From positions 1 through 40,524 of the IMG/VR virus record IMGVR_UViG_3300046002_005800: a stretch of DNA of 40,524 bases; one strand, written 5' to 3'. Source of the stretch: a virus. Shown piece after piece: positions 1-40,524 of this stretch. The translations under genes and the position numbers were made by a program. Position 1 is the stretch's first letter; each line of letters opens with the position of its first letter. The notes beneath the pieces were generated by a model, which worked only from the letters and a program-made list of their open reading frames with translations, had not been told where the DNA came from and did no database searches.

Positions 1-126
1 TATTCCGGGTCGAGCGTGTCTTGCAGCGGCTGAACGCGGGCCGGCTTGGCGTCTTGGTGGATCGCCTCGAAAGCAGCACGCCGCGAAACGTCGAGCGCTT
101 GCGTCGCGGTTCCGAGCACTGCGCGT
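1..126. repeat. 126-bp terminal overlap, copy 1
   Basis: Bases 1-126 are identical to 40397-40522; the match ends at base 127. A repeat of this size at both contig ends is the usual mark of an assembler closing a circle with a k-mer near 127. The leftward gene starting at 224 runs off base 1 and continues in frame at 40396, which supports circularity rather than a true terminal repeat. Trim one copy when numbering the genome. Confidence 0.95.
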
Positions 127-224
127 TCAGCCAGCAGGCCGGACAGTTGCACCATCGCGGCGTCAATGCGGTCGGCCTGTGCTTTCTGCTGCGGGGTCAA
201 GAGGCTGTCGAGAAGGGCGCTCAT
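1..224 (-). CDS. Hypothetical early protein, 5' part (first gene after PL)
   Basis: This is the N-terminal part of a 120-residue protein whose coding sequence crosses the contig joint. It starts at ATG 224 (MSALLDSLLTPQQK), reads to base 1 and continues from 40396 to the stop at 40258; the total of 363 bases keeps the frame. A GGAG ribosome site lies six bases before the ATG. It is the first gene downstream of promoter PL and so heads the leftward early operon. The product is acidic and helical with no family I recognise. The position is where phages often place small early host-interaction or antitermination genes, but nothing in the sequence shows such a role. Confidence 0.85.
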   Translation of the reverse strand, partial: MSALLDSLLTPQQKAQADRIDAAMVQLSGLLAERAVLGTATQALDVSRRAAFEAIHQDAKPARVQPLQDTLDPE

Positions 225-270
225 GTCTGCTCCGGGTTGCTGGCTCTGCTGTGTGCTGAACCGATGACGC

Positions 271-299
271 TATTGTGCCGATTGGACTAGCGCTGTCAA
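271..299 (-). promoter_or_regulatory. PL, leftward early promoter
   Basis: On the minus strand a perfect -35 TTGACA (299-294) is followed by a 17-base spacer and ACAATA (276-271). Transcription would begin near 264, giving a leader of about 40 bases before the gene at 224. The block is nearly identical to PR at 1217-1245, so both promoters should answer to the same repressor. One operator copy lies inside the spacer and another just upstream of the -35. Confidence 0.8.
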
Positions 300-314
300 G
301 CCCATTTGGACTAG
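282..314. promoter_or_regulatory. OL operator pair
   Basis: Two copies of TTGGACTAG (282-290 and 306-314) are spaced exactly 24 bp apart; read leftwards they are CTAGTCCAA. One lies within the PL spacer, the other upstream of the -35. The same pair with the same 24-bp spacing occurs at OR (1202-1210 and 1226-1234). This is the expected arrangement for cooperative repressor binding across a promoter, as in lambda OL/OR. The assignment to the repressor at 759-1202 is by position. Confidence 0.75.
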
Positions 315-371
315 TTGCGCAAAAGTTTTTTCAGGGGCTAACCCTTCCCCTAAATGGTTGCCCCCACATCG

Positions 372-405
372 GTGTAGGACTTGTCCTATCCCCGTGTAAG
401 ACTTG
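372..405. promoter_or_regulatory. Possible operator: direct repeat and palindrome upstream of 431
   Basis: GTGTAGGACTTG (372-383) recurs as GTGTAAGACTTG (394-405), 22 bp apart. The first copy overlaps a perfect palindrome, TAGGACTTGTCCTA (375-388). A short AGGGG...CCCCT inverted repeat lies at 333-351. The 225-430 interval has no gene apart from the PL/OL signals, so these repeats probably control the gene at 431. The sequence differs from the OL/OR operators, which points to a second regulator. No clear -35/-10 pair was seen. Confidence 0.4.
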
Positions 406-430
406 CGAAAAGTTGACGCATTGGAGACAA

Positions 431-835
431 ATGGAAGCCACGCAATCCAGCTTGATCGTCCGCCTAGACCGCGGCGTCGCCATGTCTTTCATTGGCGCTG
501 GCGTGGTGACGCGGGAGACCCTAGCCAGGCTCGGGGATCAAACCGCAGCGCGGCTAGGTCGAGTGCGCCCGTTGGCGTTTCTGGCCGACTTCAGGCGCCC
601 GGTGCTGGCGCTGACAGTGGCGGGGCTAGACGCGTTTTTCGATGATGCCGATCCGGCCGTCCTGGCGCCTGCTGCGCTGGTGGTGTCGGAGGCTTACCTG
701 CCCATGTTCAGGGCGCACGCGTGGAACGTGGCCCAGGGCGGGATTCTGCGCAAGGTGTTTACTGACTACGCGTGCGCTGAACGCTGGTGTCGGATGCGCG
801 TGCAGGTTCATCAGCAGGCGCGAACTGCTCCATGA
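431..835 (+). CDS. Hypothetical protein, possibly STAS/SpoIIAA-like
   Basis: This 134-residue protein starts at ATG 431 after a GGAGA ribosome site five bases upstream. The body alternates short hydrophobic strands and helices. It ends with a VFTDYACAERWC segment that resembles the closing part of SpoIIAA/STAS-like single-domain proteins; this likeness is weak. The gene sits between OL and the repressor, reads right and converges on the repressor with a 77-bp tail overlap (759-835). Antisense transcription over the repressor 3' end is therefore possible. It is probably transcribed in lysogens or controlled by the repeats at 372-405. Confidence 0.6.
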   Translation: MEATQSSLIVRLDRGVAMSFIGAGVVTRETLARLGDQTAARLGRVRPLAFLADFRRPVLALTVAGLDAFFDDADPAVLAPAALVVSEAYLPMFRAHAWNVAQGGILRKVFTDYACAERWCRMRVQVHQQARTAP

Positions 836-1202
836 TCGACTCGGCCCGGTCCCGGTCCCGCTGATCCGTGATGCCTGAGAAGATGGCCGCGACTCGCATG
901 GCGCGAGCATCCATCATTGGCGGCATCGTCACCGGGTCAAAGTCAGGGTGTAGAAGCTGCCACGGCGCGTAGCCGGTCACGTCCCCGATATTCTCAAGCA
1001 CTGAGACGGTAGCGTCCCTGGTGCCCCGGCACAGCTTGTTGATCGTGCTTTGTGGCAGCTTCCACCTGGCACACCAAGCATTGACCGATCCGCCGCACTG
1101 ATGTTCGATCAGTCGGCGCAGGTTCGACGCTAGGCGGGAATCGTGAAGATCCCCCTTGACTTCGGCAGCGCGGGACATAGCCGCGAACTTTGCGCCCGCC
1201 AT
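759..1202 (-). CDS. CI-like phage repressor (XRE-type HTH)
   Basis: The protein of about 147 residues has a helix-turn-helix centred on KLPQSTINKLCRG within an XRE-like domain, followed by a short C-terminal tail. There is no S24/LexA-type peptidase domain, so classic RecA-stimulated self-cleavage is not expected and induction must work another way. It sits between OL and OR and diverges from the Cro-like gene, the standard immunity layout. The start is uncertain. ATG 1202 would place the start codon at the edge of operator 1202-1210; ATG 1223 lies inside the PR -35; ATG 1178 lacks a ribosome site. I prefer 1202, possibly on a near-leaderless maintenance transcript. Confidence 0.8.
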   Translation of the reverse strand: MAGAKFAAMSRAAEVKGDLHDSRLASNLRRLIEHQCGGSVNAWCARWKLPQSTINKLCRGTRDATVSVLENIGDVTGYAPWQLLHPDFDPVTMPPMMDARAMRVAAIFSGITDQRDRDRAESIMEQFAPADEPARASDTSVQRTRSQ

Positions 1203-1234
1203 TAGTCCACTCGGCCTTGACATGCCTAGTCCAA
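1202..1234. promoter_or_regulatory. OR operator pair
   Basis: TTAGTCCAC (1202-1210) and CTAGTCCAA (1226-1234) lie 24 bp apart, matching the OL pair in sequence and spacing. The second copy is inside the PR spacer; the first overlaps the probable repressor start. Binding at the second would block PR, and binding at the first could act on the repressor's own promoter. Confidence 0.75.
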
Positions 1235-1246
1235 CTGGCACAATGG
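1217..1246 (+). promoter_or_regulatory. PR, rightward promoter giving a probable leaderless transcript
   Basis: TTGACA (1217-1222), a 17-base spacer and ACAATG (1240-1245) form a promoter whose start point would fall at about 1251-1252, the first base of the Cro-like ATG. No ribosome site precedes that ATG. The block matches PL almost base for base. The predicted mRNA therefore begins at, or a base or two from, the start codon, as with lambda cI from PRM. Confidence 0.75.
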
Positions 1247-1250
1247 TCGC

Positions 1251-1463
1251 ATGATGACGCACCTAGAACTCCTGAATTGGCTTGACGCAAACAAGGGCAC
1301 GACCCGATGGCAGGAGGTCGCCGCAGCGTCAGGGGTTACCTACAACACCATCTCGCGCATTGCCCGCGGGTACATGAAGGCGCCGAGCATCGTTGTTGTC
1401 GAGCGACTTGTGGCCGGGATCAAGGCCACCGAGAAGCAGCACTCTTTGAAGGCCGCCGCATGA
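1251..1463 (+). CDS. Cro-like HTH regulator
   Basis: This 70-residue basic protein has an N-terminal helical segment and a helix-turn-helix (WQEVAAASGVTYNTISRIAR). It diverges from the repressor and is the first gene from PR, the position of Cro in lambda-like phages. Two ATG codons lie in tandem at 1251 and 1254; neither has a ribosome site, in agreement with a leaderless start. The stop overlaps the next small frame by four bases (ATGA). The role as antirepressor-type switch protein is inferred from position and fold. Confidence 0.8.
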   Translation: MMTHLELLNWLDANKGTTRWQEVAAASGVTYNTISRIARGYMKAPSIVVVERLVAGIKATEKQHSLKAAA

Positions 1464-1534
1464 GCCGCGCCCTGTTCATCGTCGCGGTGCTGCTGCTCGC
1501 CGGCTGCGTCGTCACGAAGCAGTGGCCGGGCTGA
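1460..1534 (+). CDS. 24-residue lipoprotein-like peptide
   Basis: The frame starts at ATG 1460, overlapping the Cro-like stop by four bases. It encodes a hydrophobic segment ending in LLAGC, a good lipobox, and stops eight residues later (KQWPG). Such a short lipopeptide could be a superinfection-exclusion or envelope-signalling factor made early after infection, but only the signal peptide is visible. The overlap supports translation by coupling. Confidence 0.45.
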   Translation: MSRALFIVAVLLLAGCVVTKQWPG

Positions 1535-1584
1535 GCCATGAACACCACCGAACTCCTCCGAGTGGGTCGCGCAAGCGCCCTTAT

Positions 1585-1618
1585 CCCCGCCGGCCGCAAC
1601 GCTGGCGGGGCTTTTTTT
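1585..1618 (+). terminator. Rho-independent terminator (tR1-like)
   Basis: CCCCGCC (1585-1591) pairs with GGCGGGG (1604-1610), followed by C and seven T (1612-1618). It lies behind the Cro-like and lipopeptide genes and before the replication genes, the place of lambda tR1. Expression of the genes beyond it needs readthrough, antitermination or a promoter in 1620-1735. That interval holds no convincing gene. Confidence 0.85.
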
Positions 1619-1738
1619 CGGGGCTGCTTCGGTACGCATGACAAAACGATAAAGCCGAACAACGGCTGAAAAGTGATCGAACTCAATTTTTGCCAGCGCT
1701 TACCCCTTCTTGGGGATGCCTACCTACCCGGAGAGACC

Positions 1739-1948
1739 ATGAACGACAACGACAGCATCGGCCCCATCAACCCCAAGCGCGTGCTCAGCGGCCACCTTCC
1801 GCGGGACATCGCGCTGCCGCTGCAGCAGGCTGTGCATGAGTGGCCCAAGGCTGTGATGTGGAGCCGGGTGCATCAGATCGAGTGCGAGGCGGTCAAGCGT
1901 GGCCTTCGTCGCCCCGATGCGCTGATGGGTTTCGGACGTTCGGCATGA
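1739..1948 (+). CDS. Small hypothetical protein
   Basis: The 69-residue protein starts at ATG 1739, four bases behind a GGAGAG ribosome site. It has no motif I recognise; the middle (HLPRDIALPLQQAVHEWPKAVMWSRVHQIE) is amphipathic helix. It overlaps the next gene by four bases (ATGA) and opens the replication gene block, so a CII-like or replication-accessory role is conceivable but not shown. Confidence 0.7.
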   Translation: MNDNDSIGPINPKRVLSGHLPRDIALPLQQAVHEWPKAVMWSRVHQIECEAVKRGLRRPDALMGFGRSA

Positions 1949-2538
1949 GCCGCACACCACCCAGCGGCACCATCCGCGACCAGATCGTGATGCTGGCCTC
2001 GCGCCCCGAGGGTGTCAGCAGCCGCAACCTGCAGGACGAGATGGGCATGCGCGACTACTGCGTGCCGATCAACATGCAGGCGCTTGAGTACCAGGGCCGC
2101 GTCGTGCGCGCCAAGGCGGACGGGCACCGGCTGCAGTGGTTCAAGCACGTCGAGCACCGCGACGCCTGGCTGACCGCGCGCCGCGATGAGCGGGCCGCCG
2201 TGCTGGCCGCTGAGACTGCGCGGCAGGCGGCCGAGAGGGCGCTGCGCCAGGGCTACGCAGCCGCCCGGCGCTTGGCGAGCGAAGCCGCCAAGGTGCCCAA
2301 GCCCGCCAAGCCCGCCAAGCCAGCCAAGCCGGCGGCCAAGCCGGTGCCCGTCATCGAGCGCAGTTTCACCGCCGGTCCGAGCAAGGTGGCGCCAGCGATC
2401 AAGGACGTGCCGATCGACTACAGCCGGGCCGTCTACAACATCGACGACAAGGTGCGGCCGACCGCGCGCTGGCAGATGCAGCCGAGCCAGCCGACGCCAG
2501 GGTTCAGCGGCATGGGCATTGGGCGGTATCTGGCGTGA
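1945..2538 (+). CDS. Winged-helix-like protein with PAK repeats
   Basis: The first 75 residues of this 197-residue protein look like a winged-helix DNA-binding module (IRDQIVMLASRPEGVSSRNL...). A charged coiled-coil stretch with many Ala, Arg and Glu follows at about residues 75-110. Then comes a basic low-complexity linker with four tandem PAK units, and a conserved-looking tail. It lies immediately before the replicase with a TGATG overlap, which suggests a DNA-binding partner in initiation, such as an origin-recognition or helicase-loading factor. That role is inferred. Confidence 0.75.
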   Translation: MSRTPPSGTIRDQIVMLASRPEGVSSRNLQDEMGMRDYCVPINMQALEYQGRVVRAKADGHRLQWFKHVEHRDAWLTARRDERAAVLAAETARQAAERALRQGYAAARRLASEAAKVPKPAKPAKPAKPAAKPVPVIERSFTAGPSKVAPAIKDVPIDYSRAVYNIDDKVRPTARWQMQPSQPTPGFSGMGIGRYLA

Positions 2539-4481
2539 TGGCCGAACCTGTCAACCTGTCGACCCCGCTGGCCTATGCGCTGGCCTACGCCGCGATGGGC
2601 TGGCACGTTCTGCCGCTTGAACCAGGCGCGAAGGCCCCGCTGGGCCGGCTGGTGCCACGCGGCATGCACGATGCGACCACCGACGCGGAAGTGATCCGCG
2701 GCTGGTGGCAGCGCAACCCGCAGGCCGGCGTCGGCATCGCGCTGGCGCAGTCGGGCCTGGTGGCGGTCGACGTGGATCCGCGCAACGGCGGAACCGACAC
2801 ATTCGAGCAGCTGCAGGCCGCGCACGGCAGTCTGCGGTCTGACGTGATGGCGTTCACCGGCGGCGGTGGCGAGCATCACGTGTTCTTGGTTCCGCACGGC
2901 GCGGCGATCAGCCTGCCGGGCACCCTTGGCGCCGGCATCGACCTGAAGGCCAACGGCTACATCGTGGTCGAGCCGAGCGTTCACCCGAGCGGCAAGCAAT
3001 ACGGCTGGGAGGCCAGCAGCAGCCCGCTGGACGGCGTTGTGCCGTCGCCCCTTCCCGACTGGCTGCGCAGCCTGCGCGTGGAGCTGCAGCAGCCCACCGT
3101 GCGCGTGGGCGAGGTGCCTGTCGATCCGGTCAAGGCCCGCGATGCGCGCGAGGCGCTGTATCTGCTGAACGCCGACGAGCACGACCAGTGGGTGAAGGCC
3201 GGCATGGCGCTGCACTCGACGCGCTGGGGCCACCCGGCCTACGCCATGTGGTGCGCTTGGGCGCAGCAGTCGAGCAAGTTCGACAGCACGGACCAGCGCA
3301 AGCGGTGGGAGAGCTTCCACACCGACGACCAGCGCAACGTGCCCGGCATCACGCTGGCCTGGGTGTTTGCCGAGGCGCAGCGGGCGGGGTGGTTGAATCC
3401 GGCGGCGAGGGTGGGGGCGGTGGCCCTTGCGCCGGCGCCAGCTGCCGGCCTTCCGCTGGTGTTCGCCGAGGACATCACCGCCGATTGCATTCGCATCGAT
3501 CAGCTTGTCGAGGACGTGCTCACCGCGGGCGGTCTGTCGGTGATGTACGGCGAGAGCAACAGCGGCAAATCCTTCCTGGCCTGTGACATGGCCTGCAGCA
3601 TCGGCGCCGAGCTGACCTGGTTGGGCAAGCGCACCGTCAAGGGCGCCGTGCTCTACGTGGCCGGCGAGGGGTCGGAGTCGATCAAGCTGCGCGTGCTGGC
3701 TTGGCAGCAGCACCGCGGCGTTGTGCCGGCGCTGGCCGTTGTGCCGGTGTCGGTCAACCTGTTGGACCCGCGCGCAGACGTGCAGCGCATTGCCGACGCA
3801 TGCCACGCGGTGCAGGCCCGGTGCGGTCTGTCCGTGTCGCTGATCGTGATCGACACCCTGGCGCGCGCCTTCGGCGGCGGCAACGAGAACGCCAGCGAGG
3901 ACATGGGCGCCGTGATCGCGCACGCCGACATGGTGCGGGTGCAGACCGGCGCACACGTCATGTTCGTGCACCACAGCGGCAAGGACGCCGCCAAGGGCTC
4001 GCGCGGGCACTCCAGCCTGAAGGCTGCGACCGACACCGAGATCGAAGTCACTGGCGAGCAGGAGACCCACCTGCACACCGCGACCATCACCAAGCAGCGT
4101 GACCTGGGAAGCCGCGGCGAGCAGATCGTCGCCAAGTTCCACGTCATCAAGATGGGCGAAGGCCAGTGGGGCAAGCCGATCACCACCTGCCTGGTCGAGC
4201 CGACCGATGCACGCGCCGCTCTGCCGGCGTCCAAGCGGGGCAAGGGCGATGCCCTGCAGGCCGCCCTGATCGTCACCCTGGCCTCGGCAACGAATCGCAC
4301 CATGAAGCGCGCCGAGCTGCTGGATTCGATGCTGCAGCAGGGCTTCACCAAGTCGCCGGTCTACCGCGCGCTGCAGCAACTCGCGCAACAGCAAGTCATC
4401 ACCGAGGTGCTTGGGCGGGTGCACTTGAACGGGCAAGGCAAGGCCGATTCCGGCGCTGCTGCCCACACCTCGGAGGGGTGA
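2538..4481 (+). CDS. Replicase: primase-polymerase plus RepA-like helicase ATPase
   Basis: This 647-residue protein joins two modules. Residues about 10-180 form a bifunctional primase/polymerase (AEP) domain with GWHVLPLEPGAKAP, the metal-binding VAVDVDPRNGG and the VVEPSVHPSG segment. Residues about 330-520 form an AAA_25/RepA-like RecA-fold ATPase with Walker A YGESNSGKSF, Walker B LIVIDTLARA, and the motif VMFVHHSGKD. A winged-helix tail ends the protein. Such fusions prime DNA synthesis and unwind the template at phage and plasmid origins. The start ATG 2538 overlaps the previous stop; GTG 2535 is the alternative. Confidence 0.92.
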   Translation: MAEPVNLSTPLAYALAYAAMGWHVLPLEPGAKAPLGRLVPRGMHDATTDAEVIRGWWQRNPQAGVGIALAQSGLVAVDVDPRNGGTDTFEQLQAAHGSLRSDVMAFTGGGGEHHVFLVPHGAAISLPGTLGAGIDLKANGYIVVEPSVHPSGKQYGWEASSSPLDGVVPSPLPDWLRSLRVELQQPTVRVGEVPVDPVKARDAREALYLLNADEHDQWVKAGMALHSTRWGHPAYAMWCAWAQQSSKFDSTDQRKRWESFHTDDQRNVPGITLAWVFAEAQRAGWLNPAARVGAVALAPAPAAGLPLVFAEDITADCIRIDQLVEDVLTAGGLSVMYGESNSGKSFLACDMACSIGAELTWLGKRTVKGAVLYVAGEGSESIKLRVLAWQQHRGVVPALAVVPVSVNLLDPRADVQRIADACHAVQARCGLSVSLIVIDTLARAFGGGNENASEDMGAVIAHADMVRVQTGAHVMFVHHSGKDAAKGSRGHSSLKAATDTEIEVTGEQETHLHTATITKQRDLGSRGEQIVAKFHVIKMGEGQWGKPITTCLVEPTDARAALPASKRGKGDALQAALIVTLASATNRTMKRAELLDSMLQQGFTKSPVYRALQQLAQQQVITEVLGRVHLNGQGKADSGAAAHTSEG

Positions 4482-4485
4482 GCTG

Positions 4486-4701
4486 ATGGGAAATCTGATG
4501 GGAAATCAGCTGGGAAAAGTGGGAAAAAAGGTGCTTTTCTGTTTTCCCACTTTCCCCCCCCTCCGTAGGAGGGGGGAAATAGGGAAAGAGAACCTGGGAA
4601 TTCCCATGGAAAGCGTAAGTGGGAAATTTGAAATGGGAAACAGCATGGAACCGATGAACAGCCACGCGCCCGCGCGCATTTCGGGGGTGGCAGCATGCTG
4701 A
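4486..4701 (+). CDS. Small protein encoded by the GGGAAA-repeat region
   Basis: A 71-residue frame starts at ATG 4486 behind a GGAGGGG sequence and ends at 4701, overlapping the resolvase start at 4695. Its N-terminus repeats MGN/LGK units (MGNLMGNQLGKVGKKV) because the DNA beneath is a series of GGGAAA hexamers. It may be a genuine peptide kept by coupling to the resolvase gene, or an accidental frame through an origin. The codon use is unlike its neighbours. Confidence 0.4.
   Translation: MGNLMGNQLGKVGKKVLFCFPTFPPLRRRGEIGKENLGIPMESVSGKFEMGNSMEPMNSHAPARISGVAAC
4487..4645. repeat. GGGAAA iteron-like cluster, candidate replication origin
   Basis: About ten copies of GGGAAA or its complement TTTCCC occur in 160 bases. 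Copies on the plus strand are at about 4489, 4499, 4513, 4521, 4576, 4584, 4621 and 4637, and complements are around 4544-4554. Paired copies form inverted repeats (GGGAAA...TTTCCC, and a CCCCCCTCC...GGAGGGGGG arm at 4554-4579). The block is far less G+C rich than its surroundings and lies directly behind the replicase gene, where iteron origins are often found. The origin role is inferred. Confidence 0.5.
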
Positions 4702-5129
4702 CCAACCTCGCGTTCACCGTCCCCGGCATCCCGCAGGGCAAGGGCCGCGCCCGGGTCGGCAAGATCGGCGGTCAGGCCCGCATGTTCACGCCGGCCAAGA
4801 CGGTGGCCTACGAGGGCCTGGTGGCTCACGCTGCCACGCAGGCCATGGCCGGGCACGCGCTGCTGGAAGGCGCCTGCATGGTCGAGATGGACATCACATG
4901 CCCGGTGCCGGCGAGCTGGTCGAAGAAGCGCCAGGCCGCCGCACTGGCCGGCGCGATCTACCCGACGACCAAGCCCGACAAGGACAACGTCATCAAGGCG
5001 ATCTACGACGGGATGAATGGCGTCGTGTGGCGCGACGATGTGCAAGCGGTTGATGGGTGGCAGCGCAAGCGCTACGGGGCCGTGCCGGGCGTGCGGGTGC
5101 GGGTGGCGGTGCTGGGGGGTGCAGCATGA
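4695..5129 (+). CDS. rusA: RusA-family Holliday junction resolvase
   Basis: The 144-residue protein has the RusA fold markers: an opening beta strand (LAFTVPGIPQGKGRARV) and the acidic active-site segment TKPDKDNVIKAIYDGMNG followed by WRDDVQ. The aspartates in this segment bind the metal that cuts four-way junctions. Its length is normal for the family. It would resolve recombination or replication intermediates before packaging. It overlaps the frame before it and the HTH gene after it (ATGA at 5126), so the cluster is translationally coupled. Confidence 0.92.
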   Translation: MLTNLAFTVPGIPQGKGRARVGKIGGQARMFTPAKTVAYEGLVAHAATQAMAGHALLEGACMVEMDITCPVPASWSKKRQAAALAGAIYPTTKPDKDNVIKAIYDGMNGVVWRDDVQAVDGWQRKRYGAVPGVRVRVAVLGGAA

Positions 5130-5446
5130 CCAGCATCATTCACCGCTGCATGGACAAGCCCGCGCGACTGTCGGTTCCGGTTCCGGTTCCGCGCCCAGCC
5201 CAGTATGCAATCGCAAGCAGCAGCTACTTCTCACTGGACGCGCACGACCGCTGCGCAGCACTCCCCGCGCGTCAACGCGAAACGCTCTTGCTGATGAGCA
5301 AGGGGCTCGACCAGCACGGGATTGCGGCGGCTATGGACATCTCGGTGCACACGGTGCGCGAGTACAAGCAGCGCGTGCTGAAGGCGCTGGAGGTCAACAG
5401 TGCCGTCGAGGCTGCTGTGCTGGCTGCCAAGGCTGGGCTGGTATGA
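5126..5446 (+). CDS. LuxR/GerE-type HTH transcription factor
   Basis: Residues about 48-95 of this 106-residue protein form a GerE-like helix-turn-helix: LPARQRETLLLMSKGLDQHGIAAAMDISVHTVREYKQRVLKAL, with the usual conserved T and V of the recognition helix. The N-terminal 45 residues are low-complexity and proline-rich, with no receiver or ligand domain. It sits at the early-to-late boundary before the terminase genes, which makes it a good candidate activator of the late operon. That function is inferred. Confidence 0.8.
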   Translation: MTSIIHRCMDKPARLSVPVPVPRPAQYAIASSSYFSLDAHDRCAALPARQRETLLLMSKGLDQHGIAAAMDISVHTVREYKQRVLKALEVNSAVEAAVLAAKAGLV

Positions 5447-5541
5447 CGTGCCCCTTCTGCGGCGGGGCGCACACGCTGAGCCAGTGCCCGCGGTGGCGGG
5501 TTCGAGGGTGGCTGTTTGATTTCAAGAAAGGCACGACATGA
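5443..5541 (+). CDS. 32-residue zinc-knuckle-like peptide
   Basis: The frame starts at ATG 5443 (MTCPFCGGAHTLSQCPRW) and overlaps both neighbours by four bases. The pattern C-x2-C-x4-H-x4-C is a CCHC zinc knuckle. Peptides like it occur in many phage genomes just before terminase. Nucleic-acid binding is likely from the motif alone. Confidence 0.65.
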   Translation: MTCPFCGGAHTLSQCPRWRVRGWLFDFKKGTT

Positions 5542-5906
5542 GAGCAACGCAAACCGCCCCGGATTGGGCCGTGATGATCGAGCAGATGGTGGCCGCCGGG
5601 CTGACCTTCGCCGACATCGCCAAGGCCACGCAGTCGGTGCTGACCGACCGCATGGTCAAGCACTACGCCGCCGGGGTCCAGCCGCTGTACTGGCGCGGCG
5701 AGGCGATGATCGTGCTGTGGTGCAAGTCGCTGCGCTCTGACCGCGCTGCGCTGCCGATGTGCGAGATCGTGCGCGGGCATCGGGTGACGCCGAGCAAGGC
5801 CAACCCGGCGCCAGTGCTGCGCAGTCTGCCGGCGTGGCCGCCGAGTCCTGCTGTTGCGGTGGAGCCGGCGAGGCGGAAGTACACGCGGCGCGTGGTGGAG
5901 GTGTGA
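5538..5906 (+). CDS. Hypothetical protein with HTH-like N-terminus
   Basis: This 122-residue protein has a helix-turn-helix-like pattern (MIEQMVAAGLTFADIAKATQSVLTDRMVKHY) in its first 50 residues and a basic, proline-rich tail ending TRRVVEV. It overlaps the zinc-knuckle peptide before it, and the terminase small subunit begins two bases after its stop. A regulator or packaging helper is plausible. I do not recognise a named family. Confidence 0.7.
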   Translation: MRATQTAPDWAVMIEQMVAAGLTFADIAKATQSVLTDRMVKHYAAGVQPLYWRGEAMIVLWCKSLRSDRAALPMCEIVRGHRVTPSKANPAPVLRSLPAWPPSPAVAVEPARRKYTRRVVEV

Positions 5907-5907
5907 G

Positions 5908-6306
5908 GTGAGCCCCAAGGCCGAGCGGTTCGTCACCGAGTACCTGATCGACCTGAATGCGACCCGCGCGGCGATCCGTGCCGGGTACAGCGCGAAGACG
6001 GCCGGCAGCCAAGGCGAGCGGCTGTTGAGAAACGTTGAAATTTGTGCAGCAGTGAAAAAGGCGCAGTCGAAGGTGGCCGAAAACAACGGCATGACGGTCG
6101 ACGCGCACCTGCTGGCGCTCAAGGAGATCCGCGACGCAGCGATCGCCGAAGGCAAGTATTCGGCCGCGGCAACCGCCGAGGTAGCCCGGGGCAAGGTGGC
6201 CGGCTTCTACGTCGAGCAGGTGCGGGTCGAAGACGTGACCGACCGCGCCGCACAGATGCGCCAACGCAGGGAGGCCCGGCTTGCCGCACGACACTCTGGC
6301 CGATGA
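5908..6306 (+). CDS. terS: Terminase small subunit
   Basis: The 132-residue protein opens SPKAERFVTEYLIDLNATRAAIRAGYSAKTA, the signature of the Terminase_2 family, whose N-terminal helix-turn-helix recognises the packaging site. A helical oligomerisation region follows. The start is GTG 5908, served by GGAGG about seven bases upstream; no ATG fits. It overlaps the large subunit by 26 bases, as usual for the pair. Confidence 0.92.
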   Translation: MSPKAERFVTEYLIDLNATRAAIRAGYSAKTAGSQGERLLRNVEICAAVKKAQSKVAENNGMTVDAHLLALKEIRDAAIAEGKYSAAATAEVARGKVAGFYVEQVRVEDVTDRAAQMRQRREARLAARHSGR

Positions 6307-7738
6307 GATCGAGCAGTACGCCGACGACCCGGTCGGGTTCGTGCGCGACGCCTACGCCTGGGGCGAGGGCCAGCTCGCCAAGCACCAGGGCCCGCGGCAG
6401 TGGCAAACCGAGATCCTGCAGGCGATCGGCGACCATCTGAGCAACGAGTCGACCAGGTGCACGCCGCTGCGCCTGGCGGTCACCTCTGGCCACGGCATCG
6501 GGAAGTCCGCCCTGATCGGCATGGTGGTTGATTGGGCCATGTCGACGTGCGCCGAGACGCGGTGTGTCGTCACGGCCAACACCGAGGGCCAGCTCCGCAC
6601 CAAGACCTGGCCCGAAATCGGCAAGTGGACGCGCATGCTGGAGAACGCCGACTGGTGGCGCGTGCCGGCGATGTCGATGTATGAGGCCGAGCATGAGAAG
6701 TCCTGGCGGGCCGACGCGATCCCGTGGAGCGAGAACAACACCGAGGCATTCGCCGGCCTGCACAACGAGGGCAAGCGGGTGTTGCTGGTGTTCGACGAGG
6801 CCTCGCCAATCGCTGACAAGGTGTGGGAGGTCGCAGAAGGCGCGCTGACCGACAAGGACACCGAGATCATCTGGCTGGCCTTCGGCAACCCGACGCGCAA
6901 CACCGGCCGGTTCCGCGAGTGCTTCGGCAAGTACCGCCACCTCTGGCGAACGATGCAGATCGACAGCCGCACCGTCGAGGGCACCAACCGCGCCTATCTG
7001 GACGAGCTGGTCGAGACCTACGGCGAGGACTCCGACATCGTGCGGGTGCGGGTGCGCGGCCAGTTCCCGGCGCAGGCCGTATCTCAGTTCATCAGCAGCG
7101 AGGCCGTCGACATGGCCAGGACGCGGCGCCTGCAAGCGTTCGACGCTGGTGCCCCGCTGGTGCTGGGCGTGGACATCAGCCGCTTCGGTGATGACCAGAG
7201 CGTGATCCGCGGGCGCAAGGGGCGCGACGGCCGGGTGATCCCGCCGATCAAGTGGCGCGGCATGGATACCGTGTTCAGCGCCGGAAAGATCGCCGAAGCG
7301 ATCAACAAGTACCAGCCTGATGCCGTTTTCATCGACGGCGGCGGTGTGGGCGGCGGTGTGGTCGACCTCCTGAAGGCGCAGAACTACCGGGTGACCGAGG
7401 TCAACTTCGGCGCCGCGGCCAAGGACGCCAAGAAGTACGCCAACAAGCGCGCGGAGATGTGGGGCGACATGCGCGATTGGGTCGAGACCGGGGCGCTCGA
7501 TCAGGATGCCGAGCTGGCCGCCGACATGATCGGGCCCGAGTACCACTTCGACAAGGATTCCCGCATCCTGTTGGAGAAGAAGGAGGACATGAAGAAGCGC
7601 GGCCTGGCCAGCCCTGACGATGGCGACGCGCTGGCGCTGACCTTTGCAGGTCCGGTGCAGCGTACCGACATGAAGACCAGCCGCGGCGCGCTGGCCCGGG
7701 GCACTAGGTCGGTGACCGACTACGACGTGCTCGGCTGA
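6281..7738 (+). CDS. terL: Terminase large subunit
   Basis: This 485-residue packaging motor has an N-terminal ATPase with Walker A SGHGIGKSALIG (near residue 70) and Walker B LLVFDEAS. The C-terminal RNase H-like nuclease shows GVDISRFGDD, then AVFIDGGGVGG and the final SPDDGDALAL aspartates. The start is TTG 6281 with GGGAGG seven bases upstream. The length is normal. It pumps DNA into the prohead and cuts it at the end of packaging. Confidence 0.95.
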   Translation: MPHDTLADEIEQYADDPVGFVRDAYAWGEGQLAKHQGPRQWQTEILQAIGDHLSNESTRCTPLRLAVTSGHGIGKSALIGMVVDWAMSTCAETRCVVTANTEGQLRTKTWPEIGKWTRMLENADWWRVPAMSMYEAEHEKSWRADAIPWSENNTEAFAGLHNEGKRVLLVFDEASPIADKVWEVAEGALTDKDTEIIWLAFGNPTRNTGRFRECFGKYRHLWRTMQIDSRTVEGTNRAYLDELVETYGEDSDIVRVRVRGQFPAQAVSQFISSEAVDMARTRRLQAFDAGAPLVLGVDISRFGDDQSVIRGRKGRDGRVIPPIKWRGMDTVFSAGKIAEAINKYQPDAVFIDGGGVGGGVVDLLKAQNYRVTEVNFGAAAKDAKKYANKRAEMWGDMRDWVETGALDQDAELAADMIGPEYHFDKDSRILLEKKEDMKKRGLASPDDGDALALTFAGPVQRTDMKTSRGALARGTRSVTDYDVLG

Positions 7739-7739
7739 C

Positions 7740-7753
7740 CGGAATCCGTTCTC
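7740..7753 (+). promoter_or_regulatory. Intergenic motif CGGAATCCGTTCTC, copy 1
   Basis: This motif lies in the short gap behind the terminase gene. The same 14 bases recur at 12022-12035, and a close variant occurs at 26453-26467. All three copies are in gaps within the late operon, directly behind a stop codon. The core CGGAATCCG is an inverted repeat. A late promoter, activator site or RNA processing site are the obvious candidates; no -35/-10 pair was seen. Confidence 0.5.
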
Positions 7754-7795
7754 CGCCCAGCGCGACACCATGCCGCACCGTTCACGAGGTGCGCC

Positions 7796-7981
7796 ATGTC
7801 ATTCCTTCAGCCAAAGATGCCGGCCATGTCGGCGCCTCCGCCCCCGCCGGTCATCGAGGACACGCAGGCCAAGCAGCAAGAGCAGGCCGACCTGTTGCGC
7901 AGGCGCAAGGGCCGCGCCTCGTCCGTTCTGAGCCAGGGCGCCGCGCCCACCACCGCGGCGAAGACGCTGCTGGGCTCCTGA
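7796..7981 (+). CDS. Small conserved protein between terminase and portal
   Basis: The 61-residue protein has a proline run near residues 14-18, a charged middle (KQQEQADLLRRRKGRASSVL) and the ending AAKTLLGS. This layout is familiar from BPP-1/Bcep22-like podoviruses, where a similar small protein sits between terL and the connector. The ATG at 7796 has GAGG seven bases upstream. The function is not known to me. Confidence 0.8.
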   Translation: MSFLQPKMPAMSAPPPPPVIEDTQAKQQEQADLLRRRKGRASSVLSQGAAPTTAAKTLLGS

Positions 7982-7984
7982 CCG

Positions 7985-9604
7985 ATGGACTATGAAGCGC
8001 TGATGCGCCAGTTCGACCGGGCAAAGAACAACCGGTCGAACTTCGAGGACGTGTGGCAGCAGATCGCCGAGCGCGTGCTGCCGCAGATGGCCGACTTCAA
8101 TGTGCAGCGCCAGGACGGCGCCAGGCGCACCGAGAAGATGTTCGACCCGACTGCGGCACTGGCCGCCACCAAGGCCGTGAGCGCGATTGCCGCCTTCGCC
8201 TGGCCGTCGAATCAGCGCTACCAGAAGCTCAAGGCCAGCGACAAAAGCCTGATGCGCAGCCAGCGGGTGCGGGTGTGGTTCGATTCGCTGACCGATCGGC
8301 TGTTCGAGGCCCGCTACAGCCCGCGCGCCAGCTTCGAGAGCCAGATGGGCGAATCCGCCCTGATGTCGTTCGTGTTCGGAACGGGCGCGATGTTCATCGA
8401 TGAGGACATGAAGCGCAAAACGCTTCGGTACAAGAGCCTGCACCTGGCGCAGACCTACGTGGTCGAGGCCGCAGACGGCCGCATCGATCAGGTTTACCGC
8501 TGCTGGAAGTGGACCGTCCGCCAGGTGGCGCAGCGCTTCCAGAACATCCCCGACAAGCTGCGCGAGAAGCTGAAGACCCGGCCAGACGATGAGGTCGAGG
8601 TGTGCCACTTCGTCGGCCCGCGCGAAGACTTCGAGCCCGGCCGGCTCGGGCGTGGCGGCATGCCCTGGGCGTCGATGTACTACCTGCCGGCCGAGAAGCA
8701 TGTACTGGAGGAGGGCGGCTACATCTCGTGGCCGTTTGCCTTCCAGCGCTACATGACCACGCCCGGCGAGGTGTACGGGCGCAGCCCGGCCTGGCTGGCG
8801 CTGAGCAGCATCAAGGTGCTGAACACACAGAAGAAGTCGATCCTGCAGGCCGCGCAGAAGGCTGTTGATCCCCCGCTGCTGGCCGCCGAGGACGGCGTGC
8901 TGGGGGCGTTCTCGCAGGTGCCGGGTGCGGTGAACTTCGGCGCGCTCGACAGCCAGGGCAACCAGCTGGTCAAGCCGCTGACGACCGGCGCACGCATCGA
9001 CATCGGCATCGAGATGATGGACCGCGAGCGCGAGATCATCAGCGGAGCGTTCATGATGGACGTGTTCCGGGTGCTGGTCGAGAACCCGAACATGACCGCG
9101 ACGCAGACGCTGGAGCTGATGAACGAGCGCGCTGTGCTCATGGCGCCCATCGTCGGGCGCATCGAGAGCGAGTGCCACTCTCCGATGACCGAGCGCGAAA
9201 TCTCGCTGCTGGTCGAGGGCGGCCGGATCGACCCGATGCCGCCCGAGCTGGTCGAGGCGCAGGGCGAGTACCAGATCGAGTACACCAGCCCGATGCGCCG
9301 CGCCATGCGGTCGAGCGAGGCGATTGCCATCACCCGCACGCTGGAGTCGATCATCCCGCTGGCGCAGGTGGATCAGTCGGTGCTCGACAGCTACGACCTC
9401 ATGGAGATGGCGCGCGAGCTGGGCGAGATCAACGGCGTACCGGCAAAGTGTTTGCGCGACGCCGAGGCGATCAAGGCCATGAAAGACCAGCGCGCGACTG
9501 AGGCGCAGGCCCAGCAACTGCTGGAGGCTGCGCCGGTCGTCTCGCAGACCGCGGCGAACCTGGCCAAGATGCAGGCGGCTGGCGGTCTGCAGCCGGGCGT
9601 CTGA
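7985..9604 (+). CDS. Portal (head-to-tail connecting protein, T7 gp8-like)
   Basis: This 539-residue protein matches the head-to-tail connecting family of podoviruses. It opens MDYEALMRQFDRAKNNRSNFEDVWQQIAERVLPQ and carries ARRTEKMFDPTAALAATKAVSAI and later YGRSPAWLALSSIKVLN and NPNMTATQTLELMNERAVL. The dodecameric ring forms the DNA entry channel and the platform for the tail. Length and gene order (terL, small protein, portal) fit the family. Its stop overlaps the next start (TGATG). Confidence 0.93.
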   Translation: MDYEALMRQFDRAKNNRSNFEDVWQQIAERVLPQMADFNVQRQDGARRTEKMFDPTAALAATKAVSAIAAFAWPSNQRYQKLKASDKSLMRSQRVRVWFDSLTDRLFEARYSPRASFESQMGESALMSFVFGTGAMFIDEDMKRKTLRYKSLHLAQTYVVEAADGRIDQVYRCWKWTVRQVAQRFQNIPDKLREKLKTRPDDEVEVCHFVGPREDFEPGRLGRGGMPWASMYYLPAEKHVLEEGGYISWPFAFQRYMTTPGEVYGRSPAWLALSSIKVLNTQKKSILQAAQKAVDPPLLAAEDGVLGAFSQVPGAVNFGALDSQGNQLVKPLTTGARIDIGIEMMDREREIISGAFMMDVFRVLVENPNMTATQTLELMNERAVLMAPIVGRIESECHSPMTEREISLLVEGGRIDPMPPELVEAQGEYQIEYTSPMRRAMRSSEAIAITRTLESIIPLAQVDQSVLDSYDLMEMARELGEINGVPAKCLRDAEAIKAMKDQRATEAQAQQLLEAAPVVSQTAANLAKMQAAGGLQPGV

Positions 9605-10053
9605 TGCTGCGCAAGGACGCCGAGCGGCTGGCGACCACGCAGGCCGAGCGCACTCTCGAAGCGCAGATCAACGCGGCCAGGACGGCGGCAGGTGCTGCGC
9701 TGACGGTGCCGGGGGGCGGCACGCTGGGGCAGGTGCTGACAAAGGGCGCAAGCGGGTATTCGTGGCAGGACGCGGCCGGCGGATCGTCAAGCATCGCCGG
9801 CCAGGTGGTGCCCACCATCCCGGGACCGGCCGGGCGCTTCGAGCACGACGAGACGCTGGCCGCTGTCGGCGTGACCGCCGGCATGAAGGTGATGCTGTCC
9901 CTGGCGCCGCATGCCGACAGCGACGAGAACAACGAGCAGGCGCTGGACATGCGCGGCATGGCTGGAGAAGCTGGCGCCGACACGATCACGGTGCGCCTGG
10001 CCTTTGGTGCGCTGACCAGCGGCCCGATCCGAATCAACTACATGGCGGTGTGA
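9604..10053 (+). CDS. Structural protein with a tail-fibre-like collagen/beta motif
   Basis: This 149-residue protein has a short coiled-coil start, then GTLGQVLTKGASGYSWQD, a short beta motif seen repeatedly in phage tail fibres and tip proteins. The remainder is strand-rich. It is coupled to the portal gene and lies before scaffold and capsid, so it is probably a minor virion component. I cannot name the family. Confidence 0.75.
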   Translation: MLRKDAERLATTQAERTLEAQINAARTAAGAALTVPGGGTLGQVLTKGASGYSWQDAAGGSSSIAGQVVPTIPGPAGRFEHDETLAAVGVTAGMKVMLSLAPHADSDENNEQALDMRGMAGEAGADTITVRLAFGALTSGPIRINYMAV

Positions 10054-10054
10054 C

Positions 10055-10804
10055 ATGACCAAACTTTCCCGCGACCTATCGGCCGGCATCCTGCACCCCC
10101 GAGAGAACCTTTTCATTGTCGGCACGCTGGGCGTCAACGGCGCCGAGGTGCAAGCCGATTGCGACGGGTGCACGACGGTTGCCGTCGACCTGCGCGGCAC
10201 CTTCTCGATGACTGTCGAGGTTCAGGGCACGGTGGACGGCACGAACTGGGTGTTGATCCCGGTGCGGCCCCAACTGGGCGGCGGCTACGTCCGCGGCGTG
10301 GTCGGCACGGTCAGCGGAATCTGGATGGCTGGCTGTGCGGGCTTCCGCAAGGTGCGCGCCGTCGTCACCGCCTACACCTCGGGGGGTGCCACTTGCACGC
10401 TGTCGGCCAGCACCGCGCTGTTCGATGACTTCGCCAAGAACGGCGGCGTGACATCGGCAGTGGCCACCGCGGTCGGCGCTGCTGCTGCCGCGGTGACGCT
10501 GACCCTTGCCGCCCCCGGGCTCGGGCTGCGGCACTACATCACCTACCTGTCGATCAACCGCTTCGCTTCGGCGCTGCTGACCGCTGCCGCGGCACCCGTC
10601 ACGGTGACGACGACCAACATCCCCACCGGCCTGGCGTTCTCGTTCGGGGCAGAAGCCGCACCGCAGGGCACGCTGGACCGCTGGCGCGAGGACTTCGCGT
10701 TCCCGCTGGCGACCACCGCGCAGAACACCGCGACCACCATCGTCTGCCCCGTCACCACCGCCGTGATCTGGCGTGTGACGGCCGGCTACTACGTGGCGCC
10801 GTGA
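10055..10804 (+). CDS. Hypothetical virion protein
   Basis: The 249-residue product is strand-rich with many Thr, Val and Ala residues. It includes FSMTVEVQGTVDGTNWVLIPVRP, like a beta-sandwich decoration or receptor-binding fold. Phage proteins with the 'V.V.GT.DG.NW' pattern are often virion surface or neck proteins. It is coupled to both neighbours (TGACATG and GTGATGG joints). Confidence 0.75.
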   Translation: MTKLSRDLSAGILHPRENLFIVGTLGVNGAEVQADCDGCTTVAVDLRGTFSMTVEVQGTVDGTNWVLIPVRPQLGGGYVRGVVGTVSGIWMAGCAGFRKVRAVVTAYTSGGATCTLSASTALFDDFAKNGGVTSAVATAVGAAAAAVTLTLAAPGLGLRHYITYLSINRFASALLTAAAAPVTVTTTNIPTGLAFSFGAEAAPQGTLDRWREDFAFPLATTAQNTATTIVCPVTTAVIWRVTAGYYVAP

Positions 10805-11178
10805 TGGCCTGGAACGAGCAATTCGAGCGAGTACGGGCCCGGCTGCATCAGCGGGCGTTTGCCTATCAGGCGCTATTCGTGCGGCCGGCGCCGACCGGGC
10901 GCAACAACATCGACACCGCGCGCTGGTGGCAGGTGTGGCGCAAGCCCCGCGGCGGCGATCTGTCGCCGGCCGGTGAGGTGGTGCTCAAGGATCTGGCGCG
11001 GTACTGCTATGCCAGCAGGCCGACGCTCAAGGTATCCCAGGTGACGCAGCAAAGCGACGCGCTGGCGATGGCGTTCGCGGAAGGCCGCCGCGATGTCTAC
11101 AACCGAATCACGGCCCTGTGCAACCTCTCAACCGACCAAATCGAGCGCATCGCTCAAGCAAAGGCATCCGATGACTGA
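10804..11178 (+). CDS. Bbp19-like phage protein
   Basis: This 124-residue protein has an N-terminal basic helical half and a second half with GGDLSPAGEVVLKDLARYCYA...ALAMAFAEGRRDVYNRI. That resembles the Bbp19-type proteins found before the scaffold gene in BPP-1-like phages. It overlaps the scaffold start by eight bases. The function in the virion or in assembly is not known. The ATG at 10804 is preferred over GTG 10801. Confidence 0.7.
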   Translation: MAWNEQFERVRARLHQRAFAYQALFVRPAPTGRNNIDTARWWQVWRKPRGGDLSPAGEVVLKDLARYCYASRPTLKVSQVTQQSDALAMAFAEGRRDVYNRITALCNLSTDQIERIAQAKASDD

Positions 11179-12019
11179 CACCGCAACCGCACCGCCCGCA
11201 GCCCCTGCTGCTGCGCCTGCTGCCGCACCGGCCGCGGCGCCTGCCGCACCACAAGGCCACGGCATCGCCTGGCTTCCCGCCGAGGTCGACGCCGATCTGG
11301 TCGGCCACGCACAGAACAAGGCATGGCCCGGCCCGGTCGAGGCCGTGAAGGCTCACCGCGAGCTGGAGAAGCTGCTCGGCGCCGATCGCGCTGGCCGCAC
11401 CGTGACCGTGCCGACCACCACCGACGCGCCCGAGTGGGGTGCCGTGTTCGACAAGCTGGGCCGCCCGGCCACCGCCGAGGGCTACAAGCTGACCGTTGAG
11501 GGCGCCGACCCGGCATTCGCCAAGGGCGCGGCCGAGCTGTTCCACAAGGTCGGGTTGTCCGACTCGCAAGCCAAGGCCATCGCCAGTTGGTACGGCGAGA
11601 CCGGCGGCGCTGCAGGTGCAGCCGCGCAAGCCGCGCAGGATGCCGCGCTGCAGGCCGAGCACGAAGCGCTGCAGAAGGATTGGGGCACCGGGCCCGATGC
11701 CGACGCGCGCAAGGAGCTGGCACGCCGGGCGATGGGGCACCTCGAGCTGGACGCGCAGGCCGTCGACGCGATCGAGAAGGTGGCCGGCTTCTCGAAGGTC
11801 ATGAAGGCGCTCGCCAAGGTGGGCGACATGATGCGCGAGCACGGCGCCGAAGGTCTCGGCGACATCGGCGCATTCGGCACCACGCCCGAAGGCGCCAAGT
11901 CCAAGCGCGGGCAACTGATGGCCGACCCGGGCTGGCGCACGAAGGCGATGAACCCGCAGTCGAGCGAGTGGGCCGAGCTGCAGCGCCTGGACAAGATCAT
12001 CGCCAGCACGCAGAACTGA
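11171..12019 (+). CDS. Capsid scaffold protein
   Basis: The 282-residue protein starts with a long Ala/Pro low-complexity segment (residues 7-30) and continues as charged, largely helical sequence with Ala-rich coiled coil in the middle. It lies directly before the major capsid gene, the standard scaffold position. AAGG lies seven bases before ATG 11171. Scaffold proteins of this type guide prohead assembly and leave before DNA enters. Confidence 0.85.
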   Translation: MTDTATAPPAAPAAAPAAAPAAAPAAPQGHGIAWLPAEVDADLVGHAQNKAWPGPVEAVKAHRELEKLLGADRAGRTVTVPTTTDAPEWGAVFDKLGRPATAEGYKLTVEGADPAFAKGAAELFHKVGLSDSQAKAIASWYGETGGAAGAAAQAAQDAALQAEHEALQKDWGTGPDADARKELARRAMGHLELDAQAVDAIEKVAGFSKVMKALAKVGDMMREHGAEGLGDIGAFGTTPEGAKSKRGQLMADPGWRTKAMNPQSSEWAELQRLDKIIASTQN

Positions 12020-12195
12020 CGCGGAATCCGTTCTCAGCGGCCCGCCGCAAAGTCACGCCATCGGATAAGCCCAACGGGCCCCGGTGGCGGACTGGACAGA
12101 CAGACCGGCAGGCGCACGACACGCGCAAGCGAGGCCCCCGCAAGGGACAAGCCAGGCGACCAACCTGACACGTCAACCCTTCAAGGAGCGCCCAA
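12020..12195. other. Intergenic region before capsid gene
   Basis: This 176-bp gap is the largest in the structural block. It holds the second copy of CGGAATCCGTTCTC at 12022-12035 and an AAGGAG ribosome site (about 12183) for the capsid gene. Otherwise I see no gene or clear terminator. The position fits a late promoter or processing site that raises capsid expression. Confidence 0.5.
12022..12035 (+). promoter_or_regulatory. Intergenic motif CGGAATCCGTTCTC, copy 2
   Basis: Fourteen bases identical to those at 7740-7753, two bases behind the scaffold stop and 160 bases before the capsid gene. Identity in non-coding DNA on both occasions argues for a functional site. Confidence 0.5.
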
Positions 12196-13083
12196 ATGGC
12201 CGCCGGTTCCAACGCTTTTTACAGCCAACAGTACGCCTCTGCAGTCGAGCTTCTCTCGCAGCAGATGGCCCCCCGCGTCGCTTCGACGTTCTCGCCCATG
12301 ACCGCTGTCGGCAAGTCCGCCACGGTGGTGAACCTCATCGACGCCTTCGAGGCCGACGAGCGCACCGGCCTGTACGACGACATCGTCTTCGCCGAGCCGA
12401 CCCACACCCGCCCCTGGGTGTACCCGCGCCACTTCGACAAGGCCGTCCCGTTCGACAGCATCGAGCAGATGCAGATGAACGCGAACCCCACCAGCGAGTA
12501 CGTGCAGGGTGTGGTGGCCGCGCTGAACCGCAAGATGGACGACGAAGCGATTCGCGCCTTCTTCGACGCGCGCAACGTCGGAGAGTCGGGCAGCACCAGC
12601 GACACGTTCGCCGCGGCCTACCAGGTCGGCGTCTCGGTCGGTGGCACCACCTCGGGCCTGAGCGTCGAGAAGCTGCAGAACGCGATCCAGATCTTCGAGG
12701 AAAACGAAGTCGACCTGGACATGGAGCAGCTCTATTGCGTCATCAGCCCGAAGCAGAAGCGCAACCTGATGAACGAGATCGAGGTCACCTCGGGCGACTT
12801 CTTCAAGGGCCAGGTGATGTCCACCCGCAACGTGAACGGCTTCCTGGCGATCAATTTCATCGTCTCGAACCGCCTGCTGACCGATGGCTCCGCCTACCGT
12901 CGGGTACCGATCTACACGTCCAAGGGCATGGCCATGTGCGCATGGGACGGCGGCATCAAGACGAACGTCTCGCAACGCCTGGACAAGCGCGGCCAGCCCT
13001 GGCAGGTCTACGGCCAAGGGCACTTCGGCTCGGTTCGCCGGGATTCGAAGAAGGTCGTCGAGATCAAGTGCAGCGAAGCCTGA
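12196..13083 (+). CDS. Major capsid protein
   Basis: This 295-residue protein follows scaffold and precedes a small cement-like protein, exactly as Bbp17 and Bbp16 do in BPP-1. It contains SPKQKRNLMNEIEVTSGDFF and a C-terminal TSKGMAMCAWDGGIKTNVSQRLDK typical of this podovirus capsid group. The AAGGAG site is strong. It should form the icosahedral shell with an HK97-like fold; the fold is inferred from the family. Confidence 0.9.
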   Translation: MAAGSNAFYSQQYASAVELLSQQMAPRVASTFSPMTAVGKSATVVNLIDAFEADERTGLYDDIVFAEPTHTRPWVYPRHFDKAVPFDSIEQMQMNANPTSEYVQGVVAALNRKMDDEAIRAFFDARNVGESGSTSDTFAAAYQVGVSVGGTTSGLSVEKLQNAIQIFEENEVDLDMEQLYCVISPKQKRNLMNEIEVTSGDFFKGQVMSTRNVNGFLAINFIVSNRLLTDGSAYRRVPIYTSKGMAMCAWDGGIKTNVSQRLDKRGQPWQVYGQGHFGSVRRDSKKVVEIKCSEA

Positions 13084-13112
13084 TCGTCATCCACCGAACA
13101 TAGGAGCCCATC

Positions 13113-13637
13113 ATGGCTGTCGTTACCCTCAAGTCCACGGCGATCACCAACGCCACGGCAACCCCCCGCGTCCCGAACCCGACCGGCCTGGCGAACGGCA
13201 ACGTCCGCCGCTCGCAAGGCTTCGCGGTCATCACCTCCAGCGATTCGATCGGCTCGACCTACCGCCTGGCGCGCATCCGCTCCAGCGACTACCTGCCCGA
13301 CCTGATCCGCGTCTACAGCCCCGACATCGGCACCACCACCGCCGGCGACCTGGGCCTGTACGACCTGACCGTGGCCAGCAACGGCGGCACGGTGGTCGAT
13401 GCCGACTTCTTCGCTTCGGCCCTGTCGCTGAACGGCGGCGCCCTCAACGGCACCGACATCACGTTCGAGGCAACCACGGCCGGCGGCGCGATCGCCAACG
13501 CCGAGAAGCGCGTCTGGGAGGCCCTGGGCCTGACCGCTGACCCGTTCAAGGAATACGACATCACGCTGACCCTGACGGGCGCGGCCGATGCCACGGGCAC
13601 CGCGCTGTTCCGTTTCCTGATCCCGAACGGCGAGTGA
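13113..13637 (+). CDS. Capsid cement/decoration protein, Bbp16-like
   Basis: The 174-residue strand-rich protein has short repeating beta segments (GFAVITSSDSIGSTYRLARI; PDLIRVYSPDIGTT). In BPP-1 the gene behind the capsid encodes a jellyroll cement protein that locks the shell, and this gene is in that position with a similar length. GGAG lies six bases before ATG 13113. The assignment rests on context and composition. Confidence 0.75.
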   Translation: MAVVTLKSTAITNATATPRVPNPTGLANGNVRRSQGFAVITSSDSIGSTYRLARIRSSDYLPDLIRVYSPDIGTTTAGDLGLYDLTVASNGGTVVDADFFASALSLNGGALNGTDITFEATTAGGAIANAEKRVWEALGLTADPFKEYDITLTLTGAADATGTALFRFLIPNGE

Positions 13638-13662
13638 TCCGGCCCGGCGTGTGACCCACCTC

Positions 13663-13697
13663 GGGGCGGCTTGGCTGATGCTGGGCCGCCCCTTTCT
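13663..13697 (+). terminator. Hairpin behind capsid/cement genes
   Basis: GGGGCGGC (13663-13670) pairs with GCCGCCCC (13685-13692), followed by TTTCT. The T tract is short, so this is probably a partial terminator that lowers expression of downstream tail genes relative to capsid, as is common in phages. Confidence 0.6.
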
Positions 13698-13711
13698 ACA
13701 AGGAGGCCGGA

Positions 13712-13906
13712 ATGGCTGATCGTTTTTACTCCGTCGAGTTCGGCGGCGATGTCGTGGCGGTGGCCGAGGCCGGCTCCACCACGGCGGCGGCAGACGTCGA
13801 GGTGCGTATCACCTACGACGCCACCAACAACGGCAAGCTTGCGGCGCTGGTGGCGCTGGAGAACATCCGGCAGCGCATCACGGCCGACGCCTGGCCGCCG
13901 GCTTGA
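13712..13906 (+). CDS. Small virion-block protein
   Basis: The 64-residue protein starts behind a strong AAGGAGG site. Its sequence (MADRFYSVEFGGD...ITYDATNNGKLAALVALENIRQRI) suggests a small alpha/beta unit. Similar small genes follow the cement gene in BPP-1-like phages. The function is unknown. Confidence 0.75.
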   Translation: MADRFYSVEFGGDVVAVAEAGSTTAAADVEVRITYDATNNGKLAALVALENIRQRITADAWPPA

Positions 13907-13916
13907 GGGGTAGCAC

Positions 13917-14183
13917 ATGCCTATCCTCTTGAGCAATGCAAGTGCCACCGGCTCTCCTGCGCAATGGCGCGGCGGTCGGGGTGTCTTGACCGCGGTGGCC
14001 ACCTGGGGCGGCGGCAGCATCACGCTGCAGTACATGGGCCCGGACGGCAGTACCTGGCTGCCCGTCGGCTCGGCGCTTACCGCAAACGGGATGGCCTCAT
14101 TCGAGCTGCCGCCCGGCCTGATCCGCGCCGCTGTTGCCACCGCCACGGCCGCCTATGCGCAGGCCGAAGAATCGGAGAAATGA
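13917..14183 (+). CDS. Small hypothetical virion-block protein
   Basis: This 88-residue strand-rich protein contains WGGGSITLQYMGPDGSTWLPVGSAL, a beta-sandwich-like segment also common in phage decoration and neck proteins. GAGGGG lies about seven bases before ATG 13917. It ends with an Ala-rich helix. I cannot name a family. Confidence 0.75.
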   Translation: MPILLSNASATGSPAQWRGGRGVLTAVATWGGGSITLQYMGPDGSTWLPVGSALTANGMASFELPPGLIRAAVATATAAYAQAEESEK

Positions 14184-14186
14184 GCC

Positions 14187-15110
14187 ATGGCTTACTCGCG
14201 CACGCCGCTGGGCGAAATCGTCAAGAAAATCAACGACAGCACGGGCGTCTGCGAGGAGCTGGTCGACAGCAACGGCGCGTCGCTGAGTTCTGTTTTCCTG
14301 ACGCCGCCGCAGGTGGCTTCGACTCAAGCCCTGGTGTCACCGGATGGGAATGTGCTTGTTCACCCGAAAACCTACTTCCAGGGCGCCGCTGGTGGGCACG
14401 CGGTGGCCGATGGTCGGTTTTTTGACGTTGCGGCTGGAAATCATGGGGTGTTCGGAGCGAACCTGAGCAGGGCGCAGGCATGGGCCAATCTAGGCAGCGG
14501 GTACATCAGCACCATTGACCCAGTAGTCAGTTTTACGGATTCGGTCATTCGTATTCCTGGCCCTAATTTTGACTACGCGGGCGGGGAGTCTCTGCTGATA
14601 TTTTGGGCCGGGCAGGTAACGCCCGATGCCGATGTGACGATCATGGGGACATCGTTCGGGTCTACCGCATCCGGCGTTCGAGTACGCGCCAAATCCACCG
14701 GGCGGCTGGATTTCGCGGTCTATCAGGCGGGCGGCGCCAATGCGTTTTCATCGGCTACTACCGACACAGCGGCAGGCAAGCCTTTTGTTGCGGGCGAAAC
14801 TCACAGTTTCGGCATCTGGCTGAACGGTAATACCAGAACTCACGCCGTGCTGGTTGACGAGGTGGTCAACGTGGCAGAAACGTCTTTTGGCGCCGGGGCT
14901 ACGATTGACTGCCTGACGACAAACACATGGAACATCGGCGCGGGCAGCGCATCGCCGGGCGGCACCGAGGGGATCGCCACCAACACAGCCGCGCTACTGC
15001 TGATGCGCTGGGGGCCGACTGACACACTGCCAACCCTGGCAAAAATCACAGCCGCAATGCAGCAGTGGCGGGCTTCTCCCCGGCGCACCATCCTGCCGGG
15101 GGCGCTGTAA
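14187..15110 (+). CDS. Lectin-like (LamG/concanavalin-type) virion protein
   Basis: The first 90 residues of this 307-residue protein look like a phage attachment segment. The rest (from about 105) has the strand pattern of a laminin-G/concanavalin-like sandwich: YAGGESLLIFWAGQV, SGVRVRAKSTGRLDFAVYQAG, ETHSFGIWLNGNTRTHAVLVDE. Such domains bind glycans. Its G+C is lower than that of the genes around it, and with the lyase gene it forms a likely exchanged pair. The stop overlaps the lyase start (TAATG). Confidence 0.75.
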   Translation: MAYSRTPLGEIVKKINDSTGVCEELVDSNGASLSSVFLTPPQVASTQALVSPDGNVLVHPKTYFQGAAGGHAVADGRFFDVAAGNHGVFGANLSRAQAWANLGSGYISTIDPVVSFTDSVIRIPGPNFDYAGGESLLIFWAGQVTPDADVTIMGTSFGSTASGVRVRAKSTGRLDFAVYQAGGANAFSSATTDTAAGKPFVAGETHSFGIWLNGNTRTHAVLVDEVVNVAETSFGAGATIDCLTTNTWNIGAGSASPGGTEGIATNTAALLLMRWGPTDTLPTLAKITAAMQQWRASPRRTILPGAL

Positions 15111-15874
15111 TGCCAGTGCAGGTAGCGTATCCGCTGGCGTCTGCGGGCGCGCTCGCGGACGTTTATCAGCTACAGGCGATGGGGATCAACGTCGCAGGCG
15201 CTGACTACCCGACCGGCATACCTGGCGCGCTGGAGATGGTCCCTGACCCCGCTGGGCAGCGCGGCACTGTCATGCGCGCATCGGTGCGAGACACGGACCC
15301 TGAAACAAGTCTCGGCCACCGCAGCGAAATACGCGCGGCTAGTGATACCCGCGTTGAGCATTGGTATCGGTGGCAATTCATGCTGGCCGACGATTGGGTC
15401 GATGACCGGCTGTTTTCGATCATGCAAATCCACGACAGCCCCGACGGGCTCGATCTGCCCAGGTTCCCGAATTTTCTGTTGTTGGCGGGTATCGGCAGTA
15501 TTGATGCGTACCTGCCGACAGCCACACTGCCGACCGAAAGCGCGGCGGGCTCGCGTGCCGGGTCGATTCCACTTGAGCGCGGCCGTTGGTATGACTGCTG
15601 CCTGCATGTCGTTTGGTCGATTTCTGCCGTCGGCGGTGTGCGTGAGTTTTTCATTGACGGCCGACCGCTGGTGCGGCAGTTCAACGTGGCGACTCACTAC
15701 GACGACGTGAACGGCCCCTATTTCAAGCTCGGCGTTTATGACTATTTCCACGCTACCGGCTGGGGCAGTCGAACGGCATATTTCACGGGCGTGCAAATCT
15801 GGCGAGGCGCTGCATCGTTCGCAGACGGCATGGGGCAGATACCGCGCCCGCCGCAGCGATTGCTCGGCCCGTAA
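15110..15874 (+). CDS. Polysaccharide lyase-like depolymerase (heparin lyase I-type fold)
   Basis: The 254-residue protein shows the Polysacc_lyase (heparin-lyase-like jelly-roll) pattern: GHRSEIRA, EHWYRWQFMLADDWVDD, MQIHDSPD, WYDCCLHVVWS, then EFFIDG and GPYFKLGVYDY. Enzymes of this fold cut acidic polysaccharide by beta elimination. It follows the lectin-like gene and would strip host capsule or exopolysaccharide during adsorption. Placement between cement and tail-tube genes is unusual. The substrate cannot be told from sequence. Confidence 0.8.
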   Translation: MPVQVAYPLASAGALADVYQLQAMGINVAGADYPTGIPGALEMVPDPAGQRGTVMRASVRDTDPETSLGHRSEIRAASDTRVEHWYRWQFMLADDWVDDRLFSIMQIHDSPDGLDLPRFPNFLLLAGIGSIDAYLPTATLPTESAAGSRAGSIPLERGRWYDCCLHVVWSISAVGGVREFFIDGRPLVRQFNVATHYDDVNGPYFKLGVYDYFHATGWGSRTAYFTGVQIWRGAASFADGMGQIPRPPQRLLGP

Positions 15875-15902
15875 ACCCATCCCCTGCCGGTACACCTGAA
15901 AA

Positions 15903-16496
15903 ATGTCGAGCACCATCGAGATCTGCAACCTCGCGCTGACCAAGCTCGGCGCGGCGCGCATCACCAGCCTGGCCGACGACAGCAAGCAGGCCCGCGCGCT
16001 GTCGGCCATCTTTGACCCGACACGCGACGCTGAGCTGGTCGCGCACCCGTGGTCATTCGCCATCGTGCGCGCAGCGCTGCCGGCCAGCAGCACGGCCCCG
16101 GCGTTCGGCTGGGCCCGTGCATTCCCGCTGCCGGCCGACTGCCTGCATCTGGTGCAAGTAGGCGACTCGTTCAGCTACTACGACAGCGACGCGGCCGGCC
16201 CTGGCTTCGACGTGGAGGGCGGCGCAGTGCTGACCGATGCTGTCTCCCCGCTGCTGGTGCGCTACACCTACCGCGTGACGAACTCCGGTCTGTTCCCGCC
16301 GCTGTTCGTGCAGTCGCTGGCCTGCCGCCTGGCCTTCGAGCTGGCCGAGGAACTGACGCAGAACTTGAGCAAGAAGGCGGCGGCCTGGGATGAGCGCGAA
16401 AAGGCAATCCGCGAGGCCAAGCGCGCGAACGTGATCGAGCGCCCGCCGCAGACCGTGCCCGACCTGTCGTGGGTGCGCGCCATGACGCAGGACTGA
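15903..16496 (+). CDS. Tail tubular protein A (T7 gp11-like head-tail adaptor)
   Basis: This 197-residue protein opens with IEICNLALTKLGAARITSLADDSKQARALSAIFDPTRDAELVAHPW, the signature of podovirus gp11-like adaptor proteins. These form the ring between portal and nozzle. The length is normal and the nozzle gene follows after three bases. Confidence 0.92.
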   Translation: MSSTIEICNLALTKLGAARITSLADDSKQARALSAIFDPTRDAELVAHPWSFAIVRAALPASSTAPAFGWARAFPLPADCLHLVQVGDSFSYYDSDAAGPGFDVEGGAVLTDAVSPLLVRYTYRVTNSGLFPPLFVQSLACRLAFELAEELTQNLSKKAAAWDEREKAIREAKRANVIERPPQTVPDLSWVRAMTQD

Positions 16497-16499
16497 CGG

Positions 16500-18836
16500 G
16501 TGGCCAAGTTCAGCCCGATGCAGCACGCCTTCAACGGCGGCGAGCTTTCTCCCTTGATGGCCGGCCGGGTCGACGTGGCGAAGTACGCCGCGGGGTGCAG
16601 TGTCATGGAGGGCTTCCTCCCGACCATCGAGGGCCCGGCCTTCGCGCGGCCTGGCACGCGGTTTGTGTCCGAGGTCAAGACCAGCGCCAACCGCACATGG
16701 CTGGTGCGCTTTGAGTTCAGCGCCGAGGACAGCTATCAGATCGAGTTCGGCGACGGCTACGCCCGCTTCTTCTTCAACCGCGCATCGGTGCAGGTGTCGG
16801 GCGTCGCGGCCTACAACGGCGCCACCGCCTACACGCCGGGCGACCTGGTGAGCAATGCTGGGGTGAACTACTACTGCCGCGCTGCGGTGACCGGCACGGC
16901 CCCGCCGAATGCGACCTATTGGTATGCGCTGACCGGCACGACCTACGAGATCCCGACGCCCTACACCGCGGCCAGCCTGACGACCACCGAGGGCACCTTC
17001 GCGCTTCGGTTCACGCAGACCGGGGACGTGATCTACCTGGCCCACGCCAGCTACCCGACGCGCAAGCTGTCGCGGTTCGGAGGCACGCGCTGGACGCTCG
17101 ACGCTGTGGCGTTCGACCCGCCCCCGTTCAAGGCCGAGAACACGACGGCGACCACAATCTACTCCAGCGCCACGACCGGCGCTGTCACGCTGACCGCCAG
17201 CGCCTCGATCTTCACCGCTGCGCACGTTGGCCAGTACATCCTGCTGCGCGAGAAGGACGTGCGCGATGTGCAGCAGTGGGAGACGAACAAGGGCGTAACC
17301 GCTGGCGATCTGCGGCGCAGCGACGGCAAGAACTACGAGGCGCTGAACACGGCCACCACCGGCAGCGTGAAGCCCACGCACGCCACGGGCGCGGCCTACG
17401 ACGGAGACGGCGCGGTGCAGTGGCAATTCAACGACGCCGGCTATGGGTGGGCCCTGGTCACCGGCTACACCAGCGGCCTGATCGTCTCCGCGACCGTGCT
17501 GTCGCAACTGCCGGACGGTTGCACGCTGGTGGCCAACGCGACGACACGCTGGGCCTTCGAGGCATGGAACGCGACGGACGGTTACCCCGACACGGTGACA
17601 TTCTTCCGCGAGCGCCTGGTGCTGGCCCGTGACGCGACGCTGTGGTTCAGCGTGTCGGCCGACTTCGAGAACTTCCAGACCGAGATCGACGGCGAGATCA
17701 CGGCCGACGCCGGATTCGAGCGCGCCCTCAGCAGCGACCGGGTGAACGCGATCCGCTGGCTGTCACCCGGCGACGTGCTGCTTGTCGGCACGCTGGGCGA
17801 CGAGTGGGCCATCGGCGAGGCCACCACCAGCGATCCCTTCGGCCCGGCCAACTGCAAGGCGCGGCGCCAAAGCCCCTACGGCAGCAGCAAGGTGCAGCCG
17901 CAGCGCATCGGCAACGAGACCTTGTTCGCTCAAAAATCTGGCGCCAAGGTGCGGGCCATGCAGTTCCGCCTTGAAGAAGACGGTTTCGCAAGCCCGAACG
18001 TCAGTGCCTACGCGCGCCACGTCACCAAGCCCGGCATCGTCGACATGACCTACCAACAGGAGCCCTGGTCGGTGCTGTGGTGCGTGCGCAGCGACGGCGT
18101 GCTGGCCGGCGTGACCTTCGACCGCGAGCAGGAGGTCGTCGCCTGGCACCGGCAACCCTTTGACGGCGGGATCGTGGAGTGCGTCGAGTGCATCCCTTCG
18201 CCTGACGGCACGCGGGACGACCTGTGGCTGATCGTGCGCTACACCATCAACGGCGCGACGAAGCGTTACATCGCCTACCTTGAGGCCGAGTCGGAAGAAG
18301 GCGACGACCAGATGGCGTGGGCCTACTCCGACATGATGCTGACCTACGACGGCGCCGCGGCGACGACGATCAGCGGGCTGGATCACCTCGAAGGCAAAGA
18401 GGTCTGGATTCTGGCCGATGGCGCACGCCACCCGAACCGCACGGTGACTGCCGGCGCCATCACGTTGCAGCGTGCGGCCAGCGTGGCGCAGATCGGCCTG
18501 CCGAGCCCTGGCCTGTTGGTGCCGATGGATCTGGAGGGCGGCTCGCAGACCGGCACGGCGCAGGGCAAGACGAAGCGCTGTCACCTGATGGTGCTGCGGG
18601 TGAACAACACGCTGGGCGGCCAGGCCGGGCCCGATGCGTCGAACCTCGCTGAGATCAAGTTCCGCACGCCGGCCGTGCCGATGGGCAGCGCCCCGCCTCC
18701 GTTCACGGGAGACGTGGAGATCGAGTGGCCCGGAGACTACGCCAAGACCATGCAGATCCGCATCGTCAAGGACCGGCCGATGCCAATCACGGTCGTGGCG
18801 ATCATGCCGCAGGTGGTGGTGCAGGAGGGGCGTTGA
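16500..18836 (+). CDS. Tail nozzle / stabilisation protein (tail tubular protein B-like)
   Basis: The 778-residue protein starts at GTG 16500 and opens MAKFSPMQHAFNGGELSPLMAGRVDVAKYAAGCSVMEGFLPTIEGPAFARPGTRF, typical of the large nozzle proteins of this phage group. The length fits. It forms the distal tail tube and seals DNA in the head. The next gene begins inside its stop codon. Confidence 0.92.
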   Translation: MAKFSPMQHAFNGGELSPLMAGRVDVAKYAAGCSVMEGFLPTIEGPAFARPGTRFVSEVKTSANRTWLVRFEFSAEDSYQIEFGDGYARFFFNRASVQVSGVAAYNGATAYTPGDLVSNAGVNYYCRAAVTGTAPPNATYWYALTGTTYEIPTPYTAASLTTTEGTFALRFTQTGDVIYLAHASYPTRKLSRFGGTRWTLDAVAFDPPPFKAENTTATTIYSSATTGAVTLTASASIFTAAHVGQYILLREKDVRDVQQWETNKGVTAGDLRRSDGKNYEALNTATTGSVKPTHATGAAYDGDGAVQWQFNDAGYGWALVTGYTSGLIVSATVLSQLPDGCTLVANATTRWAFEAWNATDGYPDTVTFFRERLVLARDATLWFSVSADFENFQTEIDGEITADAGFERALSSDRVNAIRWLSPGDVLLVGTLGDEWAIGEATTSDPFGPANCKARRQSPYGSSKVQPQRIGNETLFAQKSGAKVRAMQFRLEEDGFASPNVSAYARHVTKPGIVDMTYQQEPWSVLWCVRSDGVLAGVTFDREQEVVAWHRQPFDGGIVECVECIPSPDGTRDDLWLIVRYTINGATKRYIAYLEAESEEGDDQMAWAYSDMMLTYDGAAATTISGLDHLEGKEVWILADGARHPNRTVTAGAITLQRAASVAQIGLPSPGLLVPMDLEGGSQTGTAQGKTKRCHLMVLRVNNTLGGQAGPDASNLAEIKFRTPAVPMGSAPPPFTGDVEIEWPGDYAKTMQIRIVKDRPMPITVVAIMPQVVVQEGR

Positions 18837-19243
18837 TCGTCGTCCCGCTCGACGCTGGGCACCTGCAGCAGATCCGGCCGCAGGCCGCGCAGGTCAGCGA
18901 AGTGGATGCACAGCGCGACTTCCTGCCAGTCGGCCAGGCTTGGGCTGCGGTGGTCGACGGGCGCGCGATGGCGTGCGCTGGCCTGGTCGAGATATGGCCG
19001 GGCAGGGCGTATGCCTGGGCTCTGCTGGACCGCGATGTCGGCCGGCACATGCTGGCCGTGACCCGGGCAATCCGTTCCCGACTGGCCGCCGCAACATGGC
19101 GCCGCGTCGAGATGGCAGTGGACGCCGAGTTTGCGCCTGGTGCACGGTTCGCCGAGATGCTGGGCTTCGAGCGCGAGTGCCGGGCCGCGGCCTACTTTCC
19201 AAATGGGCACGACGCCTATGTCTACGTGAGGGTTTCCCGGTGA
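18833..19243 (+). CDS. Gp13-like internal protein with GNAT-type fold
   Basis: This 136-residue protein starts at TTG 18833, four bases behind a GGAGG sequence and overlapping the nozzle stop. It carries the strand-helix order of GNAT acetyltransferases (AWAAVVDGRAMACAGLVEIW; HMLAVTRAIRSRL; FAEMLGFERECRAAAYFPNG). Podoviruses of this kind carry a T7 gp13-like assembly protein with this fold at this position. A catalytic role is doubtful because the acetyl-CoA loop is not clear. Confidence 0.75.
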   Translation: MIVVPLDAGHLQQIRPQAAQVSEVDAQRDFLPVGQAWAAVVDGRAMACAGLVEIWPGRAYAWALLDRDVGRHMLAVTRAIRSRLAAATWRRVEMAVDAEFAPGARFAEMLGFERECRAAAYFPNGHDAYVYVRVSR

Positions 19244-19734
19244 GCTTCTTCCAGCCTGTTGCCGCAGCCGTTGCCGCCATCGGCCAGATGACCCAAGGCG
19301 AGGGCCAGGGCCGCGCGCTGAACATTCAGGGCGACGCCGCGGCGGCCAATGCCGTCAACACCCGGGCGGCCACCTACGCCAACGAGGACACCCAGCGCCG
19401 GCAGAACACGATGCGGATGGGCGAGGTCCGCGCCTCGGCTGCGCAGTCGGGCTTCGACGCATCGACCGGCTCGCTGGCCACACTGCAGACCAAGAGCGCG
19501 GGCGAGCTTGAACTCGACGCGCTGACCAATCGCTACAAGGGCCAGTTGCAGGCGATGAGCTTCGACAACGAGGCGGCCAGTCTGCGCTACGGCGCGAAGG
19601 CGGCGCGGCGCTCGGGCTACCTGAACGCGGCCGGCACGCTGACCGCTTCGGCCGGGCAGGCATTCGGCGCCCCACGCATCGGCGGGCTTGCGCCTGTCGA
19701 GACCCGAATCCCCGCGCCGACCGGGAGGGGCTGA
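19240..19734 (+). CDS. Internal virion protein (gp14-like)
   Basis: The 164-residue Ala-rich protein starts at GTG 19240 (GTGA overlap). A hydrophobic N-terminal segment (FFQPVAAAVAAIGQM) precedes a long helical region with RRQNTMRMGEVRASAAQSGFDASTGS, a segment common in small ejection proteins. In T7-like phages gp14 is ejected first and forms a pore in the outer membrane; this role is inferred. Confidence 0.8.
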   Translation: MSFFQPVAAAVAAIGQMTQGEGQGRALNIQGDAAAANAVNTRAATYANEDTQRRQNTMRMGEVRASAAQSGFDASTGSLATLQTKSAGELELDALTNRYKGQLQAMSFDNEAASLRYGAKAARRSGYLNAAGTLTASAGQAFGAPRIGGLAPVETRIPAPTGRG

Positions 19735-19735
19735 C

Positions 19736-21817
19736 ATGCCGCGCATTCAGCAGTACGTCGCGCAGGACATGACCGGCGGCGCAGTCCGCCCCGGGCACCT
19801 GACCCAGCCTGTCGACATCACCCCGCTGGCGCGCGGGGCCGACACCTTCGCGCGTGCGTCCGAGGATCTGCGCATCCATCAAGAGCGCATGTCGGAGCAA
19901 CTGGCCGACGACGAGGCGAAGGTCGCCGTCACCAACACGCTGAGCCAGGCCGGCGCCGACTGGACCGAGAAGCTGCAGAACGCGCAGACCAGCGCGGCAG
20001 CAGGTGCGCCAGGCTTCACGGCCGGCATGCTCAAGGAGTTCGACGGCTGGGCGAAGGACGCCACCGAGCAGGCGCCCGAGCGCGGCCGGCAGCACCTGGA
20101 GCAGCAGCTCGGCCGGTTCCGCCAGGGCCTGCACGCTGACGCCTTCCGCTTCGAGGTCAAGGCCCGCGGCGAGAAGCTGATCGGGGACTTCTCGGCCGGC
20201 ACTGATGCAGACCGCAAGGCGGTATTCACGCAGCCTGGCATGTTCACCGACGTGCTGGCCCGCCGGCTGGCGACGCTTGAACTGCTGGACCTTCCCGCAG
20301 CCACCAAGGCGAAGCTGGCCGAGACGGCGCGCGAATCACTGGCCATCGAGGCTGCATCGGCGCAAGTCGAGCGCGACCCGGACGGCCTGCTGGCCCGGCT
20401 GGGCATCCGCGGCGCGAAGGTCGGCAAGGACGGCAAGATGCTGCCGCCAGACGAGGCGAAGGCAGCCGAGGCGGTGCGCAACGATCCGGTGTTCGCATCG
20501 CTGTCTCCGCAGGCGCTGCGCCAGGTGGTCGACCGCGCGACGATGATCTCCGAGACCCGCAAGGCGCAGGCGGCGGCCGAGGCTGACCGGCAGGCGCGGC
20601 TGGCTGAGATTGCTGCAGCGCGGCGCGAGCGCGAGGTCGGCCAGGCGTGGAGCATCGTCAGCGCGCAGCACGCGGCCGGCATGGTGCTGGACGAGTCGAA
20701 CCCGAACACCAAGGCGCTGATCCGCAAGCTGGCCGGCACTCCCTACGCGGCGGCCTTCACCGACATGCAGAAGACGGCGGCGGCTGGCGCCACGGTGGCA
20801 GCGGCCCCAATCTCGCAGCAGCAGGCCAGGCTGGACGGCCTGATCGAGCAGCGCAATTCGAAGGGCTGGAGCCCTGAGCTGGGCGCAGAGATCAAGCGCA
20901 GCGAAACCATGCTCACCGAGGCCCGCGCCGACTACGCCAAGGAGCCCATGCGCGCGGCGCTGGATCGGCGGGTGTTCGGGCCCGAGGGCATGGCCCCGGT
21001 TGACACCAGCAGCATTGACGGCGTGGCGCGCACCATCGGCGCCCGGGTGCAGCAGGCGCAGACGGTGGCCGGCCGGGCGGGGCGCTCAGTCTCCCCGCTG
21101 CTGTCCGAGGAAGCCGAGGCCATTGGCCGCGTGCTGTCTCAGGTTCCGCCTGAGCAGTTCGGCGCCGCGGTGGCCAAGCTGTCGGGCCAGATCCCGGGCG
21201 ACCAACTGCAGGCGCTGGCCCGGCAGATCGACAGCAAGGATCGCGGCCTGGCGCTGGCGCTGGCCGCTGGCGACGCACGCACCACGCAGGGCCGCACGGT
21301 GGCCGAGCTGATCCGTCGCGGCCAGCAGGTGGTGAAGGACAAGGGCATCAAGGAAGAAACCGCGGCCGAGTTCGGGCTCAAGGCGCAGATCGCCAAAGAG
21401 GTCCGCGACGTGGTGCCCGGCCGGTGGGGCGACGACGTGATCGACGCGGCCCGGCTGATCTACCTGGGCAAGCAGGCCGGCGGCGACGGCCCGGATGTGG
21501 CGAACGCCGTGCGCCTGGCGCTGGGAGGAAGCATCATCGAGCACAACGGCCGGCGCGTGCCGGTGCAGCCCGGCATCACCGAGGACGTGATGCGCCAGCG
21601 GCTGTCGACCATCACGCCGGCATCGCTGGCCGATCAACTGCCCGATGGTGTGGTCTACCTGCCCGGCGGGCGCCCGATGGGCTTGCCCGAGTTCCTGGCC
21701 CGCCTGCCCGACGCCCAGCTCGAGCCGCTGCCCGGCGGCGAGTACGCGGTGCGGGTGGGTCAGAGCGGTGTGGCCATGCGCGCCGACCGCCGGCCGCTGA
21801 CGATCAAGGTGCGCTGA
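19736..21817 (+). CDS. Large internal virion (ejection) protein 1
   Basis: This 693-residue protein is almost entirely helical and charged, with long coiled-coil stretches (about 270-300, RKAQAAAEADRQARLAEIAAARRERE). The GGGAGGGG site precedes ATG 19736. Position after the gp14-like gene and before two more giant proteins matches the gp15-like ejection proteins. I see no enzyme motif. Confidence 0.8.
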   Translation: MPRIQQYVAQDMTGGAVRPGHLTQPVDITPLARGADTFARASEDLRIHQERMSEQLADDEAKVAVTNTLSQAGADWTEKLQNAQTSAAAGAPGFTAGMLKEFDGWAKDATEQAPERGRQHLEQQLGRFRQGLHADAFRFEVKARGEKLIGDFSAGTDADRKAVFTQPGMFTDVLARRLATLELLDLPAATKAKLAETARESLAIEAASAQVERDPDGLLARLGIRGAKVGKDGKMLPPDEAKAAEAVRNDPVFASLSPQALRQVVDRATMISETRKAQAAAEADRQARLAEIAAARREREVGQAWSIVSAQHAAGMVLDESNPNTKALIRKLAGTPYAAAFTDMQKTAAAGATVAAAPISQQQARLDGLIEQRNSKGWSPELGAEIKRSETMLTEARADYAKEPMRAALDRRVFGPEGMAPVDTSSIDGVARTIGARVQQAQTVAGRAGRSVSPLLSEEAEAIGRVLSQVPPEQFGAAVAKLSGQIPGDQLQALARQIDSKDRGLALALAAGDARTTQGRTVAELIRRGQQVVKDKGIKEETAAEFGLKAQIAKEVRDVVPGRWGDDVIDAARLIYLGKQAGGDGPDVANAVRLALGGSIIEHNGRRVPVQPGITEDVMRQRLSTITPASLADQLPDGVVYLPGGRPMGLPEFLARLPDAQLEPLPGGEYAVRVGQSGVAMRADRRPLTIKVR

Positions 21818-23772
21818 TGGCTCTCGGCGATTCGTACCGCGACGACCTTCTGACGGCCATCGCTGACCGGGCGGCAACGCCTGCCGCGCCATCGGTGCCG
21901 AAGTTCAGCGCCTGGTCAGCCATCCCCCGCGGCATCGGCGAGGCCGGCGCGCAAGTCGGCGCCACGGCTGCGGACATCGCGGCATCGTTTCGCTACATGC
22001 GCGACGCCACGCCCGAGCAGCGCAAGCAGATCGACCGGCAGGGCGTGCCCATCGAGCAGTTCAGCAGCGCGGCCGGCGATTCGATGCGCGACGCCGGCAA
22101 GACGCTACGGCCCGACCCGCTGACCGCCAGCACGGCCGAGACGGTGCTCTACGGCTTTGCCCGCGGCGCGGCCAAGGTGGTTACCGGCGCGGTGGTCGGC
22201 GGCGTGCCGGGCGTGCTGGCCGCCGGCCTGGAAGAAGGCATCACGCAATCCGACGAGCTGCGCCGGCAGGGTGTGGACTTGCGGACCCGCAGCAACGTGG
22301 GCTTGGTGCAGGGCGCCGGGCTGGCGCTGGCTGCGCTGCCGGCTGCGGGCTCTACCCTCAAGGCGACCGCGGCGCTGTACCTGGCTGGCGGCCCGGGTGG
22401 GTTCGTCGCCCAGCAGGCGCTGACGCGCGAGATCCTGCGCAACGCCGGGCAGGACAAGCTGGCCGAGCAGTACGACCCGTTCGACCCGGTGGGCCTGGCA
22501 GTGTCGGCGCTGATCCCGGCGCCGTTCGCCTTCTACGGGCTGCGGGCCAGCAAGCGGGCGGCGGCGGCGAAGGCAGCCGAGGACTTCCGGGCCGGGCCGG
22601 TGCCGAGCGAGCAGACGCCGGTGGCGGGTGCGGTGCGTGATGCCTACACGCCTGAGACGGTGGACGCGGCGATGGTGCTGCACATGGGCGAGCGCCAGCA
22701 GCACGCCGACTCTGTGGCGTCGACCATCGGCCGCCCTGTCGAATCGCTGGCGACCTTCGTGCAGCGCGAGGGATTCAAGGAGCCCCCGCGCGAGCCGGCG
22801 CCGGGCCCCGACACCTTCCTGGCCTGGATCAAGGCGAACGGCGGCCTGGACATCGGCGAGAAGTTCGACATCACGGGCGACGCCAACGGCATCCGCAACA
22901 ACCCGGCCGGCATCTTCCGCCGCGGCGGCATCACCTCCGACGACCTGGCCAGCAGGGCAGCGGCCGAGGGGTATCTCCCCACCGACCAGGCTGGCGACAC
23001 GGGCGCATTCGTGGATCTCGTGAAGCGCGCGGTAAGTGGCGACCGGGTGCTGACATTCGAGCGCCAGATGGAGAAGGCCGCCAAGGACTACGCCGACGCT
23101 CAGAACGCGGTGCGGCTGGCCGATCTTGAGCAGCGCCTGCGCCTGCTGGGCGAAGACCCGGCCGGCGCACGAGGCAACCCCGACGCGATCGCGGCTTACC
23201 TCGACCGCAACGAGCCGAGGCTACTGTCGGCGGCGATGGACGAGATGATGGCGGCGCAGCGCGCGGCCGATGGCCTGCCCGAGTTCGACCACCTGCGCGA
23301 CCGGGCGCGGATGGTTCTGCAGGACATGCAGGACGGCGACCGGACGCTGGCGCAGTACGAGGCCGACTTCGGCGCGCTGTCGCCTGTCATGCGGCGCGCT
23401 GTCGAGAGCGCGCAGAAGGAAACCGATGCAACCACCACCCCCCAAGCCCCGAGCCCTGAAGCAGCAGCGCCAGCGCGAGGCGCAGGAGACGCGCCGGCCC
23501 CCGCCGCTGTACCCGAGCCCGGACGAGCCGGCGCCGATGTTCAAGCCGCTGGGCTGACGCCGGGCGCCAAGGCCGAGGCGGTGGCCGCGCAGGCCCGCAT
23601 GGCCGATGTGCAGGCCGCGCACCCGGATCTGCAGGTGATGCTCGACGGCATGGACAAGCCGATGCCACTGGCCGACTTCCTGGCCGCGGTGAAGGCCGAG
23701 GCCGACGAGATGGAGGCCGACGCCCCGCTGATGCAGGTGGCCGCGCAGTGTGCGCTGCTCAACGGTTCGTGA
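21817..23772 (+). CDS. Internal virion protein 2 with hydrophobic segments
   Basis: This 651-residue protein has an N-terminal membrane-like region at about 110-200 (AAKVVTGAVVGGVPGVLAAG and TLKATAALYLAGGPGGFVAQ). A middle segment, LAWIKANGGLDIGEKFDITGDANGIRNNPAGIFRRGG...DDLASRAAAEGYL, is of a type often found in very large phage-borne multidomain proteins. A proline-rich linker (about 550-590) and a helical tail follow. No lytic transglycosylase motif is evident. It is coupled to the previous gene (TGATG). Confidence 0.8.
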   Translation: MALGDSYRDDLLTAIADRAATPAAPSVPKFSAWSAIPRGIGEAGAQVGATAADIAASFRYMRDATPEQRKQIDRQGVPIEQFSSAAGDSMRDAGKTLRPDPLTASTAETVLYGFARGAAKVVTGAVVGGVPGVLAAGLEEGITQSDELRRQGVDLRTRSNVGLVQGAGLALAALPAAGSTLKATAALYLAGGPGGFVAQQALTREILRNAGQDKLAEQYDPFDPVGLAVSALIPAPFAFYGLRASKRAAAAKAAEDFRAGPVPSEQTPVAGAVRDAYTPETVDAAMVLHMGERQQHADSVASTIGRPVESLATFVQREGFKEPPREPAPGPDTFLAWIKANGGLDIGEKFDITGDANGIRNNPAGIFRRGGITSDDLASRAAAEGYLPTDQAGDTGAFVDLVKRAVSGDRVLTFERQMEKAAKDYADAQNAVRLADLEQRLRLLGEDPAGARGNPDAIAAYLDRNEPRLLSAAMDEMMAAQRAADGLPEFDHLRDRARMVLQDMQDGDRTLAQYEADFGALSPVMRRAVESAQKETDATTTPQAPSPEAAAPARGAGDAPAPAAVPEPGRAGADVQAAGLTPGAKAEAVAAQARMADVQAAHPDLQVMLDGMDKPMPLADFLAAVKAEADEMEADAPLMQVAAQCALLNGS

Positions 23773-23965
23773 CTTCGGCGATCCAGACGGCCAGCGCGAC
23801 GAACCCGACCACGCCGACCAGCGCGCCCATGATCGACAGGTACTCGCGCAGCGCGGTCAGGGCCCGGCGCCAGTCTCCCGAGCCGCCCCACACCATCAGC
23901 GGGATGATCGAGATCATGCCGGCCATGACGCCGAGAAACATCAGCCACTGCTGCCACGTCCACAT
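23759..23965 (-). CDS. Antisense two-helix membrane protein (holin-like)
   Basis: On the minus strand a 68-residue frame runs from ATG 23965 to a TGA at 23759. It has two clear membrane helices (WLMFLGVMAGMISIIPLMVW and IMGALVGVVGFVALAVWIAE) separated by a charged loop (RRALTALREY). Codon use has the G/C-ending pattern of the phage, and the plus strand here has no convincing gene. It fills the gap between two internal virion protein genes. No ribosome site is evident. It could be a holin or exclusion protein; it is the only leftward gene inside the late operon. Confidence 0.6.
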   Translation of the reverse strand: MWTWQQWLMFLGVMAGMISIIPLMVWGGSGDWRRALTALREYLSIMGALVGVVGFVALAVWIAEVTNR

Positions 23966-23977
23966 AGGGGCCGAAGT

Positions 23978-26452
23978 ATGAACCCGAAATGCCGCACCCA
24001 GCTCAACAACGCCCGCACCGCGGCCGGCGGGCGTCCCCTCACCGATGCACAAGCGGCCAACATCGAGGCCCGGCTGTCGGCCACGATGCGCCGGCTGGCC
24101 CGGCAAGACCCGCAGCAGTGGATGGCCATGCCGCCCGATCAGCGCATGCTGCTGGCCGCCCAGCAAGCCGCGGGCGACATCGCAGCCGAGGCCGCGCGCA
24201 AGGTGGCCAACGCCCAGCGTCAGGTACTGAAGACTGCCGAGCTTGAAACCCGCCTGCCGCAGTCCGGCAAGACCGGCCGCACGGCGCAACTGGTGCACGA
24301 CTTCGAGCGTACGAACGCCTACGTCGACGGGGTGAAGCGCGACAACGTGCGCGGGCTCATGGATCTGATCGAGGCAGCCGACGATCGGCAAGGCGCCAGC
24401 GTGGGGCGGCAAGCGTTGATGATCTTGTTCGACGCCCAAAACCCGGTGATGACCCGCGACCTGGCGCTGGAGGTGTTCGCCAACGGCAAGGCCGGCACCG
24501 GCAACGCTTCGGCAAAGGCTGGCGCCGAGGCGTGGCTCAAGGTCACCGAGGCGATGCGCCAGCGGTTCAACGCGGCCGGCGGTGACGTGGGCCGGCTGGA
24601 TTACGGCTACCTGCCGCAGGCGCACGACTCGCTGCGGGTGCTGGCCAAGGGGCAGGATGCATGGGCCGCTGACGTGCTGCCGCTGCTGGACCGCTCGCGC
24701 TACATCAAGGAGGACGGCGCCCGGATGACCGACGCCGAGACCCTGGCCGCGCTGCGTGGCGCGTGGGAGACGATCAGCAGCGACGGAGCAAACAAGTCAG
24801 CGCCGGGCGCATTCAAGGGCGGCGGGGCCCGGGCGAACCGCGGCGCCGAGTCGCGCGAGATCCATTTCAAGGACGGCGCGGCGTACCTGGCCTATCAGCA
24901 GCAGTTCGGCACCGGCTCGATGTACGACGCGATGATCGGCCACATCGGCGGGCTGGCGCGCGACATCGGCCTGGTCGAGCGGTACGGGCCCAATCCCGAG
25001 GCGCAGATGCGGGTGCAGTTCGACGTGGCCGACCGCACAGACGGCGCCAATACCCGCGTCTTCGGCAACAAGGCCGACGCCTACTGGCGGCTGCTGAACG
25101 GCGCGGCCGGCACGCCCGAGTCCGCCCGGGTGGCGCAGGTCGGCCAGCACATCCGCAACATCGAGACCTTCGGCAAGTTGCAGGGCGCGGTGCTGTCGTC
25201 GATCACCGACATGGGCACCTACTTCGTCACAGCCGGGTTCAACAACCTGAGCTATTTCGACGCGGCGCGCAACATCGGCGGCGGCAAGTCGGCGCGGGAG
25301 TTTATGAACGAGCACGGCCTGATCGCCGAGTCGATGATCTCCGACCTGAACCGCTGGGCCGGCGAGAACGTGGCGCAGTCGTGGTCAGGCCGGATCGCGG
25401 CGGCCACCATGCGGCTGTCGCTGATGAACGCCTGGACCGACACCCTGCGCCGCGGCTTCCAGATGACCCACATGCAGGCGCTGGGCAAGATGCGGGCGAC
25501 CGACTGGGGCAACCTGGCCGAGTACGACCGCTGGCGCATGGGTCAGCACGGCATCACGGCCGACGATTGGGGTGTGCTGCAATCGGCCCAGCCGGTGCAG
25601 CACAACGGGCGCGACTTCATCACCCCGGACGCGATCTACGCCACCGGCAACCCGCGGGCCGGCGAGGTGGTGGCCAAGTACCTGGGGATGATCTCCGACG
25701 AGTCCGAGGTGGCGGTGCTCAATCCCGACATGGCCACCCGGGCGCTGAGCACGGCCGGGGCAAGCCGGGCCGGGACGATCGACGGCGAGCTGTGGCGCGC
25801 GGTGATGCAGTTCAAGAGCTTCCCGATTGCGATGATTTCGCGGCACTGGCGGCGCACGCTGGAGACGCCGCAGGGCATGGAGGGCGCACCGATGATGGCC
25901 AACCGCCTGGCCTACTCTGGGGCGCTGATGGTCAGCCTGACCGCGCTCGGGGCCGTGGCCTTCCAGTCCAAGCAGCTGGTGAGCGGCAAGGATCCGGTCG
26001 ACATGACGACGCCGAAGTTCTGGACGCGGGCATTCGCGCAGGGCGGTGGCATGGGCTTCATGGGCGACATCCTGCTGGGCGACACGACCGGCGACCGCAG
26101 CCCGCTGGACAGCTTCAGCAAGCTGCTGCTGGGCCCGTCGTTCGGCAGCGCGGCCGACCTGTACGAGCTGACCAAGGGCAACGTCGACGAGAAGCTGGCC
26201 GGCAAGGACACGCACGCGGGGGCCGAGGCGATGCGCTTCGCTCGCGGGCACCTGCCGCTGGTCAATCTCTGGTATGCGAAGACCGCGCTCGACCACGCAG
26301 GCCTGCACGCGCTGCAGGAGAACCTGAGCCCGGGCTACCTGGCGCGGGTGCAGTCGAAGGCGCGCAAGGATTGGGGCCAGGACTATTGGTGGAAGCCTGG
26401 CGCCGGCGGCCCTGAGCGCGCCCCGTCGTTTGCCGAGATGGCCGGCCCCTAG
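23978..26452 (+). CDS. Large internal virion (ejection) protein 3
   Basis: This 824-residue protein starts at ATG 23978 behind AGGGG. It is helical through residue 230. It then carries segments typical of gp16-like ejection proteins of this phage group (GKLQGAVLSSITDMGTYFVT; RAVMQFKSFPIAMISRHWRR; LGPSFGSAADLYELTKGN) and a hydrophobic stretch (GALMVSLTALGAVAF). It would line or extend the DNA channel through the cell wall during entry. No transglycosylase active site is obvious. Confidence 0.85.
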   Translation: MNPKCRTQLNNARTAAGGRPLTDAQAANIEARLSATMRRLARQDPQQWMAMPPDQRMLLAAQQAAGDIAAEAARKVANAQRQVLKTAELETRLPQSGKTGRTAQLVHDFERTNAYVDGVKRDNVRGLMDLIEAADDRQGASVGRQALMILFDAQNPVMTRDLALEVFANGKAGTGNASAKAGAEAWLKVTEAMRQRFNAAGGDVGRLDYGYLPQAHDSLRVLAKGQDAWAADVLPLLDRSRYIKEDGARMTDAETLAALRGAWETISSDGANKSAPGAFKGGGARANRGAESREIHFKDGAAYLAYQQQFGTGSMYDAMIGHIGGLARDIGLVERYGPNPEAQMRVQFDVADRTDGANTRVFGNKADAYWRLLNGAAGTPESARVAQVGQHIRNIETFGKLQGAVLSSITDMGTYFVTAGFNNLSYFDAARNIGGGKSAREFMNEHGLIAESMISDLNRWAGENVAQSWSGRIAAATMRLSLMNAWTDTLRRGFQMTHMQALGKMRATDWGNLAEYDRWRMGQHGITADDWGVLQSAQPVQHNGRDFITPDAIYATGNPRAGEVVAKYLGMISDESEVAVLNPDMATRALSTAGASRAGTIDGELWRAVMQFKSFPIAMISRHWRRTLETPQGMEGAPMMANRLAYSGALMVSLTALGAVAFQSKQLVSGKDPVDMTTPKFWTRAFAQGGGMGFMGDILLGDTTGDRSPLDSFSKLLLGPSFGSAADLYELTKGNVDEKLAGKDTHAGAEAMRFARGHLPLVNLWYAKTALDHAGLHALQENLSPGYLARVQSKARKDWGQDYWWKPGAGGPERAPSFAEMAGP

Positions 26453-26467
26453 CGGAAACCGTTCCTC
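26453..26467 (+). promoter_or_regulatory. Intergenic motif CGGAAACCGTTCCTC, copy 3
   Basis: A variant of the motif at 7740 and 12022, directly behind the stop of the ejection protein gene and 42 bases before the tail spike start. The sequence CCATGCCGC near it (26483) also resembles the surroundings of copy 1 (CCATGCCGC at 7769), so the conserved block may be longer than the core. Confidence 0.5.
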
Positions 26468-26508
26468 CCTGGCGGCCTGACCATGCCGCGGCAACCCGAG
26501 GCCGCCGC

Positions 26509-28662
26509 ATGACCGTTGAATCGACCAACCGCCGCAGACAGTACGACACCAACGGCACCACCGGCCCTTGGACTGTGCCGTTTTACTTCCTGGCCAATGC
26601 CGACCTGGAGGTGATCCACACCGACGCGGCCGGGGTCGAAACCACGCTCACGCTGACGACGCACTACAGCGTGACGGGCGCGGGCGTGCCGGCCGGCGGC
26701 GCCGTTACCACCGTGGCCAGCTACGCCAGCGGCGGCACCATCACGGTGTTGCGCAGCGTGGCCATCCTGCAGGAAACGGACTACGTCGAGACCGACGCAT
26801 TCCCCGCGGCTGCGCATGAGACGGCGCTCGATCGGCTGACGATGATCGCGCAGCAGCAGGGCGAAGCGCTGGACCGGACGCTGACGTTCCCGGCATCGGA
26901 TGAGATCAGCGGCACGCTTCCGCCGGCCGCGACCCGGGCGAACAAGCTCTTGGCCTTCGACGCAGCCGGGGCGCCAGAAGAATCTCCGTTCACCGTCACC
27001 CAGGTGTCCAGCGCGATCGCAGCGGCCTATTCGGGCATGGGCACGGCTGATGCTGCGACGTTCATCGCTGCAGGAGTCGGCGCAAAACCCCGCACGGTGC
27101 AGGACAGGGAGCGCGAGTTTGTATGGGTGACCGACTACGACGGTTGCGACCCAACCGGCGCCACCTTCAGCACTGCGGCCATCAATTCAGCAATGGCCAC
27201 TGGCAAACTGGTCAGACTTCCTTATGGGCACTTCAAGTACAGCGGCAACCTGAATCTGACAGAAGGCGGCCTGATCGGTGAAGGCTTCGGCATCGGCGGC
27301 GCTGGCGCGCAGTTCACTTTGTTGGAGTTCTTCAACCAAACTGACACAACAAAGGGCGCGATCTACACGCGCACCGCAACGCAGAAAAGCAATTTTCCGC
27401 GCCTGGAGAACCTCTACATCCAGGCGTCTTCGTGGCACGGTGTCACCGGGTGCCTGGGCTACGGGCTGGACATCGAAGCCCCGCTTATCTGCGAGCGGGT
27501 TGTTGTGTCGGGGTTCAAGAAGTCGGGCGTATTCCTGCACCAGAACGCGGCAGGCAGTGGCGGGCCTTACGGGTCGCTGCTGCGCAACGTGCGGGCGCTG
27601 ACGAACGGGCAGCACGGGATTCTGGTCGGCTCTGGCGCCAATGCATTTTCTATCGAGTCGTGTGATGGGAAGTGGAACGGGGCGCCATCGTTCGGCGTGG
27701 CCCCCACCGTGGCCGGATCCTACGATGGATTGCACATAGAGAACACGGCTGACGGTGGCGGATATGCGGCCTTCATCCCTACGTCAATCGTCATCTCTGG
27801 CGGGGACTTCTCATACAACTCCGCTTACGGCATCAACATAGTTGACTGCAACGGTGGCGACATGGGCGGGGCCTACGCAGAGGGCAACTTGTCGGCATCG
27901 CTGAAGCAGCACCGGACGGGTGCAGGCTGCAACCGTGGCCGGTACGATTTCGGCCTGGCCATTGCCGGCGCTGGCGGGCTGGTTGACATTGACACGGTTG
28001 ATACTGCACTGGCACAGACTGCCGAAATCCTGTGCAACGGATACCGCTACGGCGGCGCGTCGAACGTGGCGCAGACGCTGGCGTATGACAAGAGCCTGTC
28101 CACGTCTGACGGTCGCACGCGGCAGCTTTATTTCGGGTCGGACAGCGTTGGCGCGACAAACTCGACGGTGATGCAGGCGCACACGGACGGCAACGCCTAC
28201 TACTACGGCAACGGCACGGGCCGGCACATTTTCAGCAACGGCCTCAAGGTCGGCAACATCGCGCAATCCGATGTCGCGGTGCTGGACTGGTACGAGGAAG
28301 GCACGTTCGTCCCCGCAATCGTAGGCACATCGCTTGCCGGCGTTGGCACCTACAGCCCAACTCCGACCGGCACATACACCCGGATCGGAAACCGCGTTTT
28401 CTTTGACATTGACATCACGTGGTCGGGCCACACCGGCACCGGGAACATGACAATCACCGCGCTTCCATTCTCTGCGGTGGGTGTCGCGGTCACCTCGCTG
28501 ACCTACACAAATCTGGCGGTCGGCGCAGGTAAGACGATGGGCGCGCAGATCGTCGGAACTACGCTCACGCTGTACTCACAAGACCCTGCGGGCGGCGCGG
28601 TGGCAGCGGTGGCGATGGACACGGCGGCGGCGATTGTCTTGTCTGGTGTGTACCGGGTTTGA
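26509..28662 (+). CDS. Tail spike/fibre with T7-type N-terminus and beta-helix body
   Basis: The 717-residue protein starts with a T7 gp17-like attachment domain (RRRQYDTNGTTGPWTVPFYFLANADLEVI...HYSVTGAG, residues about 8-110). The middle (about 200-480) has the turn-rich repeats of a right-handed beta helix, with NGQHGILVGSGANAF and SYNSAYGINIVDCNGG. The tail (about 570-717) is strand-rich with a GTYTRIGNRVFFDIDI segment seen in many spike C-termini. It determines host binding and may degrade surface glycan. Confidence 0.88.
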   Translation: MTVESTNRRRQYDTNGTTGPWTVPFYFLANADLEVIHTDAAGVETTLTLTTHYSVTGAGVPAGGAVTTVASYASGGTITVLRSVAILQETDYVETDAFPAAAHETALDRLTMIAQQQGEALDRTLTFPASDEISGTLPPAATRANKLLAFDAAGAPEESPFTVTQVSSAIAAAYSGMGTADAATFIAAGVGAKPRTVQDREREFVWVTDYDGCDPTGATFSTAAINSAMATGKLVRLPYGHFKYSGNLNLTEGGLIGEGFGIGGAGAQFTLLEFFNQTDTTKGAIYTRTATQKSNFPRLENLYIQASSWHGVTGCLGYGLDIEAPLICERVVVSGFKKSGVFLHQNAAGSGGPYGSLLRNVRALTNGQHGILVGSGANAFSIESCDGKWNGAPSFGVAPTVAGSYDGLHIENTADGGGYAAFIPTSIVISGGDFSYNSAYGINIVDCNGGDMGGAYAEGNLSASLKQHRTGAGCNRGRYDFGLAIAGAGGLVDIDTVDTALAQTAEILCNGYRYGGASNVAQTLAYDKSLSTSDGRTRQLYFGSDSVGATNSTVMQAHTDGNAYYYGNGTGRHIFSNGLKVGNIAQSDVAVLDWYEEGTFVPAIVGTSLAGVGTYSPTPTGTYTRIGNRVFFDIDITWSGHTGTGNMTITALPFSAVGVAVTSLTYTNLAVGAGKTMGAQIVGTTLTLYSQDPAGGAVAAVAMDTAAAIVLSGVYRV

Positions 28663-28664
28663 CC

Positions 28665-29021
28665 ATGCCGACCCGCACTGAGCTGACCACCGACCAGCGC
28701 GTTCGCGTGCTCGAAGCCGGGCACCGCGTGCTGACCGAGCAAACCGTCGAGCTGGCCGCCGCGATGGCCGAGGGCAAGGAGTGCATGAGCGACATCATCA
28801 CGGCCAGCGTTCAGGCGGCATTGCCTCGCACGTTGCCAACGCCCGAGCAATTGCAATGGGTCGATGCCGCGATCAAGCGCGAGGCGCAGAGCTACGCATT
28901 CAGGCAGGCGGTGATTGAGAAGACCACCACGGCTCTTGTGTGGGCGGTCATCGTCGGCCTGTCGGCTGCGGTCTGGACGGTGGTCAAAGAATACGCATTG
29001 GCGCACGGGTGGAAGCCGTGA
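28665..29021 (+). CDS. Small protein with C-terminal membrane helix (lysis or holin-like)
   Basis: The 118-residue protein has a charged helical body and one C-terminal membrane helix (ALVWAVIVGLSAAVWTVV). It lies behind the tail spike and is coupled to the next membrane protein (GTGA). Genes at this site in temperate podoviruses often belong to lysis, but no enzyme accompanies them here. ATG 28665 is preferred over TTG 28659. Confidence 0.7.
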   Translation: MPTRTELTTDQRVRVLEAGHRVLTEQTVELAAAMAEGKECMSDIITASVQAALPRTLPTPEQLQWVDAAIKREAQSYAFRQAVIEKTTTALVWAVIVGLSAAVWTVVKEYALAHGWKP

Positions 29022-29257
29022 CCCAACGCGCCGGCCTGCTGGCCATGTCCTGCCTGATCCTGGCCTTCTGCCTAGGCGCCGAGCTGGCCGTGCTGTTCAT
29101 CGGCTACCCGCCCGGCGTGCCCGAGGTCATCGTCGGGCGCGTGCTGGGCACGCTGGACGCGGCGGCCATGCTGGTGCTGTCCTACCACTACGGCAGCAGC
29201 GCGGGCAGCGCGCGGAAGTCTGAACTCATGGCGCACGGCGGGTCTGAAGCGGCCTAG
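29018..29257 (+). CDS. Two-helix membrane protein, candidate holin
   Basis: This 79-residue protein starts at GTG 29018 and has two membrane helices (LLAMSCLILAFCLGAELAVLFIG and VLGTLDAAAMLVLSYHYG) and a short charged tail. It is the last late gene. Size and topology fit a class II holin, and the gene before it may act with it. Function is inferred from topology. Confidence 0.7.
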   Translation: MTQRAGLLAMSCLILAFCLGAELAVLFIGYPPGVPEVIVGRVLGTLDAAAMLVLSYHYGSSAGSARKSELMAHGGSEAA

Positions 29258-29316
29258 ATTGCGGGAGCGATTGCGGGAGTTGCGGGAGCGATTGCCAAAA
29301 AAGCTATATAAATCAA

Positions 29317-29366
29317 TGGCGGAGAGGGCGGGATTCGAACCCGCGGGGGGCTGTTAACCCCACCTC
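29317..29366 (-). other. attP core: 3' end of a tRNA-Ser gene
   Basis: Read leftwards, this stretch holds a long variable arm (GGGGTTAACAGCCCC), a perfect T stem-loop (GCGGG TTCGAAT CCCGC, 29344-29328), the 3' acceptor strand CCTCTCC, a discriminator G and CCA ending at 29317. The D and anticodon parts are missing, so this is not a complete tRNA. A phage that carries the 3' end restores the host gene when it integrates there. The long variable arm and acceptor sequence point to tRNA-Ser. It lies about 100 bp behind the integrase stop. Confidence 0.8.
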
Positions 29367-29428
29367 GGAATGAGCACTGGCGCGGGCTAGCCGCTGATTG
29401 CTCCCGCATCGGACATGCGTTCAGGCAC

Positions 29429-29451
29429 AAAAAAGCCCCTTGGAAGGGGCC
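29429..29451 (-). terminator. Terminator of the leftward early operon
   Basis: On the minus strand GCCCCT (29450-29445) pairs with AGGGGC (29440-29435), and six T follow (29434-29429). It lies about 20 bases behind the integrase stop and closes the operon that begins at PL. Confidence 0.88.
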
Positions 29452-29469
29452 TTGATGCGGGAGCGGTTT

Positions 29470-30492
29470 TCACCGCACCGGAGTCAGCCGCTCGCCCTGC
29501 ACATAGTGCTGCCGCGTCACGCTCAGCGAGCTGTGCTGCAGCAGCGTCGAAGCATCGCCCAGCGACCCGGCAAGCTGGCCCGCGCGCTTGCGCATGTCCC
29601 GCAGCCACAACGCAGCAACGGCCGGGCACTCAATAGCCGCAGCAGCGCGGGCTTTGGTGAACCTGTCGGCCAGCATGCGATAGGTAACAGGGCGCCGGCC
29701 AGCCGCCAGCAGAAAGACGTGCTCGGGCTCTTTCATGGCGCGGCGCCGGTCGATGATCGGCTGCAGCACCTGCGACGCAGAGAGGTCGAACTCGGCGCGC
29801 TTGCCGGTCTTGCCAGTCTTCACCACCAGGCGCCCGCCGCGCACGTCCGACAGCCGCAGGCCAAGCACGTCGGTAACGCGCAGGCCGGTCGCTGTGGCGA
29901 TGTCCAGGGCATCGCGCAGGGTCTGGTCGGCGTGATTGTGCAGGGCCGCGAAGGCATCGTCTGCCACGTCAATCTGCCGCGTGCCTGTCGGGCCTTTCCA
30001 GCCCGAACGCTGCATGTCTGCCGCAGGCCAGGGCCGTTCGGTCATGCCCTCAAGGCGAGCCCAGCCCCAGATGACCGACAGAAGCTGCATCTCCTGCTTG
30101 GCGCGACCCTTCGCGCTGCGGGCGTCGATGTAAGCCTTGAGCGTCGGCATGCGGATGTCCTCCCACCTGGCGCCACCAAACGGCCCGCGGATCGCACGCA
30201 GGCACTTGAGGTAGCCGGCGATCGTCTCGGGGCTGCGTGGTCGACCATCGGGGCGGGCCTTGATGCCGCGATCCTCCCAGGCCCTGAACGCTTCTTCCAG
30301 CGTGCCGGCAATCCTGGGCGCGTCGAGGTGAACCTCTGCCCAGCGGCGCAACGCTTCCCCGCGGTCATTTCCTAGCGGAATGTCAGGCTTGCCGGTGCCG
30401 CGCATGTCATACCACCAGCTTGTCCAAACCTGTCCAGCCTTGCCGCGCTTCACGCTCACGCGGAGCTTCGGGTACTTGGCGGGCTTGGGCAT
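29470..30492 (-). CDS. int: Phage tyrosine integrase
   Basis: This 340-residue recombinase has a core-binding domain (about 60-160) and a catalytic domain with the first arginine in ATGLRVTDVLGLRL, the beta-hairpin lysine KTGKTGKR, then LRDMRKRAG in place of HxxR, LLQHSS, and the tyrosine in VTRQHYVQ. The RDMR substitution occurs in many phage integrases of proteobacteria. The extra helix typical of integron IntI enzymes is not seen. The start ATG 30492 lies one base behind the DUF4224 stop (TGACATG). It should integrate the phage at tRNA-Ser through the attP behind it. Confidence 0.93.
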   Translation of the reverse strand: MPKPAKYPKLRVSVKRGKAGQVWTSWWYDMRGTGKPDIPLGNDRGEALRRWAEVHLDAPRIAGTLEEAFRAWEDRGIKARPDGRPRSPETIAGYLKCLRAIRGPFGGARWEDIRMPTLKAYIDARSAKGRAKQEMQLLSVIWGWARLEGMTERPWPAADMQRSGWKGPTGTRQIDVADDAFAALHNHADQTLRDALDIATATGLRVTDVLGLRLSDVRGGRLVVKTGKTGKRAEFDLSASQVLQPIIDRRRAMKEPEHVFLLAAGRRPVTYRMLADRFTKARAAAAIECPAVAALWLRDMRKRAGQLAGSLGDASTLLQHSSLSVTRQHYVQGERLTPVR

Positions 30493-30493
30493 G

Positions 30494-30700
30494 TCAGCGA
30501 ACCAACGAGAAATCAACGCCAGAGGGTGCGCGCGACTTCGGCAGCAGTTCGTGCGCTTGCGCAACCTGGCGCGACACGCGGATCGCGCGGCCGAGGAAAA
30601 CGAACGGAACGCCCAGCTTCGCCAGCACTGCGGCTTGCGAGACTACGCGGCTTTTGCCGGTGATCGCGGCCAGCTCTGCGGGGCTGAGTTCGTCGGCCAT
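30494..30700 (-). CDS. DUF4224 protein, possible excisionase
   Basis: The 68-residue protein contains LSPAELAAITGKSRVVSQAAVLAKLGVPFVFLGRAIRVSR, the DUF4224 pattern (helix-turn-helix-like). These proteins sit directly before phage integrases and are suspected excisionases or integrase regulators. The start at ATG 30700 is two bases behind the previous stop (TGAGCATG), so it is coupled at both ends. Confidence 0.82.
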   Translation of the reverse strand: MADELSPAELAAITGKSRVVSQAAVLAKLGVPFVFLGRAIRVSRQVAQAHELLPKSRAPSGVDFSLVR

Positions 30701-30702
30701 GC

Positions 30703-31086
30703 TCAGACCGCCGCGGCGTCCGCTTCGTCCCGCGTCGAGTAGCCGTCCTGGCGCTGGCACAGCGTGCGCTTGCTCTGCGCCTTCGGCCATCCATCGCGCA
30801 GCAGATCGTGCAACCGCGTCAGGCCGGCAGCATCGGCGACAGTCTCGCCGTCAACCTCGGCCGCCCATTGGTCACTGCGGTGGTGCGGATCGCGCATCAG
30901 CCGCATGATGACCGTGTGCCCGTTGATGCAGCCGCCCAGCCAGTCGCCGTGAAGCGGCGCAGTCGGCGGGTAGGCCGGCGTAGGGCCTGCGATGCTGGCG
31001 GCCTCGCGCGCACGCTGTCGGCGCTGGTGGGCGCCTGGCGTGGCGTTGTAGCGGCGCCAGCGGTTCGGAGTTTGCAAGGTGTGCAT
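30703..31086 (-). CDS. Hypothetical protein at the edge of the cassette array
   Basis: This 127-residue basic protein contains GDWLGGCINGHTVIMRLMRDPHH and a charged tail; no family recognised. Its ATG (31086) lies eight bases from the lone GTTAGCC box at 31095, and no ribosome site precedes it. If the array is removed, the gene before it would end five bases from this ATG, so translation by coupling is likely in the ancestral arrangement. The cassette insertion may have altered its expression. Confidence 0.65.
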   Translation of the reverse strand: MHTLQTPNRWRRYNATPGAHQRRQRAREAASIAGPTPAYPPTAPLHGDWLGGCINGHTVIMRLMRDPHHRSDQWAAEVDGETVADAAGLTRLHDLLRDGWPKAQSKRTLCQRQDGYSTRDEADAAAV

Positions 31087-31094
31087 ATCGACTA

Positions 31095-31101
31095 GTTAGC
31101 C
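31095..31101 (+). other. Lone GTTAGCC box, attI-like left boundary of cassette array
   Basis: The box is identical to the right-hand box of attC7 (34891-34897) and to the complement of boxes in attC1 and attC8. No hairpin or second box lies to its left. In an integron the first cassette joins a simple site, attI, at just such a G/TT. It therefore marks the entry edge of the array or a secondary insertion site. The TTA at 31096-31098 is also the stop codon of the exonuclease gene. Confidence 0.7.
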
Positions 31102-31518
31102 GGCACCAACAGCCCCGCGCGCCAAAGCCCGCGCATCCTCCAGCGCGTTGTGCGGAATGGCAGAGGTGGTCGATGTGTCTGGCAGATCGCGGCGCACTTC
31201 AAAGGTCATGCGGTCAGGCCCGATTCGGTCGCCTGGCCGGTACTCCAAGAAGTTGCAGAAGTGCGAGATGTCGCCCGGCCAGTCCGAGACGATATGCACG
31301 CTGTCGAACCCGCAAAGAAACCCGTCAAGCGATGCGCGTAGGTCCGTGTCGCGCTGCGGCTCTTGGTTCAGGTGCGGCATCACATGCTCGCCAACCCACC
31401 AGCCGGGGTCATCGCAGTAGCGCACGCCGTACCACTCGCGGCCGTCCTCAGCCACCAGCGCCAGAGAAATGAGCGCACCCTTGTACTCGTTGAATTCGGT
31501 GTCTATCCACAGTTTCAC
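31096..31518 (-). CDS. DEDDh 3'-5' exoribonuclease-like protein (cassette 1)
   Basis: The 140-residue protein opens KLWIDTEFNEYKGALISLALVAEDGREWYGV, with the DxE of DEDD exonucleases, then SDWPGDISHF and the final HNALEDARAL (H-x4-D) motif. It resembles Rv2179c-type RNases. The start is GTG 31518 with GAAGGA seven bases upstream; the ATG at 31526 is out of frame. The TAA stop is made by the first three bases of the cassette. RNA or DNA trimming is implied; its benefit to the phage is unknown. Confidence 0.85.
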   Translation of the reverse strand: MKLWIDTEFNEYKGALISLALVAEDGREWYGVRYCDDPGWWVGEHVMPHLNQEPQRDTDLRASLDGFLCGFDSVHIVSDWPGDISHFCNFLEYRPGDRIGPDRMTFEVRRDLPDTSTTSAIPHNALEDARALARGAVGAG

Positions 31519-31559
31519 GTTTGCATCCTTCGGTTGTTCGCTGGCATGGGTCGGGCGCC

Positions 31560-31618
31560 GGCTAACCCGTCGCTGCACCGGACCTGCTTACGCAGGCCGG
31601 TGAGCTTTTGCGTTGGGC
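31560..31618 (+). other. attC1 (59 bp)
   Basis: Left box GGCTAAC (31560-31566), spacer CCGTC, arm GCTGCACCGG, an inner CCTGC/GCAGG hairpin, arm CCGGTGAGC, spacer TTTTGC, right box GTTGGGC (31612-31618). The left arm has one extra base (the second G of GCTGCACC), as in canonical attC read on the top strand. The gene at 31588 reads into it leftwards and stops in its loop. Confidence 0.88.
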
Positions 31619-31830
31619 GTCTCGTTCCAGCCCAGCGCCGCAAGCACGCAGCCTTCGGTGGCGCAGTAAACACCGCGCCCGTGGAGGAAGGCGCTGCCCA
31701 TGTAAACGTTGCGCTGACAGTTCCCGCACACACCCATAAGGGCGGGAGCCGCAGGTGGCAACGACTCGGCAAGGCGAAGCCGGTCGATGGCGGCCAGGAT
31801 GGGGTGCCGCTCAAGCTGGCCGTCACTCAT
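31588..31830 (-). CDS. Zn-ribbon-like small protein (cassette 2)
   Basis: This 80-residue protein starts at ATG 31830 behind GAGGA, overlapping the previous gene (ATGAGTGA). It has CGNC about midway and CATEGC 19 residues later, a likely four-cysteine zinc site. Its C-terminus, TPNAKAHRPA, is encoded by attC1 of the neighbouring cassette, so it would change if the cassette order changed. Function unknown. Confidence 0.75.
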   Translation of the reverse strand: MSDGQLERHPILAAIDRLRLAESLPPAAPALMGVCGNCQRNVYMGSAFLHGRGVYCATEGCVLAALGWNETPNAKAHRPA

Positions 31831-31978
31831 CGCGGCTGTCCTCATAGGCCCGCGCCCGATCTTCGGGCGGCAAGTCAAAGAAGTTGTCCACGCCGCCGCG
31901 CTCTGCCGCATCGCGCATGCGCTCGGCTCGCTCGTCGGCGGGTCGGTTCCAGAATCCGTTGTTGCTGTCGTTGTTCAT
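31823..31978 (-). CDS. 51-residue acidic protein (cassette 2)
   Basis: The frame starts at ATG 31978 with GAGGGA four bases upstream; in-frame ATGs at 31990 and 31999 are alternatives. The product (MNNDSNNGFWNRPADERAERMRD...FFDLPPEDRARAYEDSRDE) is highly charged and helical. It overlaps the next gene by eight bases, so cassette 2 is a two-gene cassette. Function unknown. Confidence 0.7.
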   Translation of the reverse strand: MNNDSNNGFWNRPADERAERMRDAAERGGVDNFFDLPPEDRARAYEDSRDE

Positions 31979-32011
31979 CGCGTCCCTCATTCGTTGCATC
32001 TAAAACCAGCC

Positions 32012-32074
32012 GCCCAACACGCCGCTCAACCCGGACCCGCGCAAGGCGCGGGCCGGTTAGCGGCAACGTTAGGG
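32012..32074 (+). other. attC2 (63 bp)
   Basis: Left box GCCCAAC (32012-32018), spacer ACGCC, arm GCTCAACCCGG, GC-rich stem, arm CCGGTTAGC, spacer GGCAAC, right box GTTAGGG (32068-32074; last base not a pyrimidine). The left arm carries the extra C. The TAA of the gene at 32069 lies in the right box. Confidence 0.85.
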
Positions 32075-32248
32075 CGCACCACGCTTCGCCAGCCGTTGCC
32101 GCCTGCGAGCAATCTTTGCGGCAGCTTCCTTTACTTCGGCGTGGTCGTCAGGGTGCGCAAAGATTCCGCGCACCTCGACCGCCTCGGTGTCTGCCTTGCG
32201 CTGGCGAAACTCGCGCTGGCGCTCTGCGTTGGTCTTGGCTGCGTTCAT
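32069..32248 (-). CDS. 59-residue basic helical protein (cassette 3)
   Basis: The protein (MNAAKTNAERQREFRQRKAD...EVRGIFAHPDDHAEVKEAAAKIARRRQR) resembles small phage proteins with a basic N-terminal helix and a VRGI.AHPDDHA segment, perhaps nucleic-acid binding. It overlaps the previous gene (ATGA at 32245-32248). Its TAA is formed by the first bases of the cassette. Confidence 0.75.
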   Translation of the reverse strand: MNAAKTNAERQREFRQRKADTEAVEVRGIFAHPDDHAEVKEAAAKIARRRQRLAKRGAP

Positions 32249-32517
32249 GTGCGTGGCTCTTCGCCGCAGTCATGCACAACTGGCGTTTTCCACGTTGGCA
32301 GGGGTGGCTCGGCCAGCATGCGGGAAACGTCCCGTGCAATCGCGCGTTCGCTCTGTGCGCCGGTTTCTTGCACCTCCGCGCAGTAACGACGAACCCCATA
32401 AATCGCATGGCTTTGCATCGCCAGCTCCATCACGCACCGCAAGGCCGCGTCGCGGTCGGCTACCACGCCAAAACTGGCCTTGCTGATGTACTGCCGCAGT
32501 CGTGAAAAGTTGTCCAT
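32245..32517 (-). CDS. Hypothetical 90-residue protein (cassette 3)
   Basis: The protein (MDNFSRLRQYISKASFGVVADRDAALRCVMELAMQSHAIYGVRRYCAEVQ...) is helical with no family I recognise. Its ribosome site is weak (GAGA). A short AAGGGC/GCCCTT hairpin (about 32529-32544) separates it from the promoter-proximal gene. Its stop overlaps the next start, giving a coupled pair in a three-gene cassette. Confidence 0.7.
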   Translation of the reverse strand: MDNFSRLRQYISKASFGVVADRDAALRCVMELAMQSHAIYGVRRYCAEVQETGAQSERAIARDVSRMLAEPPLPTWKTPVVHDCGEEPRT

Positions 32518-32548
32518 CGTGTTCTCGCAAAGGGCTTTCGCCCTTGGG

Positions 32549-32710
32549 TTAGAGGCCGTAGTCAGTGACTACGCCGTTGATGATGATGGTGTAACCGGGG
32601 CGCTTTGCGCGCCACTCGGTCACGCTGAAGGAAGACATACGGCGGGGAGCGCCGTTGTTGAAACGGACGATGAGGTGAAGGCCCTTGTTTTCGACGGTGA
32701 TGGTGTTCAT
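32549..32710 (-). CDS. 53-residue protein, first gene of three-gene cassette 3
   Basis: The protein (MNTITVENKGLHLIVRFNNGAPRRMSSFSVTEWRAKRPGYTIIINGVVTDYGL) alternates beta strands and looks like a small beta barrel or sheet. GGAG lies eight bases upstream of ATG 32710. Its own promoter seems to lie at 32745-32773. The frame was too short for routine ORF calling but has phage-like codon use. Confidence 0.72.
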   Translation of the reverse strand: MNTITVENKGLHLIVRFNNGAPRRMSSFSVTEWRAKRPGYTIIINGVVTDYGL

Positions 32711-32744
32711 GTGTTTGCTCCGGGTGGTGTGTTGCGATGAATGA

Positions 32745-32773
32745 ACTATAGCACCGTTACGCGTAACGTAGAG
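32745..32773 (-). promoter_or_regulatory. Cassette-borne promoter with 14-bp palindromic operator
   Basis: On the minus strand a -10 TATAGT (32750-32745) is preceded at 17 bases by a weak -35 CTCTAC (32773-32768). The spacer is filled by CGTTACGCGTAACG (32755-32768), a perfect 14-bp palindrome. The start point near 32738 gives a 28-base leader to the gene at 32710. A repressor dimer on the palindrome would cover the promoter. No regulator gene is obvious within the cassette. Confidence 0.5.
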
Positions 32774-32825
32774 GGTCTAGCAGGTCTTTTCTGTGTCTTT
32801 ACAATTGCGCGTCACTGCACCAACG

Positions 32826-32883
32826 CCCTAACAGGGCGCTCGAACGGACTGCCTACGGCAGCCGTTCAGCTACGTCGTTAGGC
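32826..32883 (+). other. attC3 (58 bp)
   Basis: Left box CCCTAAC (32826-32832), spacer AGGGC, arm GCTCGAACGG, inner CTGCC/GGCAG hairpin, arm CCGTTCAGC, spacer TACGTC, right box GTTAGGC (32877-32883). The extra base is the C in the left arm. The right box supplies the TAA of the gene at 32878. Confidence 0.9.
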
Positions 32884-33177
32884 CCCAAGCACGTCGGGCG
32901 CCATCTTCTTGCCGAGCGTCACTTCGGTAACCGTGAAGCACCCTCTAGCTTGGTCGTCGCGCGTCACAAAGAGCGAATCGAAGTCGCTGCTTCGCGGGGC
33001 CGGTTGCCAGCGCGCCCAGCGGTGCTTGATGCTGTGCGCGAAGTCGCCGCATCCCTGGCCGCAGCCGTGCTCCAGCGCGGCGCGGGCCTCGGCCAGCGTT
33101 ACATGACCGCGCACGTATTCAACGTCGCTGTCGTCATCCCAGTAAATTGCGATGTACTCGCCGGGCTTCTCTTTCAT
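32878..33177 (-). CDS. Hypothetical 99-residue protein (cassette 4)
   Basis: The protein (MKEKPGEYIAIYWDDDSDVEYVRGHVTLAEARAALE...) begins with an acidic strand pattern and has two cysteines in HGCGQGCGDF. AGGAG lies six bases before ATG 33177. It is the only gene of its cassette and stops with TAA in the box of attC3. No family recognised. Confidence 0.75.
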   Translation of the reverse strand: MKEKPGEYIAIYWDDDSDVEYVRGHVTLAEARAALEHGCGQGCGDFAHSIKHRWARWQPAPRSSDFDSLFVTRDDQARGCFTVTEVTLGKKMAPDVLGA

Positions 33178-33207
33178 GCTTGCTCCTGTGCCTTCGTTCA
33201 ACATGGG

Positions 33208-33261
33208 GCCTAACCTGTCGTTCGAGGCGACCCTTCGGGCGCCTCAACTTCGACGTTATGC
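33208..33261 (+). other. attC4 (54 bp)
   Basis: Left box GCCTAAC (33208-33214), spacer CTGTC, arm GTTCGAGGCG, loop around CCCTTCGGG, arm CGCCTCAAC, spacer TTCGAC, right box GTTATGC (33255-33261). The extra base is the C of GTTCGAGG. The methyltransferase frame reads through the whole element (VEVEAPEGSPRTTG) and stops at its far box. Confidence 0.9.
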
Positions 33262-33950
33262 ATCGCAAGCACCTCAAGCGCATGCATGCCCAAGAATTCA
33301 GAGTACGCGGGCGGTATCGCGTTGTTCGTGTCGCCGGTCGCGCCGCGCTTTCTTGAGGCCCCGCCCATGCTCGGCATCCAGGGCGTGCCCTGCGCCTCGC
33401 GCAACTTGTCGGCGGTGCGGCCAGGTCCGTGCCACGGGTCGTAAATGTCGCGGTGGTCACACGGCGGCATCAGCAGAGGCAGCTCAAAGCTCGCCTCAAA
33501 AAAGCGGTGCTTCGCAATCCGCAGCCCGAACATCGAGCCGCAGAGCATCAGGCTTTCACGCAGCGGGCTACCCGCCACGTTCTCCATGATCCACAGGCCG
33601 CCCCAGGCTTGCAGCTTTTCCCGCATCGGGGCCACAAGGTCGCGGTGCGCCGCGCTGTTCTTGTGCATGCGCTGCATCTCGCTGTAGGCCTGGCATGGCG
33701 GCGAAGCCCACACCAAGTCGAACCCCGACAGGTCGGCGTCCAGCGCGTCACCCTGGCGGAACGCAAACGGGTAATAGGGCTGCTTGTTTATGTCCATGCC
33801 CTCCACCTCAAAGCCTGCGCGGTGTAGCCCCATGCCTGCGCCTCCAGCGCCACAAAACAAATCCAGGCAACGTATGGCGCGGCTATGCATAACAGGTCGC
33901 TCAACCGGACCCGGCAAGGCGGGCGGCAGGGTTGCATCTTCAAAGTTCAT
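33210..33950 (-). CDS. Cytosine-C5 DNA methyltransferase, phage type (cassette 5)
   Basis: This 246-residue enzyme has motif I CLDLFCGAGGAGMGLHRAGF, the catalytic motif IV SPPCQAYSEM, motif VI WIMENVAG, motif VIII AKHRFFEA and the closing IPPAYSEFLG. The small target-recognition region is usual for compact phage enzymes. The ATG 33950 lies in the loop of attC5 with AAGG six bases upstream, so residues about 5-22 (ATLPPALPGPVERPVMHS) are attC-encoded, and the last 15 residues come from attC4. The next internal ATG has no ribosome site. No cognate nuclease is near, so protection against host restriction is the likely role. Confidence 0.9.
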   Translation of the reverse strand: MNFEDATLPPALPGPVERPVMHSRAIRCLDLFCGAGGAGMGLHRAGFEVEGMDINKQPYYPFAFRQGDALDADLSGFDLVWASPPCQAYSEMQRMHKNSAAHRDLVAPMREKLQAWGGLWIMENVAGSPLRESLMLCGSMFGLRIAKHRFFEASFELPLLMPPCDHRDIYDPWHGPGRTADKLREAQGTPWMPSMGGASRKRGATGDTNNAIPPAYSEFLGMHALEVLAMHNVEVEAPEGSPRTTG

Positions 33951-33988
33951 CACGCGCCTTTCCGGGCCGGTTAGCTATCACGTTGGGC
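33887..33988 (+). other. attC5 (102 bp) with a translated loop
   Basis: Left box GCATAAC (33887-33893), spacer AGGTC, arm GCTCAACCGG, extended stem, arm CCGGTTAGC, spacer TATCAC, right box GTTGGGC (33982-33988). The extra base is the C of GCTCAACC. The loop holds the stop of the gene at 33940 and the ribosome site and ATG of the methyltransferase, both on the minus strand. Confidence 0.9.
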
Positions 33989-34194
33989 GTCTTGAGGTTG
34001 CCCAGGCGCCGCAGTGATCCGCATGGCCGCGAGTATTCGCCGGGCTTGCTTGTCTCGCTGGCTTCGTAGTGGCTGCGGTGCCGTGTCCAAGTGTTTTCCA
34101 GCCACCAGCGGCTGGCCGGGCGGTCAATGTTGGCGCTACACACGGCGCACAGTGGCGAGCCGTCAACGCGGAAGTGAAGGGTGATGTCACTCAT
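33940..34194 (-). CDS. Small protein with CxxC pair (cassette 6)
   Basis: This 84-residue protein (MSDITLHFRVDGSPLCAVCSANIDRPASRWWLENTWTRHRSHYEA...) has one CAVC motif, perhaps half a zinc site. GGAGG lies seven bases before ATG 34194, and the frame overlaps the zinc-ribbon gene before it by eight bases. The C-terminus (TPNVIANRPGKARDEL) is encoded by attC5 of the neighbouring cassette. Its stop overlaps the methyltransferase start. Confidence 0.75.
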   Translation of the reverse strand: MSDITLHFRVDGSPLCAVCSANIDRPASRWWLENTWTRHRSHYEASETSKPGEYSRPCGSLRRLGNLKTPNVIANRPGKARDEL

Positions 34195-34336
34195 CGTCGT
34201 CCTCCGGCGCCGCGTCTTCCGCGTCAAAAATCTCGCCACAAGCGGCGCACCGCTCTAGGCCCTCGTCGCTCTGGCCGTAGTCAAAGCCGTCGTCATACTG
34301 GTAGTGCGTTTTGCATCCGCACTTGGGGCATGCCAT
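34187..34336 (-). CDS. 49-residue zinc-ribbon protein (cassette 6)
   Basis: The protein (MACPKCGCKTHYQYDDGFDYGQ...LERCAACGEIFDAEDAAPEDDDE) carries CPKC and CAAC, a clear four-cysteine zinc ribbon, and an acidic tail. AGGAG lies eight bases upstream of ATG 34336. It is coupled to the next gene, so cassette 6 is a two-gene cassette. Nucleic-acid or protein binding is likely. Confidence 0.78.
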   Translation of the reverse strand: MACPKCGCKTHYQYDDGFDYGQSDEGLERCAACGEIFDAEDAAPEDDDE

Positions 34337-34361
34337 GTCTGTTTGCTCCTAAATTCCAGCC

Positions 34362-34449
34362 GTCCAACTGTGTGCTCAACCGGACCCGTGGCGGCAGCGG
34401 TTCGCCCCGTTTGGTTCAGCGCGCGGGTCCGGTTAGCACGGCGTTAGAG
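34362..34449 (+). other. attC6 (88 bp)
   Basis: Left box GTCCAAC (34362-34368), spacer TGTGT, arm GCTCAACCGGACCCG, 35-base loop, arm CGGGTCCGGTTAGC, spacer ACGGC, right box GTTAGAG (34443-34449). The 11-bp inner stem AACCGGACCCG/CGGGTCCGGTT is perfect. The extra base is the C of GCTCAACC. Confidence 0.88.
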
Positions 34450-34854
34450 CGCTCGCACTGCATCGGCCAGTTTGCAGGCCAGCAGCCGCACAGACTCGTC
34501 GGCGCGGGCATATGCGCGGGCAAACTGTCGATGCCCGATGTGTGATGCGACAGCCAGCTCATCGAAAGCCGCCAGGGGTTTACGCTGCGCCAGATCGGCC
34601 GCGACGGTATAGATCGCGCCAACATGGGCGTGCCGTGGCCGGGCCTGTTGCCACGCACTCCAAGCTATTGCGGCGGTCGATTCGATGTAGCCGCCGTCCG
34701 CTTCCATCCTCGCCAGCTTTGCTGGGTGGTAAGACCGGCACCACCACGACTCGAAATCCTCGCGCTCCGGGTGGGGCGCTCTAACCCCTCGCTGAACCGG
34801 AACCCCAACAGCGGGCCGGTTGTCTGCTGTGCTCGGTGTGTTTTCGTCTGTCAT
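34444..34854 (-). CDS. Hypothetical phage protein with attC-encoded N-terminus (cassette 7)
   Basis: The body of this 136-residue protein (REDFESWWCRSYHPAKLARMEADGGYIESTAAIAWSAWQQAR) resembles a common phage module of the F..W...YI...W.AWQ type. The ATG 34854 lies in the loop of attC7 with GGGA upstream, so the first 28 residues are encoded by attC. The TAA is in the right box of attC6. Function unknown. Confidence 0.75.
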   Translation of the reverse strand: MTDENTPSTADNRPAVGVPVQRGVRAPHPEREDFESWWCRSYHPAKLARMEADGGYIESTAAIAWSAWQQARPRHAHVGAIYTVAADLAQRKPLAAFDELAVASHIGHRQFARAYARADESVRLLACKLADAVRAL

Positions 34855-34897
34855 TTGTGTTCCCGCTGTAGGGTTCCGGTTAGCTCAAACGTTAGCC
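34779..34897 (+). other. attC7 (119 bp), longest, with a translated loop
   Basis: Left box CTCTAAC (34779-34785), spacer CCCTC, arm GCTGAACCGGAACCC..CAGCGGG, 46-base loop, matching arm CCCGCTGT..GGTTCCGGTTAGC, spacer TCAAAC, right box GTTAGCC (34891-34897). The stem of over 20 bp is the strongest in the array; the extra base is the G of GCTGAACC. The ATG of the gene at 34854 lies in the loop. Confidence 0.9.
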
Positions 34898-35095
34898 GGC
34901 TGCCTGTTTCTCAGCATTCCTAGCGCGCTGAATCGGCCGGATGTCACCCCACCAGACAGCGATAGACAGCGCAAGCCATGAGGCAGCCGCCACGGCTGGG
35001 AAAACGCTGCCGCTGATGTATCCAGTGGCAGACCAGACCGCGCTATTCACGGTCCACGCCAGGAAGTACATCGTTGAAATCACTTCTCTGTCCAT
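34892..35095 (-). CDS. Small membrane protein (cassette 8)
   Basis: This 67-residue protein has two adjacent hydrophobic segments (MYFLAWTVNSAVWSATGYI and VFPAVAAASWLALSIAVWW) and a basic tail (RPIQRARNAEKQAAG). AGGA lies five bases before ATG 35095. Its TAA is in the right box of attC7. A two-helix inner membrane protein expressed early may act in superinfection exclusion; this is a guess from topology. Confidence 0.75.
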   Translation of the reverse strand: MDREVISTMYFLAWTVNSAVWSATGYISGSVFPAVAAASWLALSIAVWWGDIRPIQRARNAEKQAAG

Positions 35096-35127
35096 CACTG
35101 TCCTTTCGTGCCTGCGCTCAACACGCC

Positions 35128-35209
35128 GGCTAACACTTCGCTGAACCTTCGCTCCGCTTCGCTGCGCCGGACACGCCTACGGCGTGCCGGGTTAGCTCAA
35201 CCGTTAGGC
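35128..35209 (+). other. attC8 (82 bp)
   Basis: Left box GGCTAAC (35128-35134), spacer ACTTC, arm GCTGAACC, inner CACGCC/GGCGTG hairpin, arm GGGTTAGC, spacer TCAACC, right box GTTAGGC (35203-35209). The extra base is the G of GCTGAACC. Confidence 0.88.
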
Positions 35210-35497
35210 CCGTTCACTCGCGGCCAGCATGTCGCAGTCGTTCAGCAGCGCAAGCACAGCCGCTACGGTAAGCCAGTGGTTTCCGTTCTCCTGCATGTTT
35301 TCCAGCCGCGCAACGAACATACCGCGCGACGACCGCTCGGCCTCGGCGTTGGCTTTCAGTTCCGCAATCTCGTCAGAATCTGCCTCAATTCGGCACGCGG
35401 CCTGTTGGGCGCGGCTCACAAACTGCCGTAGCGTCATCGGGTCCGGGCTCTCTGGCATCGGCATGCGTAGCACGCCCAAAAGCATCACATCGCTCAT
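35204..35497 (-). CDS. Hypothetical 97-residue protein (cassette 9)
   Basis: The protein (MSDVMLLGVLRMPMPESPDPMTLRQFVSRAQQAACRIEADSDEIAELKANAEAERSSR...) has a helical, coiled-coil-like middle. AGGAA lies about seven bases before ATG 35497. The frame is open far upstream (to 35863) but the extra part crosses attC9 and antisense of another gene, so the internal start is right. TAA lies in the right box of attC8. Function unknown. Confidence 0.78.
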   Translation of the reverse strand: MSDVMLLGVLRMPMPESPDPMTLRQFVSRAQQAACRIEADSDEIAELKANAEAERSSRGMFVARLENMQENGNHWLTVAAVLALLNDCDMLAASERA

Positions 35498-35541
35498 ATA
35501 GTTTCCTTTGTTCGTCAACTTCTTCGCGCCCCGGCCGCATG

Positions 35542-35613
35542 GCCTAACAGGGCGCTGCACCGGAACCCTTCCGGCGTGCCGCCTACAGGGTCCGGTGAGC
35601 TTCGTCGTTAGGC
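35542..35613 (+). other. attC9 (72 bp)
   Basis: Left box GCCTAAC (35542-35548), spacer AGGGC, arm GCTGCACCGGAACCCT, loop with CCGGCGTGCCGCC, arm AGGGTCCGGTGAGC, spacer TTCGTC, right box GTTAGGC (35607-35613). Both boxes match RYYYAAC/GTTRRRY perfectly. The extra base is the G of GCTGCACC. Confidence 0.92.
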
Positions 35614-35975
35614 CCGTACAGCGCCCGCAGGTCGTTGAATTTGTCCAGCGCCGCCGCGTGCGCCGGGCCAATCGGTATCGAGGTGATGCCGGCTGTTTTG
35701 GCGGTCTCGCACGTCTCGCGCCATGAGGCATCGGCCAGCGCGAAGTAGCTGGCCAGGTCGGCGCGCATGCGCTCAACATCGCCCAGCAGCACGGCCCGAT
35801 GCGGGACACTGTGCGGGTAAGCCACATCGAAGCTGGCCGCACTCTCCAGCGCATCGCGCTCACTTGCGCATAGCGTGGCGAGGCCGCTCTTTGTCACCGC
35901 ATACCAGCGCGCTTCTGCGGCACGGCCTAACCCATCGGTCAACCGGACCTTTGCCGGCGTGCTTTCTGTGGTCAT
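35583..35975 (-). CDS. Hypothetical protein with attC-encoded ends (cassette 10)
   Basis: This 130-residue protein has a helical body (AEARWYAVTKSGLATLCASERDALESAASFDVAYPHS...). The ATG 35975 is inside the loop of attC10 behind a GGAGG site four bases away, and it overlaps the previous stop (ATGA). Residues 5-19 (STPAKVRLTDGLGRA) come from attC10 and the last ten (GPNDEAHRTL) from attC9. No family recognised. Confidence 0.78.
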   Translation of the reverse strand: MTTESTPAKVRLTDGLGRAAEARWYAVTKSGLATLCASERDALESAASFDVAYPHSVPHRAVLLGDVERMRADLASYFALADASWRETCETAKTAGITSIPIGPAHAAALDKFNDLRALYGPNDEAHRTL

Positions 35976-36020
35976 TTCGCCTCCGTTGCCGGCAAAGGCC
36001 GGTTAGCTTGGTCGTTGGGC
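35935..36020 (+). other. attC10 (86 bp), right boundary, with a translated loop
   Basis: Left box GCCTAAC (35935-35941), spacer CCATC, arm GGTCAACCGGACCTTTGCC, 29-base loop, arm GGCAAAGGCCGGTTAGC, spacer TTGGTC, right box GTTGGGC (36014-36020). The loop contains a GGAGG ribosome site and an ATGA stop-start overlap for the two leftward genes that meet there. The extra base is the C of GGTCAACC. Confidence 0.9.
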
Positions 36021-36271
36021 GTCAAACCACCACCCCCCGCATACAACTCCGCCATCGCGCCAACGTGCGACAGCAGCTGCTTGCAGATCAGTTGGTACTG
36101 CGACTCGGTGTAGAGCTGCGCCCGCTTGTCCGTCGCTGCTGGCCTGACGTGCAGTTGCTCGGCCAGGAAGGCGCCGCTGATCGTGAAGCAGAGCCGGCCG
36201 CAGATTGCGCCGAGGGTGAGGGTTGCGGGCTCGGCGGTGGCCGGAATGCTGGCGGATTCATTGGTAGTCAT
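35972..36271 (-). CDS. Phage backbone protein whose end is rewritten by attC10
   Basis: The 99-residue protein (LTLGAICGRLCFTISGAFLAEQLHVRPAATDKRAQLYTESQYQLICKQLLSHV) looks like a small phage DNA-binding-type protein found near recombination genes. GAGGA lies about six bases before ATG 36271. The last 14 residues (NDQANRPLPATEAK) are attC10-encoded. If the array is removed, the frame would end TPN followed by TAG, five bases before the ATG at 31086. It therefore marks the interrupted backbone gene. Confidence 0.8.
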   Translation of the reverse strand: MTTNESASIPATAEPATLTLGAICGRLCFTISGAFLAEQLHVRPAATDKRAQLYTESQYQLICKQLLSHVGAMAELYAGGGGLTPNDQANRPLPATEAK

Positions 36272-36279
36272 GTCGATCC

Positions 36280-37458
36280 TCAGAATGGAACGTCTGAATC
36301 AGGGATTCCGGCCAGCGCTGCCATCTGCTTGACGGTCTGCGCGCGCGCGACGGCCTTCTCTGCATCGCCAGGCCGCGCCGGCTTCACGTCGGCATCGAGG
36401 TCGCTGTCGGGCATGTCGTCGAAGCCGGTGCCCGACACGACGCGCGCGGTTGGGAAGGCGGCCTTGGCCGCCAGCACGGTGGCGTCCAGCACAGCCGGCC
36501 CGGCCTTGCGAATCTCGATGCTGCTGAACCCTGGCGCCGGTCCATTGGTGAACTGCGCGCCGGTCTTGTCCTGGTAGATGACGTGGTTCTCGCCGCCGTC
36601 GATGGGCTCGCCAAGAGCGGCCAGCAGGGGCGGGATGAACAGGTGCTCGGCGCAGCCGGTGCGCTGCTTCTTGTCGTCCAGTGCCGTGGCGCCGCGGCAC
36701 GTCCACTCGCCGCGCGCCAGGTCGGGCGTGGAGTTGGCGCACGTCCTGCAGTTCACCTCGGGCACTTCGGCGCCGTGGCACACCTCGTAGAACCGGCACC
36801 ACTTGCACTCGAAGTAGGCCGGGTCCGTGCTGATACCCAGCGGCGGCGCGGCGGCGGTGATGATGCGCTCGGCCCGCGCGAGGATCGCCTCGCCCGCGGC
36901 CTTGTCGTGCTCGATGCGCTCAAGGTGCAGCGCGTCGGTGTTCTTGTTCACAGCGAAGTACAGCGCGCGGTCCAGGCCCATCAGGTGCATGTAGGTCTGC
37001 ATCTGCGTCCAGTGCATCGGCTTGGCTGCGCGCACGCCCTTCTTGACCAGCTCGGCGAACAGCTTGTCGCTGTGGGTCTTGATCTCCAAGACATGCACAG
37101 CCTTCGGCGCTTCGGGCAGACCGGCCACCACACCATCGACAGACCCACCGAAGAAGCCGGCCACCGCGCTAACGCGGTACTGGCCGGTGCCGTCGTCGGC
37201 CCACACCTCGCAGCCGATCCCGCGCAATTCCTCGTAGACGCGCGGCTCCTCTCGCTTGCCGGTGTCGAACAAGCGCAGGATGCGCCCATCGAATTGCTCG
37301 GTCGACACCCAGCGGAACAACTGCCACAGGTAGCGGTCGCAGGCGTGGCCGATCACCGACGCGCCAAGGTGCGGGCGGTGGCCGTTGTCGGCCGTCTTCT
37401 CGCGCCAGCGCACAACGGCTTGCGCCGTCGTGTTGCTCGGTTGCGGGATCGCGGCCAT
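36280..37458 (-). CDS. PD-(D/E)XK (RecB/Cas4-like) nuclease
   Basis: This 392-residue protein has the nuclease core GGSVDGVVAG...AVHVLEIKTHS (D and ExK) near residues 110-150 and a following YMHLMGLDRALYFAVNK. Cysteine-rich segments (FECKWCRFYEVCHG; CRTCANS; TGCAEHLF) suggest an iron-sulphur or zinc site like Cas4. It follows the Sak4-like and DUF669 genes, so it probably makes single-stranded ends for annealing or repairs replication forks. Confidence 0.88.
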   Translation of the reverse strand: MAAIPQPSNTTAQAVVRWREKTADNGHRPHLGASVIGHACDRYLWQLFRWVSTEQFDGRILRLFDTGKREEPRVYEELRGIGCEVWADDGTGQYRVSAVAGFFGGSVDGVVAGLPEAPKAVHVLEIKTHSDKLFAELVKKGVRAAKPMHWTQMQTYMHLMGLDRALYFAVNKNTDALHLERIEHDKAAGEAILARAERIITAAAPPLGISTDPAYFECKWCRFYEVCHGAEVPEVNCRTCANSTPDLARGEWTCRGATALDDKKQRTGCAEHLFIPPLLAALGEPIDGGENHVIYQDKTGAQFTNGPAPGFSSIEIRKAGPAVLDATVLAAKAAFPTARVVSGTGFDDMPDSDLDADVKPARPGDAEKAVARAQTVKQMAALAGIPDSDVPF

Positions 37459-37460
37459 GG

Positions 37461-37979
37461 TCAGGCTGTCGCCTTGCGCGCCCACGGGGGCGATGCGGCA
37501 GGTGTGGCCTGGGCGGCGGGCCGGGCGGGTGCTGCGTGCGCTGCAGCGGGCAGGGCGGCGCCGGCCGGCTCGAAACCGCTGATCTCGGCCTTGGCGGCGT
37601 AGTTGCCTTGCGCGGCGCGGATCTTGGTGCGGATGCGCACGACGCGCTGGAACAGCTGATCGCTGTCGTCGAGCTGGTTGATTCCGACCGACCGGCACAG
37701 CGCCGACAGCTGCGACTGTCCGATCTGCTCGGCCTGCTGGTTCGTGTGCTGGATGTTCAGGGTCGACCACACCTTGCGCTTGGCGAACGGCGCCGGGTCG
37801 ATCACCGTGCACTCGATCTCCAGGCCGGTGCCGTTGCCCGACTTGAGCGGCTTGACATCGGCGTTCGTGATCTCGACGGTGTACAGGCCGGCCGGCAGCG
37901 GCTCGTTGTCGCGTGGGGCCTGGGGTTCGACGTTGGCGGCGTTGAAGCCGCCGGGGATGAATTGGGCGAGGGATGCCAT
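37461..37979 (-). CDS. DUF669 single-strand-binding-like protein
   Basis: The 172-residue protein fits DUF669: LPAGLYTVEITNADVKPLKSGNGTGLEIECTVID, then KRKVWSTLNIQHTNQQAEQIGQSQLSALCRSVG. It ends in an Ala/Pro-rich tail. Members sit beside phage recombinases and are thought to bind single-stranded DNA. Its stop is two bases before the nuclease ATG. Confidence 0.87.
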   Translation of the reverse strand: MASLAQFIPGGFNAANVEPQAPRDNEPLPAGLYTVEITNADVKPLKSGNGTGLEIECTVIDPAPFAKRKVWSTLNIQHTNQQAEQIGQSQLSALCRSVGINQLDDSDQLFQRVVRIRTKIRAAQGNYAAKAEISGFEPAGAALPAAAHAAPARPAAQATPAASPPWARKATA

Positions 37980-38008
37980 GGTGGTTGGGGCTTTCGTGTT
38001 GGCCGGGT

Positions 38009-38770
38009 TCAGGCGGCGTGGAGTTGCGGTTGCTGGGCTTGCGAGAGTTGGGCGGCAAAGTCGCCCCAGGTCAGCGGGCAGTCATGCAAGCCAAAGCGGC
38101 TGCCCGATGGGTAAGCGGGGTGCGGGTCGAGGTACAACATGCGCTCGCCGGTCTTCACGGCCTTGTTCTCCTTGCCACCGAATCCGGCGTCGGTCTTCTT
38201 GAGGGCGATGCGGTGGGCAGCAAACCCCACGATGTCGACCCACTCGGAGCACAGCGCGGCCGCGCGGTCGTGCAGCTTCAGCACGTAGGCGTCGTAGCCT
38301 TCGTGGGTCGGCGACTCGATGCGCTTCTGCTTGACGTGGCAGATCAGCGTGATGGCCAGGCCGCGGTCGCGGCGCAGGGCTTCCAGGCCGTCCAGCAGCG
38401 TGCGCCACTCAGCCGCGGCGGCCACGTAGCCTTTCCCGTAGCCGGGCGTCTCCACGTTGTCCCACTTGTTCTGCGCGCAGACGTGGGCGTGCACCAGCGG
38501 CTCCAGCCAGTCGAGCGAGTCGATGAACACCGACTGGAAGTCGTGCGGCTCGTTCAGCAGCGTGCCGATCGCGCCGTACACGTCCGACAGCGTGCGGGCC
38601 AGCGGGAAGGCCTGCGCGTCGATGCCCGACATGCCGTCTTCGGTCAGGATGCCGATGGAGTGCGGCGCCATCGCGGCAAACGTGCTCTTGCCGATCTTTG
38701 GCTCGCCGGCGAGCAGGATCTTGGGCGCTTCGAGGCGGCGGGTGCGGTTGATGCTCTTGAGGTCGAACAT
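38009..38770 (-). CDS. Sak4-like RecA-fold ATPase (AAA_24)
   Basis: This 253-residue protein has Walker A AGEPKIGKSTF (near residue 22), Walker B SVFIDSLDWLE, and the later LICHVKQKRI sensor. Phage proteins of this kind (Sak4/AAA_24) are single-strand annealing recombinases that act with an SSB-like partner, here probably the DUF669 protein. Length and neighbours fit. Confidence 0.9.
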   Translation of the reverse strand: MFDLKSINRTRRLEAPKILLAGEPKIGKSTFAAMAPHSIGILTEDGMSGIDAQAFPLARTLSDVYGAIGTLLNEPHDFQSVFIDSLDWLEPLVHAHVCAQNKWDNVETPGYGKGYVAAAAEWRTLLDGLEALRRDRGLAITLICHVKQKRIESPTHEGYDAYVLKLHDRAAALCSEWVDIVGFAAHRIALKKTDAGFGGKENKAVKTGERMLYLDPHPAYPSGSRFGLHDCPLTWGDFAAQLSQAQQPQLHAA

Positions 38771-38781
38771 GGTCTTCTCCT

Positions 38782-39204
38782 TCAGCCCAGCGCGCGCTGG
38801 TCGGGCTCGGCGGCGGGCACGTTTGCCCCGCCTTGCGTGTAGCGGTTCGGGTCTTCGATCACGATGTAGACCCGGCCGCCCGCGGTGTCGGCCAGCTCGT
38901 GGCTGGCCTGCGTGTTGGCCATCGTCATGACGGCCTTGACCCCATCCTTGAAGGTGACCGACTCGACGGCGGCAACGAACCGCGTGCGGTCGTCGGTGGC
39001 GATGATCTCGACGGCCTGGCGGATGGCGTGGGCCACCTGGTCGCGCACTTCGTCGATCACGTCCTTCTGCTTCTGCTCGGGCAGGCGCAGCCAGGGCTTG
39101 TCGAGTGAGCGAAGCTGCTTCATGGCGGCGGCCATGACCTCGCCGAGCATGAACTCGCGGGCCAGCTCGCGCGGGGTCTTGTCGATGGTGGCGGCGGTGT
39201 CCAT
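38782..39204 (-). CDS. Hypothetical protein of the recombination module
   Basis: The 140-residue protein (MDTAATIDKTPRELAREFMLGEVMAAAMKQLRSL...VESVTFKDGVKAVMTM...GGRVYIVIEDPNRY) is half helix, half sheet. Similar genes accompany Sak4 in phages; the function is unknown to me. Its ATG overlaps the previous stop (TGATG at 39204). Confidence 0.78.
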   Translation of the reverse strand: MDTAATIDKTPRELAREFMLGEVMAAAMKQLRSLDKPWLRLPEQKQKDVIDEVRDQVAHAIRQAVEIIATDDRTRFVAAVESVTFKDGVKAVMTMANTQASHELADTAGGRVYIVIEDPNRYTQGGANVPAAEPDQRALG

Positions 39205-39614
39205 CAGATGCCCACCTTCACGCTGACCTTGGCCGGCGCGATCGTGACCACGCGCGCCAGCTCGCCCCACAGATCCGGCCGCTCGCGCCGCAGGTACTTG
39301 CAGCCGGTGGCGTCGAGCGCGCGGGTGGTCTTCACCGGCACCAGTGCCTGGTCCCACTTCACCGTGATGTTGCGCAGCGTGTCGAGGTCGTCGCACTTGT
39401 AGGACATGCTGCCGGTCAGCGTGACCTTGTAGCCGCCGGCTTCCACCGTGGTGGAGCCTTCTTCCTTGGCCGGCGAAAGCGCGATGATGCGGTCCTCGGC
39501 TTCGATACGCTTCTTCTTGGCCGCGTCCTCGTCGCGTTTGGCGGCGATGTACCAGCTCACGGCGTCAGCCGGGGCGTTGGAGGTCGGGTTGATCTGAGAG
39601 AGAACGGCGCTCAT
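39204..39614 (-). CDS. Hypothetical phage protein
   Basis: This 136-residue protein starts at ATG 39614 with AAGGAG seven bases upstream. An N-terminal helix with AAKRDEDAAKKKRIEAEDRIIAL is followed by strands (GGYKVTLTGSMSYKCDDLDTL). Proteins of this outline precede the recombination genes in many siphoviruses and podoviruses. No named function. Confidence 0.78.
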   Translation of the reverse strand: MSAVLSQINPTSNAPADAVSWYIAAKRDEDAAKKKRIEAEDRIIALSPAKEEGSTTVEAGGYKVTLTGSMSYKCDDLDTLRNITVKWDQALVPVKTTRALDATGCKYLRRERPDLWGELARVVTIAPAKVSVKVGI

Positions 39615-39664
39615 GTGCGCTCCTTGCAGTTGTGGCCGCGTGCGGCCGGTGGTTGATTCGGTGT

Positions 39665-39808
39665 TCAGCCCAGCCAGAACCGGCGCCAGGCCAGGAACCA
39701 GCGGGCCAGGGTGCTGCACGGCACGATGCGCGGCATGGGCTTCATTTCGACGCAGGCCCGGCCTTGATTGCAGCGGCCGGTGCAGCAGGTATTGCGGTTG
39801 GTAGTCAT
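39665..39808 (-). CDS. 47-residue cysteine-rich peptide
   Basis: The frame (MTTNRNTCCTGRCNQGRACVEMKPMPRIVPC...) overlaps the previous gene by four bases (ATGA) and has GAGG seven bases upstream. CC-x3-C-x5-C suggests metal binding. The hydrophobic end (LARWFLAWRRFWLG) may associate with membrane. Confidence 0.65.
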   Translation of the reverse strand: MTTNRNTCCTGRCNQGRACVEMKPMPRIVPCSTLARWFLAWRRFWLG

Positions 39809-39927
39809 TGCGGCACCTCGGCTGCGAGAGGGAACACAGCGACAGCCCAGGCGCCGAAGGTCAGCAGCGCAGCCGTTGCCAGCAATGCAAACTCGTTGGC
39901 TACGTGGCGCCAGTTGATGCGGCTCAT
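39805..39927 (-). CDS. 40-residue membrane peptide
   Basis: The frame starts at ATG 39927 and encodes a single hydrophobic helix (FALLATAALLTFGAWAVAVF) after a short polar start. It overlaps both neighbours by four bases. Small early membrane peptides of this sort are common in phage early operons. Confidence 0.65.
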   Translation of the reverse strand: MSRINWRHVANEFALLATAALLTFGAWAVAVFPLAAEVPQ

Positions 39928-40052
39928 TCCTCGCTCCCAATCTCGTCAAACAGCGCTTTGAGTGCGCCAGTCGTCACCAGCACGAACATCAGCAGCACAA
40001 GCGCGGGGACTGCCGCCAGCATGGCCAGGGCGCGGAAGGCGCGGCGGATCAC
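39924..40052 (-). CDS. 42-residue membrane peptide
   Basis: The frame starts at GTG 40052, overlapping the stop before it (GTGA). It has a basic N-terminus (MIRRAFRAL), one hydrophobic helix (AVPALVLLMFVLVTTGAL) and an acidic end. The tight overlaps and matching codon use support it. Confidence 0.65.
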   Translation of the reverse strand: MIRRAFRALAMLAAVPALVLLMFVLVTTGALKALFDEIGSEE

Positions 40053-40255
40053 GCGACCCCCTTGAACCACGAGGGCATCTCGTTCCTGAACCAGTCGAAG
40101 GCGTCTTGCTCGGGCATGCCGCCGATCAGATCCATGACGGCTTGGCGCACCTGGGCATCGGTCATGCTCAATTCAATGCCGATGGCGCGGGTTCCTGCAT
40201 TGCCATGCGGGTGCATGGATTCGACCGACTGGCAAGCGATGTAAACAGGTTTCAT
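40049..40255 (-). CDS. Small hypothetical early protein
   Basis: The 68-residue product (MKPVYIACQSVESMHPHGNAGTRAIGIELSMTDAQVRQAVMDLIGG...) ends with a helical segment. ATG 40255 is chosen because GGAGG lies eight bases upstream; ATG 40261 overlaps the previous stop but is almost on top of the ribosome site. Function unknown. Confidence 0.72.
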   Translation of the reverse strand: MKPVYIACQSVESMHPHGNAGTRAIGIELSMTDAQVRQAVMDLIGGMPEQDAFDWFRNEMPSWFKGVA

Positions 40256-40257
40256 GC

Positions 40258-40522
40258 TCATTCCTCCGCCAGAAAGCCAAGCGCGTCATTCATCAGCTCG
40301 CGGGCACGTTCCGGGTTGATCTGCCCATACCAGCCACACAGCGCTTTGCTTGCAGCGTCCAGTGCTTCGCGGGCTTCGACGATCTGGCCCAGCATGTATT
40401 CCGGGTCGAGCGTGTCTTGCAGCGGCTGAACGCGGGCCGGCTTGGCGTCTTGGTGGATCGCCTCGAAAGCAGCACGCCGCGAAACGTCGAGCGCTTGCGT
40501 CGCGGTTCCGAGCACTGCGCGT
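40258..40522 (-). CDS. Hypothetical early protein, 3' part (continues at base 224)
   Basis: This is the C-terminal portion of the 120-residue protein that starts at ATG 224. Positions 40397-40522 repeat bases 1-126; the unique part is 40258-40396. It ends ARELMNDALGFLAEE. The codon phase is unbroken across the joint, which is the strongest evidence that the contig is circular. Confidence 0.85.
   Translation of the reverse strand, partial: RAVLGTATQALDVSRRAAFEAIHQDAKPARVQPLQDTLDPEYMLGQIVEAREALDAASKALCGWYGQINPERARELMNDALGFLAEE
40397..40522. repeat. 126-bp terminal overlap, copy 2
   Basis: Identical to bases 1-126. The last two bases of the window (CT) differ from bases 127-128 (TC), as expected at the ragged end of an assembled contig. 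Confidence 0.95.
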
Positions 40523-40524
40523 CT

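Follow-up and report, generated by a model that had tools for sequence, protein, structure and literature searches.

A ten-site attC cassette array without intI in a temperate phage: a likely case of inverted cassettes in a lineage of phage integrons that has apparently not been described

The viral record IMGVR_UViG_3300046002_005800 (40,524 nucleotides, analyzed at its full length and called here the window) harbors, within a phage early operon, an array of ten attC sites whose cassettes are all antisense to their attC and co-directional with the operon. The same inverted set-up is common to dozens of other uncultured phages, some of which have an integron integrase of their own, and many of which are loaded with methylation genes. 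The window array probably belongs, as a member lacking intI, to an apparently undescribed lineage of phage integrons whose cassettes are inverted; its activity in trans is inferred. The preliminary description, made from the sequence alone, had read the region as an integron-type cassette array in a phage operon without intI. This interpretation is supported, and a search of the record with TIGR02249 revealed no integron integrase; the antisense coding, however, had been missed. The criterion of a temperate phage is met, as terminase, head-tail, tail (phrog_2, phrog_332, phrog_376) and integrase (PF00589) genes are present in one record.

Table 1. Features of the cassette array and its flanks (slash, core junction).
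Feature	Position	Strand	Basis
Phage tyrosine integrase, not integron integrase	29470..30492	-	PF00589; record without TIGR02249 match
DUF4224 protein adjoining integrase	30494..30703	-	PF13986
o127, small gene, left array edge	30703..31086	-	60-88% identity to relatives from ten viral contigs
attI-like site CATATCGACTAG/TTAGCC, core G at 31095	31086..31101	+	flank conservation ends at core, eight contigs
attC1, ends cassette 1 (31096-31612)	31560..31618	+	R1 34.0 bits
Cassette 1 gene, RNase H-like	31096-31518	-	phrog_2259; codon score
attC2, ends cassette 2 (31613-32068)	32012..32074	+	R1 24.2 bits
Small genes of cassette 2		-	codon score
attC3, ends cassette 3 (32069-32877)	32826..32883	+	R1 40.8 bits
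Three small genes of cassette 3		-	codon score
attC4, ends cassette 4 (32878-33255)	33208..33261	+	R1 43.6 bits
Cassette 4 gene	32878-33204	-	85% identical in IntI-bearing L113; match begins at core
attC5, ends cassette 5 (33256-33982)	33887..33988	+	R1 38.5 bits
Cassette 5 C5 DNA methyltransferase, start codon within attC5	33210-33953	-	PF00145
attC6, ends cassette 6 (33983-34443), 5-base right spacer	34362..34449	+	R1 28.6 bits; scanner
attC7, 119 bp, ends cassette 7 (34444-34891)	34779..34897	+	scanner score 18; R2 E 0.043
Cassette 7 gene, starts within attC7	34444-34854	-	
attC8, ends cassette 8 (34892-35203)	35128..35209	+	R1 30.8 bits
attC9, ends cassette 9 (35204-35607)	35542..35613	+	R1 34.2 bits
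attC10, ends cassette 10 (35608-36014), right array edge	35925..36020	+	R1 27.6 bits
Cassette 10 gene, starts within attC10	35583-35975	-	
PD-(D/E)XK nuclease of the early operon, upstream of array	36280..37461	-	PF12705 slightly below cut-off

All ten attC elements claimed initially were confirmed, together with the architecture ascribed to them. The motif scanner, which looks for a RYYYAAC box, a 5-base spacer, an arm, a complementary arm, a 5-6-base spacer and a GTTRRRY box, scored nine of the ten sites at 12 or higher on the + strand, while dinucleotide shuffles lead one to expect 0.15 per strand; the 5-base right spacer noted in attC6 held as well. The covariance-model check was also positive at the noted sites. 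Model R1 includes no site of the window, its sources being class 1 integrons (five sites) and Tetrasphaera TJE1 (three sites). It gave full-length + strand matches to nine of the ten sites (E 1.3e-8 to 1.3e-3), and its sole additional match in the window was the - strand reading of a site already matched on the + strand (E 1.2). The long attC7 was missed by R1, and model R2, derived mostly from phage sites, four of these from the window, recovered all ten, attC7 only weakly. Neither the scanner nor R1 found attC outside 31560-36020, in agreement with the statement that the rest of the phage has none. The start of attC10, previously given as 35935, proved to be wrong and was corrected (Table 1), which makes this site 96 bp long. 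The window meets the criterion of two or more full-box attC on one strand with cassette spacing.

With the core at 31095 as their left limit, the ten cassettes extend to 36014, each starting with G/TTRRRY and ending in its attC. In nine of the ten cassettes, the four variable bases of the left-end core complement the R'' box at the right end without mismatch; in cassette 6, three of the four do so. In the relatives, such facing core boxes match at all four bases in 185 of 216 cassettes, compared with 68 of 216 within one attC. This complementarity was initially used as an orientation test and dropped, since it is symmetric; it therefore supports the history of the cassettes and not their direction. 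It could be argued that the hairpins are transcriptional or translational elements, such as terminators or processing sites, merely similar to attC: their positions are intergenic, some loops hold start codons, and operons often have structured sites between their genes. However, Rfam at gathering thresholds gives no match in the window, the independent model R1 finds the sites with all boxes and spacers present, the complementarity spans the cassette instead of being confined to a single site, and whole cassettes are exchanged at G/TT. We regard this explanation as very unlikely.

At its left edge, which is the end of the early operon beside the phage integrase module, the first cassette is bounded by a lone core adjoining o127. 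Eight further phage contigs retain the o127 flank exactly to G/TT and have a different cassette beyond it. We regard the o127-type site as a conserved attI-like core and insertion junction, its recognition by IntI being inferred. As for o127 itself, it has no relatives among named phages, only one short weak match (26 residues) in the genome collection, and a poor AlphaFold model (pLDDT 52). Outside the core, the o127-type site is only loosely attI-like. Contigs L081-L084, the closest integrase relatives, were considered as an example of the empty site and rejected: they keep the DUF4224-integrase pair, lack o127 and attC, and have different upstream genes.

The proposed search for relatives with different cassettes was positive, as other cassettes are found at the same junction. 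One attC pattern alone retrieved 72 IMG/VR contigs, most of them with attC sites; the comparison contigs, mostly retrieved with one window-derived pattern, may over-represent one pool and, being uncultured, may be partial or overlapping. Where cassettes are common to the window and other phages, identity begins exactly at the core. The methyltransferase cassette 5 stands at attI in L026 (86% nucleotide match), and relatives of the cassette 9 gene were found by tblastn in the arrays of L032, L035, L068 and L076. The same cassette starts follow different left sequences in different phages, for example an o127-type site in L090 and an attC in the IntI-bearing L047, and we therefore infer from sequence comparison, no recombination having been observed, that the cassettes were inserted by site-specific recombination. 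An alternative is that the array is frozen, being part of a chromosomal integron of a bacterium that the phage acquired once and has passively inherited; the Vibrio anguillarum phages described by Qi et al. (2023) would be the precedent. The lack of IntI in the window speaks for it, and phages with a piece of the host integron are documented (PMC9892861). However, passive inheritance is contradicted by at least eight other phages in which this junction has different cassettes, cassettes are shared with IntI-bearing phages at exact cores, and the genes are inverted, unlike those of the Vibrio case and the other controls, which makes a frozen fragment unlikely.

The usual, though not obligatory, sense direction of cassette genes is not met in any of the ten window cassettes, whose genes read toward the insertion site. 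Antisense coding was found in 174 of the 175 resolved cassettes from 51 contigs, and Pfam matches were obtained for six of nine antisense ORFs vs none of nine sense ORFs. ORF length alone was rejected as a polarity test, being too noisy in GC-rich DNA, and codon scores and Pfam were used instead; as the window codon table misjudged a class 1 control, the controls were scored with their own codon tables. When applied to the arrays of class 1, Vibrio, Shewanella, TJE1 and Rctr41k, the same procedure gave orientations that agree with the gene annotations. It might still be supposed that the orientation of attC was misread and that the true array strand is -, with genes in the sense direction and ordinary polarity, since attC is near-palindromic and several sites also score on the - strand with 5-base spacers in the motif scan. 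Against this, R1 gives 24-44 bits on the + strand while its best - strand match has 12.7, the control arrays were oriented correctly, the lone core is at the left and a complete attC at the right, and IntI-bearing phages have intI and attI on the predicted side; we consider a misreading very unlikely. What is unusual about the system is the inverted polarity, the conservation of the attI-like site and, in the relatives, integron integrases carried by phages, with the reservation that bacterial chromosomes with this attC type were outside the polarity survey.

The complete-integron criterion, intI adjoining attI, is not met in the window and is met in the relatives L033 and L047, both of which carry a full IntI; IntI1 is ~57% identical to that of L033. 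In some relatives an integron integrase lies next to that of the phage, and 13 of these integron integrases form one clade. Contig L114 has the window-type integrase-DUF4224 pair (69 and 68% identical, respectively), followed by intI as the next gene, where o127 sits in the window. Upstream of the array, the PD-(D/E)XK nuclease is 56% identical to that of L005, which has its own two-cassette array.

We propose that the integron integrase would act in trans, coming either from an IntI-bearing phage resident in the same cell or from a host integron, and that it would fold the attC strand and insert circular cassettes at the 31095 core; alternatively, IntI may recombine attC with attC. With insertion at the core, new genes would join an operon that is already transcribed, at its downstream end, and this, as we suppose, would select cassettes with the gene inverted relative to attC. 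Cassette genes bring their own stop codon, in many cases a TAA provided by the core TTA, and the longest attC sites hold the start codon of the cassette gene; the array is therefore translatable as one operon. The cassette 10 gene overlaps the flanking gene 35972-36271 as ATGA, and a sigma-70 promoter scan of the window operon found none. The cassette cargo is rich in DNA methyltransferases, from which a swappable counter-restriction repertoire may be inferred. A bolder reading, toward which we lean with only slight preference, is that of a phage-adapted integron system, comprising the phage IntI clade, an attI that adjoins the phage integrase and inverted cassettes that circulate as a pool, where insertion at the early operon end would express genes at once and provide an exchangeable counter-restriction repertoire, the o127-linked attI-like site of intI-less members being served in trans.

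Integrons have been studied as bacterial gene-capture platforms, with phages as occasional carriers of their pieces. The initial expectation of a rare find held only in part: attC clusters in phages have been published (Qi et al., 2023, PMC9892861), with 17 CALINs in 10,705 phage genomes, and the window array is a variant of them with inverted cassettes, the lineage itself being apparently undescribed. The phage CALINs of that work (e.g., TJE1, Pseudoalteromonas phage PH101, Polaribacter phage P12002L) are likewise attC clusters without intI and with methyltransferase cargo, and phage attC sites were shown there to recombine with attI1 by IntI1. The TJE1 and PH101 arrays were described as typical; that of TJE1 has three attC, against ten in the window, and its cassettes are sense to attC, in contrast to the ten antisense ones here. 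Unlike those CALINs, the window has a conserved attI-like site with exchanged cassettes. Complete integrons of temperate phages (Vibrio Va_90-11-286_p16, Shewanella M16-3, a P1 isolate; PMC9892861) likewise place integron parts in a temperate phage; however, they do not represent a phage-specific pool and their genes are sense, the array of Va_90-11-286_p16 being described there as a subset of the host chromosomal integron and the P1 case as class 1. With the class 1 integron the window shares the attC architecture (boxes, 5- and 6-base spacers, extrahelical base), but class 1 has IntI1 and its cassette genes run away from attI under Pc, whereas the window lacks intI and its genes run toward the attI-like site with the operon. 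Virus Rctr41k (KX853513) has an integron integrase relative in a phage early operon with attC nearby; its cassette genes, unlike those of the window, are sense to attC, and its IntI does not group with the phage clade of 13 members.

A phage lineage appears to own an integron platform, with cassettes turned to fit its operon. If this is true, phages would be able to swap early genes, above all DNA methyltransferases, in a site-specific manner, and cassettes would gain a way to pass from cell to cell. The polarity rule makes a clear and testable prediction about the adaptation of cassette platforms to a new context of expression.

The record, a complete IMG/VR virus entry of 40,524 bases, belongs to a tailed temperate phage (PHROGs matches to terminase, a head-tail adaptor, tail proteins and a Sak4-like protein; Pfam match for a phage integrase). 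It contains ten attC-like elements, all within 31560-36020. A motif scan recovered nine of them, where shuffled sequence would give 0.15 per strand, and none outside this array; the preliminary description, made from the sequence alone, had likewise placed none elsewhere. The stricter test used a covariance model, R1, whose training set was five attC sites of class 1 integrons plus three from Tetrasphaera phage TJE1 and included nothing from the window. Nine of the 10 sites match it along its whole length on the + strand, with E values between 1.3e-8 and 1.3e-3. The 119-bp attC7 was missed by R1 and only weakly matched (E 0.043) by R2, a model built mostly from phage sites, four of them from the window. 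With this weak addition, the ten attC sites of the preliminary description are upheld, while the start of attC10 is corrected from 35935 to 35925. In an alignment of 32 phage-family sites and one class 1 reference (33 in all), 7 of 13 consensus pairs are preserved via changes on both sides; an unpaired 5'-arm base also remains extrahelical, as it does in class 1 attC sites.

A genuine cassette has at its start a core to which the R'' box of its own attC is complementary; within an array, the R' box of the site before it serves as that core. As read from the sequence, this complementarity is exact at the four variable bases in 9 of 10 window cassettes. Cassette 1 is one of these nine; its counterpart is the lone core GTTAGCCGGC at 31095. 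Throughout the window and related contigs, facing boxes match at all four bases in 185 of 216 cassettes, and the two boxes within one attC in only 68 of 216. The window elements are real cassettes, more than palindromes.

The genes of these cassettes are inverted relative to their attC sites. R1 and the array edges place the attC sites in the + orientation; nine cassettes are coded on the - strand (codon scores, trained on structural-region genes of this phage, 5.3 to 21.3 versus -9.5 to 0.6 for the opposite strand), and the tenth carries a PF00145 methyltransferase, also on the - strand. Across 51 contigs, antisense cassettes number 174, with one sense and 41 unresolved; among nine long cassettes, Pfam matches were obtained for six antisense and no sense ORFs. 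By the same procedure the control integrons of P1, Vibrio, Shewanella and Rctr41k gave seven sense and no antisense cassettes, and for these and TJE1 the predicted attC orientation is consistent with the annotated genes. Applied to 14 related contigs without our scoring matrix, R1 finds 70 sites, on a single strand per contig, opposite to o127 (the small gene at the left edge of the array) or to the integron integrase gene intI. Read in reverse, the core TTA supplies the cassette gene with its stop codon in six window cassettes and in 63 of the 174 antisense ones surveyed; start codons lie within the three longest attC sites, and the flanking gene overlaps that of cassette 10 as ATGA within attC10. 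The comparison contigs come from uncultured viruses and are possibly incomplete; several overlap or nearly duplicate one another, and most were retrieved with one attC pattern taken from the window. Phage specificity of the inversion is not shown, as the survey did not extend to bacterial chromosomes carrying attC sites of this type.

Coordinates of features in the window and comparison contigs
Feature	Sequence	Position	Remark
o127	window	30703-31086 (-)
Core-TTA stop codons	window	31096, 32069, 32878, 34444, 34892, 35204	read from sequence
Start codons in the three longest attC sites	window	33950, 34854, 35975	read from sequence
Methyltransferase cassette	window	33256-33982
Zinc-ribbon-like protein, cassette 6	window	34187-34336
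Flanking gene	window	35972-36271
intI	L033	698-1807	phage contig
intI	L047	1489-2433	phage contig
Further intI genes	L103-L128		phage contigs, mostly beside phage integrase
Repeat-bearing methyltransferase	L047	3086-4207
xerD-annotated gene with attC-like sites downstream	L102 (KX853513, Virus Rctr41k)	4680-8813
Apparent half attC	L005	14040-14087	R'' side only
About 19 attC sites	L087	3052-13648	on both sides of o127

The left edge of the array is a conserved insertion junction. Relatives of o127 are present in ten IMG/VR contigs; all eight distinct ones that hold its 5' end resemble the window up to the core G/TTRRRY by the o127 start, and past it each has a different cassette, then attC sites. 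The check proposed in the preliminary description, that relatives should carry different cassettes at the same place, thus came out positive. Downstream of o127 the phages diverge into terminase, tail or lysis genes, so the module of o127, site and array is common to different phage backbones; several o127-bearing records carry terminase genes. Two arrays are present in L087, one at the o127 site and the other beyond the gene. A relative via the nuclease gene, L005, has a small array of the same geometry between early genes and integrase; it seems to end in a half attC, which may lock its last cassette in place.

No IntI (integron integrase) is encoded in the window record, as had been described, though IntI is present in relatives of this phage. 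Full-length IntI is encoded by L033 (428 bits) and L047 (425 bits), against a cut-off of 265. Both contigs run from the phage integrase through intI, attI and the inverted cassettes to the early genes. IntI relatives turned up at 27 loci in a profile scan, including several near copies; where the flank suffices, the gene adjoining intI is in most cases a phage integrase or excisionase-like gene. The attI core context is kept beside the intI start, and the cassettes are antisense in 29 cases, sense in none and unresolved in five. Thirteen of these proteins form one clade (96/93), which groups with a class 1/Aquabacterium pair (86/92). The contig L114 connects both types: with the window it shares an integrase (69% identical) and a DUF4224 protein (68% identical), and the gene adjoining DUF4224 is intI, in place of the o127 of the window.

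Exchange of cassettes at the core is shown by identity beginning exactly there, the trace expected of site-specific insertion. The first cassette junction of L090 (o127 type) reads ...CATATCGACTAG/TTAGGGCACTTCAAAACAGCGCC and the second of L047 (IntI type) ...CTTAGCTCGAACG/TTAGGGCACTTCAAAACAGCGCC; their shared cassette matches in two pieces, over most of its length and up to its attC. The window methyltransferase cassette is 86% identical, from the core onward, to that at attI of contig L026 (...CTTCGACG/TTATGCATCGCAAGCA versus ...ATTGACG/TTATGCCTCGCAAGCA), and the cassette 4 gene recurs in the IntI-bearing contig L113. The L047 methyltransferase contains about six copies of an in-frame tandem repeat, PHLGDAGQGVNRK; its L090 relative is about 170 bases shorter across the matched span.

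Among 10,705 phage genomes, Qi et al. (2023; PMC9892861) found 17 CALINs (attC clusters without intI) along with three complete integrons; they also demonstrated IntI1 activity on phage attC sites. The window array belongs to the CALIN class; however, the TJE1 and PH101 cassettes have the usual orientation according to that work, whereas those of the window are inverted. Neither an inverted-cassette phage integron lineage nor the phage IntI clade or the o127-type site is described in the literature searched, which left out preprints and most subscription journals; within it, the array is a variant not previously described. Neither Table 1 nor Table 2 of that paper names Rctr41k, a named virus record in which the gene annotated as xerD is related to integron integrases (about 46%). 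Downstream of that gene lie at least three attC-like sites, and the cassettes there are sense.

The most likely mode of action, which is inferred, is that IntI of another phage or of the host acts in trans on the window array, with the 31095 core as a putative attI. Incoming cassettes would join the downstream end of an operon whose transcription already heads toward the insertion site, so only inverted genes would be useful there, and the polarity would be explained without any special property of attC. As to the cargo, nine of 19 long antisense cassette genes checked by Pfam are DNA methyltransferases, MT-A70 in one case, and another is a Lar restriction-alleviation protein; the window itself carries one C5 methyltransferase, whose relatives in named collections are mainly from phages (290 phage records, 11 plasmids). 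The small zinc-ribbon-like protein of cassette 6 has a weak Lar-family match, below the cut-off (E 0.017). From the cargo alone, without functional data, a part of these cassettes in restriction evasion is suggested.
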